Positions 1 to 64,000 of a DNA stretch of 64,000 nt are shown one piece after another. How positions within the stretch are numbered: position 1 is the first letter of the stretch; every line of letters starts with the position of its first letter. The position numbers were made by a program, and so were the translations under genes. Source of the stretch: Myxococcales bacterium. GTDB lineage: Bacteria; Myxococcota_A; Polyangia; Polyangiales; Polyangiaceae. A model generated the notes under the pieces. The model ran no database searches and was not told the DNA's origin. It saw only the letters and a program-made list of their open reading frames with translations. Where the stretch lies: assembly GCA_947473045.1 (NCBI GenBank), contig CANJCO010000003.1:62001-126000 (forward strand), in the 5' to 3' direction.

Positions 1-23
1 GACCGGAAACCACACGATCTCGC

Positions 24-2294
24 TCACGGTGCGCCCGCGCGCCCGCGTGCCGTCGCGATGATCAGCGCTTCGTCCTGGAACATGGCCGCTGCGCAAGCCT
101 TGACGTCGTCGAGTCGTTGCGGAGCGACCTCCGGCTCCTTGCGGAAGGCTGCGACGACCCGTGCGCGCGGATCGAGCCGGGAATCGACGCGTTCGCGCGC
201 CAGGGCCGACGTCGCAGCCGACAGGTCGGCCGACTCGATCGCGCCGCGGCGGAGCCGGTCGAAGAGCGCGCGGACTTGCGACACCGAAGCGTCGAGGGCG
301 GCGCCCGGGGCCTCGATGCGGACTGTGAGATAATGTGAGTTCGGTAGCGCGATCAGCCGCGCGTCAGACGTTCGCGCGACGCCGGCAAGCGAGCGCGGCA
401 GCCACGTTTCGCGCAGCGCGGCCGCGAGCACTGCGGAGGCGCCGCATGCCGGCTCAGCGGGAACCGGCACTGCGAGATAGGCCACGCTCGCGCCCGGGCG
501 GTCGACCGCGTACGTGCCAGGCTTGGCCGGGCTGAGGGCGCTGTCGGCGGGGCACGCGCGGGGGGCGTCGCGCGCGACGAAGCGATCGATCGCCTGCGCC
601 ATCGCCGCAGCCTGCGCCGCGTCGCCGTTGGCGAGCACCACCGCTCGCAGGGGACCGCGGCGCACGCTCTCGAGGCGCGTGGAGAGCAGGTTGCGCTGCG
701 GCCGCGACGCGGAGGCGGCGCGCGGGTCGAGCCATGTTTCGTGCGCCGGGACCAGCGTTTCGGCGAGCAGCACGAGCGCGTCGTCGGGAGCGGCCGACGC
801 CTGAATTTCGCCGGGCGGCAGCGCGTCGAGCAGCAGCGCGCGCGAGGCGGCCTCCGCAAGGCGCCCCCCGAGAGCGGCGGCGGATTCGCCTGCGCGGGCC
901 CGCGCGTGGGCCAGGAGCCCGGCCGCGTCATAGCCAACGAACGGTTCGGCTTCGATGCCGTAGTCGTCGTGTGCGTGCCGGGCGAGCAGCGACATCGCGC
1001 TCAGCGTGGTGCCCAGCCCCGCGCCACTTTCGGCGCGCGTGCCGCATGATGACGCAAGCAGCACGTAGGCCTCGGGCTGACCGGACTCGATCAGCGTCTC
1101 GGCTGCGATCGCCGGCTGCGTCCAGCGCCTCGTCGCCGCGTCGAGCTCGGTTGTGATCGCTGCTTGAAAGCGTTCGGCATCGAAGCCCTCCGCGCGCGGC
1201 GAGGCGTCGCTGCGGGGAGGAATGCCGACAAGCACGCGCTCGTAGCGCTGCGGTTCGCACGCGGCGTAGAGATCGGTCGCAGCCAGCACGCTGGCCGCGT
1301 CGCGGGGATCGGGCAGGGCGGCGTCGGGCGGCGCGCTGGCTTCGTGCTCGATCTCTGCGCGTGCGAGGGCCGCGAGCCTTGCGATTCGCACCGGGTCGCG
1401 CGCGGAGAGCTCGATCGAGACATCGACGCATCCCCCCGAAGGAAGTGCCGTGCCGGAAACCCGGACTACGCGGGCAGATGGATCGGCCTCGCGCAGCTTC
1501 GCAAGCAGCACCGCGTGAGGGTCGCCGAGCGATCGCGCAGCTCCCAGCGCGGCCGACGGCGCGCGCTGCGCGACAACGTCGATCCGCATCGCCCCGCGAT
1601 CGCGCAGAGGGTAGACGGCCAACGGATCGTAGGCCCGACCCGCGCACGAAATCTTGGAAATTTGAGGCCAATTGGAGCCCCTGGCGAGGTTCGCGACCGC
1701 CCGCTGCGTGATCGATGCCACACCGACGACGCCGATCGCGACCGACTGGTCGCCTACGATCGACGCGCGCGCCAGCTCGAGCGCCTCCCGGGACAGCGTA
1801 GCCTCCGCGCCGCGCGCACCGCGACAGTCTGCGAGGGCTGCGCCGTCGGCTTCGACCGCGAGGCTCGCATGCTCGACGGCGACTGCCGCTTTCGCGAAGC
1901 TCACGTCGTCGATCGGAGCAACCAGCGCGAGGCGCACGCTGTCGACCCAGGAGGCCAGGGCGCTGTCGTTGGTCATCAAGTTGTCGATGCGGACCGACGA
2001 CGCCTGCGCGAAGACCCTAACGTTCGGGTCGCTACCGAGCTTGTCGCGAAGGACAGCGGCGAGCGCCACGGCGACGGCGCGCGGAGACTTCGCTCGGCTG
2101 GTGTCGACGACGATGGCCGCGCCGGCTCGGGGATCGCCGTCACGCGTCTCGACGACGACGGCTGGGTGCCCCGGCGATCGCTGCGCGCGCGGCGCAGGTG
2201 AATGGGGCGATAACCTCGCAGGCCCGCCGTTTCCGCCGCACGCGGCGAGCGCCAGGCTGACCGCAACGGCGCGTGCGTGACGGGCGCGGAGCAC
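24..2294 (-). CDS. Lipoprotein with inactive M16 (insulinase-like) peptidase domains
   Basis: The 756-residue product starts at a GTG and has a lipoprotein signal with a lipobox ending L-A-A-C at Cys19, so it is probably anchored in the envelope. The remainder reads like tandem M16 (pitrilysin/insulinase) folds: alternating alpha/beta stretches, a segment 'SREALELARASIVGD', and a C-terminal 'LTVRIEAPGAALDAS' strand typical of the M16 C-lobe. No HxxEH or HExxH zinc motif is present, so proteolysis is unlikely; inactive M16 subunits usually pair with active ones or serve as scaffolds. It begins 6 bases after the stop of the upstream lipoprotein gene, so the two are probably co-transcribed. The M16 call rests on overall sequence feel and not on a catalytic motif, and is tentative. 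Confidence 0.6.
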   Translation of the reverse strand: MLRARHARAVAVSLALAACGGNGGPARLSPHSPAPRAQRSPGHPAVVVETRDGDPRAGAAIVVDTSRAKSPRAVAVALAAVLRDKLGSDPNVRVFAQASSVRIDNLMTNDSALASWVDSVRLALVAPIDDVSFAKAAVAVEHASLAVEADGAALADCRGARGAEATLSREALELARASIVGDQSVAIGVVGVASITQRAVANLARGSNWPQISKISCAGRAYDPLAVYPLRDRGAMRIDVVAQRAPSAALGAARSLGDPHAVLLAKLREADPSARVVRVSGTALPSGGCVDVSIELSARDPVRIARLAALARAEIEHEASAPPDAALPDPRDAASVLAATDLYAACEPQRYERVLVGIPPRSDASPRAEGFDAERFQAAITTELDAATRRWTQPAIAAETLIESGQPEAYVLLASSCGTRAESGAGLGTTLSAMSLLARHAHDDYGIEAEPFVGYDAAGLLAHARARAGESAAALGGRLAEAASRALLLDALPPGEIQASAAPDDALVLLAETLVPAHETWLDPRAASASRPQRNLLSTRLESVRRGPLRAVVLANGDAAQAAAMAQAIDRFVARDAPRACPADSALSPAKPGTYAVDRPGASVAYLAVPVPAEPACGASAVLAAALRETWLPRSLAGVARTSDARLIALPNSHYLTVRIEAPGAALDASVSQVRALFDRLRRGAIESADLSAATSALARERVDSRLDPRARVVAAFRKEPEVAPQRLDDVKACAAAMFQDEALIIATARGRAGAP

Positions 2295-2300
2295 GTCGGA

Positions 2301-3062
2301 CTACTTGACCAGGTCGGCCGCGCTTCGGGGGGCGATTTTCAAGTTGAAGAAGTAGGTCACGAGCCCGGTCACCGACTTGAACGTGGTGTTGGCTGGGAAG
2401 CTCGCTTCCGGCATGTCGTACAGCTCGTTGGAGATGCCAGGTCCGTTCTTCGCGTCGGCAGTGAGGGCGGCGGTCACGCGTCCGGTCTTTTTCGAGTCGC
2501 TGACGGGCGCGCCCGCGACCGTGACATTCTGAATGGTGACCAGCTGGCCGATCCACTTGCGGCCGGTATCGAAGGTCGACAGGTCGCCGACGTTGATGAC
2601 CGTCGGCTGCGGGGCACCTACTTCGAATCGAAAGGTGACCTGCGGCTTGTTCAACTGGGGCAGAAACGCAGGCGCAAAGTTCACCGTCGAGCCGATCGTC
2701 GTCTGCTCGACGTACTGACCGCTCATGTCGACAACATCGCCGGGGCCAAGTCGAAGGCTGGTAGGCTGAAATGAGGGAGAATACAGGGTGATCGCGGCGA
2801 GCGGCCCGCCGGTGTCGGCGTCTTGTACGTAAACGGTGCCGCGGCTTTTTCCGTCGTGGGTCTCGTCGAAGTTGTCGACCGCGGCGACGACCGCCGTGGA
2901 TATGGTGACGTTCGAGCCCGCGAGCTTCAGCGCCGGATCCTGAACTTCGCGCAGGCGCTGACCTGCGCCGAGCACATTGGCGGTGTAGGGCGCGGGCGGA
3001 TCACCGGTTCGGGACGAGCACGCGGCGAGAGCGAAAAGAGCGACGAGGCCTACGGAGCGCAT
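2301..3062 (-). CDS. Lipoprotein with OB-fold-like repeats
   Basis: The product has 253 residues and an ATG start. The N-terminus 'MRSVGLVALFALAACSS' is a textbook lipoprotein signal with the acylated Cys at position 15. The mature part has two related stretches, 'VTISTAVVAAVDNF..GTVYVQDADTGGPLAAI' and 'QLVTIQNVTVAGAPVSDSKKTGRV', resembling the OB-fold/DUF5689-type modules found in secreted nuclease-associated proteins, where the phrase 'G..v.vqD..ggi.v' recurs. No catalytic residues are apparent. It lies 49 bases downstream of the sigma factor gene and 6 bases upstream of the M16-like gene, all on the same strand, so it may belong to the regulon of that sigma factor. Function unknown. Confidence 0.7.
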   Translation of the reverse strand: MRSVGLVALFALAACSSRTGDPPAPYTANVLGAGQRLREVQDPALKLAGSNVTISTAVVAAVDNFDETHDGKSRGTVYVQDADTGGPLAAITLYSPSFQPTSLRLGPGDVVDMSGQYVEQTTIGSTVNFAPAFLPQLNKPQVTFRFEVGAPQPTVINVGDLSTFDTGRKWIGQLVTIQNVTVAGAPVSDSKKTGRVTAALTADAKNGPGISNELYDMPEASFPANTTFKSVTGLVTYFFNLKIAPRSAADLVK

Positions 3063-3111
3063 GTTCGGGTAAGCCTACATGAACTCAGGTCGCGCGGCGA
3101 GCGACTGGGGC

Positions 3112-3750
3112 TCAGGCTGCGCGCCGCGTGATGTCTTCGAGCCTCGACTGAATCTTGTGTTTCTTCGAGTACACCGTCTTGACGCTGATATTGAGCCGTT
3201 CGGCGATCGCCGCGGGCGGCAGGCCCTGCCCGAAGTACAGCGAAGCGAACCTGCGGTCGATCGCGCTGAAGGCGCAGAGAATTTCGCCGGCGATTTGCGC
3301 CCGCTCCCGCTGCGACGCGGCCTCGAACGGATCGGGCTGCTGGCTCGGCAAGTCGCTGGCCTCGGTCATCGCCGCGCCTGCGGGTTGCCGGCGCAGGCTG
3401 CGGAGGTAGTCGTAGGCCGCGTTCATCGCGAGAAGTCCGATCCAACCGGACAGGCGGTGCCCGCGCGAAGCGTCGAAGCTGCGGAGCTTGTGCATGTCGT
3501 TTGCGAGCAGCGAAACCCGCAGCGTGGCCACGATCTCGCCCGGATCGTCCGCCGACACGACGCGGGCGAAGCGACGCGTGACCTTGAACACGCAGCTGTG
3601 AATGAGACCATCGAAGCGCACGCCGAACTCGCGCCACGCTGCGGGACACCGAGCGAGGAGCGCGGCGATCAACTGTGTGTCGTCCCACGTGGTGGCGTCG
3701 CCGCGAACCGGGAGGCGAGTGGCAATTGCGCTGGGGGTGGGTGCAGTCAT
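3112..3750 (-). CDS. ECF-like RNA polymerase sigma factor
   Basis: I choose the ATG at 3750 (212 residues) because a GAGGAG Shine-Dalgarno lies just upstream of it and the domain starts right after; a longer frame to 4023 is Arg-rich and has no family character. Region 2 reads 'LRSFDASRGHRLSGWIGLLAMNAAYDYLR', giving core binding and -10 recognition. Region 4 reads 'CAFSAIDRRFASLYFGQGLPPAAIAERL' followed by 'NISVKTVYSKKHKI', a helix-turn-helix for the -35 element. No anti-sigma gene is adjacent, so control is unclear; an unusual dyad of GTAAC elements lies 139-185 bases upstream of the start and could be its operator. Two lipoprotein genes follow on the same strand. Confidence 0.82.
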   Translation of the reverse strand: MTAPTPSAIATRLPVRGDATTWDDTQLIAALLARCPAAWREFGVRFDGLIHSCVFKVTRRFARVVSADDPGEIVATLRVSLLANDMHKLRSFDASRGHRLSGWIGLLAMNAAYDYLRSLRRQPAGAAMTEASDLPSQQPDPFEAASQRERAQIAGEILCAFSAIDRRFASLYFGQGLPPAAIAERLNISVKTVYSKKHKIQSRLEDITRRAA

Positions 3751-3886
3751 GGGGGCGTCTCCTCGTCGGCGTGGTCGCCGCTCCAGCCTCCCTATGCAGC
3801 GCGCATGCCATCGCAGGTTCGGGGAAGAATTCGCTGGAAACCGCGTAAAATAGGCGGATCGGGCCGCGCCCTCGGGCGGCCTCGGA

Positions 3887-3937
3887 GCGTAACGATCGGC
3901 GTAACAGACGCGCGCGGTGTTACGCTGGTCGTTACGG
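3887..3937. promoter_or_regulatory. Double dyad of GTAAC elements upstream of sigma factor gene
   Basis: GTAAC occurs at 3889-3893 and 3901-3905, and its reverse complement GTTAC at 3919-3923 and 3931-3935. Each pair is spaced 12 bases start to start, and the four sites are exactly symmetric about base 3912. The flanks match too: GCGTAAC on the inner and outer left arm, GTTACGC and GTTACGG on the right. The element lies in the 181-base leader of the sigma gene at 3112-3750 and its right arm overlaps the last codon and stop of the gene ending at 3932. Such an arrangement suggests two dimers of a regulator binding cooperatively. The binding protein is unknown. Confidence 0.55.
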
Positions 3938-4309
3938 CGTCGCGCGCGCATACGCCCGTGCGAGGTGCTCGAGGGCGGCCGACGCCGAAACTGCGAGATC
4001 GGCCAGGGCCTCGTGACCGACACGCTCGAGCACGAGCCAGTCGCGTGCGATCACGTCGTAGAAGCCGCGGTGACGCAGCAGCCGGAGCGTCGCGCCCGAC
4101 GGCAGCGAGAGGCCTTCGAGCGGCAGCGGCACGTCGGTCGCGAGCGGCTTGCCGAAGCGTTCCATCACCGCCACCAGCGCTTCGAGGGGCACGTCGCCGA
4201 TTTGTGCATCTTGCACGTAAATGCCGATGAGATCGCCGGTCACGCGCACGGTTACGGGCGCGAGCACTCCGTCAGCCAGCGTTCGCTCAGCGATTTGAAG
4301 CGCGTTCAC
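3932..4309 (-). CDS. Conserved-looking protein coupled to Fe-S membrane protein
   Basis: The start is taken as the GTG at 4309, which overlaps the TGA of the upstream gene as GTGA (4306-4309) and predicts translational coupling; the product is 125 residues. It begins 'VNALQIAERTLADGVLAPVTVRV' and contains a patterned alpha/beta region with 'GDLIGIYVQDAQIGDVPLEALVAVMERFG', then a basic/hydrophobic C-terminal helix rich in Ala and Leu. There is no signal peptide, membrane helix or metal motif. The obligate pairing with the Fe-S protein at 4306-4755 suggests a shared role, perhaps as a soluble partner or assembly factor. I do not recognise the family. Confidence 0.6.
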   Translation of the reverse strand: MNALQIAERTLADGVLAPVTVRVTGDLIGIYVQDAQIGDVPLEALVAVMERFGKPLATDVPLPLEGLSLPSGATLRLLRHRGFYDVIARDWLVLERVGHEALADLAVSASAALEHLARAYARATP

Positions 4310-4755
4310 GACGCGCGCTGGGCGCCATCGTCGCGCAGCTCGCTCGCTTTGGTGAGCACGAACAGCTTGACCTTGCGCATCGGAACGCGCGCCGGACACC
4401 GCGCTTCGAGCTCAGCGAGGCGGTCGTCGCCCACGGCCTCGAACGAGCGTGCGGCGGCGTCGTAGTCGGGCATGCTCCGCGAGCTGGCGAGCATGAGGTC
4501 CATCACGCCGCCGTAGGCGCCGCCGCTGCGCGCGATTCGCGCTCCCTCGCCGTCGTCGCACAGGCCGCACGCGATGCAGCCCGACAAACTCGCGAGGTCC
4601 TCGCGCTCGGCCGCGCCAACTGCAGGCAGCCTGTCTTTGGCATAACTGGCCCGGAAAGCGGCCAGGCCGCGCCGCGTGCCCATGATTGGAGCAACGAGCG
4701 TTCGGAGCAGCGCCCAGGCGAGAATCAGCAGCGCGTGAATTCGACCCACGGTCAT
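4306..4755 (-). CDS. Small membrane-anchored protein with a [4Fe-4S]-type Cys motif
   Basis: The product is 149 residues with an ATG start. Residues 5-25 form one N-terminal membrane helix (IHALLILAWALLRTLVAPI). A soluble domain follows with Cys60, Cys63 and Cys66 in 'CIACGLC' and a distant Cys120 followed by Pro ('ARCPARVP'). The C-x2-C-x2-C...C-P pattern is the classic ligand set for a single [4Fe-4S] cluster, as in the ferredoxin half of succinate dehydrogenase/fumarate reductase B subunits. The long 53-residue gap to the fourth Cys is atypical. It is translationally coupled to the downstream gene at 3932-4309. It is divergent from the Spy-like gene at 4850, with a 94-base shared promoter region. 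It may be an electron carrier or redox sensor at the membrane; the role is inferred only from the motif. Confidence 0.65.
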   Translation of the reverse strand: MTVGRIHALLILAWALLRTLVAPIMGTRRGLAAFRASYAKDRLPAVGAAEREDLASLSGCIACGLCDDGEGARIARSGGAYGGVMDLMLASSRSMPDYDAAARSFEAVGDDRLAELEARCPARVPMRKVKLFVLTKASELRDDGAQRAS

Positions 4756-4849
4756 CCCTTTAACACTTCTTCACCGCCGCGGGCGCACGCTCTTAACAAT
4801 CGGGCTGCAGCTTCTTTCTTCGACGGCGCAGGCGAATCGTCTCCTGCCC

Positions 4850-5368
4850 ATGAAGAAAGAGATAACACTCATGATCGGTTGCATTATCGGAGCAGCTTGC
4901 GTGGTTGGGGCCTTCAAGATTGCGCGCATGGCTGCGCGGCGCATGCGCGGGGGCCGCGGGCGTCACGGCGGCGGATGCGGAGGTATGCGGAGCGAGGGCG
5001 GCTGGCGCGGTCGCCGCGGCGGAGGCGGGCAGCGCATGATGATGCGCATGCTCTTCGAGCGCCTCGAGACCTCACCGGGGCAGGAGAAAGCGATTAAGAG
5101 CGCTGTCGAACAGGTGTTCGAGTCGATGCGCGCTGCGAGGCACGAGTGGTCCGACGCGAGCGAGCTCGCCGTGCTGCTGACGGGCGAGACGTTCGACGCC
5201 ACGGCAGCCGAGGGAATCAGCGGCAAGGCCGACGCGAGCTTCGCGCGGGTGCGGGTGTCGATCGTCGAGTCCATGCGGCAGATTCACGAGGCGCTCGATG
5301 AACGTCAACGGAAGCTGCTGGCGGATTGGCTGCGAGACCTCGGGCACCGAAGCGCCCGCTGGTCGTGA
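4850..5368 (+). CDS. Spy/CpxP-like periplasmic sensor protein
   Basis: The 172-residue product opens with a membrane segment (residues 5-24, 'ITLMIGCIIGAACVVGAFKI') and then a striking Gly/Arg/Met/His-rich linker (about residues 27-66) with runs such as 'GRHGGGCGGM' and 'QRMMMRM'. The C-terminal half is all-helical and amphipathic: 'SPGQEKAIKSAVEQVFESM' and 'IHEALDERQRKLLADWL', the last matching the LTxxQ-type helix of Spy, CpxP and metal-resistance (CnrX-like) proteins. In that family the periplasmic helical hairpin senses misfolded protein or metals and tunes a two-component system. An OmpR-type regulator and a histidine kinase follow directly, which fits. The Met/Cys/His-rich linker could bind metal; this is inference. 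Confidence 0.72.
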   Translation: MKKEITLMIGCIIGAACVVGAFKIARMAARRMRGGRGRHGGGCGGMRSEGGWRGRRGGGGQRMMMRMLFERLETSPGQEKAIKSAVEQVFESMRAARHEWSDASELAVLLTGETFDATAAEGISGKADASFARVRVSIVESMRQIHEALDERQRKLLADWLRDLGHRSARWS

Positions 5369-5392
5369 ACGCGGAGGGCAGCGGCCGATGCG

Positions 5393-5408
5393 TGCATGTT
5401 GCATGCAA
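5393..5408. promoter_or_regulatory. TGCATG direct repeat and palindrome before response regulator
   Basis: TGCATG occurs at 5393-5398 and again at 5400-5405, and the second copy sits inside the perfect 10-bp palindrome TTGCATGCAA (5399-5408). The element lies 36-51 bases upstream of the regulator start at 5444, a usual place for an autoregulatory box. OmpR-type regulators bind direct repeats, but the 7-base period here is shorter than their usual 10-11. A weak CCCC/GGGG hairpin follows before the ribosome binding site. Confidence 0.3.
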
Positions 5409-5443
5409 GGCCGCGCCCCCCATTTCGGGGTAAGGTGAGGCCC

Positions 5444-6118
<675 letters not shown>

Positions 6119-6123
6119 TTCGC

Positions 6124-7200
6124 ATGAGCACCCGTTCCCGCGGCGCGGCATGCGCGATCGGAGAGCGCAGACGGGCACCGCCGCCCGAGGTCGTGCGCCG
6201 CTGGTACTTCCAGTGGCGGCTGCGTCGGCGCATCTTTGTGTGGCTCGCGCTCGCCATGCTCGCGAGCGGCGCCGTCGTCGCGATGGCCCTGCGCGCATCT
6301 GGGGCGCCCCACGAGTGGCGCCAGGCGATCGTTCCACTCATGGTCACCTTTGCGGCGCTGTGGGCCGCCGCCGGCGCGATCGCCTTCCGCCTGTCGCGCC
6401 CCTATGTCGAGCTCGAGCGCGTGGCGAAGGCGCTCGGACGCGGCGAGTCCGGTGCCCGCTTTTCGCTGACAGCCGCGAGCGGCGCCGAGTCGCGGATCAT
6501 TGGCGCCGCGATCAACGACATGGCCGATCGCCTCGGCGAACAGCTCACCGATCAGCGCGCGCTGCTCGCGGCTGTCTCGCACGAGCTCCGCACGCCGATG
6601 GCCCGAATGCGCCTGCTCATCGAGCTTGCGCGTGAGAGCGCCTCGCCGGGGCGCTCCCTCGATGAGCTCGACGCCGAGGTCGTTGAAATCGACCAGCTCG
6701 TTTCGCAGCTGCTTGCCGCGAGTCGTCTTGATTTTTCAGCGCTCACGGTGCGAAAGCACGACCTCGCGGATCTGGCCCGGCGCGCGATGGAGCGCGCACA
6801 AGTTCCGCTCGAAGCGCTAGAAATACGCGCTTTTTGTGAGATCGACGGCGATGCCACGTTGCTCGCGCTGGCGATGGGCAATCTCATCGCCAACGCGGTT
6901 GGTCACGGCGGCGGCGTGACCGCTGTGCGCGTCGGTGCTCGCCCGGGGGCGGCCTTCTTCGAGGTTGACGATGATGGCGCGGGGTTCGACGAAGCGCAGC
7001 TGCCACGGGTGTTCGAGCCCTTTCGCGAGGGTCGCGGCCGCGCACCCCGGCCACGCAAGTCGGGCATGGGTTTCGGTCTCGCGCTCGTTAGGCGCATCGC
7101 GGAGGCGCACCGGGGCGGCGCATATGCAGCCAATCGCGAAGGGGGCGGCGCCTGCGTCGGCTTCACGATCCCGACGCCGGACGGAGCAACGCAGGAGTAG
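6124..7200 (+). CDS. Sensor histidine kinase
   Basis: The product has 358 residues. Two membrane helices (about 36-57 and 68-90) bracket only a very short loop, so the kinase has almost no periplasmic sensor of its own and may rely on the upstream Spy-like protein. A HAMP linker follows (about 90-145). The dimerisation box has the phospho-accepting His153 in 'VSHELRTPMARMRLL'. The ATPase domain has an N box 'MGNLIANAVGHGGG', a G1 box 'VDDDGAGFDE' and a G2 box 'KSGMGFGLALVRRIAEAH'. All catalytic boxes look intact. It is co-transcribed with the response regulator (5-base gap), and the RlpA-like gene follows after 10 bases, linking the system to the cell wall. Confidence 0.92.
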   Translation: MSTRSRGAACAIGERRRAPPPEVVRRWYFQWRLRRRIFVWLALAMLASGAVVAMALRASGAPHEWRQAIVPLMVTFAALWAAAGAIAFRLSRPYVELERVAKALGRGESGARFSLTAASGAESRIIGAAINDMADRLGEQLTDQRALLAAVSHELRTPMARMRLLIELARESASPGRSLDELDAEVVEIDQLVSQLLAASRLDFSALTVRKHDLADLARRAMERAQVPLEALEIRAFCEIDGDATLLALAMGNLIANAVGHGGGVTAVRVGARPGAAFFEVDDDGAGFDEAQLPRVFEPFREGRGRAPRPRKSGMGFGLALVRRIAEAHRGGAYAANREGGGACVGFTIPTPDGATQE

Positions 7201-7210
7201 ACTGGTAGGC

Positions 7211-7633
7211 ATGCGCCGCGCATGCTCCCTCGCTGTCTCGCTGCTGGTCGCCGGATGCGCCCACAGGGCGGGCCCCGTGCGCAGCGGCGCCCCGCATCGG
7301 GCCGTCTCGCCGCAGCCGCGGCTTGCGTCGGGGGCCACGCAATCCGGGTACGCCACCTGGTACGGGGCCTCACTCGCGGGTCATCGCACGGCGAGCGGGG
7401 AGCGCTTCAACCCGTCACAGCTCACGGCCGCGCATCGCACGTTGCCGCTTGGCACATGGGTCGACGTACGCCGGCCCGACACGGGCGGGACGGTGCGGGT
7501 GCGCATCAACGACCGGGGGCCCTACGGCTCGCCCGACCGCATCATCGACCTCTCGCGCGCGGCGGCGAATGAGCTTCAGATGGTGCAGGCGGGCGTCGTG
7601 TTCGTCGAGCTGAGTGTCGTCGAACGCCCCTGA
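7211..7633 (+). CDS. RlpA-like septal/cell-wall lipoprotein
   Basis: The ATG at 7211 gives 140 residues with a lipoprotein signal 'MRRACSLAVSLLVAGC' (Cys16). The mature domain is a double-psi beta-barrel of the RlpA type: 'GYATWYGASLAGHRTASGERFN', 'TAAHRTLPLGTWVDV' and 'VRINDRGPYG...IIDLSRAAA'. The conserved His of 'AAHRTLP' and Asp of 'INDRGP' correspond to the residues needed for lytic transglycosylase activity in RlpA. There is no SPOR domain, so targeting to denuded septal glycan is not evident. It lies 10 bases after the kinase gene and probably shares its promoter. Its TGA stop abuts the stop of the convergent gene (TGATCA at 7631-7636). Confidence 0.87.
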   Translation: MRRACSLAVSLLVAGCAHRAGPVRSGAPHRAVSPQPRLASGATQSGYATWYGASLAGHRTASGERFNPSQLTAAHRTLPLGTWVDVRRPDTGGTVRVRINDRGPYGSPDRIIDLSRAAANELQMVQAGVVFVELSVVERP

Positions 7634-8071
7634 TCAGAAGCGAACGACGAGCTCGTGAATCTTCGCGCCCGGCATCGGCGCGGGAGCCGGAGCGGGAGCG
7701 GGCGGCTGCGCGGCCCCATTGCACGTGTACTTCACGCGCCACTCCGTCTTTTCGATCGTGTCGGTGGTTCCGGAGCTACGCGTGGCGGGCGCGCCGAAGA
7801 ACGTGTGTCCGGCGGTCGTCTGCCCGCTGCTCGTGCTGTGCGTCCCGATGACCGTCTCGCCTTCTTCGACGATGTTGAAGCCCGAGGGGCCGCACATTCG
7901 GTTCATTTCCATGGTCGCTTTGGTCATGGCTTCCTCTCGGTTGCCGAGCAGCGCGATCTCGCCGCCGGCCTTGCTGGCCTTGACGACGCGGATGCCGCTG
8001 CAGCCGGAGAGGGTAGCGACCGCGGCGATGAGGGCAGTCGTGATGACAGAAGAACGGACGACGCTGGGCAT
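7634..8071 (-). CDS. Hypothetical lipoprotein
   Basis: The product has 145 residues, an ATG start and GAGG upstream. The N-terminus 'MPSVVRSSVITTALIAAVATLSGC' is a lipoprotein signal (Cys24). The mature part has 'GNREEAMTKATMEMNRMCGPSGFNIVEEGE', a pattern seen in small envelope lipoproteins with one buried disulphide (two Cys remain, in 'NRMCG' and 'KYTCN'), and ends in a Pro/Ala-rich linker and a short 'KIHELVVRF' strand. I do not recognise a family and see no catalytic motif. It converges with the RlpA-like gene with adjacent stop codons and no space for a separate terminator. Confidence 0.65.
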   Translation of the reverse strand: MPSVVRSSVITTALIAAVATLSGCSGIRVVKASKAGGEIALLGNREEAMTKATMEMNRMCGPSGFNIVEEGETVIGTHSTSSGQTTAGHTFFGAPATRSSGTTDTIEKTEWRVKYTCNGAAQPPAPAPAPAPMPGAKIHELVVRF

Positions 8072-8193
8072 GGAAACCTCTTATTGGACCGAATTGAAGT
8101 AGCGAAAACGTCTGACTGCGGCGCGCGCTCGCGTCGACCGACGCGCCGCCCAGAGTATCAAGCCCGCCCGCTCGGGGTAGCCCGAAATCGCGC

Positions 8194-9618
8194 CTAATCG
8201 ACTACGGGGAGCGACCGCACGGCTGCGGGGGCGCTCGCGACTGCAGGCGGCGCCGCCGCGCGGGCGGCCGGCGTGAGCTCGCCTGCGACCGAGTGCCGGT
8301 TGGCGCGGGTGACGTGAACGTCGACTACGCGGCCGGCGAGGTCGAACGCGCTCGCGCCTTCGACGTGCACAATCTCGTTGCGAATCGTTCGGCCCTCGAA
8401 GCCCGCCGAGCGTTCGCTGCGGCCTTCGACCAGCACTGCCTGCGTGCTGCCTGCGAGCGTCGCGAGATGCGTCTGAGTCTGGTGCTCCGAGAGCGCGAAC
8501 AGGCGCGCCAGACGCTCGGCCTTTACCGCCTCCGGCACGTCGTCGATGAGCTTGAGCGCGGGCGTATGCGGCCTCGGAGAGAACTTGAACCCGAACAGCG
8601 AGGTGAACCCGACCTCGCTGACGAGCGAGAGCGTTTCGGCGAAGTCTTCGTCGGTTTCGCCGGGGAATCCGACGATCACGTCGGTCGAAATCGTCATGTC
8701 GGAGCGCGAGGCTCGCAGGCGGCCGATTCGCTCAATGTATTCTGCACGTTTGTAGCGACGAATCATTCGGCGCAGCATGCGGTCCGAGCCCGACTGCACC
8801 GGCATGTGCACGTGATGCGCGAGCACGTCGAGCTCTGCGTGCGCGCGGGCGAGGGACGGCGTGCAGTGGCGCGGATGCGGGCTCGTGTAGCGGAGCCTGA
8901 GCACCCCCGGCACCTCGCGCGCGATCAGCCTGAGCAAGTGCGGGAACTGACTTTCATCGGGATCGGACGACTCCGGCGGCGGCAGGGCGTCGTCACGAAA
9001 GCTGTCGACGGTCTGCCCGAGCAGCACAATTTCTCGGGTGCCGGCGTCGATCCACTTCTGGCATTCGGCGACGATCTCGGCAGCGGGACGGTAGCGCTCC
9101 GGGCCGCGCGTGTAGGGCACCACGCAAAACGAGCAGCGCTCGTCGCAGCCCTTCATCGTCGTGACGAACGCCGACACCGGCGCGCGCCCGCGCTCCGGAC
9201 GAGCCGCGAGAAAGTGCGGAGCGTCGGTGTCGAAGACGGTTCGCGTGGTCGGAGGGGCCCCCTGACGCTGCGCTTCGAGGAGCGCGGGCAGCTCGATCAG
9301 GTTGTCGGGGCCGATGACGAGGTCGAGGTACTCGACGCGGCTTAGCAGCGCCTCGCCCTCCTGTTGTGCGACGCACCCGGCCACGACGATCACCAGATCG
9401 GGCTTGCTTCGTTTGAGGGGCGCGAGCCGGCCCACTTCGCTCCGAAGCTTGTTTTCGGCCTTTTCGCGCACGCTGCACGTGTTGAGCACGATGACGTCAG
9501 CGCTCGCCGCGTCGGCCGCGGCCACCCATCCGTGCGCGCGGAGGACCTCATCCATGCGCTCCGAGTCGTGGACGTTCATCTGACAACCGAACGTCTGCAC
9601 GAAAAATGATCCGCTCAC
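8194..9618 (-). CDS. miaB: tRNA-2-methylthio-N6-dimethylallyladenosine synthase MiaB
   Basis: The product has 474 residues and a GTG start. This radical-SAM methylthiotransferase adds the 2-methylthio group to i6A37 of tRNAs reading UNN codons. The N-terminal MTTase domain carries the three cluster ligands Cys12 ('QTFGCQMN'), Cys48 ('LNTCSVREKAE') and the Cys of 'VVAGCVAQQ'. The radical-SAM cluster motif is 'CDERCSFCVVPYTRG' (CxxxCxxC). Later landmarks are 'TSPHPRH', 'HHVHMPVQSGSDRMLRRM' and 'STDVIVGFPGETDEDF'. The TRAM domain closes the fold, followed by an Ala/Pro-rich tail of about 25 residues that most MiaB proteins lack. The gene stands alone; its neighbours are on other strands or unrelated. 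Confidence 0.95.
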   Translation of the reverse strand: MSGSFFVQTFGCQMNVHDSERMDEVLRAHGWVAAADAASADVIVLNTCSVREKAENKLRSEVGRLAPLKRSKPDLVIVVAGCVAQQEGEALLSRVEYLDLVIGPDNLIELPALLEAQRQGAPPTTRTVFDTDAPHFLAARPERGRAPVSAFVTTMKGCDERCSFCVVPYTRGPERYRPAAEIVAECQKWIDAGTREIVLLGQTVDSFRDDALPPPESSDPDESQFPHLLRLIAREVPGVLRLRYTSPHPRHCTPSLARAHAELDVLAHHVHMPVQSGSDRMLRRMIRRYKRAEYIERIGRLRASRSDMTISTDVIVGFPGETDEDFAETLSLVSEVGFTSLFGFKFSPRPHTPALKLIDDVPEAVKAERLARLFALSEHQTQTHLATLAGSTQAVLVEGRSERSAGFEGRTIRNEIVHVEGASAFDLAGRVVDVHVTRANRHSVAGELTPAARAAAPPAVASAPAAVRSLPVVD

Positions 9619-9709
9619 GGCCCGCGCAGTAGCACCGCGCCGCGTGAAAATCGAGCGGGCGACGCCAGCGCTCCGAATCGCGCCCGGCCGATGTTACGAT
9701 GCCGCCACC

Positions 9710-11506
9710 ATGACCACCGCGGCCTTCGAAAACCTCGTCGACATCTTCGACCACGCCACCCGAACGTTCGCCGGGCGCGAATTGTTTGGCACAAAGAAGG
9801 GCGGAAGCTGGAGCTGGAGCACCTACGAACAGTTCGGCAGAGACGTGGAGCGGGCCCGCGGCGGCCTCGCGACCCTCGGCGTGCAGCGCGGCGATCTCGC
9901 AGCCATCATCAGCGACAATCGAGTCGAATGGGCGGTGCTTGGCTACGCATGCTTCGGGCTCGGCGCGGCGTTCGTTCCGATGTACGAGGCGCAGCACGAA
10001 TCGGAGTGGGAGTTCATCACGCGCGACTGCGAGGCGAGCACGCTCATCGTCGCGAACAGGGGCATCCTCGAGCGAACCAAGGGGCTGCTTTCGAGCGTGC
10101 CCTCGCTCAAGCGCATCATCTGCCTCGAGGACGTCGCCGGCGAGGGATCGAGCGTCAGCAGCTACAGGGCCCTGCTCGAATCGACCGAGCGCGTGCCTGC
10201 CCTCAAACCCGAGCGATCCGACGTTGCGTGCGTCATCTACACGAGCGGCACGACCGGAAACCCCAAGGGCGTGATGCTGTCGCACTACAACATCGCCTCG
10301 AACGTCGCGGCGGTGCACCAGGTCTTCCCGATGACCGAGGCCGATCGATCGCTGTCATTTCTGCCGTGGGCTCACGTCTTTGGTCAAGTGTGCGAGCTGC
10401 ACGCGCTGCTGTCGCTCGGCGGCAGCATGGGCCTGTGTGAGTCGACCAACAAGATCATCGACAACCTCGCCGAAGTGCAGCCCACCGTGCTGATGAGCGT
10501 GCCGCGCATCTTCAACAAGATTTATCAGTCGGTGCAGAAGCAGATTTCGGAGCAGCCCGGCCCCGTGCAGGCCGTCGTCAAGAGCGCGCTGCTGGCGACC
10601 GCGAAGGAGCGGGCAGGCGAGCGGCTGTCGATTAAGGAGCACGTGATGCTCACGCTCGCAGACAAGGTCGTATTTTCGAAGGTGCGGGCCCGCTTCGGCG
10701 GAAGGCTGCGCTACGCATTTTCGGGCGGCGCGGCCATCAGCAAAGACGTGGCCGAGTTCATCGACAGCCTCGGCGTCAAGGTCTACGAGGGCTACGGGCT
10801 CTCCGAAACGAGCCCGATCGCGACCGCGAATTATCCCGGAGAGCGGCGCATCGGATCGGTTGGACGCGCGATGCCCGGCGTTCGAATCGAGATCGACGGC
10901 AAGGTCACCACGAGCGACCGTAGCGATCGCGTCGAGGGCGAAATCATCGTCTATGGCCCCAACGTCATGAAGGGCTACTTGAACCGACCCGAAGAAAACG
11001 CCCAGGTATTTACGCCTGACGGTGGCTTTCGTACCGGAGACCAAGGCTACCTCGATGCCCACGGTTACCTGCATATTACAGGTAGAATCAAGGAGCAGTA
11101 CAAGCTCGAAAACGGCAAGTACGTGGTGCCGTCGCCCCTCGAAGAGACCCTCAAGCTGTCTCCGCTGGTGCTCAATGCGTTCGTCTACGGCGACAACAAG
11201 CCGTTCAACGTTGCGCTTCTGGTCGCCAACCTCGACGCGGTGCGCAAGCTGGCCACCGCGCTCGGAGTCACGGGCACCTCAGACGCCGCGCTGCTCGCGT
11301 CCGAGCAGGTGCGCGAGCTGTTCAAGAAGGACCTCGCAAAGTCCGCCGAGGCGTTCAAGGGCTTCGAGGCCGTGAAGGCGTTTGCGCTCGTGTCCGAGGA
11401 TTTCACCACCGACAACGGGCTGCTGACGCCGAGCCTCAAGGTCAAACGCCGCAAGGTGTTCGAGAAGTACGAGGCGCAGTTGCTCGCGCTCTACCCGAGC
11501 AAGTAG
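9710..11506 (+). CDS. Long-chain fatty-acid-CoA ligase (AMP-dependent synthetase)
   Basis: The ATG at 9710 gives 598 residues, the normal length for bacterial long-chain acyl-CoA synthetases; an upstream ATG at 9644 would add a basic leader that the family lacks. The P-loop/AMP motif is 'IYTSGTTGNPKGVMLSHYN', the adenylate motif 'YEGYGLSETSP', the hinge region 'RTGDQGYLDAHGYLHITGR', and a C-terminal catalytic Lys region 'YKLENGKYVVPSPLEE'. It closely follows the FadD15/ACSL-type pattern that begins 'NLVDIFDHATRTFAGRELFGTKKGG'. The enzyme activates free fatty acids with ATP and CoA for beta-oxidation or lipid synthesis; it is expected at the inner membrane face. It is monocistronic and converges with the gene at 11515. 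Confidence 0.92.
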   Translation: MTTAAFENLVDIFDHATRTFAGRELFGTKKGGSWSWSTYEQFGRDVERARGGLATLGVQRGDLAAIISDNRVEWAVLGYACFGLGAAFVPMYEAQHESEWEFITRDCEASTLIVANRGILERTKGLLSSVPSLKRIICLEDVAGEGSSVSSYRALLESTERVPALKPERSDVACVIYTSGTTGNPKGVMLSHYNIASNVAAVHQVFPMTEADRSLSFLPWAHVFGQVCELHALLSLGGSMGLCESTNKIIDNLAEVQPTVLMSVPRIFNKIYQSVQKQISEQPGPVQAVVKSALLATAKERAGERLSIKEHVMLTLADKVVFSKVRARFGGRLRYAFSGGAAISKDVAEFIDSLGVKVYEGYGLSETSPIATANYPGERRIGSVGRAMPGVRIEIDGKVTTSDRSDRVEGEIIVYGPNVMKGYLNRPEENAQVFTPDGGFRTGDQGYLDAHGYLHITGRIKEQYKLENGKYVVPSPLEETLKLSPLVLNAFVYGDNKPFNVALLVANLDAVRKLATALGVTGTSDAALLASEQVRELFKKDLAKSAEAFKGFEAVKAFALVSEDFTTDNGLLTPSLKVKRRKVFEKYEAQLLALYPSK

Positions 11507-11514
11507 CGCCGCGG

Positions 11515-13017
11515 TCAGTAGCTGGTCGTTACTGCGTCCATGTTGGGGCTCGGCGGCCAGACGAGGCCGCGCACGGCACGTTCGACGCACGCCGAGACGC
11601 CCCCGTTGGCCGGCACCGTGTATGCGGTGACGCCGACGACGTGGCCATTTTGCACTGCGGCTTTCACGGTGACCTTCATGTTGTCAGGAGCGCCGCAGCC
11701 GCTGATGAAAGATGCATTCTGCAACGGTCGGCTGAGCTGATCCTGCGTCAGATCGCGGCCCTGGGCGCCGTTCAGGTCGACTTTCTGCTCGGCCTTTGCC
11801 CAGGCAGCCTCGAACGAAAGCCCGCCGCCTCCGCCGCCTCCGCCAAACCCACCGCCCGTGGCGGCCTTCGCGACCTTCTGCCCCTTGATGCTGCCGGCAG
11901 GGTCGACGTTGAGGGCCCCTTTGTCGTCGGCGATCGAGACGTCGTCCTTCTTGGAGCCAACCGCTTTCGCGACAAACACGCCGAGCACGCCGACCACGCC
12001 GATGATGACCGCGATCATCACGGTCGACTTGGCGACGCCCGCCTTTTTTTCCTGCTGCGTGACGCGGGCGACTTCTTTCTTTTCGGCGACGATCTCGCGC
12101 CTCAAGGCAGCCTGCTCCGCGAACGGCGCGAACTCTTCCCACTCGCCGATAAGCATCGACTGGCCGGAGATTTCGTCGCGCAAACCGAGATCGCCGGAAA
12201 ATTGGTTGGTCGCGATTTGTTGCAGCAGCTCGACGGCCGAAAACGGGCCGTGATCCATGCTGTCTTTGCTGACGACATAGCGCGGCCTCGGATCGCTTTC
12301 GAGGCGGTGTTTCAACTCAGCGAGGCGCGCCGTTGGGTCGTTTTTTCGCGCGACGACGGGGGCGACCGCGGGGGCCGGCGAGACGCCGACCGGCAGGCGC
12401 GGCTCCGACGGAGGAAGCATCGACAAGCGCACGTCGACCTCGAAGTCGCCGCTCGATTCGAGCGAAGAGACGTCTGCGGCGGGCGGGCGAATCGATTGCT
12501 TCGGGGCGATCATGTGCATCGCGCTCGCGAGGGCTCCGAGGTCGTCGGGCCTGTGCGCGGGATCGCCGACCAGCGCCTTCGCCAGCAGCTGTTCGAGGGC
12601 CTCCGGAACCGAAGGATTCACGTCGCGAGGCCTGCGCATTCCAGGGCCGATGTGCTCGCCCGTGACCATCTCGTAGAGCAGCGCGCCGAGCGCAAATACG
12701 CTCGCCCGCGCGTCTCCGCCTTCAAGGCTTCGCTGCAGTTCAGGGGCGAGGCATGACTTGTCGCGCACGCCGCTCGGCAACGCGGCGAGTGCGGGCGCCA
12801 GGCGCGCGAGGCCGTCGGGGCCTGGCGCGACCGCGGAGGCGTGGACATAGAGCCGTTCTCCGCGCGCGTGCCGCTCTTTCAAGTCGAGGCAAAGGGGCAC
12901 GATCGTGGCGATGGCCTCGTCGAGCGAGAACGTTCGCCCCTCTGCGCGACGCGCGTCGAGCAGCGAGCGAAGGGTGACGTTGGGGGAAACCTGCGGCGCG
13001 ACGCTGACAGCGCTCAT
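11515..13017 (-). CDS. Membrane protein: pseudokinase lobe, GYF_2-like domain and AgmX-type C-terminus
   Basis: The ATG at 13017 gives 500 residues; a TTG 12 bases upstream is possible. Residues about 85-170 resemble only the C-lobe of a Hanks kinase ('CLAPELQRSLEGGDARASVFALGALLYEM' and 'AKALVGDPAHRPDDL'), with no Gly loop, HRD or DFG, so it cannot be an active kinase. Residues 246-300 match a GYF_2 (DUF4339) domain with 'SKDSMDHGPFSAVELLQQI'. A charged helix and one membrane segment (332-351) follow, then a Gly-rich spacer and an AgmX/PglI-type C-terminal module ending 'ACVERAVRGLVWPPSPNMDAV'. The order puts the pseudokinase and GYF parts in the cytoplasm and the AgmX module outside. A scaffold role is inferred. 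Confidence 0.75.
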   Translation of the reverse strand: MSAVSVAPQVSPNVTLRSLLDARRAEGRTFSLDEAIATIVPLCLDLKERHARGERLYVHASAVAPGPDGLARLAPALAALPSGVRDKSCLAPELQRSLEGGDARASVFALGALLYEMVTGEHIGPGMRRPRDVNPSVPEALEQLLAKALVGDPAHRPDDLGALASAMHMIAPKQSIRPPAADVSSLESSGDFEVDVRLSMLPPSEPRLPVGVSPAPAVAPVVARKNDPTARLAELKHRLESDPRPRYVVSKDSMDHGPFSAVELLQQIATNQFSGDLGLRDEISGQSMLIGEWEEFAPFAEQAALRREIVAEKKEVARVTQQEKKAGVAKSTVMIAVIIGVVGVLGVFVAKAVGSKKDDVSIADDKGALNVDPAGSIKGQKVAKAATGGGFGGGGGGGGLSFEAAWAKAEQKVDLNGAQGRDLTQDQLSRPLQNASFISGCGAPDNMKVTVKAAVQNGHVVGVTAYTVPANGGVSACVERAVRGLVWPPSPNMDAVTTSY

Positions 13018-13145
13018 GGTGCGGGACAATACGGCACTGCGGCGACGCGGCTCAATGCCGAGCCGCCCCTTTCGTACGCTGATTCCGCCCGGCTTGTGAT
13101 TTTCGAGCGGCAGCGGTAGGTGTCGGGGGCGACGCGGCCGGCATT

Positions 13146-15062
13146 TCAGTCGGCGCGGTCGCGGGCGCGCTCAGCGATGACCTCGCGCCCGCCCAGCACC
13201 TGCCCGACGAAGGCTGCAACGGCCTTGTCGAGGTCGTCGGTTTTTACGCTCACGAAGCTGTTGCGGTCGCGAACGCGAATGCGCCCGGTATCTTTGCGCT
13301 CGATGCCGGCGCGCTCAGTCAAGATGCGCTGGAGCTCGCCCGCGCTCGCCCCGTCGCGCCTTCCGACGTTGACGAAGATCTGAACGAAGCCCTCTTCGTC
13401 AAGTTGAACCGGCCCGGCGGCGGCAGGCTCCGCGCGTCGCACGGTAGGGGCCGCGCTGCTGGCGGGTTCCTCGGTGAAGCCGGGCAGGCTCGACTCGGCG
13501 CGGGGCCTTCGAGCGTCGTCGCGTCCTCCAAGAATCGGCGCGTCGTCGTCGTGTTCGGCGGGAGGTTCCCAGGCCGCGTAGGCCTTGTGAGGAGCGCCCC
13601 GTCGGGGTTGCTCGGGTCGGCTCGCCCGCTCGCGGCGGGGGGCCTCGGGGCGCCGCTCAGCAGCGCGCGCGGCTGGCGGGGGCTCAGGCGAAACCACCGG
13701 CGGCGGCGCCTTTCCGCGTCGCGCTTCGGAGGCGGCCTGCTGGGCGTCGGGCCTCGCGCCGAGGTGGTCGCGAAGCATGCCGGCGACGACGCGCTCGGCG
13801 CTCTCGTGGGTAAGCAGCCTGCGCGCGAGAGCCAGATCGTCGCCCGCGGGCTCGCGACTCGCGAACGCGTCGACGAACATGGTGATGAGGTCGGTCTCGG
13901 CCCGCGTTTGAAGCTCAGTTTCGCTCGGAAGCTGCCGTTCGATCGGCTTGATGCCGTAGGTGAGCTTGAGCAGATAAAGCGCGCCGATGTCCTTCGGCGC
14001 CACGAGGCTTATCGCCGTGCCTGTGCGCCCCGCGCGCCCGGTGCGGCCGGTGCGGTGAACGTAATTTTCGGATGACTCGGGCAAGTCGGCATTGATCACG
14101 TGCGTGAGGTGCGAAATGTCGATGCCGCGCGCGGCCACATCGGTGGCCACCAGAAATCGCAGGCGACCTTCGCGCGTCGCGCTCATCACGCGCTCGCGCT
14201 CTTTTTGCTCGAGGTCGCCGTTGAGCCAGTCGGCGTCGTAGCCTTTGCTCTTGAGCAGCTCGGCGAGCCGTTCGGTCTCGTCTTTCGTGTTGCAGAATAC
14301 AATCGCGCTCTCGGGGTTTTCGGTCTCGATGACCCGCACGAGCGCCGCGCGCTTGTCGCCGCTGACGAAGTAAACGAAGTGGTTGATCTGAAGCGCGCCG
14401 ATTTGGTCGGACGACAGCGTGATGAACTCGGGATCCTTCAGGTGTTTGTTCGCGAGGCGCTCAATATCGGGCGGGATGGTCGCGCTGAAGAACAGGCCCT
14501 GACGCTCGGTGGGGAGCGACTCGGCGATCGCGTGCAGTTCCTTGGCGAAGCCCATCGAGAGCATTTCGTCGGCCTCGTCGAGCACGAAGATTCGCACGCC
14601 CGAGGTGTCGAAGGTGCCTCGGCGAATGTGGTCGAGCACGCGGCCCGGGGTGCCGACGACGACCTGCGCGTTGCCGGAGAGCGCATCGATTTGCGGTCCC
14701 ATCGCAGCGCCTCCGTAGATGGCGACCACCCGGGTGCCCCGGTGTTTGGACAAGGCATCAAGCTCGCGGGTTACCTGCAGCGCCAGCTCGCGCGTCGGGG
14801 TCAGCACGAGCGCCTGCACGTGCGACGTGCCGCGCTTTACGAGCGCGTCGATAATCGGCAGTCCGAACGCCGCCGTTTTGCCGGTTCCGGTCCGCGCCTG
14901 CACCACGAGGTTGCGTCCCCGCGAGGCGGGCTCGAACACGGCCAGCTGCACGGGCGTGGGATGCAAGTATCCCAGTTCGTCGATGGCTCGGCGCACGTCG
15001 GCGGAGAGCGGCATGGCGTCGAAGGTCTGCGGCGGGGCCGCTTCGGGCGAAGGAGAGGTCAT
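13146..15062 (-). CDS. DEAD-box ATP-dependent RNA helicase, DbpA/CsdA type
   Basis: The ATG at 15062 gives 638 residues and follows an AGAAAGAA ribosome site; the longer frame to 15455 is a basic read-through. The core has the Q motif 'GYLHPTPVQLAVF', motif I 'ARTGTGKT' (56-63), Ia 'PTRELA', 'GTPGR', DEAD at 162-165, 'SAT', and motif VI 'HRTGRTGRAGRTG'. After the core comes a linker rich in Pro, Arg and Ala (about 440-560), probably disordered, and then a DbpA RNA-binding module near the C-terminus ('VQIFVNVGRRDGASAGELQRIL..AGIERKDTGRIRV'). DeaD/CsdA-type enzymes remodel RNA in ribosome assembly and the cold response. The gene lies upstream of the pseudokinase-GYF gene on the same strand. Confidence 0.92.
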   Translation of the reverse strand: MTSPSPEAAPPQTFDAMPLSADVRRAIDELGYLHPTPVQLAVFEPASRGRNLVVQARTGTGKTAAFGLPIIDALVKRGTSHVQALVLTPTRELALQVTRELDALSKHRGTRVVAIYGGAAMGPQIDALSGNAQVVVGTPGRVLDHIRRGTFDTSGVRIFVLDEADEMLSMGFAKELHAIAESLPTERQGLFFSATIPPDIERLANKHLKDPEFITLSSDQIGALQINHFVYFVSGDKRAALVRVIETENPESAIVFCNTKDETERLAELLKSKGYDADWLNGDLEQKERERVMSATREGRLRFLVATDVAARGIDISHLTHVINADLPESSENYVHRTGRTGRAGRTGTAISLVAPKDIGALYLLKLTYGIKPIERQLPSETELQTRAETDLITMFVDAFASREPAGDDLALARRLLTHESAERVVAGMLRDHLGARPDAQQAASEARRGKAPPPVVSPEPPPAARAAERRPEAPRRERASRPEQPRRGAPHKAYAAWEPPAEHDDDAPILGGRDDARRPRAESSLPGFTEEPASSAAPTVRRAEPAAAGPVQLDEEGFVQIFVNVGRRDGASAGELQRILTERAGIERKDTGRIRVRDRNSFVSVKTDDLDKAVAAFVGQVLGGREVIAERARDRAD

Positions 15063-15166
15063 GGTTCTTTCTGCGCGCGCGCCATCCTTCGGGGGACAGC
15101 CTCGGCACATCCTTAGTAGCGCGAAACGGGGCAGCGGGGGAGAGTGACCCGCGCGCAGCCGGCTTT

Positions 15167-15619
15167 CTAACGTTCGCCGAGGCGCCTTGCGAGCCCGTCG
15201 CGCAGCGGTGCGAGCTCCGACCCGCGCCTCCGAAGCAGCGACTCCTGTCCGCGTCGAAGCCGCATGAGCGACGCGAACGCGAGCGCGCCGTCGGCGGTGG
15301 CGGCGCACGTCCTTTCGACGTCGGCAGAGGCGGCCCACGTGATGGCGAGGCTCGCGTCGAACGCCGCTCGCGCGGCCGATTCGGTTCGCCCTGCCGCAGC
15401 TGTTGCCGTTGCTTGATCGAGCCCCGTCGCGAGCGCGCGCACCGGCGCCGCGCACGACTCCGGAGGTCCCTTGGGCGGGGCCCCCAACTCGAACAGCGGG
15501 ACTACGATCTGGGCGACGCTCGCGACGATGAACGCCACCGCCACCACGCCGACCGTGAGCGCGCCGTACCGGCTGCCGAGGCGCTCGGCTCGTGAAGGAA
15601 CATGCGTGGTTTCGTCCAT
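15167..15619 (-). CDS. Small single-pass membrane protein of unknown function
   Basis: The product has 150 residues. One membrane helix lies near the N-terminus (about 19-43, 'GALTVGVVAVAFIVASVAQIVV') after a short charged leader, so the C-terminal 100 residues probably face the periplasm. That part is Ala-rich and helical with two Cys ('ESCAAPVRAL' and 'ERTCAATAD') that could form a disulphide, and ends in an Arg-rich helix 'QESLLRRRGSELAPLRDGLARRL'. It lies 10 bases downstream of the gene at 15630-16283 on the same strand, so the pair probably forms an operon. No family recognised. Confidence 0.6.
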   Translation of the reverse strand: MDETTHVPSRAERLGSRYGALTVGVVAVAFIVASVAQIVVPLFELGAPPKGPPESCAAPVRALATGLDQATATAAAGRTESAARAAFDASLAITWAASADVERTCAATADGALAFASLMRLRRGQESLLRRRGSELAPLRDGLARRLGER

Positions 15620-15629
15620 GGTGGTGCGC

Positions 15630-16283
15630 TTACCGGAACGACTCGATCTTCCACGAGCCGTGTTCGCGAAGCAACTGCAAGGTGCCGGCGCCGTAAGGCA
15701 TCGCGGCGCGGTCGCCTGTCTCTTCGATGGTCGCCCTTGGCAGCGCCTGTTTCAGCGCAGCGAGCACCTGCTCGGTCTCGGACTTCTCGTCGCCTTCCCA
15801 GGCCGCTTTGAGCTTCTCGACCGTCACGCCGTCTTTGTGACCTTCGGGCACGTAGCGCAGGATCATGTCGTATCGCTTGCGCTCGAGCGCGCGCACGAAG
15901 CCCTGCGCGGCGTGCCTTGGCGTGTCCTGCACGTAAAAATCGACGGCGGCCAGGTCGACCTTCCATCGTCCGTTTTCGAGCACCAGCTGCAGCTCCTGGC
16001 CGTCCGGACCGGTGACCGTGGCGGTGACGAGCGGCGGGGCCGTGGGGCGGGCGAGGGCGCGGCCGAGCTCGCGCACGGCTTCGGGATCGTCCTTCACCAT
16101 GCGGCGAAACGCCTCGAGCGAGACCCCGCGGCGCGCCTCGTCGGACAGCATTCGGTACGCGTCGTCGCCCCGCGTTTCCTGCAGTGCGCGCGCGTATTCA
16201 TGCAGCGCGCTCGAAGGGTCTTGCGCGGCTGGCGGTCCGCACGCGAAGGCGGCGGCAAAAATCACGGCGACGGCCTGCCGCAT
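15630..16283 (-). CDS. Putative lipoprotein with two NTF2-like repeats
   Basis: The product has 217 residues and an ATG start. The N-terminus 'MRQAVAVIFAAAFAC' is a short lipoprotein signal with Cys15. The mature sequence holds two related halves. The first is 'SSALHEYARALQETRGDDAYRMLSDEARRG..LEAFRRMVKD' ending 'LQLVLENGRWKVDLAAVDFY'. The second is 'HAAQGFVRALERKRYDMILRYVPEGHKDGVTVEKLKAAWEG' ending 'LQLLREHGSWKIESFR'. The 'aa.f..a...gd...l..l.......v....l......' and '..l..e.g.WKi..f' pattern is typical of small NTF2/DUF4878-type lipoproteins. It is divergent from lon with a 63-base shared promoter region. Role unknown. Confidence 0.7.
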   Translation of the reverse strand: MRQAVAVIFAAAFACGPPAAQDPSSALHEYARALQETRGDDAYRMLSDEARRGVSLEAFRRMVKDDPEAVRELGRALARPTAPPLVTATVTGPDGQELQLVLENGRWKVDLAAVDFYVQDTPRHAAQGFVRALERKRYDMILRYVPEGHKDGVTVEKLKAAWEGDEKSETEQVLAALKQALPRATIEETGDRAAMPYGAGTLQLLREHGSWKIESFR

Positions 16284-16346
16284 CCTTTGACCAGAGCTAC
16301 CACGGTTTTCAGCCAGCAGCGCCCTTCATTTCGAGGCGAAAGTGTT

Positions 16347-18755
16347 ATGCTTCACAACGTGTCTCAATCTTCATCGCGCGTGGCCGAGCCTGAGCTCGTT
16401 CCCATCCTCCCGCTCCGCAACAGCGTCGTCTTCCCGACGAGCGTCGTGCCGATTAACGTCGGCCGTGCCCGTTCGGTAAAGCTCGTCGAAGACATCGTCG
16501 GCCTCGAGCGCGCCGTCGTCGCGGTGGTGAGCCAGCGCGACAGCGATGTCGACGAACCCACCTGGGACGATCTCTACCGCTACGGAACGCTCGCGCGCGT
16601 CGTGAAGGTCATTCGGCTGGGACCGCAAAATTTCTCAGTTGTGCTGCACGGGCTGTCGCGGATCGAAATCGAAGAGCGCACCCACCTCGAGCCGTATATG
16701 CGCGGCAAGGTCGTGCGCATCGATGAGCCCTCGACGTTCGATGCCGGGCTCGAGGCCGAAAGTGCTGCGCTGCGCGACAAAATGCGCGAGGCGCTCACCC
16801 TGATGCCGGGCCTTCCCAAGGAGACGGCGCACATCCTCGAAAACGCGCGCGAGAGCGGCGCGCTGGCCGACCTCATCGTCTCGAACTTCACGGCCGAACA
16901 GGCCAGCGTCGCCGAAAAACAAGCCATCCTCGAGACCTTCGAGCCGCTGGCCCGCGTGCGCGCTGTCGCCGCCATGGTCGAAAAACAGCTCGAGGGCCTC
17001 CGTCTGCAAAAGCAGGTGCGGGCCATGGTGGAGGGCGAGGGCAAAAATCAACGCGAATCGGTGCTCCGCCAGCAGATTCGCTCGATCAAAGAAGAGCTCG
17101 GCGAGTCGACCGAAGACGACGAGGTCGAGGAGCTTCGCGAGCGCATCCGCAAGGCCGAGTTGCCTGAAGACGCACACAAAATCGCGCGCAAGCAGCTCTC
17201 GCGGCTCGCCGGCATGTCGCAGCAGAGCGCCGAGTACAACGTGACGCGCACGTACGTCGAATGGCTGTCCGACCTGCCGTGGAGCAAGTCGACGCAAGAC
17301 AAACTCGATCCGCAGGATGTTCGCCGCTGCCTCGACGAAGACCACTTCGGTCTCGAAAAGGTGAAGAAGCGCATCGTCGAGTACATCGCGGTGCGTAAGC
17401 TGCGGGCGGACAAAAAGGGTCCGATCCTGTGCTTCATCGGGCCGCCGGGCGTTGGCAAAACATCGCTCGGCCGATCGATCGCGCGTTCGATGGGCCGCCG
17501 GTATCACCGAATCGCGCTCGGCGGGGTTCGCGACGAGGCCGAAATTCGCGGTCACCGTCGCACTTACGTCGGCGCGCTCCCCGGGCGCATCGTTCAGGGA
17601 CTCAAGAAGGTCGGCGTGAAGAACCCCGTTTTTGTGCTCGATGAAATCGACAAAATGGGCGTCGACATGATGGGCGATCCGGGCGCCGCGCTGCTCGAAG
17701 TGCTCGACCCGGCTCAGAACGGCACCTTTCAGGACCACTACATCGACACGGCGTTCGACTTGTCGCAGATCACCTTTCTCGCGACCGCGAACAACGCCGA
17801 CAGCATCCCCGACGCGCTGTGGGATCGCTTGGAAATCATCGAGGTACCCGGTTACACGCGCATGGAAAAACACGCGATTGCGCGTGAATTTCTGTGTCCC
17901 AAGCAGCTGTCGAGCCACGGCCTGACCGACGAGCGCCTCGAGTTTCTGCCCGAGGGCATCGAGGCGATCGTCGAGAACTACACGCGCGAGGCCGGAGTGC
18001 GCGGGCTCGAGCGGCAAATCGGCGCAGTGTGCCGGGCGATCGCCGTACGCCTCGCCGAAGGCGAAGACGTCCGCGAAAAGGCGACGCGTGAGCTGGTCGA
18101 GAAGGTGCTCGGTGCGCCCAAATACCAGCCCGACCTTTCGGAGCGAACGATGGCCCCGGGCATCGCTACCGGCCTCGCGTGGACCCCTTCAGGCGGCGAT
18201 ATTCTCTTCATCGAGGCCTCAAAAATGCCGGGCAAGGGCAACGTCCTCGTCACCGGCAACCTCAAGAGCGTCATGCAGGAGTCGGCCCACACGGCGCTGT
18301 CGTTCGTGCGCAGCAACGCCGAGCGCCTGCACCTCGATCCCGAGTTTCTCAAGTCCATCGACCTGCACGTTCACTTCCCGAAGGGCGGAACGCCAAAAGA
18401 CGGACCGAGCGCGGGGATCACGATATTTACGGCGATTTCCTCGCTCCTTCTGGGCTGCGCCGTCAAGCGTGACGTCGCGATGACTGGCGAGATCACCTTG
18501 CGCGGCGCGGTGCTTCCGGTCGGCGGCGTCAAAGAAAAGCTCCTCGCAGCGCACCGCGCGGGCATCCGCACCATCCTGATGCCGGCCCGAAATGAGCGCG
18601 ACCTCGAAGACGTGCCGCAAGATGTGCGCGACGCGCTCGTGATTCACCTCATCAAGCGCGTCGACGAGATTCTTCCGCTGGTGCTCGAGCCGCCGGCGCC
18701 TCCCGCGGCGAGCGTTCCTCCCCCGCCGCCCGACGGCGAATCCGCGAGCCTTTGA
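16347..18755 (+). CDS. lon: ATP-dependent endopeptidase Lon (La)
   Basis: The ATG at 16347, with an AGGCGA ribosome site, gives 802 residues, close to the E. coli length; the frame stays open far upstream but that part is antisense to two other genes. The N-terminal LON substrate domain begins 'PELVPILPLRNSVVFPTSVVPI'. The AAA+ module has the P-loop 'GPPGVGKT' (365-372) and Walker B 'VFVLDEIDKM'. The protease domain has the catalytic Ser688 ('PKDGPSAGI') and Lys731 ('GGVKEKLL'), 43 residues apart as in E. coli. A Pro-rich tail closes the protein. Lon degrades misfolded and regulatory proteins. I see no CIRCE-type repeat in the short leader. Confidence 0.97.
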   Translation: MLHNVSQSSSRVAEPELVPILPLRNSVVFPTSVVPINVGRARSVKLVEDIVGLERAVVAVVSQRDSDVDEPTWDDLYRYGTLARVVKVIRLGPQNFSVVLHGLSRIEIEERTHLEPYMRGKVVRIDEPSTFDAGLEAESAALRDKMREALTLMPGLPKETAHILENARESGALADLIVSNFTAEQASVAEKQAILETFEPLARVRAVAAMVEKQLEGLRLQKQVRAMVEGEGKNQRESVLRQQIRSIKEELGESTEDDEVEELRERIRKAELPEDAHKIARKQLSRLAGMSQQSAEYNVTRTYVEWLSDLPWSKSTQDKLDPQDVRRCLDEDHFGLEKVKKRIVEYIAVRKLRADKKGPILCFIGPPGVGKTSLGRSIARSMGRRYHRIALGGVRDEAEIRGHRRTYVGALPGRIVQGLKKVGVKNPVFVLDEIDKMGVDMMGDPGAALLEVLDPAQNGTFQDHYIDTAFDLSQITFLATANNADSIPDALWDRLEIIEVPGYTRMEKHAIAREFLCPKQLSSHGLTDERLEFLPEGIEAIVENYTREAGVRGLERQIGAVCRAIAVRLAEGEDVREKATRELVEKVLGAPKYQPDLSERTMAPGIATGLAWTPSGGDILFIEASKMPGKGNVLVTGNLKSVMQESAHTALSFVRSNAERLHLDPEFLKSIDLHVHFPKGGTPKDGPSAGITIFTAISSLLLGCAVKRDVAMTGEITLRGAVLPVGGVKEKLLAAHRAGIRTILMPARNERDLEDVPQDVRDALVIHLIKRVDEILPLVLEPPAPPAASVPPPPPDGESASL

Positions 18756-18819
18756 GCTGAGCACGCGCGACTTTCTTCGCCGCAGCGTCGCGGCCTGCGC
18801 GCCATCGCGCGCCGAGCAG

Positions 18820-21057
18820 GTGGCGCTCGGCGTGGCCGCAGCCCTCCTCGCGATCAGCGGCTTCGCGCCGCAGTTCGGAGGCGTCGGCTACGAGTTTTCG
18901 CTCGCGTGCGGCCTCGTGTTGCCTTCGTGCGTTTCGGTCGCGACTGCGCTCACGGTGTCGCGCGACAGACTCGCCCCGTCGGTTGCGATGGAGCATGGCC
19001 TGCGGTTCGGCGCGGCGATGGCGGCCGCGGGACTCATGGTTGGGCTGGCCCACGGACTTCGAAGCGGCATCTGCGACTTTTGGGGCGGCGTCACTACGTT
19101 CGCGCTCTGTCCCGGGGCCGGCGCGCTGCTCGCGGGATTGTGGGGATCGCTGTGCGGTCAGTTCGCGATGGCGCGCGCGCGTCGCCGCCTGCTCGCGGTG
19201 GCGTTTGCGCTGCTCGCGCCCGTGGCGTGCGTCGCGATCTCAGTCTGGCGGTTTTACGCGTCGCCGATGGTCTTCGCCTTCGATCCGTTCGTCGGCTTTT
19301 TTAGCGGAACGCTCTACGACACGGTGGTCGATGCCGGAACGCCCCTCGTCACCTACCGCGCGGGCTCCCTCGCGACACTTGCGGCGTGCGTGCTGCTCGC
19401 GGGCTGCGCCTCGCGCGAGGATGGCGCACGTATTCGCTTCAAAAGAAATTTTTGGCACCTCGGTGCAGGGCTCAGCATGGCCGCGATCAGCGTCGCGGTC
19501 ACCCTGAGCGGCCCTCGCCTCGGACACTGGCAGACGCCTTCGAGCATCGCGCGAGAGTTGGGAGGTGCGCGCGCCGGCGCCCGCTGCGACGTCATCTATC
19601 CGCGGACGCTGCGCGACGACGACGCTGCGCTGCTCGTGAAGGACTGCGACGAGCAGATCGCGAGCGCGGAGGCGGTGCTTGGCGCGCGCGGCCCCGATCG
19701 GATTGTGGCGTTCTTCTTTCGCGACGCCGCAGAAAAAAGGCGTTTGATGGGGGCCGCCGACACCTACATCGCCAAGCCGTGGAGGCGTGAGGTGTATCTT
19801 CAGGTCGCGACCTATCCGCATCCCGTGCTCGGTCACGAGATCGCGCACGCGGTCGCAGGAGCCTTCGGTCAGGGGCCCTTTCGAATCGCCGGCGAGGCGC
19901 GGGGCCTGTGGCCGAACCCGGGGCTCATCGAGGGCGTGGCGGTGGCGGTCTCACCCGACGAGGACGAGCTGACCGATATGGAGTGGGCGGCCGCCATGAA
20001 GAAAAAGGGCAAGCTGCCGGCGCTTCGTTCCATATTTTCAGTAGATTTTTTGGGGCAGTCGGCGGCCAAGAGCTACACGGTCGCCGGCGCGTTCGTTCGT
20101 TGGGTGCTCGGCACGCGTGGTCCGGCGCTCGTGCGGTCCTGGTACGGCGGGGCCTCGTTCGAGGCGCTCATGGGCCAATCGTGGTCGTCGATCGAGGCCG
20201 ACTTTGGCGCGGCGCTCGATTCGCTCGCGCTGCCGCCAGCCGCCGAGGCCTACGTCGACTCCAAGTTTGAGCGCCCAAGCGTCTGGCGAAGGCGCTGCCC
20301 GCATGTCGTCGATGCGCTGCGCCGATCGGCCGATGCGTGCCGCGACAGTCACGATCGCACCGGCGCCCGCGAAGGATACGCCGGAGTGCTCGAGCGCGAC
20401 GAACACGACTTCGCGGCGCGGCTCGCCCTCGGGGCGCTTGAGCTGCGCGAGGGCGACGCCGATCGCGGAAGGGCCGTGCTCGAAGCGCTCGCCTCGGGCG
20501 GGACGCCGCTTTCTTACCAGCACAAAGCGCGCGAAGCCCTCGCGGATCAGGCTTTCCGCCAAGAACGCTGGCAGCAGGCAGCCGATGCGTACCGCGCGCT
20601 CGCAGCGGCCACGCCCGACGAAGACGCGGCGCGCACGCTCGACGTCAAAGCGCTCGCCGCGAGCACCCCCGAAGCGCGTGCTGCGGTGCTTGCGTTGCTG
20701 ATCGGCGAGGGCGGCCGCGCGCAGGACGCGGCGCTCGCGTCGGCCCGCCTCGGGGCGTGGGAGGCCGCTACGGGTGCGCCGCTGGCATCCTATCTCCTCG
20801 GCAAATCGATCGCTCAGCGAGGCTCGGCGGCCGACGCGGCGCCGTACCTCGATCGCGCGCTCGAGCACCTCGAAGCGCTGCCTGCGCGGGTAGGTCGTGA
20901 GGCTGTTCGGCAGCGATCCATCGCTGCGTGCGCTCTGGGTGACGACCCGGCAAAGGCGCGTATCAAGGCGCTCATGGCAGGCGAAAAGAGCCCCTTTTCA
21001 GGCAGCGCGGGTGGCCGGCGCGAGGGGATTGCGAGCCTGCTCGCGCGCTGCCGCTAG
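18820..21057 (+). CDS. Multi-pass membrane zinc metallopeptidase with TPR-like C-terminus
   Basis: From the GTG at 18820 the product has 745 residues; the frame is open further upstream ('STRDFLRRSVAACAPSRAEQ') so the true start may lie nearer the lon stop. Residues 1-245 hold about six membrane helices. The extracytoplasmic domain contains HEIAH at 339-343 and a downstream Glu371 in 'NPGLIEGVAVAV', the gluzincin arrangement of two His and a Glu ligand; preceding 'KRRLMGAADTYIAKPW' resembles other membrane-linked peptidases with a substrate-flanking strand. Residues about 500-740 are TPR-like helical repeats ('GVLERDEHDFAARLALGALELREGDADRGR'). The role is probably surface or periplasmic peptide hydrolysis, with the repeats as a docking platform. 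It converges with the gene at 21054, the stops overlapping in CTAG. Confidence 0.78.
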   Translation: MALGVAAALLAISGFAPQFGGVGYEFSLACGLVLPSCVSVATALTVSRDRLAPSVAMEHGLRFGAAMAAAGLMVGLAHGLRSGICDFWGGVTTFALCPGAGALLAGLWGSLCGQFAMARARRRLLAVAFALLAPVACVAISVWRFYASPMVFAFDPFVGFFSGTLYDTVVDAGTPLVTYRAGSLATLAACVLLAGCASREDGARIRFKRNFWHLGAGLSMAAISVAVTLSGPRLGHWQTPSSIARELGGARAGARCDVIYPRTLRDDDAALLVKDCDEQIASAEAVLGARGPDRIVAFFFRDAAEKRRLMGAADTYIAKPWRREVYLQVATYPHPVLGHEIAHAVAGAFGQGPFRIAGEARGLWPNPGLIEGVAVAVSPDEDELTDMEWAAAMKKKGKLPALRSIFSVDFLGQSAAKSYTVAGAFVRWVLGTRGPALVRSWYGGASFEALMGQSWSSIEADFGAALDSLALPPAAEAYVDSKFERPSVWRRRCPHVVDALRRSADACRDSHDRTGAREGYAGVLERDEHDFAARLALGALELREGDADRGRAVLEALASGGTPLSYQHKAREALADQAFRQERWQQAADAYRALAAATPDEDAARTLDVKALAASTPEARAAVLALLIGEGGRAQDAALASARLGAWEAATGAPLASYLLGKSIAQRGSAADAAPYLDRALEHLEALPARVGREAVRQRSIAACALGDDPAKARIKALMAGEKSPFSGSAGGRREGIASLLARCR

Positions 21058-22172
21058 CGCCGCCTGCGCAGCGCGAGGCTCAGCACGATCGCGGCGAGAC
21101 CCACGCCGCCGGCAGGGGAGCCTCCCTGCGCCGAACAGCCACCCGAGCTGCCCGCTGCAGGCGGGACCGTCGCAGCGTCCGCGGGGGGCGCACCGGCGTC
21201 CGCCAGAGCAGATTCGCCGACGCACGCACCGTTTCGGCAGCGTCCGAATGTGCATTCTGCATCTTTTTCGCACGCGTCCGGTCCCAGGGCGCACGCGTCG
21301 TCCGACACGCACTGCATGTCACCTGCGGTCGTGGTCGAGACGCAATGAAATCGTGCTCCGCAGTCGGCGTCTTGCGCGCACGCGCGTCCGCAAACAAGGC
21401 CTCCGAGCGGCAGGTCGATGCAGCGAGCGTCGTCGCCGGCGGCTGCGCAGGCGCCCGCAACACGCTCACACGGCGAGCACACCGCCGCGATCGCGCCCCT
21501 GCGCTCGCACGTGGTGGCCACACACACGTGGCTCGCGGGGCAGGGAAGTGCGTCGCAGCCCTGCGTAAGGCCGGCGCCGGGATACAGGCTGCAGACTCCC
21601 GCTTTGTCGTCCGGCTCGAGCGAGCGCCATGCGCCGCCGCCCGGGTACGACGCATACATCGTCGCGCGGGCATCGAGCGAGTGACCCAGGCCGAGCGCGT
21701 GACCCAGTTCGTGGGTGAGCACGCTGCCGAGGTCGATGGTGCCCGGGCGCCCATCGAACGAAAACGTGTATTGTGCGCCGTTTAGGTGAATGTCCGCGTC
21801 GCGGTAAAACCCGGCACCATCAACGTGAACGACCGTGGTCGCTACGACCCCGGCGGGCAGCTCGGCCGGCCACGCAACGTCGTGAAAGTAGACTCCGTTG
21901 ACGCCGTCGTCTGCGGCCGGGGCGCTCGTGGTGGCGCCCACCCGCGCGCGCAGCGCCGTGCACGGAGCTGCGGTCCAGGCGCGCAGCGCGACGTCGAGCT
22001 CGGCATCTTCGTCGTCGCCCAGGTCCCTGCTGCGCGGCAGCGCGATCGCGAAGGTGACCGGCAAGTCTCCCGCCCGCCAGACGCCGGCGGGAGCGTTGGC
22101 GGTGAACGCGTGCAGCGGGGATGCAGCCGGCCGCACCTCGGCGGCGGGCGGCAGCACGAGAAAGTCGAGCAC
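21054..22172 (-). CDS. Matrixin-like metzincin with MYXO-CTERM-like sorting tag
   Basis: The product has 372 residues. The zinc site is HELGHALGLGH at 154-164 (HExxHxxGxxH), followed by a Met-turn at Met172 ('ATMYASYPGGG'), the matrixin (M10) hallmark. A Cys-rich region follows (about 205-320) with several 'C..DADCG' motifs, and the end reads 'GGCSAQGGSPAGG', a hydrophobic stretch and RRRR, matching the MYXO-CTERM tag that directs surface anchoring in myxobacteria. Oddly, the only start is a GTG at 22172 directly after an in-frame TAA, and the first residues 'MLDFLVLPPAAEVRPAASP' are a poor signal peptide. Either export uses an atypical leader, or a start or frame is wrong. It is divergent from the sigma factor at 22277. 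Confidence 0.85.
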   Translation of the reverse strand: MLDFLVLPPAAEVRPAASPLHAFTANAPAGVWRAGDLPVTFAIALPRSRDLGDDEDAELDVALRAWTAAPCTALRARVGATTSAPAADDGVNGVYFHDVAWPAELPAGVVATTVVHVDGAGFYRDADIHLNGAQYTFSFDGRPGTIDLGSVLTHELGHALGLGHSLDARATMYASYPGGGAWRSLEPDDKAGVCSLYPGAGLTQGCDALPCPASHVCVATTCERRGAIAAVCSPCERVAGACAAAGDDARCIDLPLGGLVCGRACAQDADCGARFHCVSTTTAGDMQCVSDDACALGPDACEKDAECTFGRCRNGACVGESALADAGAPPADAATVPPAAGSSGGCSAQGGSPAGGVGLAAIVLSLALRRRR

Positions 22173-22276
22173 ACGAAAAGGTTAGCAGAAACCGGCGCGC
22201 TTCCACCGACGTACCTGAGTGGCTGATGATCGCTGCGCGCACCTTCCATTTCGACATGCATGCTAGCTTCCGGGCG

Positions 22277-22849
22277 GTGACCCAAAGCGCCGCTGACGTT
22301 GCGATGGATCGCTACGCGAACGGAGACGCGGGCGCGTTCGGCGCCGTCTACGACGCGGTCGCTCCGAGGCTCCATGCCTACCTTCGCGCGCGGTCCGGCA
22401 GCGACGCGATCGCCGACGATGTCGTTCAGCAAACGATGCTTCGCATTCACACTGCGCGCGGGAGTTTTCAGCAAGGAGCGCAAGTGATGCCGTGGGCGTA
22501 TGCCATCGCGCGGCGCTTGCTCGTCGACCGCTCGCGGCGGCATCGGCGCGAGGTGTTGACGCTCGACGGGGAGTCGCCGGCGGAGGGCGCTTCGTCGGCC
22601 GATCTGCCCGCCGACGACGCCGTGCATGCGGCGCAGCTGGAGCGCAGGCTTGACGTTGAGCTTGCAAGGCTGCCCGAGGCGCAGCGCGCGGCGTTCGAGC
22701 TCGTCAAACGCGAAGGCTTGTCGATGGCGGAGGCGGCGGCGGTGCTCGGCACCACGGCGACTGCGGTGAAATTGCGGGCGCATCGCGCGTATGTGTCGCT
22801 GCGTGCGGCGCTCGGAAGTGCCTTCGGCGCCGAGGGAGCGGACCGGTGA
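22277..22849 (+). CDS. ECF sigma factor paired with NrsF-like anti-sigma
   Basis: The GTG at 22277 gives 190 residues and starts the domain at 'TQSAADVAMDRYANGDAGAF'; ATGs at 22226 and 22256 would add a leader. Region 2 reads 'AVYDAVAPRLHAYLRARSGSDAIADDVVQQTMLRIH', and region 4 reads 'LPEAQRAAFELVKREGLSMAEAAAVLGTTATAVKLRAHRAYVSLR', so -10 and -35 binding parts are present. The TGA overlaps the GTG of the downstream DUF1109 gene as GTGA, an arrangement that fixes sigma to anti-sigma stoichiometry. ECF families paired with DUF1109/NrsF respond to heavy metals or oxidants in Caulobacter (SigF); the signal here is unknown. The pair probably activates its own promoter in the 104-base gap shared with the matrixin gene. 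Confidence 0.88.
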   Translation: MTQSAADVAMDRYANGDAGAFGAVYDAVAPRLHAYLRARSGSDAIADDVVQQTMLRIHTARGSFQQGAQVMPWAYAIARRLLVDRSRRHRREVLTLDGESPAEGASSADLPADDAVHAAQLERRLDVELARLPEAQRAAFELVKREGLSMAEAAAVLGTTATAVKLRAHRAYVSLRAALGSAFGAEGADR

Positions 22850-23487
22850 GCGGCCTTCGCCCCCAAGTGCGCGCGCTTGTTTTTAGCGCGGTCCGCGCGA
22901 CTCCATCGGCGTCGCGTCGCGAGGTCGGTCGACGAAATGCCGCACGCCTTGGACTCGCAGCGCTGGTAGCGCTCGCCGAATTCTTCGCGCTGGGCGGCTC
23001 GGTTTACGGCGCTCGGAGCGTCGGGCTCACGCTGTTCAGCGCGGCGGGGTGGGGGCTTGTTGCGCTGGCGATCACCCGCCTGTCGCTGGTTCGCGGACCG
23101 TCGATGCTCGGACGCCCCACGCGCGCGCTGCTCACGATGGCGGTCGCGTGCGCGCCCATCGTTTTCTGTTGGGCGGCGGCTACAGCTGGAGCGCAAGGCG
23201 CGTCTGCGGACTGGGGCCTGCACGCGCGCTGTCTCGGGGCCACCATCTTGCTGTCGGCGCCGCCTTTTGTCGCGTTTTTGTACGCGCGTCGCCACAGCGA
23301 TCCGGTGCACCCTGCGGCGCTCGGAGCCGCGCTCGGAGCTGCGTCGGGCGCCTGGGGTGGCGCGCTGATCGACTTGCACTGCCCGGTGACCCACGTGGCT
23401 CACCTCGGCGCTGCCCACGTCATGCCCATCGCCCTCTTCGCGCTCGCCGGCGCTGCCCTTGGCAAGCGCGTGCTTTCGCTGCGCTGA
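22846..23487 (+). CDS. NrsF/DUF1109-family membrane anti-sigma factor
   Basis: The 213-residue product has about six membrane helices and a short cytoplasmic N-terminus, as in NrsF. A conserved loop motif 'DLHCPVTHVAHLGAAHVMPIALF' close to the C-terminus matches the Cys/His signature of DUF1109, where a conserved Cys pair and His residues sense metal or oxidative stress and release the sigma factor. Another Cys is present in 'APIVFCWAAATAG'. The gene overlaps the ECF sigma gene as GTGA. The membrane protein should hold the sigma factor inactive until stress; the specific stimulus cannot be read from the sequence. Confidence 0.85.
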   Translation: MSGLRPQVRALVFSAVRATPSASRREVGRRNAARLGLAALVALAEFFALGGSVYGARSVGLTLFSAAGWGLVALAITRLSLVRGPSMLGRPTRALLTMAVACAPIVFCWAAATAGAQGASADWGLHARCLGATILLSAPPFVAFLYARRHSDPVHPAALGAALGAASGAWGGALIDLHCPVTHVAHLGAAHVMPIALFALAGAALGKRVLSLR

Positions 23488-23586
23488 GCGCTGCTGCCCG
23501 GTTGCCGGCGGCGCGTTCGTTGGCCGCGGCAGGGTGCCTGCCTGAACCAAACGCGAAACTTGTCCGAGACCGCTGTGGCGGGGTGT

Positions 23587-25524
23587 ATGATGAGCGCGCA
23601 GATGGCTGAATTTCTCGCCTCCGATGACCTGGTCGACGACGCACCGCAGCCGGAACTTCGCCGAGGCACGCGCCTCGGTCGCTATGAGCTGCTGGTGCCG
23701 ATCGCCAAAGGCGGAATGGCGCGCGTTTGGGCCGCGCGTCTGCAGGGCCAACGCGGCTTTTCCAAGATGGTCGCGGTCAAGACGATTCTGCCGCACCTCG
23801 CCGAAGAGCCTGAGTTCGAGCGCATGTTTCTCGACGAGGCGCGAATCGCGTCGGGCGTCCATCACCCCAACGTCTGCGAAATCTACGAGCTCGGCGAGGA
23901 GGGAAAGATCCTCTATCTCGCCATGGAATGGGTCAACGGCGAGTCGCTCGTCACCATCCTTCGGGGGGGCTCAAGCCCCACGATCGGTCCCGGAAACGGG
24001 CAGCCGAAGGTCGAGCCGATTCATCCGCACCTCGCGGCACGCATCGTCTCCGAGGCGGCATCCGGACTTCACGCGGCCCACAATCTGACCGACGACGATG
24101 GTCAGCCGCTTGGCGTCGTTCATCGCGACGTGTCGCCGCACAACATTCTCATCAGCGCAGACGGCAACGTGAAGGTCGCTGACTTTGGCGTCGCCAAGGC
24201 GATGGGGCAAATGACGGCCACGGCGGCGGGGCAAATCAAAGGGAAGATGGCCTACATGGCGCCGGAGCAGGTCGCCGGCGCCCGCGTCGATCGGCGCAGC
24301 GACGTGTTTTCGCTCGGCGTGGTGCTCTATGAAGCGACCACGGGCCGCAAGCCCTTCGAGGGGGATGGCGACGCGCAGGTGATGCACGCGATTCTCACGG
24401 GTAACTTCCAGCCGCCATCCAAGTTGATGCGCGGGTATCCGCCCGCGCTCGAGCAAATTATCGTGCGTGCGCTGTCGCACGAGGCTGCCCACCGTCACGC
24501 GACGGCCGAGCGTCTGCACCTTGCGCTTGAAGGCTTCATCGCCAAGAGCGGCTCGGTCGTCACCCCGTCGCACATCGCATCGGTCGTCACCGGGCGCGTG
24601 GGGCCGTTTCTCGAGCGACGCAAAGAGAAGATTCGCGCGGCGGCCCAGGCTCCGAGCGCCGAAGACATCAGCGCCAGCGGCGCGCACGTGGTGGCTTCGG
24701 GAGCGACGCCGTCGCTGCAAAGCGGAAGTGGCGTATCTCCGCACGCGCCGCACTCCCGGCAGCCATCGCTACCCGACGCCACGGGGCCCCAGTCGGCCGC
24801 TGCGCAGCTCACGGGAAGCGGAACGGCTCCGGCGGCCCGCATGCTCGCCCAGGCGCCCGCGAGTTCGTCGACCATGAAGTACCTGCTCGCGGCCTCAGCC
24901 GGAGTGGGCGTCGCGTGCGCGGTGGTCATGGGTGGCTTCGCGTTCTTCAGCAAGGGCAAAGTCGACGCCGCACCTGCCCCCTCGGCGAGCCCGTCTGTCG
25001 TGGTGGCGACGGCGCCCATCGCAAGCGCCGCGCCCGCTGCGACGGCGGCTCCGCTGGTGCGGCCTCCGATCGCATTTCGGGTCAACGTCAAAGAGGCGAT
25101 GCTCATCGTCGACGGCGTGGCCCAGGACGAGGTCGTGCGCACGCTCGACCGCCCGAAACCCGGCGCGAAGGTCTCGGTCTCGGTGCAGGCACCGGGCTAC
25201 GGCGATCAAACGGTCGTTCTCGACGAGAACTCCCCGACCGTGATCGACGTGAATTTACCGCAGCAGCCTTCGTCGCCGACTCCCACGCCGACGCCGACGC
25301 CCAATGGTGCTGCTTCGCCGGCCCGCGCCTCCGGCCCGGCTCCGACAGCGCTCCCAGCGAATCCGTTCGCGACGCCGATCGCAAAGCCGCCGCCGGTCGT
25401 CGTCCCCCCTCCGCCGCCGGTCGTCGTGGCGCCTCCGCCAAAGCCCCCTGCCGTTCCCCCAAAGAGCACAGTCACCGCGCCGCCCAAGCCCGGTGCCCTG
25501 CCTCCGAACCCTTTTGGTCCCTGA
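23587..25524 (+). CDS. Transmembrane Ser/Thr protein kinase with PEGA-like tail
   Basis: The ATG at 23587 gives 645 residues; tandem and nearby ATGs (23590, 23602) and a TTG at 23560 are alternatives. The Hanks kinase domain (about 31-320) is intact: Gly loop 'IAKGGMARVW', Lys65, 'EWVNGESLVTIL' hinge, His179-Arg180-Asp181 in 'VVHRDVSPHNIL', Asp199-Phe-Gly, and 'MAYMAPEQVAG'. A membrane helix (about 430-455) separates it from an outer part containing a PEGA-like beta domain (about 495-565) and a Pro/Thr/Val-rich tail. The TPR/PEGA protein gene follows after 6 bases and a lipoprotein after that, so the kinase probably signals in response to envelope partners. Substrates are not evident. Confidence 0.92.
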   Translation: MMSAQMAEFLASDDLVDDAPQPELRRGTRLGRYELLVPIAKGGMARVWAARLQGQRGFSKMVAVKTILPHLAEEPEFERMFLDEARIASGVHHPNVCEIYELGEEGKILYLAMEWVNGESLVTILRGGSSPTIGPGNGQPKVEPIHPHLAARIVSEAASGLHAAHNLTDDDGQPLGVVHRDVSPHNILISADGNVKVADFGVAKAMGQMTATAAGQIKGKMAYMAPEQVAGARVDRRSDVFSLGVVLYEATTGRKPFEGDGDAQVMHAILTGNFQPPSKLMRGYPPALEQIIVRALSHEAAHRHATAERLHLALEGFIAKSGSVVTPSHIASVVTGRVGPFLERRKEKIRAAAQAPSAEDISASGAHVVASGATPSLQSGSGVSPHAPHSRQPSLPDATGPQSAAAQLTGSGTAPAARMLAQAPASSSTMKYLLAASAGVGVACAVVMGGFAFFSKGKVDAAPAPSASPSVVVATAPIASAAPAATAAPLVRPPIAFRVNVKEAMLIVDGVAQDEVVRTLDRPKPGAKVSVSVQAPGYGDQTVVLDENSPTVIDVNLPQQPSSPTPTPTPTPNGAASPARASGPAPTALPANPFATPIAKPPPVVVPPPPPVVVAPPPKPPAVPPKSTVTAPPKPGALPPNPFGP

Positions 25525-25530
25525 AAACAA

Positions 25531-26523
25531 ATGCCGATGAATCACCGAACCTTTTTCGCGTTCTCGTGCGCGCTGGCTCTCGTGTCCGCTGACGCGCTCG
25601 CTCAAGACGACGACGGCGCCGCCGAAGCAAAACGGCAATACCAGTCCGGTACCGTCGCGTTCGCCGCCAAGCGGTTCAACGAAGCCGCGCTCGCGTTCGA
25701 GGCGGCCGCTTCGTACAAGGCCAACGCGGTCACGCTTTATACGGCTGCCATTTCGTGGGATCAGGCCAACGCCCCCGAGCGGGCCGCCGACGCCTACGCG
25801 CGGGCGCTCGATGCGCAGGGCTTGACGCCGCAGCAGCAGTCGACCGCCAAGGAGCGCCTCGCCGCGCTCGAGAAATCACTCGGTACGTTTTCCGTCACCG
25901 GACCCGACGGCTTCAAAGTTCAGCTCGACGCGTTTACCGCGGCGCCGGTCCCTGCTCGGCTTCACGGATCGCCCGGCATGCACACGCTCGTCATCCGCGG
26001 TACGGGCGGCAAGGCTCCCGAGAAGCGGGACGTCTCGCTCGACCTCGGCCCCAACAGCCCGATCGACGTAACTCCGAAGGTCGTCGTCGTGGCGAAACCT
26101 GTGAAGGTCGAGGAGCCGAAGATTGTCACCGTGGAGGTCGAGGGCCCGCCGCGGCTGTCGCTCAAAAAGGCCGCCGGGTTCTCGGCGATCGGCGTCGGCG
26201 CGATGTCGTGGGTGAGCGCTGTGATTCTCGGCCTCAGCGCGCAAGAGGCCGGCGACGCGTATAATATCTCGCCCACACGAAGCGCGCTCGATCACGCCAA
26301 CGGCCTGGCCACGTGGTCGACGGTGGCCTGGGTCGCCGGCGGTGTCTTTGTGGCCGGTGGCGTCGCCCTCGTGATCCTTCCGGAAGGGGGATCCAAGAAG
26401 GACGAACCTTCAGAAAAGTCCGAAAAACCCGCCGAAAAGGGCGATCCAGAGCTTCCTCCCAAAGAGCCGGCGCTCGGCCTCGCACCCACCCTTGGCGGCT
26501 TCATGCTACGGGGGAGCTTCTGA
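25531..26523 (+). CDS. Secreted TPR and PEGA-like protein with membrane segments
   Basis: The product has 330 residues; the start is ATG 25531 or the in-frame ATG 25537. A signal peptide ends near 'SADALAQDDDG'. Residues 32-115 form TPR-like helices ('AKRQYQSGTVAFAAKRFNEAALAFE', 'ADAYARALDAQGLTPQQQSTAKERLAALE'). Residues about 116-180 form a PEGA-like beta domain ('LGTFSVTGPDGFKVQLDAF', 'LHGSPGMHTLVIRG'). Then two hydrophobic helices (about 210-235 and 258-285) and a Lys/Glu/Pro-rich tail follow. This layout is common next to kinase genes in myxobacteria and suggests an envelope-side partner for the upstream kinase, whose tail also carries a PEGA-like part. The stop overlaps the next start (TGATG). 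Confidence 0.8.
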   Translation: MPMNHRTFFAFSCALALVSADALAQDDDGAAEAKRQYQSGTVAFAAKRFNEAALAFEAAASYKANAVTLYTAAISWDQANAPERAADAYARALDAQGLTPQQQSTAKERLAALEKSLGTFSVTGPDGFKVQLDAFTAAPVPARLHGSPGMHTLVIRGTGGKAPEKRDVSLDLGPNSPIDVTPKVVVVAKPVKVEEPKIVTVEVEGPPRLSLKKAAGFSAIGVGAMSWVSAVILGLSAQEAGDAYNISPTRSALDHANGLATWSTVAWVAGGVFVAGGVALVILPEGGSKKDEPSEKSEKPAEKGDPELPPKEPALGLAPTLGGFMLRGSF

Positions 26524-27980
26524 TGCGTCGCTCAATTCTCGCTGTTATCGCCTCGGTCGGAGCGGCCACCGTCGCCTTTTCGGCCTGCTCGCTTGGCCTC
26601 GACGAATCCAAGCTCGATCTGGCCGACGGCGGCGCGAACGACGGCGTCGCGCCCGACGCGCCTGCCAAGTCGGACGGTGCAGTCAACCCGACGCAATGCA
26701 ATCAGGATCAGGACTGCAAACCCGCCAACGCGTGCCTCGTGGGCAAGTGCAACGTCGCGCTGCACCAGTGCTCCTACGATATCTGTCCCGCGCCGAAGGC
26801 GTGTCAGGCATCGGTCTGTGACACGAACAGCAAGACGTGTTCGGTGCCGACGCAATACGGCTTTCATGCCGGCTCGTTTCACCTGACCACCGGCACGATC
26901 GGTTGCGGCGGCGGCGCGCAAGGGGCCCATCGCTGCTTTGCGGCGTCCTATCCGTTCGTCTTCATCGGAACGACCAACGGCGTGGTCGCGCGCTCGGTTG
27001 TCGATCCCACCGACTCCTCGCCCGATGTCATCCCCATCGGCGGCGTTCCGTTCGTGCCGGCATTCGTCGTCGCGAGCGGTTCGCGGATCTACTTCGTCGG
27101 GTTCGTTGGAGGCTCGGGGCCCGACTACAAGGTTCCGATCGCGTGGCTCGACGCGCCGACCGATCCGACGGTGAAATCGATGACGGCGACGAGCGTATTC
27201 GACTCGGTGCAAGTCTCCCAGATCGACGGCGTATGGCCCGACACCAAGGGAGGCGTCTACCTCGCGCGCGGCGATGGGGCGAAGTCGTATCCGGTGGCCC
27301 GCATCACGGCGCCGCTGAAAGATCTCGAGGCCGTCCAGTTCTTCCCGCTCGCCGGGATCCCTCAAAATCACGGACCGATTGCAGCCAGCGGCACGCGCGT
27401 CGTCACGGCGACGGCCTTCGGGCAATATCAAACAGCCTTTAGCCTTGAGACGGGCGCGGGCACGGGCAGCGCGCAAAACGCGGGCGCTCAGGAAACCACG
27501 GCAACCTTTGGTGCGGTCGCCGGCAACTTCTTCTTCGCGCAGGGGCCCGACGGCAGCCTCGTGGCGTCGGGCACTGCGGTAAGCCTCCCCGACGGCGGAC
27601 AGCCGACGTCGAGCGGTGTTCGCGTTGCGTGGCTCGTCGCCGACGAGAAGGCCACCACCTTCGACGCGACCGCGCACGTGGACATCGAGCCGTACACCAA
27701 TGCCGGCTGCTGCGGAGGCGACTTCGCGGGCCCGGTGGCCTGGATCGACTCCAAGCGCGCCCTCGTGCTGTCGGCGCCGGCGTCGAACCTCGCGCAGACC
27801 GCGGTGCAAATCGTCACCCGCGAGGGAGCTCCCTCGGTGGTGGCCAATCGCAAATTCGTCCTGCCGTTCCACCCGAGCGAGCTCGGCGCCGCGGCCTCGT
27901 CGAGCTACGGCTACGTGATGACGCCTGACCAGGTTTCTGGGCTCAACGTGCACGTCTTCGCGGCCGGCTGCGACAACTGA
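26523..27980 (+). CDS. Cys-rich lipoprotein with beta-propeller-like domain
   Basis: The ATG at 26523 overlaps the previous stop and gives 485 residues. The signal 'MRRSILAVIASVGAATVAFSAC' has its lipobox Cys at 22. A short Asp/Ala-rich linker leads to a Cys module (about 58-110) with 'CNQDQDCKPANACLVGKCNV', 'CSYDICPAPKACQ' and 'CDTNSKTCS'. The larger C-terminal part (about 120-480) has repeated blade-like strands ('FVFIGTTNGVVARSV', 'SRIYFVGFVGGSGPDYKVP', 'KGGVYLARGDGAKSYPVARI') that look like a beta-propeller, with a CC pair in 'NAGCCGGD'. It is the last gene of the kinase operon and precedes a perfect hairpin at 27993-28027. Function unknown. Confidence 0.78.
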   Translation: MRRSILAVIASVGAATVAFSACSLGLDESKLDLADGGANDGVAPDAPAKSDGAVNPTQCNQDQDCKPANACLVGKCNVALHQCSYDICPAPKACQASVCDTNSKTCSVPTQYGFHAGSFHLTTGTIGCGGGAQGAHRCFAASYPFVFIGTTNGVVARSVVDPTDSSPDVIPIGGVPFVPAFVVASGSRIYFVGFVGGSGPDYKVPIAWLDAPTDPTVKSMTATSVFDSVQVSQIDGVWPDTKGGVYLARGDGAKSYPVARITAPLKDLEAVQFFPLAGIPQNHGPIAASGTRVVTATAFGQYQTAFSLETGAGTGSAQNAGAQETTATFGAVAGNFFFAQGPDGSLVASGTAVSLPDGGQPTSSGVRVAWLVADEKATTFDATAHVDIEPYTNAGCCGGDFAGPVAWIDSKRALVLSAPASNLAQTAVQIVTREGAPSVVANRKFVLPFHPSELGAAASSSYGYVMTPDQVSGLNVHVFAAGCDN

Positions 27981-27992
27981 GCGGCAAAGCCT

Positions 27993-28027
27993 ACGGGGTC
28001 GGCGGGCACGATGCTCACCGACCCCGT
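27993..28027. terminator. Bidirectional hairpin between convergent genes
   Basis: ACGGGGTCGG (27993-28002) and CCGACCCCGT (28018-28027) are perfect inverted repeats with a 15-base loop, placed between the stops of the lipoprotein gene (27980) and glgP (28036). The 10-bp GC-rich stem is suited to ending transcription from both sides. There is no U run, so it is not a textbook intrinsic terminator, but high-GC bacteria often lack one. Confidence 0.55.
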
Positions 28028-28035
28028 CGTGGCTC

Positions 28036-30660
28036 TCAGTGCCACTTGATGAGCGAAGTCTCGTACGGGTGGCTCATGGCATCGCTGTAGGGCATCACGC
28101 GCACTGCGAAGGCGTGGGCTCCGCTCTCGCTCGCCGGCATTTTGCCTGCGTAGACGAGCGTGCCGTCGGCGGCGGTGTCGATGACGCTCATGCGCGCGAG
28201 CTGGCCGCGACTGAGCTCGTGGCCGCCGCCGGTCGGCCCATAATACAGCTCGACGACGACGTCGCTCTGCGAAAGGCCGCCCAGCGACACGTTCGCCTTG
28301 ACGTGAACGGCGTCGCCGACCTCGACCTGCGACGCTGATATCTGCTCAACGCCATCGACGCGCACGTTCGGCCATGCCGCGCGCACGCGCTCTTTCCAGG
28401 TCGCCAGCTCTCGAGCGCCCGCGAAGTCGGCGTCCGTCATGCGGCCCGACAGCGCGATGCTCGGAACATAAAACCGCTCAGAGTACTCTCGCACCATGCG
28501 CGCCGTGTTGTACGTGGGCGTCAGCAGCTTGATGGCGTTCTTCATGCGGCGGATCCAACCGCGCGGCAGCTGTCCGCGGGCGTCGCGGTCGTAAAAGAGC
28601 GGAACGACCTCGTTTTCGAGCAGATCGTAGAGAAGCTCCGACTCGATCTTGTCGCCGTCGCCGTCGGCGTATTCCTCGCCGTGGCCGATCGCCCAGCCTA
28701 CGTCGCGGCCGTGGTCACGGAAGGCCTCCGCCCACCAGCCGTCGAGCACGCTGACGTTGAGCGCGCCGTTCGCTGCGGCCTTCATGCCGCTCGTTCCGCT
28801 TGCCTCGAGGGGCCGACGCGGAGTGTTGAGCCAAACGTCGACGCCCGACACGAGCGCACGGCCGATGCGCATGTCGTAGTCTTCGATGAACACGACCTTG
28901 CCCGCGATGCCGGCGTCACGACTCGAATGCACGATGCTCTTGATGAGCTCTTTGCCGCCCTTGTCCTGGGGGTGAGCTTTACCGGCGAAGACGAGCTGCA
29001 CGGGGCGCTTCGGATCGCCGAGAAGACGCCGTACGCGCGCTACGTCGCTGAACAGCAGCGCTGCGCGCTTGTAGGTCGCGAAGCGGCGGGCGAAGCCGAT
29101 GGTCAGCGCGTGCGGGTCCAAAACCTCATCGGCCAGCGCGAGGCTCTCGCTCGGCTGTCCGCGGCGCCTCGCTGCGCCTTTCAGCCAGCGCCTGCAGAGC
29201 ATCACGAGCCGGTGACGCCGGTGCTCATGCGTTTGCCACAGCTCCGCGTCGGGAATTTCCTCGACGCGCGCCCACAGGGACTCGTCGTCGGGAGTCTCGG
29301 CCCAGCGCGGTCCGAGATAACGCGTGTAGAGTGCAGACATTTCGTCCGAGACCCACGTGGCCGCGTGAATGCCGTTCGTGATGGCCTGAATCGGTACCTC
29401 GTCTTCGGGCAGCTCCGGCCACAGCTTCTTCCACATCGAGCGGCTGACGTCTCCGTGCAGCGCCGAGACGCCGTTGTAGTGATCGGCCGTGCGAATCGCG
29501 AGCACGGGCATCTGGAACTTCGACGCCTTGTCGCCCGGGTCGATTCGTCCGAGGCTCATCAGCTCGTCGTCGCTCAGCCCGAGGGCAGCGCGATAGGGCT
29601 CGAGGTACTTGCGGACGAGCGACGGCTCGAAGGCGTCGTTGCCCGCGGGGACGGGCGTGTGCGTCGTGAAGATGTTTTGGGCGCTGCGGGCTTCGCTGGC
29701 CACGGTGAAGGGCAGGCCGCGATCGCGCATGAGCCTGCCAATGCGCTCGATCGCGAGGAACGCCGAGTGACCTTCGTTCATGTGGCAAACGGTCGGCGAC
29801 AGGCCGACTGCTTCGAGGGCGTGCACGCCGCCGATGCCGAGCATGATCTCCTGGCGCACGCGAAACTCCTGATCGCCCCCGTAGAGGGGGCCTGTGATCG
29901 CGCGGTCTTCAGGGAGGTTTTCGGCGACGTTTGCGTCGAGCAGCAGCAGCGGCACCCGACCTACGGAGACGCGCCACAGCTGAGCGTAGACAACCCGCCC
30001 GGGGTAGGCGACGTGAATGACCATGCGCTTGCCGTCCGCGCCGAACACAGGCTCGACGGGCATGCGGTGCCAGTCGTTGATTGGGTAGCGCTCCTGCTGC
30101 CAGCCGTCGTCGTTGAGCACCTGCCGGAAATAACCTTCGGCGTACGCGAGCCCGACGCCGACAAGGGGCAGGCCGAGATCGCTCGCGGTCTTGAGGTGAT
30201 CGCCGGCCAGCACGCCGAGTCCGCCGGAGTAAATCGGCAGCGACTCGTGAAGGCCGTATTCCATCGAAAAGTACGCGATGCGAGCGTTCTTCGCGGCGGG
30301 AAAGCGCTTTTTGAACCAGCCCTCCTGCGAGAGGTACTCGTCGAGGCGTTGCTGCGCCGACTTCAGGCGCGCAAGGAACACGTCGTCGCGGGTGAGCTCG
30401 TCCAGCCGCTTTTGATCGACCCGCGCGAGCAGCTCGATCGGATTACCGTGAACTTCCTCCCAGAGGTCGCCGTCGATGCGAAAAAACAGCTCGCGGGCCT
30501 CGGGCGCCCACGCCCACGCGAGGTTTCTGGCGATGACGCGCAGAGGCTCGAGGGCAGGGGGTAGGCGCGGCACGACCGTAAAGCTTCGGAGGGTGCGCGT
30601 GGGGCCAGACTTCGGCTGAGCCTGGCTCGTCGAGGGCGGATTGCTGGTGGTCCGGGACAT
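28036..30660 (-). CDS. glgP: Alpha-glucan (glycogen) phosphorylase, short form
   Basis: The product has 874 residues and an ATG start preceded by GGGGGG. The sequence follows the TIGR02094 (archaeal/bacterial) alpha-glucan phosphorylase type: a DUF3417 N-terminal cap ('LPPALEPLRVIARNLAWAWAPEARELF'), 'AYFSMEYGLHESLPIYSGGLGVLAGDHLK', 'CHMNEGHSAFLAIERI', 'TTHTPVPAGNDAF' and the PLP region 'EASGTSGMKAAANGALN' with the cofactor Lys near residue 627. A C-terminal beta domain of about 110 residues ('HVKANVSLGG...DVVVELYYGP') closes the protein. It releases glucose-1-phosphate from alpha-1,4-glucans. It stands alone, but a perfect 22-bp palindrome sits 43 bases upstream of its start. Confidence 0.95.
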   Translation of the reverse strand: MSRTTSNPPSTSQAQPKSGPTRTLRSFTVVPRLPPALEPLRVIARNLAWAWAPEARELFFRIDGDLWEEVHGNPIELLARVDQKRLDELTRDDVFLARLKSAQQRLDEYLSQEGWFKKRFPAAKNARIAYFSMEYGLHESLPIYSGGLGVLAGDHLKTASDLGLPLVGVGLAYAEGYFRQVLNDDGWQQERYPINDWHRMPVEPVFGADGKRMVIHVAYPGRVVYAQLWRVSVGRVPLLLLDANVAENLPEDRAITGPLYGGDQEFRVRQEIMLGIGGVHALEAVGLSPTVCHMNEGHSAFLAIERIGRLMRDRGLPFTVASEARSAQNIFTTHTPVPAGNDAFEPSLVRKYLEPYRAALGLSDDELMSLGRIDPGDKASKFQMPVLAIRTADHYNGVSALHGDVSRSMWKKLWPELPEDEVPIQAITNGIHAATWVSDEMSALYTRYLGPRWAETPDDESLWARVEEIPDAELWQTHEHRRHRLVMLCRRWLKGAARRRGQPSESLALADEVLDPHALTIGFARRFATYKRAALLFSDVARVRRLLGDPKRPVQLVFAGKAHPQDKGGKELIKSIVHSSRDAGIAGKVVFIEDYDMRIGRALVSGVDVWLNTPRRPLEASGTSGMKAAANGALNVSVLDGWWAEAFRDHGRDVGWAIGHGEEYADGDGDKIESELLYDLLENEVVPLFYDRDARGQLPRGWIRRMKNAIKLLTPTYNTARMVREYSERFYVPSIALSGRMTDADFAGARELATWKERVRAAWPNVRVDGVEQISASQVEVGDAVHVKANVSLGGLSQSDVVVELYYGPTGGGHELSRGQLARMSVIDTAADGTLVYAGKMPASESGAHAFAVRVMPYSDAMSHPYETSLIKWH

Positions 30661-30702
30661 CCCCCCAGCTTAGTCGGCCCGGGCGCCTTCCGTCGAGGCC
30701 CG

Positions 30703-30724
30703 CGTCACTCACGCGTGAGTGACG
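30703..30724. promoter_or_regulatory. Perfect 22-bp palindrome in the glgP leader
   Basis: The half-site CGTCACTCACG (30703-30713) is followed with no spacer by its exact reverse complement, a perfect 22-bp dyad. It lies 43-64 bases upstream of the glgP ATG (minus strand) and 18 bases past the end of the upstream lipoprotein gene (30742). A zero-loop palindrome is a better dimeric regulator site than a terminator, so a LacI/TetR-type control of glycogen breakdown is plausible. No regulator gene lies nearby. Confidence 0.6.
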
Positions 30725-30741
30725 GCATTCCGCGCCCGGTA

Positions 30742-31551
30742 TCAGTTACAGACGCCGAACTCGACGCCGCTGACTTTTACGGCTGGATTGAGCGAGACGC
30801 ACGTCTTGCCGAGCGCGCACGAGCCGCCGACGACCTTGCACCAAGGGAGGCAACTGTAGACGTTGTTGCTGTTGGACGCGCAGAGCAGCCCCGGGGCGCA
30901 GTTCGGCTGCGCCTTGCTGCACGTCTTGGCGACGCCGACGGGGTAGCACTCGGTGACGTTGTTGGCCGTGTCGAAGACGCACCCGGACGTTCCGCCGCAC
31001 GATTTGGCGTCGGTGAGGGTGCAGTCGGTCGAGCACACCAGAAGGTTCGGAATTGCCTTCGCGTTCGCGTCGTTCAATTGCCGGCAGAAGCCCGTGCCGG
31101 GCGTGGAGCAGGTGCCGCCGGCGCCCACGCTGTTGCAGTACGGCCTGCAGACGCCCCAGAAACACGTGAGGCCCTGCGCGCACTGGCCCGTCGTCGCGGT
31201 GCAGGCTTTGCCCACTCCGGCGCCGCCGGCGGCCACGCACGACGTCGTACCGTCGAGTTTGACGCGGTCGACCTCGCAGGTTCCCGACTGACAATCGCAC
31301 TGCGGATCGAGGCCGCACACGTTGCTGGGCGCGACCTTTCCGCAGCTGCTCACGCTGCTGTCTGGCACAGGGCCGCTCGCGTCCGGCTGGGGCGGCGGGT
31401 TGCTCGCGTCGACGCCCGGAAGCACGGTGCCTGCGTCTTTGTAGGATGGCGGCGGCGTGCCGGTGTCGTCGGGGGCGACCACCACTCCGGTTGCGCACGC
31501 AGCCACGATTCCGAAAAGCGGCAACGCCGCCGCGCGAACAAGCTTCGACAT
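30742..31551 (-). CDS. Cys-rich lipoprotein
   Basis: The ATG at 31551 has GGAGGT eight bases upstream and gives 269 residues; the frame runs on to 31668 without a motif. The signal 'MSKLVRAAALPLFGIVAAC' has Cys19. A Pro/Asp/Ser linker (to about residue 70) precedes a module with some 22 Cys: 'CGKVAPSNVCGLDPQCDCQSG', 'GKACTATTGQCAQGLTCFWGVC', 'CSTDCTLTDAKSCGGTSGC', 'CAPGLLCASNSNNVYSCLPWC'. Such disulphide-rich modules are common in myxobacterial surface lipoproteins. It lies upstream of glgP on the same strand but is separated from it by the palindrome. Function unknown. Confidence 0.75.
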   Translation of the reverse strand: MSKLVRAAALPLFGIVAACATGVVVAPDDTGTPPPSYKDAGTVLPGVDASNPPPQPDASGPVPDSSVSSCGKVAPSNVCGLDPQCDCQSGTCEVDRVKLDGTTSCVAAGGAGVGKACTATTGQCAQGLTCFWGVCRPYCNSVGAGGTCSTPGTGFCRQLNDANAKAIPNLLVCSTDCTLTDAKSCGGTSGCVFDTANNVTECYPVGVAKTCSKAQPNCAPGLLCASNSNNVYSCLPWCKVVGGSCALGKTCVSLNPAVKVSGVEFGVCN

Positions 31552-31600
31552 TCGTGCACCTCCGCTCAACCAAGCGACGGTAGCACGGTTGCTGCGCGGC

Positions 31601-32617
31601 TCAGAAGCCGGAAACGACCCGGTTACGCAGGGCGCCCAGCCCCTCGATTTCGAGCTCGACGACGTCACCGATTTGAAGCCACTGATTGTGCGTAATTTGG
31701 CTGCCGTTCAGCTCGAGAAAGCAACCGGTGCCGCAAGTGCCCGAGCCAATGACGTCGCCGGGATGCAGCGTGACCCCGTAGCTCGCGCGCTCAAGGATCT
31801 GCGCGAACGTCCACGTCATGTCCTTCACGTTCGCGCTCGATACTTCGACGCCGTTCACCCGCGCCTTCATCGCGAGGTCGAACACCGCGCCAGTGGGCGT
31901 CTTGTGCGTGTGCGGCGCGAGCTCGTCGAGGGTCACGAGCCAGGGGCCGAGGCCCGTCGCGAAATCTTTGCCCTTCGCAGGACCGAGCGACAGCTTCATC
32001 TCCTCCATCTGCAGCACGCGCGCGGAGAAGTCATTCATGACCATCAGGCCGAAAATCGCGCGATCTGCGCCCGCGATGTCGAGATTTTTGCCGCCCTTGC
32101 CGATCACGACCGCCGCCTCGAGCTCGAAGTCGAGCTTGTTCAGGTGAAGCGCTTCGACCTCGAGATCTCCAGGGCCGATCACGCTCTGGTGGTTGGTGAA
32201 GTAAAAGACCGGGAAGAGATCGAACTCGGGGATCATCTCGACTCCGCGGTTGCGGCGCGCGGTCTCGACATGCTGACGAAACGCGTAGCCGTCGCGCATG
32301 GAAGGGGGCCGCGGAATGGGCGACAGCAGGTGCTTGTCGCGCGCGGGCATTGCGAGCGTGCGACCGTCGAACGACTTGGGAAGCGTATCGGTCGAAAACG
32401 CGATGAGCACTTCGTCGGCGGCGGGACGCGCGAGCGACTCATTTTCCACGAATCCGAGCACGCCCTTGCCGTACTTGTATTCCACATCCGATTCCCGACA
32501 GCGCCGCCCTTCGCGGTGCTCATACCAGCCAAGGCAGGCCGCCAGATCGAGGATGGTGTCTTCAATGAGGATTCCGGCGCGGCCGTGGGCGTCGGTTCGG
32601 TAGGTAACGAGCTTCAT
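31601..32617 (-). CDS. Fumarylacetoacetate hydrolase (FAH) family protein
   Basis: The ATG at 32617 gives 338 residues; the much longer open frame upstream is read antisense to the NUDIX and kinase genes. N-terminal 'MKLVTYRTDAHGRAGI' is a typical FAH-family opening, and 'PPSMRDGYAFRQHVETARR' plus 'FPVFYFTNHQSVIGPGD' form the characteristic substrate loop. The metal-binding region has 'FELEAAVVIGKGGKNLD', 'MNDFSARVLQ' and 'TGLGPWLVTLDEL', then 'ILERASYGVTLHPGDVIGSGTCG' at the C-terminus. The acidic metal ligands appear to be present. It may hydrolyse a 3-acylpyruvate or fumarylacetoacetate-type C-C bond in aromatic amino acid breakdown. It is divergent from the NUDIX gene by 73 bases. Confidence 0.88.
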   Translation of the reverse strand: MKLVTYRTDAHGRAGILIEDTILDLAACLGWYEHREGRRCRESDVEYKYGKGVLGFVENESLARPAADEVLIAFSTDTLPKSFDGRTLAMPARDKHLLSPIPRPPSMRDGYAFRQHVETARRNRGVEMIPEFDLFPVFYFTNHQSVIGPGDLEVEALHLNKLDFELEAAVVIGKGGKNLDIAGADRAIFGLMVMNDFSARVLQMEEMKLSLGPAKGKDFATGLGPWLVTLDELAPHTHKTPTGAVFDLAMKARVNGVEVSSANVKDMTWTFAQILERASYGVTLHPGDVIGSGTCGTGCFLELNGSQITHNQWLQIGDVVELEIEGLGALRNRVVSGF

Positions 32618-32690
32618 GTCGGGGTGCTCCGTGGGGTCGATGACGAGAGCTGTCTTGTATCGCAAGTGCGGGCTGGTAAGTGCAGGCGCG

Positions 32691-33164
32691 ATGATTTTGC
32701 GTCTCCCGAAGGCAGTGCTCGGCATCGGGTATGAATTCGCGCGGCACCTGCTGCGCAGGCCCGTTGTCGGCATCTGTGCGGCGGCGCGCACAAGCGACGG
32801 CCTTTGGCTGCTGGTCCGTCGGGCCGACACCGGAACGTGGGCCTTTCCCGGGGGCACGCTCGAGTGGGGCGAGACGCTGCGCGCGTCGCTGCCCCGCGAG
32901 ATCTCCGAGGAGGCGGGAGTCGATGACGTGCGGCTCGGCCGCGTGCTTGGCGTTTTTTCAAGGCCCGATCGAGATCTTCGTTTCCACGCAGTGACGGTGC
33001 TCGTCGCCTGCGAAGTCGACGGGCCCGTTCGGGGACCGAAAAACCCTCTGGAGATCCGCGAAGCCCGCCTGTTCGAGGCTGCCGACATTCCGCGTCCGCT
33101 GGCGATGGGGATGGACGACATGCTGGACGTCGCGCTCGCTTCGGGACCAACCGTGCTCGAGTAG
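32691..33164 (+). CDS. NUDIX hydrolase
   Basis: The ATG at 32691 gives 157 residues. The Nudix box is intact: 'GTLEWGETLRASLPREISEEAGV' holds the consensus G-x5-E-x7-REUxEExGU, which binds Mg2+ and catalyses pyrophosphate cleavage. The fold begins 'RPVVGICAAARTSDGLWLLVRRAD' and ends with helix 'ARLFEAADIPRPLAMGMDDMLD'. The first 25 residues ('MILRLPKAVLGIGYEFARHLL') look like an amphipathic or weakly membrane-bound helix, which is unusual. The substrate cannot be told from the sequence; candidates are nucleoside diphosphate derivatives. The Ser/Thr kinase gene follows 35 bases later on the same strand. Confidence 0.85.
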   Translation: MILRLPKAVLGIGYEFARHLLRRPVVGICAAARTSDGLWLLVRRADTGTWAFPGGTLEWGETLRASLPREISEEAGVDDVRLGRVLGVFSRPDRDLRFHAVTVLVACEVDGPVRGPKNPLEIREARLFEAADIPRPLAMGMDDMLDVALASGPTVLE

Positions 33165-33199
33165 CAGATCGTTTTCAGGGGCCGCGCGTATGAACGCGG

Positions 33200-34264
33200 A
33201 TGGAACGCATCGGCGAATACGAGATCAAGCGACTGATCGGCGAAGGCGGCATGGGCCGCGTCTACGAGGCCGAGGAGCGCCTGTCCAAGCGACGGGTTGC
33301 GCTCAAGGTGCTGCGCCCGGAGCTTACGCGAAGCGAAGACGGCCGCAGGCTCTTCCAAAACGAGATGCAGATTCTCGCGCAGCTCGAGCATCCCGGGCTC
33401 GTACGCAGCCTCGCGGCGATCGAGCACGAGGGGCAGCTGGTAATGGTGCTTGAACACCTCGAAGGTCGCACCCTTCGGCAAACGCTCGCCGATCGGGGGC
33501 GGCTCGGGCTCACCGAAGCGGTAGAATTGACGGCGCAGATCGCGCTCGCCCTCGGCGCGGCGCACACGCAATCGCCACCGATCGTGCACCGCGACCTCAA
33601 GCCCGAAAACGTGATGATCGGCCCCGATGGCGCCGCCAAAGTCATGGATTTCGGAGTCGCAAAGGTGCTTGCCGGCGCGCGCGCAACTTCGACGCAGAGC
33701 GTCGGCACGCTTCAATACATGAGCCCCGAACAGCTCGACGCGGGCGAGCTTGACGCGCGGAGCGATCTTTATGCGCTAGGCCTCGTGCTGTACGAAATGC
33801 TCGAAGGCGCACCGCCGTTTGCGTCGGCGTCGCCCCGCGAGCTGCTCAACTTGCAGTGCACTGCGGCCCCTCCCGCGCTGACTTGCGAGCTTCCGAGCGG
33901 CATCGAGACGTTGCTGCTGGCGTTGCTCGCGAAGGCTCCTGCGGACCGTCCCGAGAGCGCTGCGGCCGTTGTTTCGGCCTTGTCGCCGTTTCGGGTGTCG
34001 TCGCCGCGCACCGGGGCCGCGCGCGTGGTTTCGCCGACCCCTGCAGTCGAAGCGTCAAAACCGGCCGCGCCGTCGCGCGCCGCAGGCAAGCTCGACACGC
34101 TCGCGCTTGTGGCTCCGTCGCGGCGCGGCGCCGAAGTGTCGACGCGCGCTGCGCTGGCGTGTGTGGTGGTTCTGTCGCTGCTCGCGGGAGCGATGACCTA
34201 CGAGGCGCGCCTGACATCGAGCCGCGCGTCGCAGTCGGTCCCGCCCGCATCCGCTGGGAGGTAA
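33200..34264 (+). CDS. Ser/Thr protein kinase heading the redox operon
   Basis: The product has 354 residues and an ATG start. The catalytic domain (7-270) looks active: Gly loop 'IGEGGMGRVYEAEE', Lys36 in 'RVALKVL', Glu in 'QNEMQILAQLEHPGLV', His130-Arg-Asp132 in 'VHRDLKPENVMI', Asp150 in 'MDFGVAK', and 'TLQYMSPEQLDAG'. A linker rich in Pro/Ala/Ser precedes one membrane helix (about 316-333) and a very short outer tail of about 20 residues, so a large ligand-binding part is missing. It is the first gene of a four-gene set with 1-base spacing to a pseudokinase-cytochrome gene, whose kinase-like lobe could be its partner or substrate. Reads as an active Hanks kinase; the signal it senses is unknown. 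Confidence 0.92.
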   Translation: MERIGEYEIKRLIGEGGMGRVYEAEERLSKRRVALKVLRPELTRSEDGRRLFQNEMQILAQLEHPGLVRSLAAIEHEGQLVMVLEHLEGRTLRQTLADRGRLGLTEAVELTAQIALALGAAHTQSPPIVHRDLKPENVMIGPDGAAKVMDFGVAKVLAGARATSTQSVGTLQYMSPEQLDAGELDARSDLYALGLVLYEMLEGAPPFASASPRELLNLQCTAAPPALTCELPSGIETLLLALLAKAPADRPESAAAVVSALSPFRVSSPRTGAARVVSPTPAVEASKPAAPSRAAGKLDTLALVAPSRRGAEVSTRAALACVVVLSLLAGAMTYEARLTSSRASQSVPPASAGR

Positions 34265-34265
34265 C

Positions 34266-37031
34266 GTGAACCGCGAGCTCGCCGACGCGCTCTGCGCGGC
34301 GTCCCGTCGCGGGCTCTTCGCGGTCGGCCCGGCCGTTGCCCGCGGAGACGACGGCTTCGACGTCGTCGGCAGCGATCGCGGCAGGAGCCTCGCCGACTGG
34401 TCTCGCGGCGAGCGGCTGCACTGGCGCAAGGCGCTGCGGATCACGCGAAAACTGGCCGTCGCACTTGAAGAGCTCGAGGCGCGTGGCTGGCCTGCGGCTC
34501 CGCTCTCGCCCGGCGATGTGCGGCTGGAGCCCTCGGTGGCGCTCCTCGCCACGCGCACCCTGCGCCTGCTCACGGGCGGCCCGCCGAACGATGCTCCCGC
34601 TGCGCTTCGTTGGTCGGCGCCCGAGGTGCTCGAAGGGCAACCGTGGGACGCGGCCGCGAGCCGGTATTTCCTTGGTCTCGTGGCCTACCGCCTCATCGCC
34701 GGCGATCTGCCTTCGCGCGCGGGCGGCCTGCGGGCCGAGCTCTCGTCGCGCGCCGAATTTGGTGTCGCGCCCTTCGTTGAAGCGGTTGCGCGAGAGCTGG
34801 CTCCGGGGGTCGAGACCGCGATCCTTTCGTGGGTTGGTGCGGCCGCCGCGCGCCCAGCGACGGCGGGCGATTTCGTGTCCGCGTGCGATCGGCTCCTGCG
34901 CGGCGAGCCCAGCGCCGACGTCCCGGAGACCCGTTCGTCTCCGCCGCGTTCGTTCGCGCCGCGCGCGCCCGCGACTGCGCCGAAGGCTCGATGGGTGGCA
35001 GCGGCTGCGCCGCTCGTATTTGCGGCTTTCACGGCCGCCAGCGCGCTGCTGTGGCCGCGTGAATCGCCACGGTCGCAATACGTGCAAGATGCACGCGCTG
35101 AGATCGATGCCACGTCGCCGGAGTCGTGCGCGCCCTGTCACGCACGCGAAGTCGTGGAGTGGCGCCGGAGCGTGATGTCGCAGGCGAGCTCGAGCCCGCT
35201 GTTTGGCGCACTTGAGAGCGTGGTCGAAGAGCAGGTCGGCAAAGACGACGCGTGCCCCAACGGCGCAGGGGCCCTGCGCGTGGCGGAGACGAACGCCTGC
35301 ATCGATTCGAAGACCGGCGTCAGCAAGACCGGCAGCGGCGGCGAGCAGTGGTGCGTCAATTGTCACGCGCCCGGCGCCAACGTCGTGAGCCGTCGCGCCG
35401 GCTGGAACGCGTTTGGTGACGCGCGCAGCCGCGCTCCCCTCCGCGATGTTCTACCGCAAGTCGCGCTGCAAGGCGTTTCGTGCGTTTCCTGCCACCGAAT
35501 TTCGGGCCCCGTTGCATCGCATGGCGCCGACCGAGGCGCCTACGAAGGCAACGCGACGTGGACGAGCAGCGCGACCGGCATCGCGTATCTGTCGCGGCCT
35601 GAAGACGGCGAAGGCCTGCGCGGGATCGCCAACAGCGGCTACCGGCTCAGCGGCGCGCTGCTGGCTCCCGCCACGCCGACGTTCGCACGCCTCGCGCCTC
35701 ACTCCGAACCTCCCGCTTCGGCGCGCGCCTACTTGCGGTCGAGCGAGTTTTGCGGCGCCTGTCACGACGTGCGCCTCTTCGGCACCGACGCGCTCGGGCA
35801 AGCGCAAGGCGAGCACTTCAAGCGCCTTCGCAACGCTTACTCCGAGTGGCGAACGTGGTCGGAGGGCGAGGCCCGGCGAGGTCGCACCGCGGCGAGCTGC
35901 CAGGGGTGCCACATGAGCCGATATCCTGGCGTCTGCGTGCCGGCGACCGGCAACGTGGCGGCCGACCCGGACTGCCCGCCGGGAACGCGCTTCGAATCGA
36001 GGCCTCCGAGCGACGCGCGCGAAGCCCGCACGCACTACTTCACGAGCGTCGATCTGCCGCTCGCTCCCGACTACCCGGGCGCGTTCGTGAGCGACCGAAC
36101 GCTCGATGCGTTCGGCACGCCGCTGGGACTCCGAGCACGTCGAAATATTCTTTTGAAGAGAACTTTCCGCTTCGGACTCGGAGAGGTGCTGCGCGAGGGC
36201 TCGCGCCTGTCGATTCCGGTCGAGCTCGAGAACGTCGGGGCAGGGCATCGCGTTCCCGCAGGTTTCAGCCAGGAGCGCGAGATTTGGGTCGAACTGCGCG
36301 TGACCGACGCGCGCGGGGCGACGGTTTACGAGGTCGGCGTGGTGGCGCGAGACGACGAGGACCTGCACGACAAATCGTTTGAAACGATCAACGTAGACGA
36401 CGCTGAGCGCGACGAAAGCGGCCGGCCGCTTGGCGTTTTTGGCGCCGACGTTCGCGACGGCGTCGATGCTCCGCGATGGTTGCCGGACGGCGCGTCGGTC
36501 GATGCGTTTCGCGGCAACGGTCTGGTCAATTTGCAGAACGGGTTCTTGCGCTGCGTGCGCTGCATCGGCAGCGTCGATGCAAGCGGCGCATGCATGGCCA
36601 CGGCGGGGCAGGACCGACTGCGCGCGGGCCGCTTCGCCGACGGCGACTACGACCTCGACACGGGCGCGTGCCGCTCGAATCTATCGGGCGAGCGCGCGCT
36701 TCTTGAGACGTACTTCCCCGTGGGATCGCTCGACGCGCGGCGAGGAATCGCCAAGGCGCCCGACGCCATCATCGACACGCGCTCGGCGCCGCCCGGCGCT
36801 CCGCGAACCTACCGCTACGAGCTCGACACGGGCGCGCATCCAGGCCCCTTGAAGGTCACCGCACGGCTGCGCTTTCGCGCATTTCCGCCCTATTTGGTGC
36901 GAGCTTTCGCCGATTACGAGGCGCTGTCGAACGCGCGCGGACTGCGCCCCGGCGGCCCTCAAGTCGCGCGCTCCATGCTCGCACGCGTCGACATCGTAGA
37001 CCTCGCGTCAGCCGAGGCGAGCGTTCGATGA
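34266..37031 (+). CDS. Pseudokinase fused to a five-CxxCH multihaem cytochrome c
   Basis: The product has 921 residues and a GTG start with GGGAGG upstream. Residues 20-210 resemble the C-lobe of a Hanks kinase: 'LSPGDVRLEPSVALLATRTL' aligns where HRD and the loop should be and 'WSAPEVLEGQPWDAAASRYFLGL' where APE and the next helix should be, but HRD, DFG and the Gly loop are gone, so it is a pseudokinase. A membrane helix (243-263) follows. The outer domain carries haem motifs at 288-292 (CAPCH), 363-367 (CVNCH), 406-410 (CVSCH), 496-500 (CGACH) and 545-549 (CQGCH). Then comes a beta-rich region with 'GAGHRVPAGF' (His661), typical of multihaem c proteins. ATGA overlap with the next gene. The order suggests a kinase-linked electron carrier; this is inference. 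Confidence 0.85.
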   Translation: MNRELADALCAASRRGLFAVGPAVARGDDGFDVVGSDRGRSLADWSRGERLHWRKALRITRKLAVALEELEARGWPAAPLSPGDVRLEPSVALLATRTLRLLTGGPPNDAPAALRWSAPEVLEGQPWDAAASRYFLGLVAYRLIAGDLPSRAGGLRAELSSRAEFGVAPFVEAVARELAPGVETAILSWVGAAAARPATAGDFVSACDRLLRGEPSADVPETRSSPPRSFAPRAPATAPKARWVAAAAPLVFAAFTAASALLWPRESPRSQYVQDARAEIDATSPESCAPCHAREVVEWRRSVMSQASSSPLFGALESVVEEQVGKDDACPNGAGALRVAETNACIDSKTGVSKTGSGGEQWCVNCHAPGANVVSRRAGWNAFGDARSRAPLRDVLPQVALQGVSCVSCHRISGPVASHGADRGAYEGNATWTSSATGIAYLSRPEDGEGLRGIANSGYRLSGALLAPATPTFARLAPHSEPPASARAYLRSSEFCGACHDVRLFGTDALGQAQGEHFKRLRNAYSEWRTWSEGEARRGRTAASCQGCHMSRYPGVCVPATGNVAADPDCPPGTRFESRPPSDAREARTHYFTSVDLPLAPDYPGAFVSDRTLDAFGTPLGLRARRNILLKRTFRFGLGEVLREGSRLSIPVELENVGAGHRVPAGFSQEREIWVELRVTDARGATVYEVGVVARDDEDLHDKSFETINVDDAERDESGRPLGVFGADVRDGVDAPRWLPDGASVDAFRGNGLVNLQNGFLRCVRCIGSVDASGACMATAGQDRLRAGRFADGDYDLDTGACRSNLSGERALLETYFPVGSLDARRGIAKAPDAIIDTRSAPPGAPRTYRYELDTGAHPGPLKVTARLRFRAFPPYLVRAFADYEALSNARGLRPGGPQVARSMLARVDIVDLASAEASVR

Positions 37032-39085
37032 CGGCTACAATCAACCCGTGGCCGGTCGCCATCTTCGGGGTCTCGCTCCTGCGCGATCTCGACGCGCGCG
37101 CGCGCCGCGAGATTGCGGCGGCGGGCTCCATCTCGCGCTTCGCTGCGGGGCAATACGTGTATCGCGCAAGCGATGCCTCGGACGCGCTCTTCGTCGTCGT
37201 CGACGGCGAGGTCGAAGTGCGCGACGAGGGCGGCCTGGTCGTCAATCGCGCCCGATCGCTCGACGTGCTCGGGCACGACGCCATTGTTCGCGTTTCAAGC
37301 CGCCGCAGACGCTCGGCGGTGTGCGTGACTGCGGCCACCATCGCGCGCGTTCCGGCCGACGTTCTGGCCCGCGGCCTCGGCAGACTGGGCATCTCGGTCG
37401 CGAGCGATCCGCGCTGGTCCGCCATCGGTCGCGCCGCGATCGCCGACGCGATTCGCTCCGCACCTTTCGCCGGGCGCCTGTCATCGTTCGACCTCGGCGC
37501 ACTCACGGGAGCTTCGCAAATCGTTACGGTCGCGCGGGGCCGGGCGGTGTACCGGTCGGGTGAGCCTGCGACGCACGCATACTTCGTCGCCGAGGGAGCC
37601 GTGAGCCCGGGCGAGGGCGAATACGTCGGCTCTGGAGCCCTGTTCGGGCACGAGCTGGCGCTCGCTCGCAAGGCGCGCGCGAGCGACGCGACGGCGCTCA
37701 GCTCGACCTGGTTGCTCTCGATTCCGCGCGACGTGATCGAAAGCGTCGCCCTGCGAAATACAGGCGTGTTTTCAGCCGCCGTCGAGCCGAAAATGCGCGA
37801 GCCACGAAACGCCCATCGACTGCAGACCGCGCGATCGCTGCTGGTCATCGATCAAGACGCGTGCGTGCGCTGCGGGCACTGCGTGTCGAGCTGCGCGTCG
37901 GCCCACGACGACGGGCTGCCGCGATTCACGCGTCTGGGAGACGTCGTCATGCTGCCGCTCGGCGCGGCTTCGACCCCCGCGCTGCTGGCTTCGAGTTGCC
38001 ATCACTGTGAGCGGGCGGCGTGCGTTGCAGAGTGTCCGACCGGCGCAATTGAGCGCCAGCCCGGCGGCGAGGTGACGATTCGTGAAGACCTTTGCACCGG
38101 CTGCGGCGCGTGCGTGAAGGCGTGCGCGTGGGGCAATGTCTCGCTCGTCACGAAGGCGGCGCGTGTGGTCGCTAGCAAGTGCGATCTGTGTGCTACTCGC
38201 GCGGCGGGCCCTGCGTGCGTCGCCGCGTGCCCGGTTGGAGCGGCCTCCCGCATCGATCCGTCGCAGCTCTCCGAAGCGCGCGAGCGTCACGCTCACGAGG
38301 TCGCGGCGGCCGCATCAGCCAGCAAAGACCGCGCCGTCGTGGTGGCCACGCTGCTTGGCTCGCTCGCGACGTTTGCATCGCTCACGCAGGCCTCTGCGCG
38401 CGCGTCGGGGGCCGCGCTTGCCGCCTCGTCAGTGGTCGCCGCGAGCTATGTCGCCGTGAAGCGAGCCCGGCTCTGCTTCGCACTAAAACCTGCGTATCGT
38501 CTGCATTTGGTGATGGGCGCCGTGACGCTGGCGGCTGCCGCCGGTCACCTGCGACCGAGGCTCGCCCCCGGGCTCAATGGCGCGCTCGCGATCGCTGTCG
38601 CGGGCACGCTCGTCACCGGCGCCGCGGGCTGGGCAGCGTTCGCCACCATTCCGCGAGCCCTCACGAGAATTGAACCTGACGTGGCCACAGGTGACGACGA
38701 TGCAGAGCGCAGCGTCATTGCGCGCAGTTTGCTGGCCGCGCTCACCGGCCAGAGCCTGGCGCTCAAGACCTGCTTTCGCGACGGGCTGCATCGGTACGCG
38801 GTCGCCCCGCTCGGGTGGCTCGCGCTTGTGCTGTCGCGTCGCACGATCGCGCAGGAAAGAGCGCGCATCCACGCGGCTGCGGTGGCGTCGCCCGGCGACA
38901 TCGCAGGCGCCGCACAGGGGCCCCTGACCGAGCTCGTGCGGCACAGCGTTTCACTCCGCGCGATGCCGGCGCGCAGGGCGCTCGGAGGGCTGCTCTCGGC
39001 GTGGTTGCCCGTCCACGTCGCCTTCGCCGTCGCCTGCTCCCTGCTCGCGCTGCTTCACGTCATCACCGAGCTCGTCTACCGGTGA
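37028..39085 (+). CDS. CRP-like x2, 4x[4Fe-4S] and di-haem cytochrome b membrane protein
   Basis: The product has 685 residues; its ATG overlaps the previous stop. Two CRP-like beta-barrels (about 18-115 and 145-245) carry 'FVVVDGEVEVRD' and 'YFVAEGAVSPGEGEYVGSGALFGHELALA'; neither has the full FGE...R-x-A cyclic-nucleotide cassette, so ligand binding is doubtful. A DmsB/NrfC-type ferredoxin region (279-412) has four Cys sets: CVRCGHCVSSC (279-289), CHHCERAACVAECP (324-), CTGCGACVKAC (356-) and CDLCATRAAGPACVAACP (385-), fitting four [4Fe-4S] clusters. The membrane part (about 436-685) has H-x13-H twice, at His493/His507 and His663/His677, the ligand pattern of a di-haem cytochrome b. It should pass electrons through the membrane; acceptor and donor unknown. 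GTGA overlap with the next gene. Confidence 0.83.
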   Translation: MTATINPWPVAIFGVSLLRDLDARARREIAAAGSISRFAAGQYVYRASDASDALFVVVDGEVEVRDEGGLVVNRARSLDVLGHDAIVRVSSRRRRSAVCVTAATIARVPADVLARGLGRLGISVASDPRWSAIGRAAIADAIRSAPFAGRLSSFDLGALTGASQIVTVARGRAVYRSGEPATHAYFVAEGAVSPGEGEYVGSGALFGHELALARKARASDATALSSTWLLSIPRDVIESVALRNTGVFSAAVEPKMREPRNAHRLQTARSLLVIDQDACVRCGHCVSSCASAHDDGLPRFTRLGDVVMLPLGAASTPALLASSCHHCERAACVAECPTGAIERQPGGEVTIREDLCTGCGACVKACAWGNVSLVTKAARVVASKCDLCATRAAGPACVAACPVGAASRIDPSQLSEARERHAHEVAAAASASKDRAVVVATLLGSLATFASLTQASARASGAALAASSVVAASYVAVKRARLCFALKPAYRLHLVMGAVTLAAAAGHLRPRLAPGLNGALAIAVAGTLVTGAAGWAAFATIPRALTRIEPDVATGDDDAERSVIARSLLAALTGQSLALKTCFRDGLHRYAVAPLGWLALVLSRRTIAQERARIHAAAVASPGDIAGAAQGPLTELVRHSVSLRAMPARRALGGLLSAWLPVHVAFAVACSLLALLHVITELVYR

Positions 39086-41046
39086 AGTCGCGCCTCACGC
39101 CTTCGGCGAACCGGGATTTGGCTCGCTTCGGCGACTTGCTGAGCGTGGGCGGGGGCGCAGCGCTTGGCCTGCTCGCGCTCGCGGCGTGGACGCGCCCGGG
39201 GCTGAGCGATCTCGCGCCCGGTCCTCTGTCCGCTGCGCACGTGGCGGCGGGGGTCGGCTGCTCGAGTTGCCACGGAGGGGCGCGGCCTTCGTCGGGCGCC
39301 TGCCAAGGGTGTCACGGGGGCGCGGCCGAGCGTTCTTCGACTCGGACCGGGCACCGGGCTGCGATGGCGCAAGGGCAGCTTTTGTGCGCGGATTGCCACT
39401 CCGCGCATGGCGGATCCGAGAGCGTGACGTTCGCGGGCGACGGTCTTTTTACGCGCAGCGGCGACGGGGCGTCGCGCACGTCAACGCTGCCACACGCTTC
39501 GCCGCCCGGCGCCGTACCGCTCGTGCCGGCCAGCGTGTGCGTGCGTTGCCATTCGTTTTCTGCGGCAACCGATCCAGCGCTGCGGTGCGTGTCGGACCCG
39601 CGGGGCGATCTCACGAAACAGGCTGATTTGTGCATGGATGAGCACCTGACCGTGGACTCCCTCCGCGGCGCGCGCAGGCTCGCCGTGTGGGAGTCGGCCC
39701 GCGCAGTCGCCCGGAGCACCGCTTGGACGGAAGTGCCGGCTCGCGGCGCCGCAACGGCGTGGGCACTCCTGCCCCTCGGCTCGGCGGCGCTGTCGCTCGC
39801 GCTCGTGCGCGTGGCTCGCAAACGTCGTGAGCGCGCGGCGCGTTCAGCGGCGCCCGTCGCTCCAGCCGCGCTCGACAAAAGGCGGCTCCCGCAGATCGAC
39901 CCGTCGCGATGCCTTGGCTGTTACGCCTGCGTCGACGCTTGTCCGTTCGCCGTTCTCGAAGTGCAGCGCTTCGTCGCCGTAGTCGCGCGCCCCGCGGATT
40001 GCTGCGGCGTCGTCGCTTGCGCCGAAGTGTGCCCCAACGGATCGCTGTCGATCACGGGCGAGCCGCTCGCCGCGCGTCAGCTGCGCCTGGGCGCCGGGAG
40101 CCTCGAGAGCCTCGACGCTCCCGGCGTCTTCGTGGCGGGCGACGTGACTGGCGTGCCTCTCATACGCAACGCGATTGAGCACGGCGAGCGCGTCATTCGC
40201 GCGATCGCGACTGCGCGCTCGGCGTCGAGCGGCGACGCGCTCGATGTGCTTATCGTCGGCGCCGGCCCCGCCGGACTGTCGGCGGCGCTCAGCGCAAAGC
40301 GGGCGGGCCTGTCGTTCGAGATCCTCGAGCAGTCCACGGTCGCCTCCAGCGTGCGCAGCTTCCCCCGCAGCAAAATCGTGCTCGATCATCGCGAAGGAGA
40401 CGTTGCCAACTCCGCCCTGTGGGTCGGAGAGACGACCAAAGAGCTGCTCCTGCTCGAATGGCAGCGCGCGCTTCGAACCGAAGGCGTCGCGGTGCGCGAA
40501 GGTTTTCGTGTCGCCAATATCAGCAAAAAAGGCTCTTTTTTTGAGATCGAAGTCGCGAATCGTGAGCCCCCGGAGGCTACGTTCCTGGCGCGCAACGTGG
40601 TGCTGGCCACGGGACGCCGGGGAACGCCGCGGCGTCTGGGAGCCCACGTCGCGGACGGGTGCGACAACAAGGTGAGCTACAGCCTCGCCGACGCGCGCAG
40701 CTTCGCAGGGCAGCGCGTACTCGTCGTGGGGCTGGGCGACGCCGCCATGGAAGCGGCGCTGGCGCTCGCCCAACAGCCGAACACCGTCGTGACGGTGTGT
40801 CACCGGGGCGACGACTTCTCGCGCGGAAAGCCGCGAAATATCGAGTCGATGCGCGCGGCGCTCGCAGCGGGCCGAATCCTCGCGATGTTTTCGAGCGAGG
40901 TCGTTGAAATAAGCCGCCGCGACGTCACCCTGCGATCGGCTGGCATCGACCGGACGCTCGGCAACGACGCGGTGCTCGTGCTCATCGGCGGCGAGCCTGA
41001 GGGCGCGCTGCTCAAGCTCGCCGGCGTGCGATTCGAAAACGAATAG
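39082..41046 (+). CDS. Tetrahaem c, 2x[4Fe-4S] and permuted flavoprotein fusion
   Basis: The GTG at 39082 overlaps the previous stop; the product is 654 residues. A membrane helix (19-36) leads to a domain with CxxCH at 60-64, 74-78, 102-106 and 153-157; a second helix (about 222-242) followed by KRRERAAR returns the chain to the cytoplasm. There a ferredoxin pair has CLGCYACVDACP (277-288) and CCGVVACAEVCP (307-318). The segment 'GVFVAGDVTGVPLIRNAIEHG' (about 345-370), normally at the C-terminus of thioredoxin-reductase-like flavoproteins, comes before the FAD motif GAGPAG (393-398) and the NAD(P) motif GLGDAA (550-555), so the fold looks circularly permuted. This protein could carry electrons from cytoplasmic NAD(P)H to outer haems. 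Confidence 0.83.
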   Translation: MKSRLTPSANRDLARFGDLLSVGGGAALGLLALAAWTRPGLSDLAPGPLSAAHVAAGVGCSSCHGGARPSSGACQGCHGGAAERSSTRTGHRAAMAQGQLLCADCHSAHGGSESVTFAGDGLFTRSGDGASRTSTLPHASPPGAVPLVPASVCVRCHSFSAATDPALRCVSDPRGDLTKQADLCMDEHLTVDSLRGARRLAVWESARAVARSTAWTEVPARGAATAWALLPLGSAALSLALVRVARKRRERAARSAAPVAPAALDKRRLPQIDPSRCLGCYACVDACPFAVLEVQRFVAVVARPADCCGVVACAEVCPNGSLSITGEPLAARQLRLGAGSLESLDAPGVFVAGDVTGVPLIRNAIEHGERVIRAIATARSASSGDALDVLIVGAGPAGLSAALSAKRAGLSFEILEQSTVASSVRSFPRSKIVLDHREGDVANSALWVGETTKELLLLEWQRALRTEGVAVREGFRVANISKKGSFFEIEVANREPPEATFLARNVVLATGRRGTPRRLGAHVADGCDNKVSYSLADARSFAGQRVLVVGLGDAAMEAALALAQQPNTVVTVCHRGDDFSRGKPRNIESMRAALAAGRILAMFSSEVVEISRRDVTLRSAGIDRTLGNDAVLVLIGGEPEGALLKLAGVRFENE

Positions 41047-41079
41047 ATCGTTTCGCATGGCCGCCCGTATTGGGCGTCT

Positions 41080-42606
41080 ATGAGGCTAATTACTGCTGGT
41101 CTTCTCGCCGTCGTCGGGATGGGTACTTCGGTTGCGGGGGCGTTCGCGCTGCCGGTCGCCGCGCCGAGCGCGCAGCTCGTTGAGCTACCGGGGGTGGCGG
41201 AGGCAATCGCGGCGGCGGAGATCGACCGGTCGCGCTTTACCGACGGTCGCGCGCTCATGATCGACGCCCGGCTCGGTCACGCGAGCCTCGCTCAGGACTC
41301 CGCCGGCGAGACCTACCTGTTTGCATCGCTCACCGGCGGCGAGTCGAGCCAGGGCACGCCTCCGCTGAGCCTCGCGATCGCGATCGACCGATCCGGCTCC
41401 ATGAAGGGCGATCGCCTCGCCAACGCCCTCGCTGCCGCAGTGGGCACCGTCGAGCGCATGCGCGACGGCGACAGCGTGAGCGTGATCGCGTTCGACACGC
41501 GCGCGGTAGCCGTCGTCTCGCAGGAGCTGATCAGCTCGGCGTCGAAGCCCAGGATCGCAGCCCAAATAAGGTCGATCGGGCTCGGCGGTGACACGTGCAT
41601 TTCGTGCGGCCTGGACCGCGCGCTCAGCGAGCTCGCCACGTCGGGAACGCGCGACCACGTCAGTCGCATTTTGCTGTTGTCCGACGGCGCCACCAACCAC
41701 GGCATCACCGACATGGCGGGCATGCGGGCGCTGTCGGCACGCGTGCGCGACGCCGGCGTGTCTATTTCGACGATCGGAGTCGACGTCGACTTCGACGAAA
41801 AAATGATGGCGGCGATCGCCCAGGAGTCGACGGGACGGCACTATTTCGTAGCGAGCCCGGCGGGCCTTCCGGCCATTTTTGCGCAGGAATTCGACTCGCT
41901 GCTGTCGTCCGTGGCGCAGGACGCTGAGCTGCACGTAGACTTGGCGCCAGGCGTCGAGATCGATCAGGTGTTTGATCGAAGCTTTCGTCGCGAAGGCTCG
42001 TCGTCGGTCGTGGTCCCCTTTGGCAGCTTCGGCGCGAAGCAGGAGAAGACGATTCTCATCAAGCTACGCGTTCCCACCGGCGCCCGCGTATCCGCGCCCG
42101 TCGCTACGATGCGGGTCGATTATCGCGATCTGCGCAGCCGGGCCGACGCTCATTGCGGCGGCGTGCTCGCGGCCCGCGTCGTCGATCCGGCGCTCGCGCA
42201 GCAGCAGATCGATCCGTTCGTAGCGACGCGCCTCGAGCGAAGCCGAACGTCGCAGACGCTGACCGACGCCAATCGCCTCTTTGAAACGGGGCGCCTCACC
42301 GAAGCGCGGCAACGCCTCGGCGAGCAGAAGCACGAGATCGAGCAGAGTCTCGCCCTCGCGAAAAAGTCGCTGGCGACGGCCGCGCCGATGGCGACGGGCC
42401 GCGCGGGCATCGATGAGGCGTTCAGCGGGCAGCTCGCCGCGATCGAGGCAGCCCGGTCAGCGTTCGCCGCGACCCCTCCGGCCGACCTCGATCGCGCATC
42501 CGGCGGCGGGTTCGCGCCACCACCGGCCGCGGCGTCGCCCGCGTCGCGCGCCGGAAAGGCTCAAATCAAGGCCAACCAGCAGGCAGCGGGCGATCTCGCG
42601 TTCTGA
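41080..42606 (+). CDS. Secreted VWA-domain protein with intact MIDAS motif
   Basis: The product has 508 residues. The signal peptide is 'MRLITAGLLAVVGMGTSVAGAFA'. The VWA domain (about 95-285) has the MIDAS set: 'AIDRSGSMKGDRL' (DxSxS), Thr in 'LGGDTCISCGL' and Asp in 'LLLSDGATNHG'. It is followed by a beta-sandwich ('AELHVDLAPGVEIDQV') and a helical C-terminus with heptad-like repeats and a Pro/Ala-rich tail. Such proteins bind metal-coordinated partners in the periplasm. It starts 33 bases after the redox operon, with a small hairpin (CGCCC/GGGCG, 41062-41076) in the leader and a poor ribosome site, so co-transcription is uncertain. A role in chaperoning or organising the redox proteins is possible but not shown. 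Confidence 0.82.
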   Translation: MRLITAGLLAVVGMGTSVAGAFALPVAAPSAQLVELPGVAEAIAAAEIDRSRFTDGRALMIDARLGHASLAQDSAGETYLFASLTGGESSQGTPPLSLAIAIDRSGSMKGDRLANALAAAVGTVERMRDGDSVSVIAFDTRAVAVVSQELISSASKPRIAAQIRSIGLGGDTCISCGLDRALSELATSGTRDHVSRILLLSDGATNHGITDMAGMRALSARVRDAGVSISTIGVDVDFDEKMMAAIAQESTGRHYFVASPAGLPAIFAQEFDSLLSSVAQDAELHVDLAPGVEIDQVFDRSFRREGSSSVVVPFGSFGAKQEKTILIKLRVPTGARVSAPVATMRVDYRDLRSRADAHCGGVLAARVVDPALAQQQIDPFVATRLERSRTSQTLTDANRLFETGRLTEARQRLGEQKHEIEQSLALAKKSLATAAPMATGRAGIDEAFSGQLAAIEAARSAFAATPPADLDRASGGGFAPPPAAASPASRAGKAQIKANQQAAGDLAF

Positions 42607-42614
42607 TTCGCGGC

Positions 42615-43652
42615 TCACTTCACGACGATTGAGTCACAGTCGACGCTCTTGGTGACGGCGCCAATCCGTCCCGCGACAGGGTCGCCGACGTGCAGCCGGC
42701 TCCACTTGGCGACGTCGAACTTGCAGCTCGATTTGGCGCCTGTCTTTGCTTCGCTCACGTCGGCTGCATAGGTCTCGGTTCTGCTGGCTTCGCGCTCACA
42801 GCCAATCGCCACGCAACCGGGCCGCGCGAGGCTCGTGGCCGGCCAGGTGGGCGGCTCCTTTTCGCCTCCGTGTGCCTTCGCGGTGCGCGTCGGCTTCCAA
42901 GCCTCGGCGTTGTAGTCACACTTGTCGTCCATGACGCCTTCGGTCTTCGTTTTGGGGGTGCACTCGCGAACCTCCTTGAACGTGCCGTTTCCCTGATCTC
43001 TGCGCCGTGTGGCGCAGGTCTGGCCGTCGGGCACCTGCTTGGTGGAGCGCTGCTCCCGATGCCGGGCGACTGCGACCGATCCCGCGGGCAGGGAGTCGCA
43101 CCATTCGGACGTGCGCACGAGCACGCGCTGCTCGACCTCCACGGTGCGATCCCAGCTCTTGTCAGCGATCACGAACGCGCCGTCGCGCTTGCGGAACAGC
43201 ACAAAAAGCGCGACCGCGATCAGCGCGACGATGGCCAGCGGCACGATCCACGCGAGGGGAGAAACCGACTTTCGCGCCGCTGCTTCGTTCGGTGGGGGCG
43301 CTGCGAATTCGCGCTTGGCGTCCTGCGCTGTCTCGCCCGCAAACTGCTGCCCCACCTGCTCCGCCCGCACCGCGACCTGCTGCGCGGCCGTCAGCGGACC
43401 GCCGCACTGCGAGCAACACTTGGAGTTGCGGCTGTTGGCGTGCCGGCAAGCCGGGCAGAGCACGTCGGCGCCGAGGTAGGGGTGATCTTCGGCGGCCACC
43501 TTTTCGGCGTCGCTCGGAAAGTACCGCGCCGACGGATCCTGCGGCGCGCCGCACCCCGGACAGCACCTGTGCGAGAGGCCGAGGTTCTTCTTTTGGCCGC
43601 AGAACCTGCAGTCCCACAGCATCTCGTAGGTCTTTTCGTCCGCCGTCGACAT
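42615..43652 (-). CDS. Zinc-ribbon membrane protein
   Basis: The product has 345 residues. The N-terminus holds two zinc ribbons: 'CRFCGQKKNLGLSHRCCPGCG' (from residue 15) and 'CPACRHANSRNSKCCSQCGG'. A low-complexity Ala/Gln/Glu region follows, then one membrane helix (about 134-156, 'LAWIVPLAIVALIAVALFVLF'). The outer domain (about 160-345) has strands such as 'SWDRTVEVEQRVLVRTSEWCDSLP' and four more Cys, possibly disulphides. The N-terminal ribbons would sit in the cytoplasm and could bind nucleic acid or protein. The gene converges with the VWA gene, with an 8-base gap. Function unknown. Confidence 0.75.
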   Translation of the reverse strand: MSTADEKTYEMLWDCRFCGQKKNLGLSHRCCPGCGAPQDPSARYFPSDAEKVAAEDHPYLGADVLCPACRHANSRNSKCCSQCGGPLTAAQQVAVRAEQVGQQFAGETAQDAKREFAAPPPNEAAARKSVSPLAWIVPLAIVALIAVALFVLFRKRDGAFVIADKSWDRTVEVEQRVLVRTSEWCDSLPAGSVAVARHREQRSTKQVPDGQTCATRRRDQGNGTFKEVRECTPKTKTEGVMDDKCDYNAEAWKPTRTAKAHGGEKEPPTWPATSLARPGCVAIGCEREASRTETYAADVSEAKTGAKSSCKFDVAKWSRLHVGDPVAGRIGAVTKSVDCDSIVVK

Positions 43653-43769
43653 GGCGAATCACGCTACCAACAAACGCCGGCGCCCGTCCGACTGGACGTG
43701 TCCGGTCGCCGAGCGCATGCTCCAGGCGGGGTCCGCCCCTTCGCGGCGCGCGCATAAAAAATCGTTTCA

Positions 43770-45200
43770 ATGGAAAACATGTCACGCTTCAGCCTGCTCG
43801 CATTCGTTGCGCTTTCGTGCGCTGCTCCGTCGCAACCGCGCGCGCTGCATGCGCCGACGCTCGCAGTTCGATACGTCTACAAAGTCGATGTTTCTCGGGC
43901 TCCGGTGCTCGCGATCGAAGCGCGATTCGACCCCGGAGGCGCACCCGACCTCGAGATTGGCGAGGGCCTCGCGGGCGCAGTCACGCGCGTATCGGTCGTG
44001 CGGACCGGGGGAGAATCTATCGTTTCAAAAGATGTGGGGCGCTGGCATATCCCCGAGTGCGCCGGCCCGTGCACCGTTCGCTACGAAGTCGACCTTTCGC
44101 GCGCCGAGCGCGGCCTCGACGCCGTCTCGCGCGTGGGCGACAGCTACCTCGCGCCGACGTACGCGTGGCTGCTCAGGCCGGCTCCGATCATGGTGGGCAC
44201 CTTCGAGGTCGTCGCGACGGGCGCCCCGCCAGCGACCGGAGCCTGGGGCAACGTCTCCCGCGTCGGCGAGCTGCGAGATCTCGGCGAAGGCCGCCGCGGT
44301 TTTGCCTCGAGCGATTTTGGCGAGGGCTCGTTCATGGCGTTTGGGCAGCTTCGCGCGCATCGCGAAGCCGTGCTCGGCGGCGCCGTCGACGTGGCGGTGA
44401 TGGACGGTCCGCTCGCGATGGGCGAGGCGGGCGCTTCGCGCTGGGTGACCGACGCGGCAACGTGCGTAGCCGGCCTCTACGGACGATTTCCGGTGCCTCA
44501 GGCGAGCGTGTTCGTCTTGCCGGTGAAGGGCGCCGACGAGCCTGTGTTTGGCAAGGTGCTGTCGCTCGGCGGGGCGTCGGTGTGCGTGCTCACCGGCGAG
44601 GCGTCGCGCGCCGATCGCCTCCACGACGACTGGATTCTGGTGCACGAAATGGTGCACCTCGGCTTCCCCACGTTCGTGGGCGAGGGACGCTGGCTCGGCG
44701 AGGGCGTGGCCACGTATTACGAGCCCATCTTGCGCGCGCGCATGGGTTGGCGCGATCGCGACGAAACCTGGAGAGGGCTCGCGCGGGAGTTTCCGCGCGG
44801 ACTGCCCGCGGGACCGCCGTACGCGCTCGAGCAGCGCGACGGCATCGACGACATCTATTGGGGCGGCGCGCTCTTCGTCATGATGGCCGACGTGCGCATT
44901 CGGCAGGCCACCGCCGGGCGACACTCGCTCGACGACGTCATGCGCGGGGTGCTCGCCAAGGGGGGCGACGGCGAGCACGTCTGGCGGGTGGAGTCAGTCA
45001 TGCGCGAGGGCGACGCGATCACCGGAACCCACGTGCTCACCGAGCTTCACGCGCGTTACGCGGCCCGCGGCGAGCGCGTCGACCTGGACGCCGAGCTGCG
45101 CGCGCTGGGCATCGCGCGGGCCGGCGGCGACGTCGTGATCAGCGACGACGGTCCCCTCGCGTGGATACGACGCGCCATCGTTTCAAAAGAAGGAAAGTGA
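43770..45200 (+). CDS. M61-like (glycyl aminopeptidase-type) metallopeptidase lipoprotein
   Basis: The product has 476 residues from ATG 43770; ATG 43779 is possible and has GGAAA just before it. The N-terminus 'MSRFSLLAFVALSC' gives a lipoprotein Cys. An N-terminal beta domain precedes the catalytic part with HEMVH at 292-296 and 'RWLGEGVATYYE', Glu311 being the likely third zinc ligand; this HExxH...E gluzincin pattern and the extended beta-sandwich before it suit family M61. Later 'LHARYAARGERVDLDAELRALGI' fits the C-terminal helical bundle. It should act as an envelope aminopeptidase. Its divergent neighbour is the zinc-ribbon protein, with a 117-base shared promoter region. Confidence 0.8.
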   Translation: MENMSRFSLLAFVALSCAAPSQPRALHAPTLAVRYVYKVDVSRAPVLAIEARFDPGGAPDLEIGEGLAGAVTRVSVVRTGGESIVSKDVGRWHIPECAGPCTVRYEVDLSRAERGLDAVSRVGDSYLAPTYAWLLRPAPIMVGTFEVVATGAPPATGAWGNVSRVGELRDLGEGRRGFASSDFGEGSFMAFGQLRAHREAVLGGAVDVAVMDGPLAMGEAGASRWVTDAATCVAGLYGRFPVPQASVFVLPVKGADEPVFGKVLSLGGASVCVLTGEASRADRLHDDWILVHEMVHLGFPTFVGEGRWLGEGVATYYEPILRARMGWRDRDETWRGLAREFPRGLPAGPPYALEQRDGIDDIYWGGALFVMMADVRIRQATAGRHSLDDVMRGVLAKGGDGEHVWRVESVMREGDAITGTHVLTELHARYAARGERVDLDAELRALGIARAGGDVVISDDGPLAWIRRAIVSKEGK

Positions 45201-45249
45201 CCGCTCCGCGAAGTAGCGTCCCGCACTAAACGGATGTATCGTTCCGTCC

Positions 45250-46512
45250 GTGTCGCTGCGGTCGAAGCTCTCGCGCCTGACGATGCCCGCGGCAGCCGCG
45301 GCGCCGGTCGTTGCTCCGCTCGTCGAAAGCGCTTCCGAGCTCGACGGGCTCCGCGCCCGCATGCAGCGCATCCTCGAAAAATCGGTCCGCGACGCGCCTT
45401 CAAAGGTAGCCGGGAGCGACCGCGAAGAGCTTCCTTTTAGCCCGATCGAGACGCCCCTCGGCCCGCTTCACCTGCGCCGCGTGATTTGCGGCCCCGAGCA
45501 GCGCATCGGGCATGCTCCCGTGCATGCAGCACGCGGCGCCGACGCCCTGCTGCTGTCGCGCCTCGCGCTCGACGCGAGCCTTGCTTCGTGCGCTCCCGCA
45601 CGCGCGCTCTACCTCGACACCGAGACCACAGGCCTGTCGGGCGGCACCGGCACAGTGGCGTTTCTGGTGGGGCTCGCGTTCTTTTCAGAAGAGCAACTGG
45701 TCGTCGAGCAGCTGCTCGTCAAAAAGCTCGGAGAAGAAGGGCCGATGCTCGCGCACGTGCTCAAGCGAATGGGCGACGCGTCAATGCTCGTCACGTTCAA
45801 CGGCAAGGCGTTCGATCTGCCGCTGCTGCGCACGCGCCTCGTGATGGCCCGCCTCGGCAAGCCCCCCGAGCTCCCGCACCTCGATCTGCTGCACGTCGCG
45901 CGGCGCCTGCACAAGGCGCGCGGCGTTGATTGTAGATTGCAAGGGTTGGAGCGCGAGGTGCTGGGCTTCGAGCGCATCGACGACACGCCGGGCAGCGAAG
46001 TCGCCGCGTGTTACCTGCACTACCTCCGCACAGGCGAGACTGCGCGCCTGCTGGGTGTGGTCGAGCACAATTTGTGGGACGTCGCGACGATGGCCGCGCT
46101 CACGGGCCTGTACGGCGAGCCGCTGGCAGCTTCGCGCCTGCACGCAGACGATCTCGCGGGCGCATCGCTCACGCTCAAGCGCGGAAAGGTGATGGGCGCG
46201 GCGCGCGAGGCCGCCCAGCTCGCCCTCGATCGGGGCGGGGGAGCGGTGTCAATCCGAGCGGGCGCAGCGATCGCAAAAGCGATGGGGGAGGGCGATCGCG
46301 CGATCGGCCTGTTCGAGCGCCTTGTGGGCGAAGCCGATTGCACCCGCTCGCGGCTCGAGCTCGCCAAACTCTACGAGCACCACGCCAAAGACGCGGAGCG
46401 TGCGCTTTCGCTGCTCGACGCGCCGCTGCCCGAGCCCGAGGCCGACACCCGCAAGCGCCGCGCGCGACTCGAGCGCAAGGTCGCAAAAATGACGCAGTCG
46501 CGCCTGTTCTGA
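45250..46512 (+). CDS. RNase H-like (YprB-type) 3'-5' exonuclease
   Basis: The product has 420 residues and a GTG start. Residues about 118-290 match a ribonuclease H-like exonuclease of the RNase_H_2/YprB type: 'LYLDTETTGLSGGTGTVAFLVGLAFF' supplies the first Asp-Glu pair of the DEDD set, 'MLVTFNGKAFDLPLLRTRL' the second Asp, and 'VVEHNLWDVATMAALTGLY' the later Asp motif. After it come helical repeats (about 305-400) like TPR units ('AIGLFERLVGEADCTRSRLELAKLYEHH'). The N-terminus is Ala-rich and probably disordered. It may process DNA or RNA ends. Its start is preceded by a weak ribosome site; leuS follows after 51 bases on the same strand. Confidence 0.83.
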   Translation: MSLRSKLSRLTMPAAAAAPVVAPLVESASELDGLRARMQRILEKSVRDAPSKVAGSDREELPFSPIETPLGPLHLRRVICGPEQRIGHAPVHAARGADALLLSRLALDASLASCAPARALYLDTETTGLSGGTGTVAFLVGLAFFSEEQLVVEQLLVKKLGEEGPMLAHVLKRMGDASMLVTFNGKAFDLPLLRTRLVMARLGKPPELPHLDLLHVARRLHKARGVDCRLQGLEREVLGFERIDDTPGSEVAACYLHYLRTGETARLLGVVEHNLWDVATMAALTGLYGEPLAASRLHADDLAGASLTLKRGKVMGAAREAAQLALDRGGGAVSIRAGAAIAKAMGEGDRAIGLFERLVGEADCTRSRLELAKLYEHHAKDAERALSLLDAPLPEPEADTRKRRARLERKVAKMTQSRLF

Positions 46513-46563
46513 GCGAGCCTCCGCACGCGCCGACCGCGCGCCCTTTGTGGTAAGCGGTGGGGC

Positions 46564-49056
46564 ATGACGGATCACGAAGTCGAGCGCTACAACCCAGCCG
46601 AAATCGAGCCGAAGTGGCAGCGCTACTGGGAGGAGCACCAGACGTTCCTCACCCGCCGCACCCCCGGTCGCGGCAAGGCCTACATCCTCGACATGTTTCC
46701 GTATCCGTCGGGCGCCGGGCTCCACGTAGGCCACCCCGAGGGCTACACCGCGACCGACATCGTTGCGCGCTACAAGCGCATGTGCGGCCTCGACGTGCTT
46801 CACCCGATGGGCTGGGACGCGTTCGGGCTGCCCGCCGAGCAGCACGCCATTCAGACCGGAACGCACCCGCGCGAGACCACGCTCCGCAACATCGACAACT
46901 TTCGTCGCCAGCTCAAAATGCTGGGTTTCAGCTACGACTGGTCCCGCGAGGTCGACACCACCGACCCCGAGTACGTGCGCTGGACGCAATGGATTTTTCT
47001 GCAGCTCTTCAAGAAGGGACTCGCCTACCAGGACAAGATTTCGGTCAACTGGTGCGCGGAGCTCGGCACCGTCCTCGCCAACGAAGAAGTGATCGACGGC
47101 AAGAGCGAGCGCGGAGCCTACCCGGTCGAAAAGCTCCCGCTTCGCCAGTGGCTGCTGCGCATCACGCAGTACGCCGACCGCCTCGACTCCGAGCTCGCGG
47201 GACTCGACTGGCCCGACACCAAAGACAAGCAGCACCACTGGATCGGCCGCAGCGAGGGAGCGCTCGTCGACTTCGTCGTCGAAGGCAACGCCGAGCTCAC
47301 GCTCACCGTTTTCACAACCCGAGTCGACACGCTGGCGGGGGCGACGTACGTGGTCGTGGCTCCGGAGCACGCGATCGTTGCGCAGCTCACCGCGCCAGCC
47401 CAGCGCGCCGCCGTCGCTGCGTACGCCGAGGCCACGCGCAAGAAGAGCGACATCGACCGCTCCGACGCAACGCGTGAAAAAACCGGAATTCCCCTGGGAA
47501 CATTCGCGATCAATCCTGTAAACGGCGATCGTTTGCCTATCTGGATTGGCGATTACGTGATTGCCACTTACGGTACAGGAGCCGTGATGGCCGTACCTGC
47601 CCACGACGAACGCGATCACGCCTTCGCCACGAAATACGGGCTCCCGATCGTGCAAGTGGTGGCTGCCAAAGGCGGCGGTACGCTCGACGTGCAGGCTGCC
47701 GCGTTTACCGATGATGGCGTAGCCCACAGCTGCCGCGCGGACGTGGCGCTACCCGACGGAATGCCGAGCGCGCAGGTTCGGTCGCAGGTCACCGACTGGC
47801 TCGCGTCGAAGGGCAGGGGCCGCGCGAAGGTCACCTACCGTCTGCGCGACTGGGTGTTTTCGCGGCAGCGCTACTGGGGCGAGCCGTTCCCGATTTATTT
47901 CCCTGTCGTGTGCGACGGCGATCCGCGCGAAAAAGATGCAAAATACACGATTGTGTACGAGCAGCCGATCGCGGTCGAGGAGAGCGAGCTGCCGCTGCGC
48001 CTGCCCGATCTCGAGGACTTCAAGCCAGCCGGCGATCCCGAAGGCCCCCTCGCGCGCGCGGTCGACTGGCGCTTCTTCAACAAAGGCGGCCAGTGGTTTG
48101 CGCGCGAGACGAACACGATGCCGCAGTGGGCGGGCTCGTGTTGGTACTACCTGCGCTTCCTCGACCCGAACAACACCTCCGAGATCTTCTCGACCGAGGC
48201 CTACGACGCCTGGATGCCGGTCGATCTCTACGTTGGCGGAAGCGAGCACGCGGTGCTCCACCTGCTGTACGCGCGCTTTTGGCACAAGGTGCTGTTCGAC
48301 ATCGGCGTTGTGAAGCACTCCGAGCCGTTCTCGAAGCTCGTGCACCAGGGCATGATTTTGGGCGAAAATAACGAGAAAATGAGCAAATCGCGCGGCAACG
48401 TCGTCAACCCCGACGACGTCGTTCGCTCGCACGGCGCCGACGCGCTGCGCGGATACGAGATGTTCATGGGCCCGCTGGAGCAGGTTAAGCCCTGGCAGAC
48501 CAACGGCGTCGAAGGCGTGCGCCGGTTTCTCGACCGCGTCTTTGCCGCCCTCGCGACGTCGCCCATCACGGACGCTCCCGAGGCCTACGATCTCGAGACG
48601 CAGCGCGCGGTGCACAAAACCGTAAAAAAGGTCACGCGGGACATCGACGCGATGCGCTTCAACACCGCGATCAGCGCGCTGATGATCCTCATCAAGCAGC
48701 TGGCTGCGCTGCCCGCGATTCCCCGCGCCGCTGCGAAGTCGTTTGCGCTCATGCTCTCGCCGTTCGCTCCCCACCTCGGCGAAGAAATCTGGCAGCGCCT
48801 CGGCGCGACCGAATCGCTGGCCTACGAGCCGTGGCCAACGTTCGACGAAGCGCTGGTGCGCGACGACGTGGTCGAAATGGGCGTGCAGGTGAACGGAAAA
48901 TTCAGGGCGACCGTGGTGCTGCCCGTGGGCGCTGCTGAGGCCGTAGCGCGCGAAGAGGCGATGAAAGACGACAAGGTTCGCGCCCACCTCGAGGGCAAGT
49001 CGATCAAGAAGGTCGTCTACGTGCCTGGGAAAATCCTCAACTTTATCGTCGCCTGA
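46564..49056 (+). CDS. leuS: Leucyl-tRNA synthetase
   Basis: The product has 830 residues and an ATG start. This class Ia synthetase charges tRNA-Leu. The HIGH box is 'FPYPSGAGLHVGHPEGY' (HVGH at 54-57) and the KMSKS loop is at 605-609 in 'NEKMSKSRGNVVNPDDVV'. The editing (CP1) domain is inserted between them, with 'TTRVDTLAGATYVVVAPEH' and 'PAHDERDHAFATKYGLP', needed to hydrolyse mischarged tRNA. The anticodon-binding helical bundle and C-terminal domain ('VEMGVQVNGKFRATVVLPVGA') are complete. Length is slightly under the E. coli enzyme (860). The LptE-like gene follows after 7 bases, an order also seen in E. coli. Confidence 0.97.
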   Translation: MTDHEVERYNPAEIEPKWQRYWEEHQTFLTRRTPGRGKAYILDMFPYPSGAGLHVGHPEGYTATDIVARYKRMCGLDVLHPMGWDAFGLPAEQHAIQTGTHPRETTLRNIDNFRRQLKMLGFSYDWSREVDTTDPEYVRWTQWIFLQLFKKGLAYQDKISVNWCAELGTVLANEEVIDGKSERGAYPVEKLPLRQWLLRITQYADRLDSELAGLDWPDTKDKQHHWIGRSEGALVDFVVEGNAELTLTVFTTRVDTLAGATYVVVAPEHAIVAQLTAPAQRAAVAAYAEATRKKSDIDRSDATREKTGIPLGTFAINPVNGDRLPIWIGDYVIATYGTGAVMAVPAHDERDHAFATKYGLPIVQVVAAKGGGTLDVQAAAFTDDGVAHSCRADVALPDGMPSAQVRSQVTDWLASKGRGRAKVTYRLRDWVFSRQRYWGEPFPIYFPVVCDGDPREKDAKYTIVYEQPIAVEESELPLRLPDLEDFKPAGDPEGPLARAVDWRFFNKGGQWFARETNTMPQWAGSCWYYLRFLDPNNTSEIFSTEAYDAWMPVDLYVGGSEHAVLHLLYARFWHKVLFDIGVVKHSEPFSKLVHQGMILGENNEKMSKSRGNVVNPDDVVRSHGADALRGYEMFMGPLEQVKPWQTNGVEGVRRFLDRVFAALATSPITDAPEAYDLETQRAVHKTVKKVTRDIDAMRFNTAISALMILIKQLAALPAIPRAAAKSFALMLSPFAPHLGEEIWQRLGATESLAYEPWPTFDEALVRDDVVEMGVQVNGKFRATVVLPVGAAEAVAREEAMKDDKVRAHLEGKSIKKVVYVPGKILNFIVA

Positions 49057-49063
49057 AATTCGC

Positions 49064-49615
49064 TTGAAACGAACATTCCTGGCGCTGGCGTTCGCGACCT
49101 TCGGTTGCGGCTACCGCGCGCTTTATGCGGCCCCCGCCGGCGAGCGATTGCATGTGTCGCTCGCGCGCGTGGCCATCGCGAACGGAGCGGCTGGCGAGGA
49201 GGTCGCGCGGGGGGCGCGTGAAGAGCTCGCGCGTCAGGGGGCGCTCGCGGCGGGAAGCGGCTATCCGGCGCTCGAAATTGAGGTCGCCGGTGCGAGCGAG
49301 TCGAGCGAGGGGATCGAGGTCTCGGCGGCGGGCCGAGCGCCCGGCGCGCGCGTGTTCGAGCAGACGCCGACGGCGAGGGCGACCTCAGTGGCGATCGTCG
49401 CGCGCGCCTGCGTGGTGCGCGCGTCGGGCTCCGATCCCGAGCGCGACACCGGTGACATGCGGGTCGAGGACCTCGTAGGCGCCGATGCTGTCGATCCGGT
49501 GTCATCGGGGTTCGTCTATCAGGATGCGCAGCGGGCGGCAGCCCACCGGCTGGGCCGCAAGCTCGCCGCGCGCATCCTCGGCGATCCTTCCGTCAGCGAA
49601 GGACTGGGGCGCTGA
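49064..49615 (+). CDS. lptE: LptE-like LPS-assembly lipoprotein
   Basis: The product has 183 residues and a TTG start, 7 bases after leuS. The signal 'MKRTFLALAFATFGCGYRALYA' has its lipobox Cys at 15 and the 'GCGYxL' mature start typical of LptE, the plug protein of the LptD barrel that inserts lipopolysaccharide into the outer membrane. The fold expected for LptE (two helices against a four-stranded sheet) fits the pattern: 'ERLHVSLARVAIANGAAGEEVARGAREELARQGAL' as strand and first helix. In E. coli and many proteobacteria lptE follows leuS, which supports the call. No LptD or HolA gene is next; an inverted-repeat terminator follows instead. Symbol is tentative. Confidence 0.72.
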   Translation: MKRTFLALAFATFGCGYRALYAAPAGERLHVSLARVAIANGAAGEEVARGAREELARQGALAAGSGYPALEIEVAGASESSEGIEVSAAGRAPGARVFEQTPTARATSVAIVARACVVRASGSDPERDTGDMRVEDLVGADAVDPVSSGFVYQDAQRAAAHRLGRKLAARILGDPSVSEGLGR

Positions 49616-49632
49616 ACGTCCACAAAATGCGA

Positions 49633-49663
49633 AGGAGAGGCGACCTCGGCGGGCGCCTCTCCT
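49633..49663. terminator. Bidirectional hairpin after leuS-lptE
   Basis: AGGAGAGGCG (49633-49642) and CGCCTCTCCT (49654-49663) are perfect inverted repeats with an 11-base loop; three more pairs extend the stem past a single-base bulge. It lies between the convergent ends of the lptE-like gene (49615) and the lipoprotein gene (49697), and could stop transcription from both. No U run follows. Confidence 0.6.
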
Positions 49664-49696
49664 CGCAGCGATGACCGCGCAGGTCAACGCTTCACG

Positions 49697-50482
49697 TCAC
49701 AGGCCGCAGTCGACCTTGCACTTGCTCGAGACGCAGGTGCCAAACGCTTCGGAGGCTGCTTTGCCGACCTCGTGCGCGAGCCCGCATGCGTCGACGCACG
49801 GCGCGTCTTTGCAGACTGCGATGCACTGCGTGTAGTCGTCGCAGTCGCTTCCCGATGCGCACGCTTGTTTTTCGGCGGCGCACTTGGTCGAGCTGCAGCC
49901 GCCGCAGTCGAGCGCGCCGGCATCGGGCGGGGTCGTGCACGCGCTGGCGGGAGTGGAGCAGGTGGCCTTGCACGAGCCGCACGAAGCTCCGATATCGCAG
50001 GTCGCCAGGGCGAGGTAGCTCGGCTGTCCGGCGGGCTTCGCCTTGTAGCAGTTGTTGACGCAAGTCTGGTCGCCAGCGGCGCACGCCGTCGCGCAAGTGT
50101 AAATCGCGGTGCAGTCGGCGCTTTGGGCGCAGACCGACCATTGCGCGCCGCACTGACCCACAAGGCACGAATTGCACGCGCCTTGCGCGCCGCTGTCGGG
50201 AGCCGAAGTGTCGGGCGACCCGGCGTCGGGGACGACGTGCGGCGTGCAGCAGTAGCCGCCCGCCGCTCCAGCGGGGCTGCAGTCGTCGAACGTGATGGGC
50301 GTATCGGTGCCCTGGCACTGGTACGAAGACTCGCCCGCAGCGCACCCTCCGGCGGCCGCCGACTGCACGGCGCAAGTGTTGTCCTTGAGCGCGATGGTGC
50401 AGCCCCCGGCGACCGAAAGGACGAGCGCGCCAACGCCCACGAGCGTGGCGCCGACGGCAATTTTCTTGAAGCGCTTGATCAT
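49697..50482 (-). CDS. Cys-rich lipoprotein
   Basis: The ATG at 50482 gives 261 residues with a GGGTGA site; the open frame to 50668 is unsupported. The signal 'MIKRFKKIAVGATLVGVGALVLSVAGGC' ends at lipobox Cys28. The mature protein has about 30 Cys in repeated modules: 'CAVQSAAAGGCAAG', 'CNSCLVGQCGAQWSVCAQSADC', 'CATACAAGDQTCVNNC', 'CDIGASCGSCKATCSTPASAC', 'CGGCSSTKCAAEKQACASGSDCDDYTQC'. Three units share a 'C..C....C......C....DC...' spacing, suggesting internal duplication, a pattern common in myxobacterial surface lipoproteins. A small dyad GACGAC/GTCGTC lies 22-42 bases upstream of the start. It is separated from lnt by 100 bases on the same strand. Function unknown. Confidence 0.75.
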   Translation of the reverse strand: MIKRFKKIAVGATLVGVGALVLSVAGGCTIALKDNTCAVQSAAAGGCAAGESSYQCQGTDTPITFDDCSPAGAAGGYCCTPHVVPDAGSPDTSAPDSGAQGACNSCLVGQCGAQWSVCAQSADCTAIYTCATACAAGDQTCVNNCYKAKPAGQPSYLALATCDIGASCGSCKATCSTPASACTTPPDAGALDCGGCSSTKCAAEKQACASGSDCDDYTQCIAVCKDAPCVDACGLAHEVGKAASEAFGTCVSSKCKVDCGL

Positions 50483-50582
50483 AAGTTCACCCTTGCGTAG
50501 TTCGACGACCGATCGGCCGTCGTCATTCAACCATGCTACCAAAGCCCTGTCCGCGCAGGCCGAATAGCGACCGGACGCAGCC

Positions 50583-52223
50583 TCAGGCGGCCTTCGGCTT
50601 GAAGACCTTTTCTTTTCGAACGAACGCCGCGAGCAGTGTGAGGAGGGTGAGCGCGATGACAGGCACATCGCCCAGCGCCTCGTAAACGGTGCCCCCTTTC
50701 ATGAGGCGGACCGTGCCGGCCAGCTTCGCGACTTGAAATGTGCCGGTGTGCGAGACGACCCTGCCGTTGGGATCGACGATCGCCGACACGCCGCTGTTGG
50801 TGCTGCGCACGAGAAAACGGCGATGCTCGATGGCGCGGAAGGTCGACAGCGCCAGGTGCTCCCACGGCTCGGCGGTGTCGCCGAACCAAGCGTCGTTCGT
50901 CATGTTCACGAAGAGCTCAGGGCGGGCGTGCGCGGCGACGCGGTTGGCGAACGACGGCAGGATGTCTTCGTAGCAAACGAGCGGGCTCACGTTGTGCGTG
51001 CCGGTCTTCGTCTCGAGCGGCAGCGGTTCGAGCGAGCTTCCCGAGCTGAAGCGACCGCTGTTGGGTGACCACTGGTGCAGTATCGGAAACATGTCGCCAA
51101 ACGGCAGATATTCGCCAAAGGCCAGCAGGTACTGCTTGTCGTAGCGGCCGGTGATCTCGCCCTTCGCGTTGCTCGAAAGCGCCGTGTTGAACAAGCGCTC
51201 GAGCCGCGGATCCTGCGGGTTTTCGCGGATGATCACGCCCCCGAAGATCACCGGGATGCCGAGGCGCGCGGCGACGTTGTCGCGCAGAAACGGCTTGTAC
51301 ATGTCCTCGCTCACTCCGAACGTAACCGAAGATTCGCTCCACACCACGAGCTCGGCGCCTTCGGCCTTGAGCTCGGCGGTGAGCTGCTTGTGCCGGCGCA
51401 GGCCCTTGGCGGAATCTTCGCGCTTTTCGAACAGGCCCATGTTGCCCTGAACGACTCCGATCCGCAGCGGCTCCGACGCCTCGGCGAGCGCGTCGACTTG
51501 CGACATGCGCACGGCCCCGTAGGCGATCGTCAGCGCGAGCGCTGCGGCGGCCGAGGCCGGCACGCTGCGACGAAGCGGGCGCTTTTCGATCCAGCGGGCA
51601 ACGACCACCTCGGAGAGCGCGAGATTGACGGCCATGAGCACGATGCCCACAACGATCGGACCGCCCAAATCGGCGATCTGCGCGAGCACGCCCAGCTTGG
51701 TGACCGTGGCCGCGTAGTACCAGGGAAACAGGAGCGGAAAGACGAGCTCACTCGCCGCGAATGCGCCGATGATCGCAAATTCCTGCCACCAGCCGCGCTG
51801 GCGCGCCCTCGCATAGAGCCAGCCCATGAGCCCGAGTCGGCCGCCCTGATAAGTCGAGATGATCGCTACGAACACAAGGCACAGCGGCGTCGGAAAACCG
51901 CTGAAGGTGCGCAGCATCTCGAGCAGCCACGAAAAGCCGGCAAAGTTCATCGTCGCGCCGCAAAGCACGCCCAGCCAGGTCGCGCGCTTAGGCGTCTGGT
52001 GGCGCAGCGCGAGCAGCAGGGGCACGAACGCGACGAAGGTCAGCAGCCCGAGATCGCGCCCCAGATAGGTGCTCCGCCCCGCGAAGGCGAGCCAATACAG
52101 CAGCCCGGAGACGAACGCGGCGACGTAGGCAGCAGGCGCGCGAAACGGTCTCTCCGGTAGCAGGCGCGACGAGGGCATGTCGGTCGCGTCGAGCGCCGGG
52201 GTCGACGAGGGGCCGGATGTCAC
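50583..52223 (-). CDS. lnt: Apolipoprotein N-acyltransferase
   Basis: The product has 546 residues and a GTG start (ATG at 52178 is an alternative). Lnt N-acylates the Cys of lipoproteins, the last step of their maturation, in the inner membrane. The N-terminal half has about six to seven membrane helices ('AAYVAAFVSGLLYWLAFAG', 'LTFVAFVPLLLAL', 'GLMGWLYARAR', 'EFAIIGAFAASELVF'). The nitrilase-type domain (about 253-505) has the triad Glu297 ('VVWSESS'), Lys363 ('YDKQYLLAFGEYLPFG') and Cys417 ('PLVCYEDI'). All three are present. It is the last gene of an operon with an FKBP isomerase and a lone receiver, 5 bases apart. The many lipoproteins in this window need this enzyme. Confidence 0.94.
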   Translation of the reverse strand: MTSGPSSTPALDATDMPSSRLLPERPFRAPAAYVAAFVSGLLYWLAFAGRSTYLGRDLGLLTFVAFVPLLLALRHQTPKRATWLGVLCGATMNFAGFSWLLEMLRTFSGFPTPLCLVFVAIISTYQGGRLGLMGWLYARARQRGWWQEFAIIGAFAASELVFPLLFPWYYAATVTKLGVLAQIADLGGPIVVGIVLMAVNLALSEVVVARWIEKRPLRRSVPASAAAALALTIAYGAVRMSQVDALAEASEPLRIGVVQGNMGLFEKREDSAKGLRRHKQLTAELKAEGAELVVWSESSVTFGVSEDMYKPFLRDNVAARLGIPVIFGGVIIRENPQDPRLERLFNTALSSNAKGEITGRYDKQYLLAFGEYLPFGDMFPILHQWSPNSGRFSSGSSLEPLPLETKTGTHNVSPLVCYEDILPSFANRVAAHARPELFVNMTNDAWFGDTAEPWEHLALSTFRAIEHRRFLVRSTNSGVSAIVDPNGRVVSHTGTFQVAKLAGTVRLMKGGTVYEALGDVPVIALTLLTLLAAFVRKEKVFKPKAA

Positions 52224-52227
52224 GGCG

Positions 52228-52602
52228 CTACCGGATCGCCTTGGCGATCTTCTCGAGCAGCTCCGGCATCTTGAAGGGCTTGGCGATGTAGTGCCTCGCG
52301 CCTGCGTTGATGCCCTGAATCACGTCGAGGGCGCCCGTCTTCGCCGTCAGGAAGATGATCGGGATGGCCTTGTAAGCCTCGTTCGACTTCAAGTGGTGGG
52401 CGAGATCCACGCCGCTGGCGCCGGGCATCATCACGTCGCTCAGAATGAGGTTGGGCAGCGGCATGGTCTCGAGCATGCGCAGGGCGGCGGCGACGTCGCT
52501 GGCCAGATGAACTTTGTACAGGCCTTCGAGCTGGCGCTGAAGAAGCGTACGGACGGTGTCGTCGTCCTCGATGACCAGAATGCTCTTGTTCGTTGCGGCC
52601 AT
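52228..52602 (-). CDS. Stand-alone CheY-like receiver protein
   Basis: The ATG at 52602 gives 124 residues (a TTG three bases earlier is possible). The whole protein is one receiver domain: acidic residues in 'VIEDDDTV', phospho-acceptor Asp56 in 'LILSDVMMPG', Thr87 in 'IFLTAKTG' and Lys108 in 'YIAKPF'. There is no output domain, so it acts by protein contact, as CheY does. Its partner kinase is unknown; the nearest is the REC-kinase at 53275 on the opposite strand, with the FKBP gene in between. The position between an isomerase and lnt in one operon is unusual for a CheY-type protein. Confidence 0.9.
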   Translation of the reverse strand: MAATNKSILVIEDDDTVRTLLQRQLEGLYKVHLASDVAAALRMLETMPLPNLILSDVMMPGASGVDLAHHLKSNEAYKAIPIIFLTAKTGALDVIQGINAGARHYIAKPFKMPELLEKIAKAIR

Positions 52603-52606
52603 CAAA

Positions 52607-53167
52607 CTAGCGCTGCTGCGCAGTCGGAGGATTGATCTTCAGCAATTCGATCTCGAACACGAGATCGCTGCGCGCGGGAATCTTGGGCGGGCGGCCCGCT
52701 TCGCCGTAGGCCATCGCGTAGGGAATAACGAGCTTGCGCTTTCCGCCGACCTTCATGCCGACGACGCCCTGATCCCAGCCCACGATGACGCTGCCGGCGC
52801 CGAGCTTGAAGTCGAAAGGCGCGTTGCGGTCGCGCGAGCTGTCGAACTTGCTTCCGTCTTTGAGCGTGCCTGTATAATGCACGCTTACGACATCACCCGT
52901 TTTTGCCGGAGCACCGGCGCCCGGCGCGAGGTCGATTTTCTGCAAATTTGCCTCGCCCGCGGGGGCACTTCCAGCGCCGGGTGCCGGCGCGGGCGCCTGC
53001 GGCCGAACGCCGGGGGGCGGAGCTGCCGATGCGCTCGGGGGCGTGCGCGGCGCCGCAGCGGCCACAGGGGTCTCCGATGCAATCGGCTCCGGCGAAGGGG
53101 GCGCCGTCAGTTTCGAGCAGGCTGCGATACTAAACGCGATGGCAGGGAGTAGCAGGAGGGCTCGCAT
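52607..53167 (-). CDS. FKBP-type peptidyl-prolyl isomerase lipoprotein
   Basis: The ATG at 53167 gives 186 residues; a GTG twelve bases earlier is possible. The signal '[17 protein letters not shown]' has Cys17 as lipid site. A long Pro/Ala linker (about 20-75) leads to a single FKBP domain (about 78-186): '[37 protein letters not shown]', '[29 protein letters not shown]' and '[14 protein letters not shown]'. The Tyr, Asp, Phe, Trp and Tyr of the active site appear conserved. It should aid folding of envelope proteins. The gap to the receiver gene is 4 bases, so the isomerase, receiver and lnt are co-transcribed. Confidence 0.92.
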
Positions 53168-53274
53168 GAAGCCGCGCACCCTACACCCTGGGAGGCGCGT
53201 TGGTCCAGCGCCGCCGGGCGGCGACGCGCAGCGGCCGCGACTTGCCCTCGCCTGTGGTATCGTGGGGCGCTCTG

Positions 53275-54498
53275 ATGTCCAGAGTCCTTCACATCGAGGA
53301 CGATCCCAAAAATCGCCTGCTCGTGCGCAAGTTGCTCGTCGCCGACGGCCATGAGGTGATCGACGCCGCAGACGGCCTCACCGGGGTTCGGCTCGCGCTC
53401 GCAGACAAGCCCGACCTGATTTTGGTCGACATCAACCTTCCGGGACTCGACGGCTACGAAGTGACCCTCCGACTTCGCACCGAAGCCCGACTTTTGGGGG
53501 TGCCGATCGTCGCAATCACGGCGGAGGGAGACCGCGACACGAGCCTCGCGGTCGGCTGCGACGGTTTCGTGCAGAAGCCGATCGACGCGCGAACGTTCGC
53601 GACGCTCGTGCGCCGCTTTCTCGTGGGTCATCGCGAGCAGAGCGCGTCGTCGCCCGATGCCACGGGCGACCGCCTCCGCGCGCAGAGCGGTCGCATCGTG
53701 GTGCACCTCGAAGAGAAGGTCGCCGAGCTCAGCGCCGCCAACGCACGCCTCCTGCATCTGGATCGGCTGCGCACCGAGTTCTACCGCAACATCTCGCATG
53801 AGCTCGCGACGCCGCTCACCCCGATCGTGGGCTATCTGCGCATGCTCATCGACGAAGAGCTCGGCGGCGTCAGCAAGCCGCAGGCGAAGGCGCTTCGCGC
53901 GATGGACGATTGCGTGCGGCGCCTTCGGGCCATCCTCGACAACGTGATCGACGTCGTGGGCCTCGAGAGCGGTCGCATGCGCTTTTTCAATCGGGACTAT
54001 GATTTCCTCGACACGGTCCGGCGCGCGATCGCCGGACACGCCGACGCGTTCGCCGAGAAGAAGCTCACGCTGCTCGAAGAGCTCCCGCGCGGGCCGCTTC
54101 CGGCCTACGGCGACTCCGATCGACTGCTGCGAGCGCTCGGACAGCTGCTCGACAACGCGGCGAAATTCTCGCCCGACGGCGGCACCGTCGGGATCGGCGT
54201 CTACGCGCTCGATGAGGGGCGGTACGGTGCGGTGGTCGCCGACAGTGGCCCGGGCATTCCAGTGTCACGCGCCGAGCAGGTCTTTGAGCCGTTTTTGCAG
54301 CTCGACGGCTCGCCAACGCGGGCGCACGGCGGAGTCGGCGTCGGGCTCGCGATCGCTCGCAGGGTCGCACGCGGTCTCGGCGGCGACGTGCGCGTCAGCA
54401 ACGGAGCCACGATCGAAGGCGTCACGCTCCGCGGCGCGGCGTTCGCTCTGACGGTCGCAGCGCGTGCCCCGGCGGCCATCGGCGAGCCCCGCGCGTGA
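53275..54498 (+). CDS. Receiver-histidine kinase protein, AsgA-like layout
   Basis: The ATG at 53275 gives 407 residues and starts the domain at '[15 protein letters not shown]'. A CheY-type receiver (1-120) has Asp52 as phospho-acceptor ('[10 protein letters not shown]') and Lys101. A coiled-coil linker (about 138-165) leads to the dimerisation box with His175 in '[17 protein letters not shown]', and an ATPase domain with '[14 protein letters not shown]', 'VADSGPGIP', '[11 protein letters not shown]' and '[19 protein letters not shown]'. All boxes look intact. No membrane segment or sensor domain is present, so the input is probably phosphotransfer to the receiver, as in Myxococcus AsgA. It is coupled by a GTGA overlap to a membrane His-box hydroxylase, an odd partnership. 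Confidence 0.9.
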
Positions 54499-55217
54499 GC
54501 GGGGCGCGGATGCTCGGCGCTGATGACGCCCTGGCCGACGACAGCGTCGTGCTGGTCCGCGACGGCGCGCCCGTCACGCGCGCCCAATTTCGGGCCGAGG
54601 CGCTCGCGACGATCCCCGCGTCGTATGCGCCTGCGCTCCACCTGCTCGCGCTTTCGCTTCCAGGTCTGGTCGTCGCGGCCGCGGCGCTGCTGCTCGTGCG
54701 CGCGCCGACGCCAATCGATGCGTGGCTGGTGCCGCTTGTGGTGATGGCGTGCAACGCCGCCGAGTGGCGCATGCACAAGCACACGATGCACGTGCCTGCG
54801 ACCAGGGCCGCGGCGCTGTTCGACGCGCATACTTGCCTGCATCACCGCCTGTACATGACCGACTCGATGGCCATTCGCGAACGACGCGAGCTGCGCTTCG
54901 TGCTGCTGCCCAGCTACAGCGTCGCGCTGCTGCTCGCTGCGGTCGCGCCGTTTGCCGGGGCAGCCGCCTGGTTTGGTCAGCGCAACGCGGCGTGCCTGCT
55001 CATCGCGACCGTGGCGGTCTACGCCCTAAGCTACGAGTGGCTGCACGTGGCGTGTCACCTGCCGCGCGACCACTTTGTCGGCCGTCTTCCGTGGGTGCGC
55101 GTGGTGCGCGAACGCCACGCCATCCATCATGATCCGCGCCTGATGCAGCGATGGAACATGAACATCACCTTGCCGCTGTGGGATTGGGTTCGCGGATCGG
55201 TTTGGCGCGGAGATTGA
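54495..55217 (+). CDS. Membrane fatty-acid hydroxylase/sterol-desaturase-like protein
   Basis: The product has 240 residues and a GTG start overlapping the kinase stop. Membrane helices are predicted at about 45-68, 74-90, 137-160 and 163-182. The His boxes that bind a di-iron centre are present: HKHTMH (94-99), HTCLHH (112-117), the pair His184/His188 ('EWLHVACH') and 'RERHAIHH' (His208, His211, His212), near the fatty-acid hydroxylase/desaturase consensus of HxxxH, HxxHH and HxxHH. The N-terminal 40 residues are polar ('DDALADDSVVLVRDGAPVTRAQF'). It should hydroxylate a lipid at the inner membrane. The tight coupling to a signalling kinase suggests that both act in one lipid-linked response. 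Confidence 0.78.
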   Translation: MSGARMLGADDALADDSVVLVRDGAPVTRAQFRAEALATIPASYAPALHLLALSLPGLVVAAAALLLVRAPTPIDAWLVPLVVMACNAAEWRMHKHTMHVPATRAAALFDAHTCLHHRLYMTDSMAIRERRELRFVLLPSYSVALLLAAVAPFAGAAAWFGQRNAACLLIATVAVYALSYEWLHVACHLPRDHFVGRLPWVRVVRERHAIHHDPRLMQRWNMNITLPLWDWVRGSVWRGD

Positions 55218-55226
55218 ACGCGCCGA

Positions 55227-55256
55227 TTGCCCCCCAACGCCGCGCGCTGGTAGCCT
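55227..55256 (+). promoter_or_regulatory. Candidate promoter of lipoprotein operon
   Basis: TTGCCC at 55227-55232 and TAGCCT at 55251-55256 are separated by 18 bases, a plausible vegetative -35/-10 pair, 12 bases before the ATG at 55268. The leader would be very short. The call rests on sequence similarity alone. Confidence 0.3.
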
Positions 55257-55267
55257 TTCATCTGAGC

Positions 55268-55723
55268 ATGCGAATCTTGATTGGCTTGGCGCTTTGTTGT
55301 TTTGCGTTCGCTGGATGCGGCAGTTCTGGAGACGCGAACTCCGCGCCGCCTCCTCTGCCGTTCGCGTTTCTCGACGCGGGCGATCCCGAGGCCGGCACAG
55401 AGCGATATCTGCCTGATCTCACGCAAGCGGAGCGCGAAACGCTCTGCGACTGGGCCGCTGGCACGATGGGCGGCTACGGCAAGGTGACCGCATGCAACGG
55501 CGCTACGGTGGTCAACTTCAAGAGCCGCGCGGCGTGTTTGGCGCAGTACCTGGGAGCCTGCACCACCGTCACGGTGCTCGAATACGAGGCGTGCATCAAG
55601 CTGGTGGGCGCCGACGTGTGCAGCGACGCGCTCTACAAAGCGCCGGAATGTTACGGCATCGAAAAATGCATCGGCAAGCTCGACGGCGGACCGCCTCCCG
55701 AGCCCTCGACGGACGGAGGTTGA
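55268..55723 (+). CDS. Small Cys-containing lipoprotein
   Basis: The ATG at 55268 gives 151 residues. The signal 'MRILIGLALCCFAFAGC' has lipobox Cys17. The mature domain has eight or more Cys in order: 'LCDWAAGTMGGYGKVTACNG', 'AACLAQYLGACTTVTV', 'YEACIKLVGADVCSDALYKAPECYGIEKC'. The 'C....................C' pairs and the helical 'TQAERETLCDWA' opening are found in other myxobacterial lipoproteins. It is the first gene of an operon: the metzincin gene begins one base after the stop, with GGAGG as ribosome site. Function unknown. Confidence 0.72.
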   Translation: MRILIGLALCCFAFAGCGSSGDANSAPPPLPFAFLDAGDPEAGTERYLPDLTQAERETLCDWAAGTMGGYGKVTACNGATVVNFKSRAACLAQYLGACTTVTVLEYEACIKLVGADVCSDALYKAPECYGIEKCIGKLDGGPPPEPSTDGG

Positions 55724-55724
55724 C

Positions 55725-57260
55725 GTGAAACGAACCCTTGGCGCTGCAATCGCAGCGACGCTCTGCGCGTGCGGCTCCGATCCGGCGCCGGTCGCTCCCG
55801 ATCCGAGCGGCTTTTCGGCCGACGATCCGACCGCTGCTACTACCGACGCGATGTCCGCGGAGCTCGCGCGCGACCTGTCGATAGCCGAGGTCGCCGTCTA
55901 CCAGGCCGTCAAGGTCTCGCTGGCGAAGGACGGAAAACCGGGTGATCGGGTCATTGGCGGGACGGGCGGCAAGCTCGTCCCGCTCGTTGCCGGTCGCGGC
56001 GCGCTTTTGCGGGTCTTCGTGAATCCGTCGACGACCTGGAAGCCGGCGCCCGTTACCGCGCGCGTCAAGGTGCAGCTCGTCGGCCCCGCGGGCACCGAAA
56101 CTCGTGTATTTTACACCAAAAAGACTGTCACGAACGCGGCCTCCACGGACGACGATATCGACTCCACAATCAACATCGACCTTCCCGGAGACGCGCTGCG
56201 CCCCGGAGCGACCTTTGGCGTCGTTCTGAGTCAGGTCGGCGGCGCGCGGGCCTCGGGCGCCGACAGCGCGCGGTATCCTCAGGACGGATCGCTGGGCGAC
56301 ATGCAGGTCAACGGCGGCGGCGACGTTGTGAAGGTGGTCATCGTGCCCATGGCGTACGACGCCGACAAGTCGGGCCGCCTTCCCGACACCGGGGACGCGC
56401 AGCTCAAGCTGCTGCGCGATCGATTTTACAGGCTTTATCCCGCGGCGAACATCGACTTTGAGGTCCGCGAACCGGTCTCGTGGACGCAGGCAATCTCGGG
56501 CGGTGGCGCGGGGTTCGACAACGCGCTCAAGTTTATCTCGAGCCTCCGCCAGAAGGACAACGCCCCGGTAGAGGCTTATTACTACGGTGCATTCGAGCCC
56601 GCGGCGACCTTTGGCGCGTTCTGCCAAAGCGGGTGCATCACGGGGCTGTCGGGAGTAGGCACTCCCGCGAGCGTCGGAATCGGTTACGCCGGCGAAGATA
56701 GCGCGATTACGGCGGCTCACGAAGTCGGTCACGCGCACGGCCTCGACCACGCACCGTTTTGCGGAGCGCAGGGGCCCGGCAATTATTGGCCCTCCGACGC
56801 GTCTCACGCCGGCGCCCACATCGGCACATGGGGATACGACGCCGTAGACAAGCGGCTCCTCGACCCGGCGAAATATACCGATTTGATGAGCTATTGTCCC
56901 ACTAACTGGATTAGCGACTTCCACTACGGCCGGCTCTTCGATCGCGTCAAAGGCGATAACCGGTACTTCGCCGATGCGCACGGCCCGGTCGCTGCCTGGC
57001 GCACGCTGCGGATCGCGACCGACGGCCGCGGCGCGAGTTGGGACGAGACGGCCGTTACGCAGCCGTGGGTGATGCGGGGGGAGCCTCGCAAGGTCGCCGT
57101 GCGGATGGCCGACGGGAGCCTCTCGGAGCTGGCTGCGTTTTTCTTTCCGTACGATCACCTGCCGGGAGGCCTGCTCATGTTTCCCGAGAGCGCGATCGCC
57201 AGCGCCCGATCCGTGAACGTCGTCGAACTGGGTCGCGAGATCGCGGTCAGCCTTCGCTGA
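55725..57260 (+). CDS. Metzincin-type metallopeptidase lipoprotein
   Basis: The product has 511 residues and a GTG start; GGAGG lies six bases before it. The signal 'MKRTLGAAIAATLCAC' has lipobox Cys16. Residues 50-200 form a beta-rich N-domain. The zinc motif is HEVGHAHGLDH at 332-342 (HExxHxxGxxH), followed by a Met-turn in 'TDLMSYCPTNWISDFHYGRLF', a pattern shared with M66-like and related bacterial metzincins. A C-terminal beta domain follows ('KVAVRMADGSLSELAAFFFPYD'). It should be a surface or periplasmic protease. It is in an operon with a Cys-rich lipoprotein and a SUMF1-like protein, which follows after 2 bases. Confidence 0.85.
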   Translation: MKRTLGAAIAATLCACGSDPAPVAPDPSGFSADDPTAATTDAMSAELARDLSIAEVAVYQAVKVSLAKDGKPGDRVIGGTGGKLVPLVAGRGALLRVFVNPSTTWKPAPVTARVKVQLVGPAGTETRVFYTKKTVTNAASTDDDIDSTINIDLPGDALRPGATFGVVLSQVGGARASGADSARYPQDGSLGDMQVNGGGDVVKVVIVPMAYDADKSGRLPDTGDAQLKLLRDRFYRLYPAANIDFEVREPVSWTQAISGGGAGFDNALKFISSLRQKDNAPVEAYYYGAFEPAATFGAFCQSGCITGLSGVGTPASVGIGYAGEDSAITAAHEVGHAHGLDHAPFCGAQGPGNYWPSDASHAGAHIGTWGYDAVDKRLLDPAKYTDLMSYCPTNWISDFHYGRLFDRVKGDNRYFADAHGPVAAWRTLRIATDGRGASWDETAVTQPWVMRGEPRKVAVRMADGSLSELAAFFFPYDHLPGGLLMFPESAIASARSVNVVELGREIAVSLR

Positions 57261-57262
57261 TC

Positions 57263-58153
57263 GTGCGCGCCTCGGCCCGCGTTGTTCGTCTCACAGCGCT
57301 GGCTGCGCTGGCGCTGCCTGCCATATCGCTTTGTTGGGCGGAGCCTGCGCGGCGCTCGCCGGCTACCCGCCTCGCGCCCGGAAGCCCCGGCACGCTCGCG
57401 CACGCGATCGCGAGCTACCACCCGCGGCATGCAACGCCGCGCCGGGTCGAAGAAGGCGTGCTGCCCGCGGCCGCCGCGGCGGCGCGATGCCCGGTCGACA
57501 TGGCCGACGTCGAGCATCGCTTCTGCGTGGATATTTACGAGGGCTCCCTCGACGAGATCGCCCCTGAAGGCACGGCGTCGGCGCACTCGCCGTACGCGTC
57601 GCCCGACGAGCAACACATGTATATCGCACGCAGTGTCGCCGGCGTGGTGCCCCAGGCCTACGTGAGCGGCGCGCAAGCACTGGCCGCCTGCTCCGCCGCG
57701 GGGAAGCGGCTGTGTCAACCGGTCGAGTGGCGGCAGGCGTGCGGCGGCACGGTCGGATACGTCTACCCGTACGGTCCGAGGCACGTGCCGGGGCGCTGCA
57801 ACGATCGGGGGCGGCCGCCGATGCTCCTGCTGCATCCGCCGGCGCCTGCCGAAAGAGGGGGACCGCGGTGGCAGGGGTGGAACATGGACGACCTCAACGA
57901 TCCGGAAGCCAACCGCCTCGAAGGCACGGTCGCCCCGACGGGGGCCTATTCAGGCTGCGTGAGCGATATCGGCGTGCACGACATGGTCGGAAACCTTCAC
58001 GAGTGGACGGCGGATCCGAACGGCACGTTCCAAGGCGGGTACTACCTCGATACCGCACAAAACGGCGAAGGTTGCGCCTACCGCACCGCCGCCCACCACT
58101 TCGCGTATCACGACTACTCTACCGGTTTTCGGTGCTGCCGCGATCCGGAATAG
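57263..58153 (+). CDS. SUMF1/FGE-fold secreted protein
   Basis: The GTG at 57263 gives 296 residues; the leader 'ASARVVRLTALAALALPAISLCWAEPA' is a signal peptide. The mature domain has the formylglycine-generating-enzyme layout: 'AACSAAGKRLCQPVEWRQACGGTVGYVYPYG' in place of RLPTEAEWEYAARGG, 'GAYSGCVSDIGVHDMVGNLHEWTADPNGTFQGGYY' and 'STGFRCCRDPE' at the end. The Cys pair in 'FRCC' is notable, but the copper-binding Cys pair of true FGE is not evident, so catalysis is uncertain. It is the third gene of the lipoprotein/metzincin operon, 2 bases after it. A modifying or binding role for the partner proteins is possible. Confidence 0.78.
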   Translation: MRASARVVRLTALAALALPAISLCWAEPARRSPATRLAPGSPGTLAHAIASYHPRHATPRRVEEGVLPAAAAAARCPVDMADVEHRFCVDIYEGSLDEIAPEGTASAHSPYASPDEQHMYIARSVAGVVPQAYVSGAQALAACSAAGKRLCQPVEWRQACGGTVGYVYPYGPRHVPGRCNDRGRPPMLLLHPPAPAERGGPRWQGWNMDDLNDPEANRLEGTVAPTGAYSGCVSDIGVHDMVGNLHEWTADPNGTFQGGYYLDTAQNGEGCAYRTAAHHFAYHDYSTGFRCCRDPE

Positions 58154-58157
58154 TGGC

Positions 58158-59537
58158 CTATTGGCAGGCGTCTTTCCCCTTCGGAAATGCCGTTCGGTAG
58201 TCGACGAGGGTCTGCACGCACAGGTGCGCGCCGGTCGAGTAAGTTGGCATTCCGGTGTCGGCGGTGTCGCCACCCGAATATCCCACGACGGTGCCCGCCG
58301 GATAGATATGTCCCACGCTCGTCGCGAGCTGGTGTTGCGGCCGCAAGTGCACGAATCGAAAACTCTCGCCTGTGACGAGATCGACGAACTCGGGCATGTA
58401 GCCCCACGCGTAGACCCCTGTTTTGTAGAGCTTGGAGTCGTGGCGAACGATCACCTCGGTGTCGTGTTTTACGCCCAGATCGGTATCCCACCAGCCGTTG
58501 CTGAGCACCGGTCCGTACGTGAGTGCCGTGTTCCACCATTGCTCGTTCGCGCACGACAGCGCACCGACGCAGTAGTCGGGCGTGCCCGCCGGCATGGCCT
58601 TGCAGCCGTGGGCGCACAAGGCGGCCGCTGGCGAGCCGCCCTTGGCCACGCACGAATACAGCACGCTGGACGATCCGATGATGCCGTCGGCGCCGCAGTA
58701 CGATCCAACGCCAGGGCAGGAGAGGGCGCGGGCCATGTCGAAAGCGCCGCCGACGCTGATCGGTACGATGTCGCGCACAACGTCAGCGCTGGCCGTTTCA
58801 GGCAAACCGGCCAGGGGGATGCCGCCTGGATCGCCGAGTGGCTGAATGATGCCGAATCGTCCGATCGCGTAAGCTCCGCCCGAGACGACGTGAAGCTGCG
58901 ACCACACGTCGTAGTCCTTGAAGGCCGGAGGCGCGCCGATGTCGAGCGCTGCGCCAAACGCGTGCATCCCGCCAAACGCGTCGAGCACCCAGCCTCCGTC
59001 GACTGTCCCCGCGCCCGACATGTGAACATCGAGACCGCGGGCTGCGCCGATGCTGGTCCACCCGGCGTCAAGCGGGGCGGCTGCGCCAAAAGCGTGAATG
59101 CGCCCATCGCGGTCGAGAACGTACCCGCTCTGCTGGTCTGACAGCACGACCAGCGCGCGCGCGGAATCGCTCTGCGAAGCGTAGCGGCTGGCGATCGCCG
59201 GAGCCCGGCCGAAGGCGTGAATCGCTCCGAACGCGTCGAGCACCCATCCACCGGAGCCGTCGGCAAGCGCCACGAGCGCGCGTGCGATGTCTTTGGCCGG
59301 CCACGCAGGCGCCCCGCCGGTGTCGAGCTTCACCCCGCCGAACGCCACGATCGTCCCGTCGGCTTCGAGGAGCACGCCACCGGAAGGTTGTGCCGGCCCA
59401 AGCCGCGGCGCTGCGTCGGCGGGCGCCGGGGCGCTGGGCGGCGGCGGGCTCGCCGAGCCTTCAATCGCGTCGCCTGCGCTGCATGCCGCGAGCGTGATGA
59501 GCACTGCCGAAGCGCACACAATCGCGACAGACTTCAT
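58158..59537 (-). CDS. Lipoprotein with propeller repeats and degenerate M23-like domain
   Basis: The product has 459 residues. The signal 'MKSVAIVCASAVLITLAAC' has lipobox Cys19. Residues 55-250 hold repeats of the form 'GG.VLDAFG.IHAFG' ('GGWVLDAFGAIHAFG', 'SGYVLDRDGRIHAFG', 'GGWVLDAFGGMHAFG'), like beta-propeller blades. A Cys module follows, then a C-terminal part with 'HLRPQHQLATSVGHIYPAGTVVGYSGG' and 'TGAHLCVQTL'. That resembles M23 endopeptidases, where 'TGxHLHxE' binds zinc; here the second His is a Cys (HLC), so activity may be lost or altered. The repeats could bind cell-wall glycan. It converges with the SUMF1-like gene, with a 4-base gap. Confidence 0.7.
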   Translation of the reverse strand: MKSVAIVCASAVLITLAACSAGDAIEGSASPPPPSAPAPADAAPRLGPAQPSGGVLLEADGTIVAFGGVKLDTGGAPAWPAKDIARALVALADGSGGWVLDAFGAIHAFGRAPAIASRYASQSDSARALVVLSDQQSGYVLDRDGRIHAFGAAAPLDAGWTSIGAARGLDVHMSGAGTVDGGWVLDAFGGMHAFGAALDIGAPPAFKDYDVWSQLHVVSGGAYAIGRFGIIQPLGDPGGIPLAGLPETASADVVRDIVPISVGGAFDMARALSCPGVGSYCGADGIIGSSSVLYSCVAKGGSPAAALCAHGCKAMPAGTPDYCVGALSCANEQWWNTALTYGPVLSNGWWDTDLGVKHDTEVIVRHDSKLYKTGVYAWGYMPEFVDLVTGESFRFVHLRPQHQLATSVGHIYPAGTVVGYSGGDTADTGMPTYSTGAHLCVQTLVDYRTAFPKGKDACQ

Positions 59538-59623
59538 GGACGAAACGGTACAGCAACATCGTCCCCAACGAAAAGTGCGCCAAATAGGCGCCTCCGTTCG
59601 CGATCGCGTGCGAAGGTCGGGGC

Positions 59624-60745
59624 GTGACGCGAGCCCACACTATGCGCGTGTATCTCGACTGGAACGCGACCTCGCAGCCGCTGCCCGAGGTGATTGACGC
59701 GATGATGGCAGCCGCGCGCTCTGCGTGGGCGAACCCGTCGAGCGTGCACGGCGATGGCAGGGCCGCGCGCGCAGTCGTCGAGGCCGCGAGGGCGGAGGTC
59801 GGCGCGCTCGCCAGCGCAAATCCGCGCGACGTCGTGTTCACGGCAGGGGCTACCGAATCGAACAACCTCGCGCTCGTCTCCGCGATGCACGCACGGCAGG
59901 GGCGACTCATCACGAGCCGGCTCGAGCATCCGTCGATCACGCGCGTAGCGGAGCGCTACGAAGCCGAGGGGCGTACCCGGTGGTTGCGCGTGCTCGGATG
60001 CGGCACCGTCGATCTGGAAGACCTCGAGCGTGCGCTGGCCGAAGCGCCTGCGGCGGCCATCGCCATGCAGGCGGTGAATCACGAGACGGGCATGATTCAG
60101 CCGGTAGCCGAGGTGGTCGCGCTGGCCAAATTGGCCGACGCGTGGGTGCACGTAGACGCTGCGCAGGCGTTCGGGAAGGTCGACGATATCGCCGGCGACG
60201 CGCACTCCCGCAGCATCGCCCCGCACAAATTTCGCGGACCCAAAGGCATCGGCGCGCTTGTCTTGCGACCGTTCACGAAGCTCACCGCCGTGCTCGTCGG
60301 CGGCGCGCAGGAGCGCGGCGTCCGCCCTGGCACCGTCGACGCGGCGCTCGCGGCCGGCTTCGGCGCCGCTGCACGCCACGCGCTCACGGGGCCGGCACGG
60401 TTCCGCGCGGTCGCCGCCAGACGCGACCGATTTGAAGCCGCGCTCGTCGCGCTCGGCGCAGCCGTCAACGGCGCAGGTGCGCGCGCCCCGCACGTGTCGA
60501 GCCTCGCGTGGCAGGGTTGGCGGGGGCCGGAGCTCGTGGCGGCTCTCGACCTCGAAGGCGTGAGCTGCTCGAGCGGCAGCGCATGCAGCGCCGGAACAGC
60601 GGAGCCTTCGCCGGTGATCAGCGCCATGAGCAACGCCGTCGTGGCCGGATCGAGCGTGCGCGTTTCGATGGGCGATGCGACGACCGATGACGAGCTTGCG
60701 CGGGCCGAACGCGCATTTGCTTCGGTGGTTTCGCGCGTGAAGTGA
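59624..60745 (+). CDS. Cysteine desulfurase (NifS/IscS-like)
   Basis: From GTG 59624, with AAGG seven bases upstream, the product has 373 residues; ATG 59642 ('MRVYLDWNATS') is an equally good domain start. This PLP enzyme moves sulfur from cysteine for Fe-S and thiolated-tRNA synthesis. Motifs are 'YLDWNATSQPLPEVIDAM', 'FTAGATESNNLAL', 'AVNHETGMIQPV', the PLP-binding Lys in 'SIAPHKFRGPKGIGAL', and the catalytic Cys loop 'SSGSACSAGTAEPSPVI'. The length fits NifS/IscS. No iscU or other assembly gene lies beside it, so its partner is unknown. The several Fe-S proteins in this window would need this pathway. Confidence 0.9.
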   Translation: MTRAHTMRVYLDWNATSQPLPEVIDAMMAAARSAWANPSSVHGDGRAARAVVEAARAEVGALASANPRDVVFTAGATESNNLALVSAMHARQGRLITSRLEHPSITRVAERYEAEGRTRWLRVLGCGTVDLEDLERALAEAPAAAIAMQAVNHETGMIQPVAEVVALAKLADAWVHVDAAQAFGKVDDIAGDAHSRSIAPHKFRGPKGIGALVLRPFTKLTAVLVGGAQERGVRPGTVDAALAAGFGAAARHALTGPARFRAVAARRDRFEAALVALGAAVNGAGARAPHVSSLAWQGWRGPELVAALDLEGVSCSSGSACSAGTAEPSPVISAMSNAVVAGSSVRVSMGDATTDDELARAERAFASVVSRVK

Positions 60746-60787
60746 AACCTCACGCGAACGCACCTTATGTAACGTCTCAAATGCGAC

Positions 60788-60824
60788 TTTTTTGCATATA
60801 TACACGAAATAATTAAATATTTTA
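60788..60824. promoter_or_regulatory. AT-rich promoter island before lipoprotein gene
   Basis: Of the 37 bases here 32 are A or T, in sharp contrast to the GC-rich surroundings, within the 278-base gap after the desulfurase gene. TTGCAT at 60792-60797 and AATATT at 60816-60821 (18 bases apart) are a possible -35/-10 pair, and the T run before it could act as an UP element. A long leader of about 200 bases would precede the ATG at 61024. An AT-rich nucleoid-protein site is an alternative. The rest of the gap shows no repeat or gene. Confidence 0.5.
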
Positions 60825-61023
60825 TCGATCACTGAACGACGAAATACCCTTCCTTTGAATGGAATTGGGCGCCTCGTTCAGTGGTTCGCTCCAGCAGCTT
60901 GCCGCCCCCGCAACGCGGGGCGATTGGTGCAGACGCCGGTCGCGTGGTGCGCTCTACTCGTGGTCATCGTCGTCCGGCGCTGTCGCTACGTTGCTTCCGC
61001 GCCCCACACCGAGGAAAGTCGTC

Positions 61024-63012
61024 ATGCGCAAGTTCGGAATTTGGCTGTTGGTGTCGGGGATCGCCGGCTCAGGACTCTACGCATGCGGCAGCGACTCGGC
61101 GCCCGAGAACAACACGTTCGGCGATGCCGGGCTGCCCGACGGCTCCGTCGTCGGTGACGAGTCCGACCCGTTCAATCACGGCGAGAAGAAGCTCCTGTCG
61201 ATCGCGATCTCGCCCGCGAGCGCAGCGATTGAAATCCTCAACGGGGCGATCGTCACGCAGGCCTTCTCGGTCGTGGGTACCTACTCCGACGGCAGCTCGC
61301 AGGCGATTCCCGGCGCGACATGGAGCGCCGATTCTCCGGTGGTCGGCGCGATCGACAGCAACGGCCTCTACACCCCGAGTGGCGCTCAGGGCGGGCTCGT
61401 GGCGATCAAGGCCAGTTACAGCACGTTCAAGGCCACCGGCTCGCTCGCAGTCAAGGTTCACGACGCGCTCAATCCCGGCAATGTTCCGGGCGGCACGCAG
61501 TCGCAGTTGAAAGCGACGGCCACGCCCGACGCCAAGACGACGTGGACGTATCCGTACGACAAAACCGTCTTTCCGCGAGGCCTGCTCGCGGTGCCTTTGA
61601 TGTGGAACGGCGGCGGCGCAAACGATGCATATTACATTCATTTGTCGAGCCCCTACTACGAACTCGAAGTCTTCACGAACGCCGCTCCGCCTTCGCGCTA
61701 CACGCTGACCGGCGCCGACTGGACGAAGTTCGTCAACTCCACTTCGGGCGCGACCAGCGTCGCGGTCAATCGCTTCGACGGCACCAGCGCGACGGTCGTC
61801 GCAAACCACACCTGGACGATCGCCAACGGCGCCGCGCGCGGCACGGTGTACTACTGGTCGAACAACCTCGGACGTGTGCTGCGCATCAAGCCGGGCGCGG
61901 CGGCTCCGGACGACTTTCTTGCGGCCGCGAAGGTCACCGGCACGTGCAGCACTTGCCACACGGTGTCGGCCGACGGCTCGACGCTCGTGATCGGCGGCGA
62001 CGTCTCGGCGTCAACCTTCGACCTGAAGGGCAATCAGACTGTGCTTTCGGGCAAAGGCCGCGGCTGGGCGCAGCCTGCGCTTACGCCCGAGGGCAAATAC
62101 CTGGTCGAGAACAACACCTCGCTGCCCGGGCCCATGGGCGGGTCCGACGGCATGTTTGAAACGGCCACGGGCGCGCGCGTCCCCAACAGCGGTCTCGATG
62201 GCCGAAAGCTCGGCATGCCGGCCTTCTCTCCCGATGGCACCAAGCTGGCCTATCGCGGCGAGCCGGGAGGGCCGACGCCGGGGTCGCTTCGCATCATGGA
62301 CTTCGACGCGAAGAACGTGAAGGTTTCGAACGACCTCGAGCTCATCACGGCGGGCAATAACGCTGCGATCGCGCAGATCGGCTTCCCGTCGATGAGCCCT
62401 GACTCAAAGTGGATCATCTACTCGCGCGGCACGACGCTCGACACGCGCTACGGCACCGATGACCTCTACCTCGCATCGGCTACCGTTCCGGGGCAGGAGA
62501 TCCGCCTCGCGAGCGTGAACGGCGACGCGTATCCGTTCGCGGCGGGCGCCCGCGACTTGTCGTGGAACTACGAGCCGACGTTCGCGCCAGTGGCCGCGGG
62601 CGGCTATTTTTGGGTGGTTTTCACGAGCCGGCGCACTTACGGAAACCTGCTGACGGGCGCCAAGACCAGCGTCAAGCAGCTTTGGGTCACCGCGATCGAC
62701 CAGAACCCGCAACCGAACACCGATCCGAGCCATCCCGCGTTCCACCTGCAGGGCCAGGATGAGGCGAACCTCGCGATGCGCGGTTTTTGGGCGCTCGATC
62801 CCTGCAAGGGCGACGGCCAGGGGTGCGCGAGCGGAACCGAGTGCTGCGGGGGCTACTGCGATCAGGCGCCTGATGGCGGCGGCGCGGTCTGCGGTCAGAA
62901 AATGGGCTGCTCCAACTCCGGCGACAAGTGCGACACCAGCGCCGATTGCTGCGGCGTCTCGACAGGCACCACTTGCATCAACCACGTCTGCTCCGAGCCT
63001 CCGCCAAACTGA
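61024..63012 (+). CDS. Large lipoprotein with Ig-like domain, one CxxCH and Cys-knot tail
   Basis: The ATG at 61024 has GAGGAAAG upstream and gives 662 residues. The signal 'MRKFGIWLLVSGIAGSGLYAC' has lipobox Cys21. Residues about 60-140 form a BIG2/Ig-like domain ('AFSVVGTYSDGSSQAIPGATWSADSPVVGAIDSNG'). Then 'CSTCH' at 308-312 is a c-type haem motif, followed by a TolB/PD40-like propeller with 'MPAFSPDGTKLAYRGEPGG' and 'FPSMSPDSKWIIYSRG'. The C-terminus has Cys-rich knots ('CASGTECCGGYC', 'CDTSADCCG'). The single CxxCH could be a true haem site or chance within a Cys-rich protein. It is transcribed from the AT-rich island. Confidence 0.78.
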   Translation: MRKFGIWLLVSGIAGSGLYACGSDSAPENNTFGDAGLPDGSVVGDESDPFNHGEKKLLSIAISPASAAIEILNGAIVTQAFSVVGTYSDGSSQAIPGATWSADSPVVGAIDSNGLYTPSGAQGGLVAIKASYSTFKATGSLAVKVHDALNPGNVPGGTQSQLKATATPDAKTTWTYPYDKTVFPRGLLAVPLMWNGGGANDAYYIHLSSPYYELEVFTNAAPPSRYTLTGADWTKFVNSTSGATSVAVNRFDGTSATVVANHTWTIANGAARGTVYYWSNNLGRVLRIKPGAAAPDDFLAAAKVTGTCSTCHTVSADGSTLVIGGDVSASTFDLKGNQTVLSGKGRGWAQPALTPEGKYLVENNTSLPGPMGGSDGMFETATGARVPNSGLDGRKLGMPAFSPDGTKLAYRGEPGGPTPGSLRIMDFDAKNVKVSNDLELITAGNNAAIAQIGFPSMSPDSKWIIYSRGTTLDTRYGTDDLYLASATVPGQEIRLASVNGDAYPFAAGARDLSWNYEPTFAPVAAGGYFWVVFTSRRTYGNLLTGAKTSVKQLWVTAIDQNPQPNTDPSHPAFHLQGQDEANLAMRGFWALDPCKGDGQGCASGTECCGGYCDQAPDGGGAVCGQKMGCSNSGDKCDTSADCCGVSTGTTCINHVCSEPPPN

Positions 63013-63063
63013 GCGGCGCGCCGGCTGCCGGCTGATCGGTCAGCGCCCAGCGGCGCGGCGCTC
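63011..63063. terminator. Imperfect inverted repeat between convergent genes
   Basis: GAGCGGCGCGCCG (63011-63023) pairs with CGGCGCGGCGCTC (63051-63063) with one mismatch in 13, across a 27-base loop. It spans the stops of the lipoprotein gene (63012) and the partial gene ending at 63040, and might end both transcripts. The long loop weakens the call. Confidence 0.35.
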
Positions 63064-64000
63064 TTGCGGGGGCGTCGCGCTGGCGTCGAAGGGAAGCCAC
63101 AGCGCTCGAACTTGCGCCGCGTCGCCGTGGCGTGAGTAGCCCGCGAGGCCGAGGAGCACGTTCCAGAAGTAGCCCGTGGGGTCTTCGCCGTAGGAAAACA
63201 GCGGCAGCACGTGGAACGACCAGTCGAGCCCGCCCGGAACGCGTTTTTGCAGGTAGAGCGTGTTGCCGGCCACCTGGGTGATCGAGTCATCGGCGGCGTC
63301 GGCCACCCGGAAGAACGCGGGAAGTCCGACCGTGGTGCGCCCGCGCGGGCTGGCGAAGTCCCAGAAAAACGGGGCGATCACTGTGTGCGTGGCATCGCCC
63401 GTGCGGCCAAAATAAGCGATGGGATGAACGTTGGTCTCCCAACCGCTGGCCGATTGCGTGGAGGTAATCGTCGGGAATATCCAGGTCGTCTTCGACACGC
63501 CTGCCGTCTCGAACTGGCCCGCGAGCGGCGTCAGCCAGTCGCGGCCCGCCGGGCTGCTGCTCGTAAAGAAAAACGGGAAGACGCCGGTCGCCGAGACGCC
63601 GAGATCCCGGTCGGTGTAGTGGCCGTAGATCGGAAGCACCGGGCCGACGAGCGTGAGCGAGGTGGCACCGGAGCGTGTCTCGGCGCGCTGATAAAACGGC
63701 GTGAGCAGCGTGTCGGCCTTCGGAGTGATTCTCCGCACGTAGAGCGGCGACGCGAACAGCGACTCTGTGTCGGTGTAGCCGTAATGAAAGAGCGGAAATA
63801 CCGTGGTGTGCTCTTCGCGCACGCCCTGGGCTTCCGGCTTGCCCTTGATGTGAAAGAAAAACGGCAGCACGTCGAACGTTTCGCGCTTCGCGGTGCTCGC
63901 CACGACCACGGGGCCCGCGACCGTGAGCGAGTCCTGATCGAGCTCGCGTTCGCGGTGGTAGTAAAGCAGCGGCGGGGCAAGGGTGTAGCTCCGGCGCGCG
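63040..64000 (-). CDS. Partial protein with tandem beta-rich repeats
   Basis: The frame is open from the stop at 63040 to the window edge at 64000, so the 5' end is missing and the true start is outside; about 319 residues are visible. The sequence is built from repeated units of roughly 40-50 residues with the shape 'LP(F/L)F.y........t.....P.y': 'FDVLPFFFHIKG', 'TTVFPLFHYGYTDTESLFASPLYVRR', 'LVGPVLPIYGHYTDRD', 'TGVFPFFFTSSSPAG', 'VIAPFFWDFASPRG', 'FHVLPLFSYGEDPTGYF'. Alternating aromatic residues suggest strands of an outer-membrane or cell-surface sheet, like large myxobacterial envelope proteins. I do not recognise the family, and the C-terminus ends 'RALWLPFDASATPPQE'. Confidence 0.65.
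   Translation of the reverse strand, partial: ARRSYTLAPPLLYYHRERELDQDSLTVAGPVVVASTAKRETFDVLPFFFHIKGKPEAQGVREEHTTVFPLFHYGYTDTESLFASPLYVRRITPKADTLLTPFYQRAETRSGATSLTLVGPVLPIYGHYTDRDLGVSATGVFPFFFTSSSPAGRDWLTPLAGQFETAGVSKTTWIFPTITSTQSASGWETNVHPIAYFGRTGDATHTVIAPFFWDFASPRGRTTVGLPAFFRVADAADDSITQVAGNTLYLQKRVPGGLDWSFHVLPLFSYGEDPTGYFWNVLLGLAGYSRHGDAAQVRALWLPFDASATPPQERRAAGR

Follow-up and report, generated by a model that had tools for sequence, protein, structure and literature searches.

Conserved gene block of Polyangia with a likely transmembrane electron-transfer complex, its own Ser/Thr kinase and a pseudokinase copy

Why would four tightly coupled genes in the genome of a Myxococcales bacterium set a Ser/Thr kinase and a kinase-like domain side by side with haem, iron-sulfur and flavin proteins? 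The question reaches beyond one genome, as an entire group of myxobacteria from soil and sea shares the block, which appears to specify a transmembrane electron wire together with its own kinase and a dead copy of that kinase, an arrangement by which these bacteria may tune electron flow by protein phosphorylation. We analysed a window of 64,000 nucleotides (the whole stretch of DNA considered), the relevant features of which are collected in Table 1. The re-examined sequence agrees with the original prediction in the boundaries of the four genes, in their junctions (a 1-base gap between K1 and C2, an ATGA overlap between C2 and F3 and a GTGA overlap between F3 and O4) and in the cofactor motifs. 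The four-gene extent held for those genes and left out a linked fifth gene, which encodes a VWA-domain protein.

Table 1. Coordinates of genes, domains and upstream motifs, numbered from the first nucleotide of the window
Feature	Position	Strand	Description
Promoter-like motif before K1	33166..33190	+	AGATCG-N15-CGTA, inside 26-bp sequence shared with 41045-41070
K1 (gene 1)	33200..34264	+	PknB-type Ser/Thr kinase
C2 (gene 2)	34266..37031	+	pseudokinase, TM helix and pentahaem cytochrome
C2 pseudokinase domain	34266..34910	+	residues 1-215; kinase-like, HRD/DFG missing
C2 transmembrane helix	34995..35051	+	residues 244-262
C2 exported part	35079..37028	+	residues 272-921; PHC-like
F3 (gene 3)	37028..39085	+	tandem CNB, 4x[4Fe-4S] and di-haem b membrane protein
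F3 tandem cyclic-nucleotide-binding-type domains	37070..37753	+	residues ~15-242
F3 four-cluster [4Fe-4S] domain	37841..38248	+	residues 272-407; 16 invariant Cys
F3 cytochrome b domain	38333..39082	+	residues 436-685, about 5 TM
O4 (gene 4)	39082..41046	+	TM, tetrahaem c, TM, 2x ferredoxin cluster, permuted TrxR/YpdA-type FAD/NAD(P)H domain
O4 tetrahaem domain	39214..39651	+	residues 45-190, between two TM helices; profile match CctA
O4 two ferredoxin-type clusters	39883..40056	+	residues 268-325
O4 displaced C-terminal FAD-binding segment	40069..40218	+	residues 330-379, APGVFVAGDVTGVPLIRNAI, N-terminal to flavin core
O4 FAD/NAD(P) core	40231..41043	+	residues 384-654, Pyr_redox domain
Promoter-like motif before VWA gene	41045..41069	+	second copy of the same 25-bp motif
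VWA gene (fifth member)	41080..42606	+	exported VWA-domain protein

Linkage was surveyed in 55 named Polyangia loci (Polyangium, Sorangium, Minicystis, Labilithrix-like, Plesiocystis, Enhygromyxa, Kofleriaceae). K1, as one orthologous group, adjoins the pentahaem gene C2 in 39/41 loci, inverted arrangements included; F3 lies beside C2 in 38/39 and the O4 flavoprotein near C2 in 31/35, with the O4 set 5-6 kb apart in two loci. Gene order is conserved across Polyangia, and linkage across the 55 loci rules out chance clustering or an oddity of this host. In Sorangium, the genes that lie between C2 and F3 are on the opposite strand and unrelated. Correlations among the distance matrices of the locus proteins are high, and because shared descent leads one to expect this, we give them no weight. 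Because the haem-motif counts and the Cys/His ligands are kept across orthologues, the cofactor motifs are not due to chance: five CxxCH occur in 19/19 C2 orthologues checked (intact five-haem genes are also present in Minicystis and one Enhygromyxa), four CxxCH in 21/22 O4 orthologues, the single exception having a trimmed start, and all Cys/His ligands of F3 as well as four non-motif His of O4 are invariant among the orthologues compared. The same genome encodes haem c maturation genes.

The VWA gene, present in 19 of the 27 loci with enough flank, encodes a protein with a MIDAS (DRSGS) and a near-invariant CISCG; in L160, a VWA gene also adjoins a PHC-like gene. We assign the VWA gene to the locus as the fifth member. 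Variants of the promoter-like motif (AGATC[GC]/AGCAC with 15-bp spacing) precede 10/19 kinase and 7/15 VWA orthologues and none of 66 upstream regions of C2, F3 and O4.

K1, originally described as an active-looking Ser/Thr kinase, matches Pfam Pkinase at 8.1e-51 and has the Lys of VAxK, HRD and DFG that mark kinase membership; VALK, HRDLKPEN and DFG are conserved in 19 sequences with the catalytic residues intact, and a single TM helix follows at the C-terminus (residues 313-331). Its score of 260 bits against the PASTA-type PknB/Stk1 family (NCBIfam NF033483), which reflects the kinase part only, is below the cut-off of 450. Another kinase is encoded at 23560-25524 in the window, and PMC2887360 describes myxobacteria as carrying very many kinases.

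C2 was rightly called a pseudokinase-pentahaem fusion, with five CxxCH behind a kinase-like N-terminus from which HRD and DFG are absent in all orthologues having that domain. Among PDB kinases, the pseudokinase matches S. aureus Stk1 (5e-20), and its model aligns with PknB over 198 residues (VIA-align; Z 19.8, rmsd 4.9). Against a profile of this domain, every full-length K1 orthologue scores 79-106 bits, while no other kinase in the loci, nor a K1 fragment, exceeds 72 bits. The C2 pseudokinase is a duplicate derived from the neighbouring K1. In the L047 orthologue, the pseudokinase is missing though K1 is retained, and therefore the pseudokinase is not always needed.

In the exported part of C2, the CxxCH motifs are at residues 288, 363, 406, 496 and 545, further invariant His at 479/590/661, and the C-terminal beta domain carries GHRVPAGF; thus, the five CxxCH and the beta domain with GHxxPxG by which the pentahaem cytochrome (PHC) family is recognised are both present. 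The pentahaem model has a mean pLDDT of 68, with the haem region mostly under 50, and with this low-pLDDT model Foldseek ranked 5ze8 first (E 4.6e-8, TM 0.25/0.51, rmsd 13.2). The HMM comparison with 5ze8 is collinear (E 0.005), each piece being weak alone; the VIA-align list for C2 was taken up by the kinase part and has no bearing on the haem part. An assignment to the MtrC/MtrF domain was not adopted, as the Pfam match (1e-5) is below cut-off and 5ze8 fits better along the chain. Sequence and model comparisons make this domain a probable cytochrome of the PHC type, akin to T. tepidum c552 and Geobacter ExtKL.

For F3, the four [4Fe-4S] clusters and the di-haem b domain of the original prediction stood, whereas its CRP-like part did not: this region is a tandem CNB of the PKA-regulatory-subunit type, joined to Fe-S and TM parts. 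It contains the two CNB domains that characterise PKA regulatory subunits, matches PKA RI-alpha by profile at 6e-27, and, one very long multidomain chain aside, finds its closest solved structures in PKG and PKA regulatory subunits. Of the Glu/Arg residues that bind cAMP in such subunits, in the first CNB domain, Arg93 is invariant and Glu83/84 are conserved in the family, with the Glu pair altered in this species; no inhibitor segment of the PKA-regulatory-subunit kind was identified in F3. The four-cluster domain resembles the beta subunits FdnH, DmsB and HycB. In the membrane domain, the haem b ligand pairs H493-x13-H507 and H663-x13-H677 are invariant and a long loop carries SGKS; profile searches with E up to 10 returned no solved homologue of this domain.

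O4 is, as originally proposed, a fusion of a tetrahaem domain (four CxxCH, and distal His invariant at 53/91/109/188), two ferredoxin-type clusters and a Pyr_redox flavoprotein. Because the C-terminal FAD-binding segment APGVFVAGDVTGVPLIRNAI stands ahead of the flavin core, the flavodomain is a circularly permuted form of the TrxR/YpdA type; in the relatives L152 and L158, it has the canonical, unpermuted order. O4 has the fold of flavoproteins with two dinucleotide-binding domains, and its core aligns with YpdA 7a7b over 256 residues (Z 21.2, rmsd 6.4). It scores 124.9 of the 339.9 bits required for YpdA bacillithiol disulfide reductase (TIGR04018), and residues 384-654 contain no redox-active CxxC of thioredoxin reductase. 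The fused two-cluster ferredoxin would fit a TrxR-type ferredoxin:NADP+ reductase.

Where the kinase is lacking, in relatives from other Myxococcota and on a plasmid of Bacteroidota, the core of haem b and flavo-ferredoxin is retained, with 8- to 40-haem cytochromes alongside. In L152 and L158, the same flavodomain is fused directly to CNB-CNB-4x[4Fe-4S], and a di-haem b gene and cytochromes with 8-10 haems lie next to the fusion gene; in L155 and L156, haem b and flavo-ferredoxin are next to 27- and 36-haem cytochromes; and on the Emticicia plasmid, haem b, flavo-ferredoxin, 23-haem and 40-haem genes stand in a row, immediately preceded by a CcsA gene. FHA domains, which read phosphothreonine, are fused to the redox core in L152_2 and L153_1. 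Because this core is kept beside multihaem cytochromes in kinase-free relatives, transmembrane electron transfer by the locus proteins is likely. With the same modules fused or adjacent there, a chain from flavin through Fe-S and haem b to haem c, in line with the flavin-to-haem route that had been predicted, is likely as well.

Helix positions and positive-inside flanks place the flavin and Fe-S parts inside and haem c outside, as had been predicted, and this placement of haem c is further supported by pentahaem proteins exported as lipoproteins, namely the L047 orthologue and four outside relatives, which start with lipoprotein-type signals. Our working hypothesis is a redox complex of the inner membrane, encoded by the locus, in which cytosolic NAD(P)H would reduce the FAD of O4, from where electrons would pass over the two O4 clusters and the four [4Fe-4S] clusters of F3 to its two b haems, across the membrane to the O4 tetrahaem and C2 pentahaem in the periplasm, and on to a further acceptor. 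Membrane-bound K1 and its dead copy fused to C2 would pair up as kinase and pseudokinase at the cytosolic side and, with the CNB pair of F3, may adjust assembly or electron flow. We infer the path and direction of the electrons from the parts, and likewise propose control by phosphorylation. We place moderate confidence in this complex with its NAD(P)H-to-haem-c path adjusted by both pairs. Counting against it are the altered Glu pair of the first CNB domain, the L047 orthologue that keeps K1 and has no pseudokinase, the two loci with a distant O4, and the low-confidence pentahaem model with its weak piecewise match to PHC. Control of electron transfer by phosphorylation is plausible, and the link to the kinase is supported indirectly because K1 is adjacent in 39/41 loci, the pseudokinase derives from K1, and FHA domains occur on related redox proteins. 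That rate or assembly of the conduit is set subclass-wide by its own Ser/Thr kinase via the C2 pseudokinase and the PKA-R-like CNB pair of F3 is a more tentative proposal.

We also considered that the haem/Fe-S centres might instead gain or lose electrons as a sensor, the pseudokinase relaying to K1 how reduced the envelope or quinone pool is, with phosphorylation of other targets as the output. Such a sensor would suit a haem domain and pseudokinase joined in one chain through one TM helix, the conservation of K1 and the CNB pair, and the very many kinases of myxobacteria (PMC2887360), yet ~18 cofactors and a complete NAD(P)H path far exceed what a sensor needs and the redox core beside large cytochromes persists in kinase-free relatives, so that we regard it as unlikely. 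We give little credence to electron uptake, in which an external donor would feed electrons to the periplasmic haems and the chain would run inward to quinone or NAD(P)+: the chain is made of reversible parts and the nearest solved pentahaem, T. tepidum c552, is of low potential with a suggested role in sulfur metabolism, but the locus has no donor oxidase and NADP+ reduction requires low-potential donors or energy input. In formate dehydrogenase-N, the haem b partner subunit of the four-cluster protein reduces menaquinone, and the FdnH/DmsB-like domain of F3 could accordingly belong to an F3/O4 NAD(P)H:quinone reductase acting at the haem b site with the c-type haems used for a different reduction in the periplasm; we consider this less credible still, since the O4 tetrahaem and flavin share one chain in the orthologues checked and relatives adjoin multihaem cytochromes. 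Finally, that K1 is an unrelated neighbour in the operon by chance, as might be imagined from the abundance of such kinases in myxobacterial genomes (with the one at 23560-25524 in this window), is highly improbable: the kinases next to C2 in 39/41 loci, also where the arrangement is inverted, all belong to a single orthologous group, the pseudokinase descends from K1, and a promoter-like motif is common to the K1 and VWA genes only.

If true, the proposed control by kinase, pseudokinase and CNB pair would mean that phosphorylation acts directly on electron flow across the membrane, and would join two fields that rarely meet, multihaem electron transfer and Ser/Thr kinase signalling, the latter very expanded in myxobacteria with few known targets; it also offers a testable case of a kinase and a pseudokinase that together act on redox proteins. 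A core in which di-haem b and the circularly permuted ferredoxin-flavoprotein accompany cytochromes of 8 to 40 haems is apparently both widespread and undescribed; through it, electrons may enter export systems from the cytoplasm in more than one phylum.

The literature searched yielded no counterpart of the locus, in line with the earlier statement that no described chain is known to carry its own kinase, pseudokinase and CRP-like domains, and its parts resemble several known systems. The Geobacter ext/omc and Shewanella Mtr conduits provide a multihaem path across the envelope, as proposed here, and PHC-type ExtKL of Geobacter is part of one outer-membrane conduit cluster; unlike these, the locus has no outer-membrane barrel/porin or outer-membrane cytochrome among its annotated genes. 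These conduits are not known to carry a kinase. Subunits of formate dehydrogenase-N and DMSO reductase resemble F3 in having a 16-Cys four-cluster domain and, after it, a di-haem b membrane part; F3, however, unites them in a single chain behind a tandem CNB, and the locus lacks a molybdenum catalytic subunit. PKA regulatory subunits and PKG likewise have two tandem CNB domains, which in F3 are fused to Fe-S and have altered nucleotide-binding residues in this species. TrxR-type ferredoxin:NADP+ reductases and YpdA (Bdr; 7a76/7a7b, the best solved match) have FAD and NAD(P) Rossmann domains as does O4, which differs by its permuted order, its own 2-cluster ferredoxin, its membrane-anchored tetrahaem and a score well under the YpdA cut-off. 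Lastly, members of the PHC family (T. tepidum c552 5ze8, Geobacter ExtKL/GSU2801, cable-bacteria sPHC/lPHC) have, like C2, five CxxCH followed by a beta-rich domain of the GHxxPxG type, to which C2 adds the fusion to a pseudokinase and TM helix, an exported part of ~650 aa and eight extra invariant Cys.

The four genes lie where the original prediction of a kinase-gated transmembrane electron conduit had them and join as it described when their coordinates are re-derived (a one-base gap between K1 and C2, an ATGA overlap between C2 and F3 and a GTGA overlap between F3 and O4), and Pfam and NCBIfam support the domain types listed below for each of the four. C2 carries five CxxCH motifs in 19/19 orthologues checked and O4 four in 21/22, the remaining one having a trimmed start. 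Comparison of orthologues also revealed 16 invariant Cys and His 493, 507, 663, and 677 in F3, and four additional invariant His (53, 91, 109, and 188) in O4. Judged from these alignments, the motif and ligand pattern of C2, F3, and O4 is not due to chance. O4 is present in a single copy, and cytochrome c assembly genes were found in the same genome. Another Ser/Thr kinase with a transmembrane helix is encoded in the window at 23560-25524.

Features of the locus and of its distant relatives
Feature	Position	Strand	Content	Basis or neighborhood
K1	33200-34264	+	kinase	gene call; Pfam/NCBIfam
C2	34266-37031	+	c-haem motifs	gene call; Pfam/NCBIfam
F3	37028-39085	+	two cNMP-binding domains (CNB), four [4Fe-4S] clusters	gene call; Pfam/NCBIfam
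O4	39082-41046	+	c3-type haems, ferredoxin clusters, Pyr_redox	gene call; Pfam/NCBIfam
VWA gene (fifth)	41080-42606	+	exported VWA-domain protein	
L152	3306-6326		single chain: FHA, flavodomain (TrxR-type, canonical order), CNB-CNB, 4x[4Fe-4S]	beside haem b gene and 8- to 10-haem cytochromes
L158	4300-6747		single chain with TrxR-type flavodomain (canonical order), CNB-CNB, 4x[4Fe-4S]	beside haem b and multihaem genes; set similar to L152
L155			haem b and permuted flavo-ferredoxin	beside 27-haem cytochrome
L156			haem b and permuted flavo-ferredoxin	beside 36-haem cytochrome
L153_1			three or four FHA domains on 7-haem/Fe-S/permuted flavoprotein	adjoins full F3
L184, Emticicia plasmid NC_018749.1 (Bacteroidota)	6995-14055		consecutive genes: haem b, permuted flavo-ferredoxin, 23-haem, 40-haem	ccsA heads the row

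With F3 as query, full-length relatives were recovered from ~20 genomes of the same family, and in their flanking DNA the genes run K1-C2-F3-O4-VWA, in many cases preceded by a NUDIX gene. A C2 scan of named genomes gave 55 loci, including Polyangium, Sorangium, Minicystis, Labilithrix-like MAGs, Plesiocystis, Enhygromyxa, Paraliomyxa, and one Kofleriaceae MAG; three C2-bearing taxa checked for taxonomy all belong to Polyangia, in three orders. The four genes, predicted to form a linked set, are clearly linked: among loci with enough flanking DNA, K1 adjoins C2 in 39/41 and F3 adjoins C2 in 38/39, while O4 lies within 10 kb of C2 in 31/35 and the VWA gene was found in 19/27. The Nannocystaceae loci have K1 and VWA in inverted arrangement, though still adjacent.

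The motif AGATCG-N15-CGTA, which resembles ECF-type promoter geometry, lies 34-35 bp upstream of the start codons of K1 and the VWA gene. With the exact 15-bp spacing it precedes 10/19 K1 and 7/15 VWA orthologues (0.01 expected from shuffling) and 0/66 C2, F3, and O4 genes; because it was derived from the same sequences in which it was counted, its weight rests on this internal control. The bare pattern occurs 17 times in the genome and, therefore, is not specific by itself. We read K1-C2-F3-O4 as a putative single transcription unit, plus a co-controlled VWA gene. A 26-bp sequence, AGATCGTTTNNNNNGGCCGCNCGTAT, has exactly two copies in the window (33166-33191 and 41045-41070), both overlapping small hairpins directly before start codons, and a third copy, with two mismatches, is found between genes resembling pth and rpsF (G000:C8:17013). 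The VWA protein has a near-invariant CISCG inside the VWA domain region. Outside Polyangia, a gene for a PHC-like (pentahaem cytochrome family) five-haem lipoprotein adjoins a VWA gene (L160:1289-5070), which suggests an old VWA-pentahaem partnership.

The N-terminus of C2 has a PknB-like kinase fold (Z 19.8, rmsd 4.9 over 198 residues) that has lost HRD and DFG in every orthologue possessing the domain. Because a pseudokinase profile scores full-length K1 orthologues (79-106 bits) above a K1 fragment and all other locus kinases (≤72), we take the pseudokinase to be a duplicate of K1. In the C2 orthologue of locus L047 a lipoprotein-type signal replaces the pseudokinase, and four relatives outside the class also start with such a signal; the haem part is, therefore, exported. 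For this part, Foldseek ranks T. tepidum pentahaem c552 first, the same chain that the C2 profile matched in four collinear pieces (E 0.005), and the part is probably a PHC-type cytochrome, an assignment short of proof because the C2 structure model is weak in this region. Members of the PHC family include ExtKL of Geobacter and cytochromes of cable bacteria, and a connection with the cytochrome nanowires of archaea has been put forward (PMC11976967); ExtKL is part of a conduit cluster affecting metal reduction (PMC6148476).

In O4, a transmembrane helix, the tetrahaem part, a second helix, and two clusters precede the flavodomain. In every orthologue that covers the region, the GD segment closing TrxR-like folds (VPGLYLAGDLTGLPLIKNAI) precedes the GxGPAG Rossmann motif. 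Restoring it to the end raised the YpdA profile score from 127 to 138 bits, with coverage going from 1-263 to 1-315 of 316; the top PDB match rose as well, from 88.7 bits to 97.2. Pfam Pyr_redox_3 is covered over 2-305 of 305 in L152_2, which like L158_2 has a flavodomain in canonical order, and only up to 276 in O4 and L153_1. These comparisons indicate that the O4 flavodomain is circularly permuted.

The haem b profile also found distant relatives in other Myxococcota, where the modules occur without the Polyangia kinase; the Emticicia plasmid row is a candidate Bacteroidota electron-export cluster. FHA domains read phosphothreonine, and their presence on the relatives' redox proteins argues that a phosphorylation link to the redox core recurs outside Polyangia.

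Beyond the parts, their conservation and linkage, the K1 origin of the pseudokinase, and the flavodomain permutation, which the analysis establishes, we infer an electron path and its direction, complex formation, and control by phosphorylation. Most likely, NAD(P)H would reduce the FAD of O4, from which electrons would pass through the Fe-S clusters of O4 and F3 to haem b of F3, and on through haem c of O4 and C2 to a periplasmic or outer acceptor, with K1, the pseudokinase, and the CNB pair adjusting the chain. Because cultured Polyangia are mostly aerobes, we do not assume classic metal respiration.

Most of the best solved profile matches of the tandem CNB of F3 are PKG and PKA regulatory subunits. 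In the first CNB, the phosphate-binding Arg is invariant, and the Glu pair beside it is conserved in the family but altered in this species. The Fe-S part best matches HycB/FdnH-type subunits, and the membrane part resembles di-haem b proteins in its two H-x13-H helices, although a sequence search for solved relatives of it found none. The literature searched held no description of the combination, its subclass-wide conservation, or the permuted flavo-ferredoxin, all of which thus appear to be undescribed as far as that literature goes; because most subscription papers lay outside it, finding no report does not prove novelty. The individual parts of the K1-C2-F3-O4-VWA locus are all of known kinds, and if control by phosphorylation holds, there is a reasonable chance that the locus founds a new kind of system.
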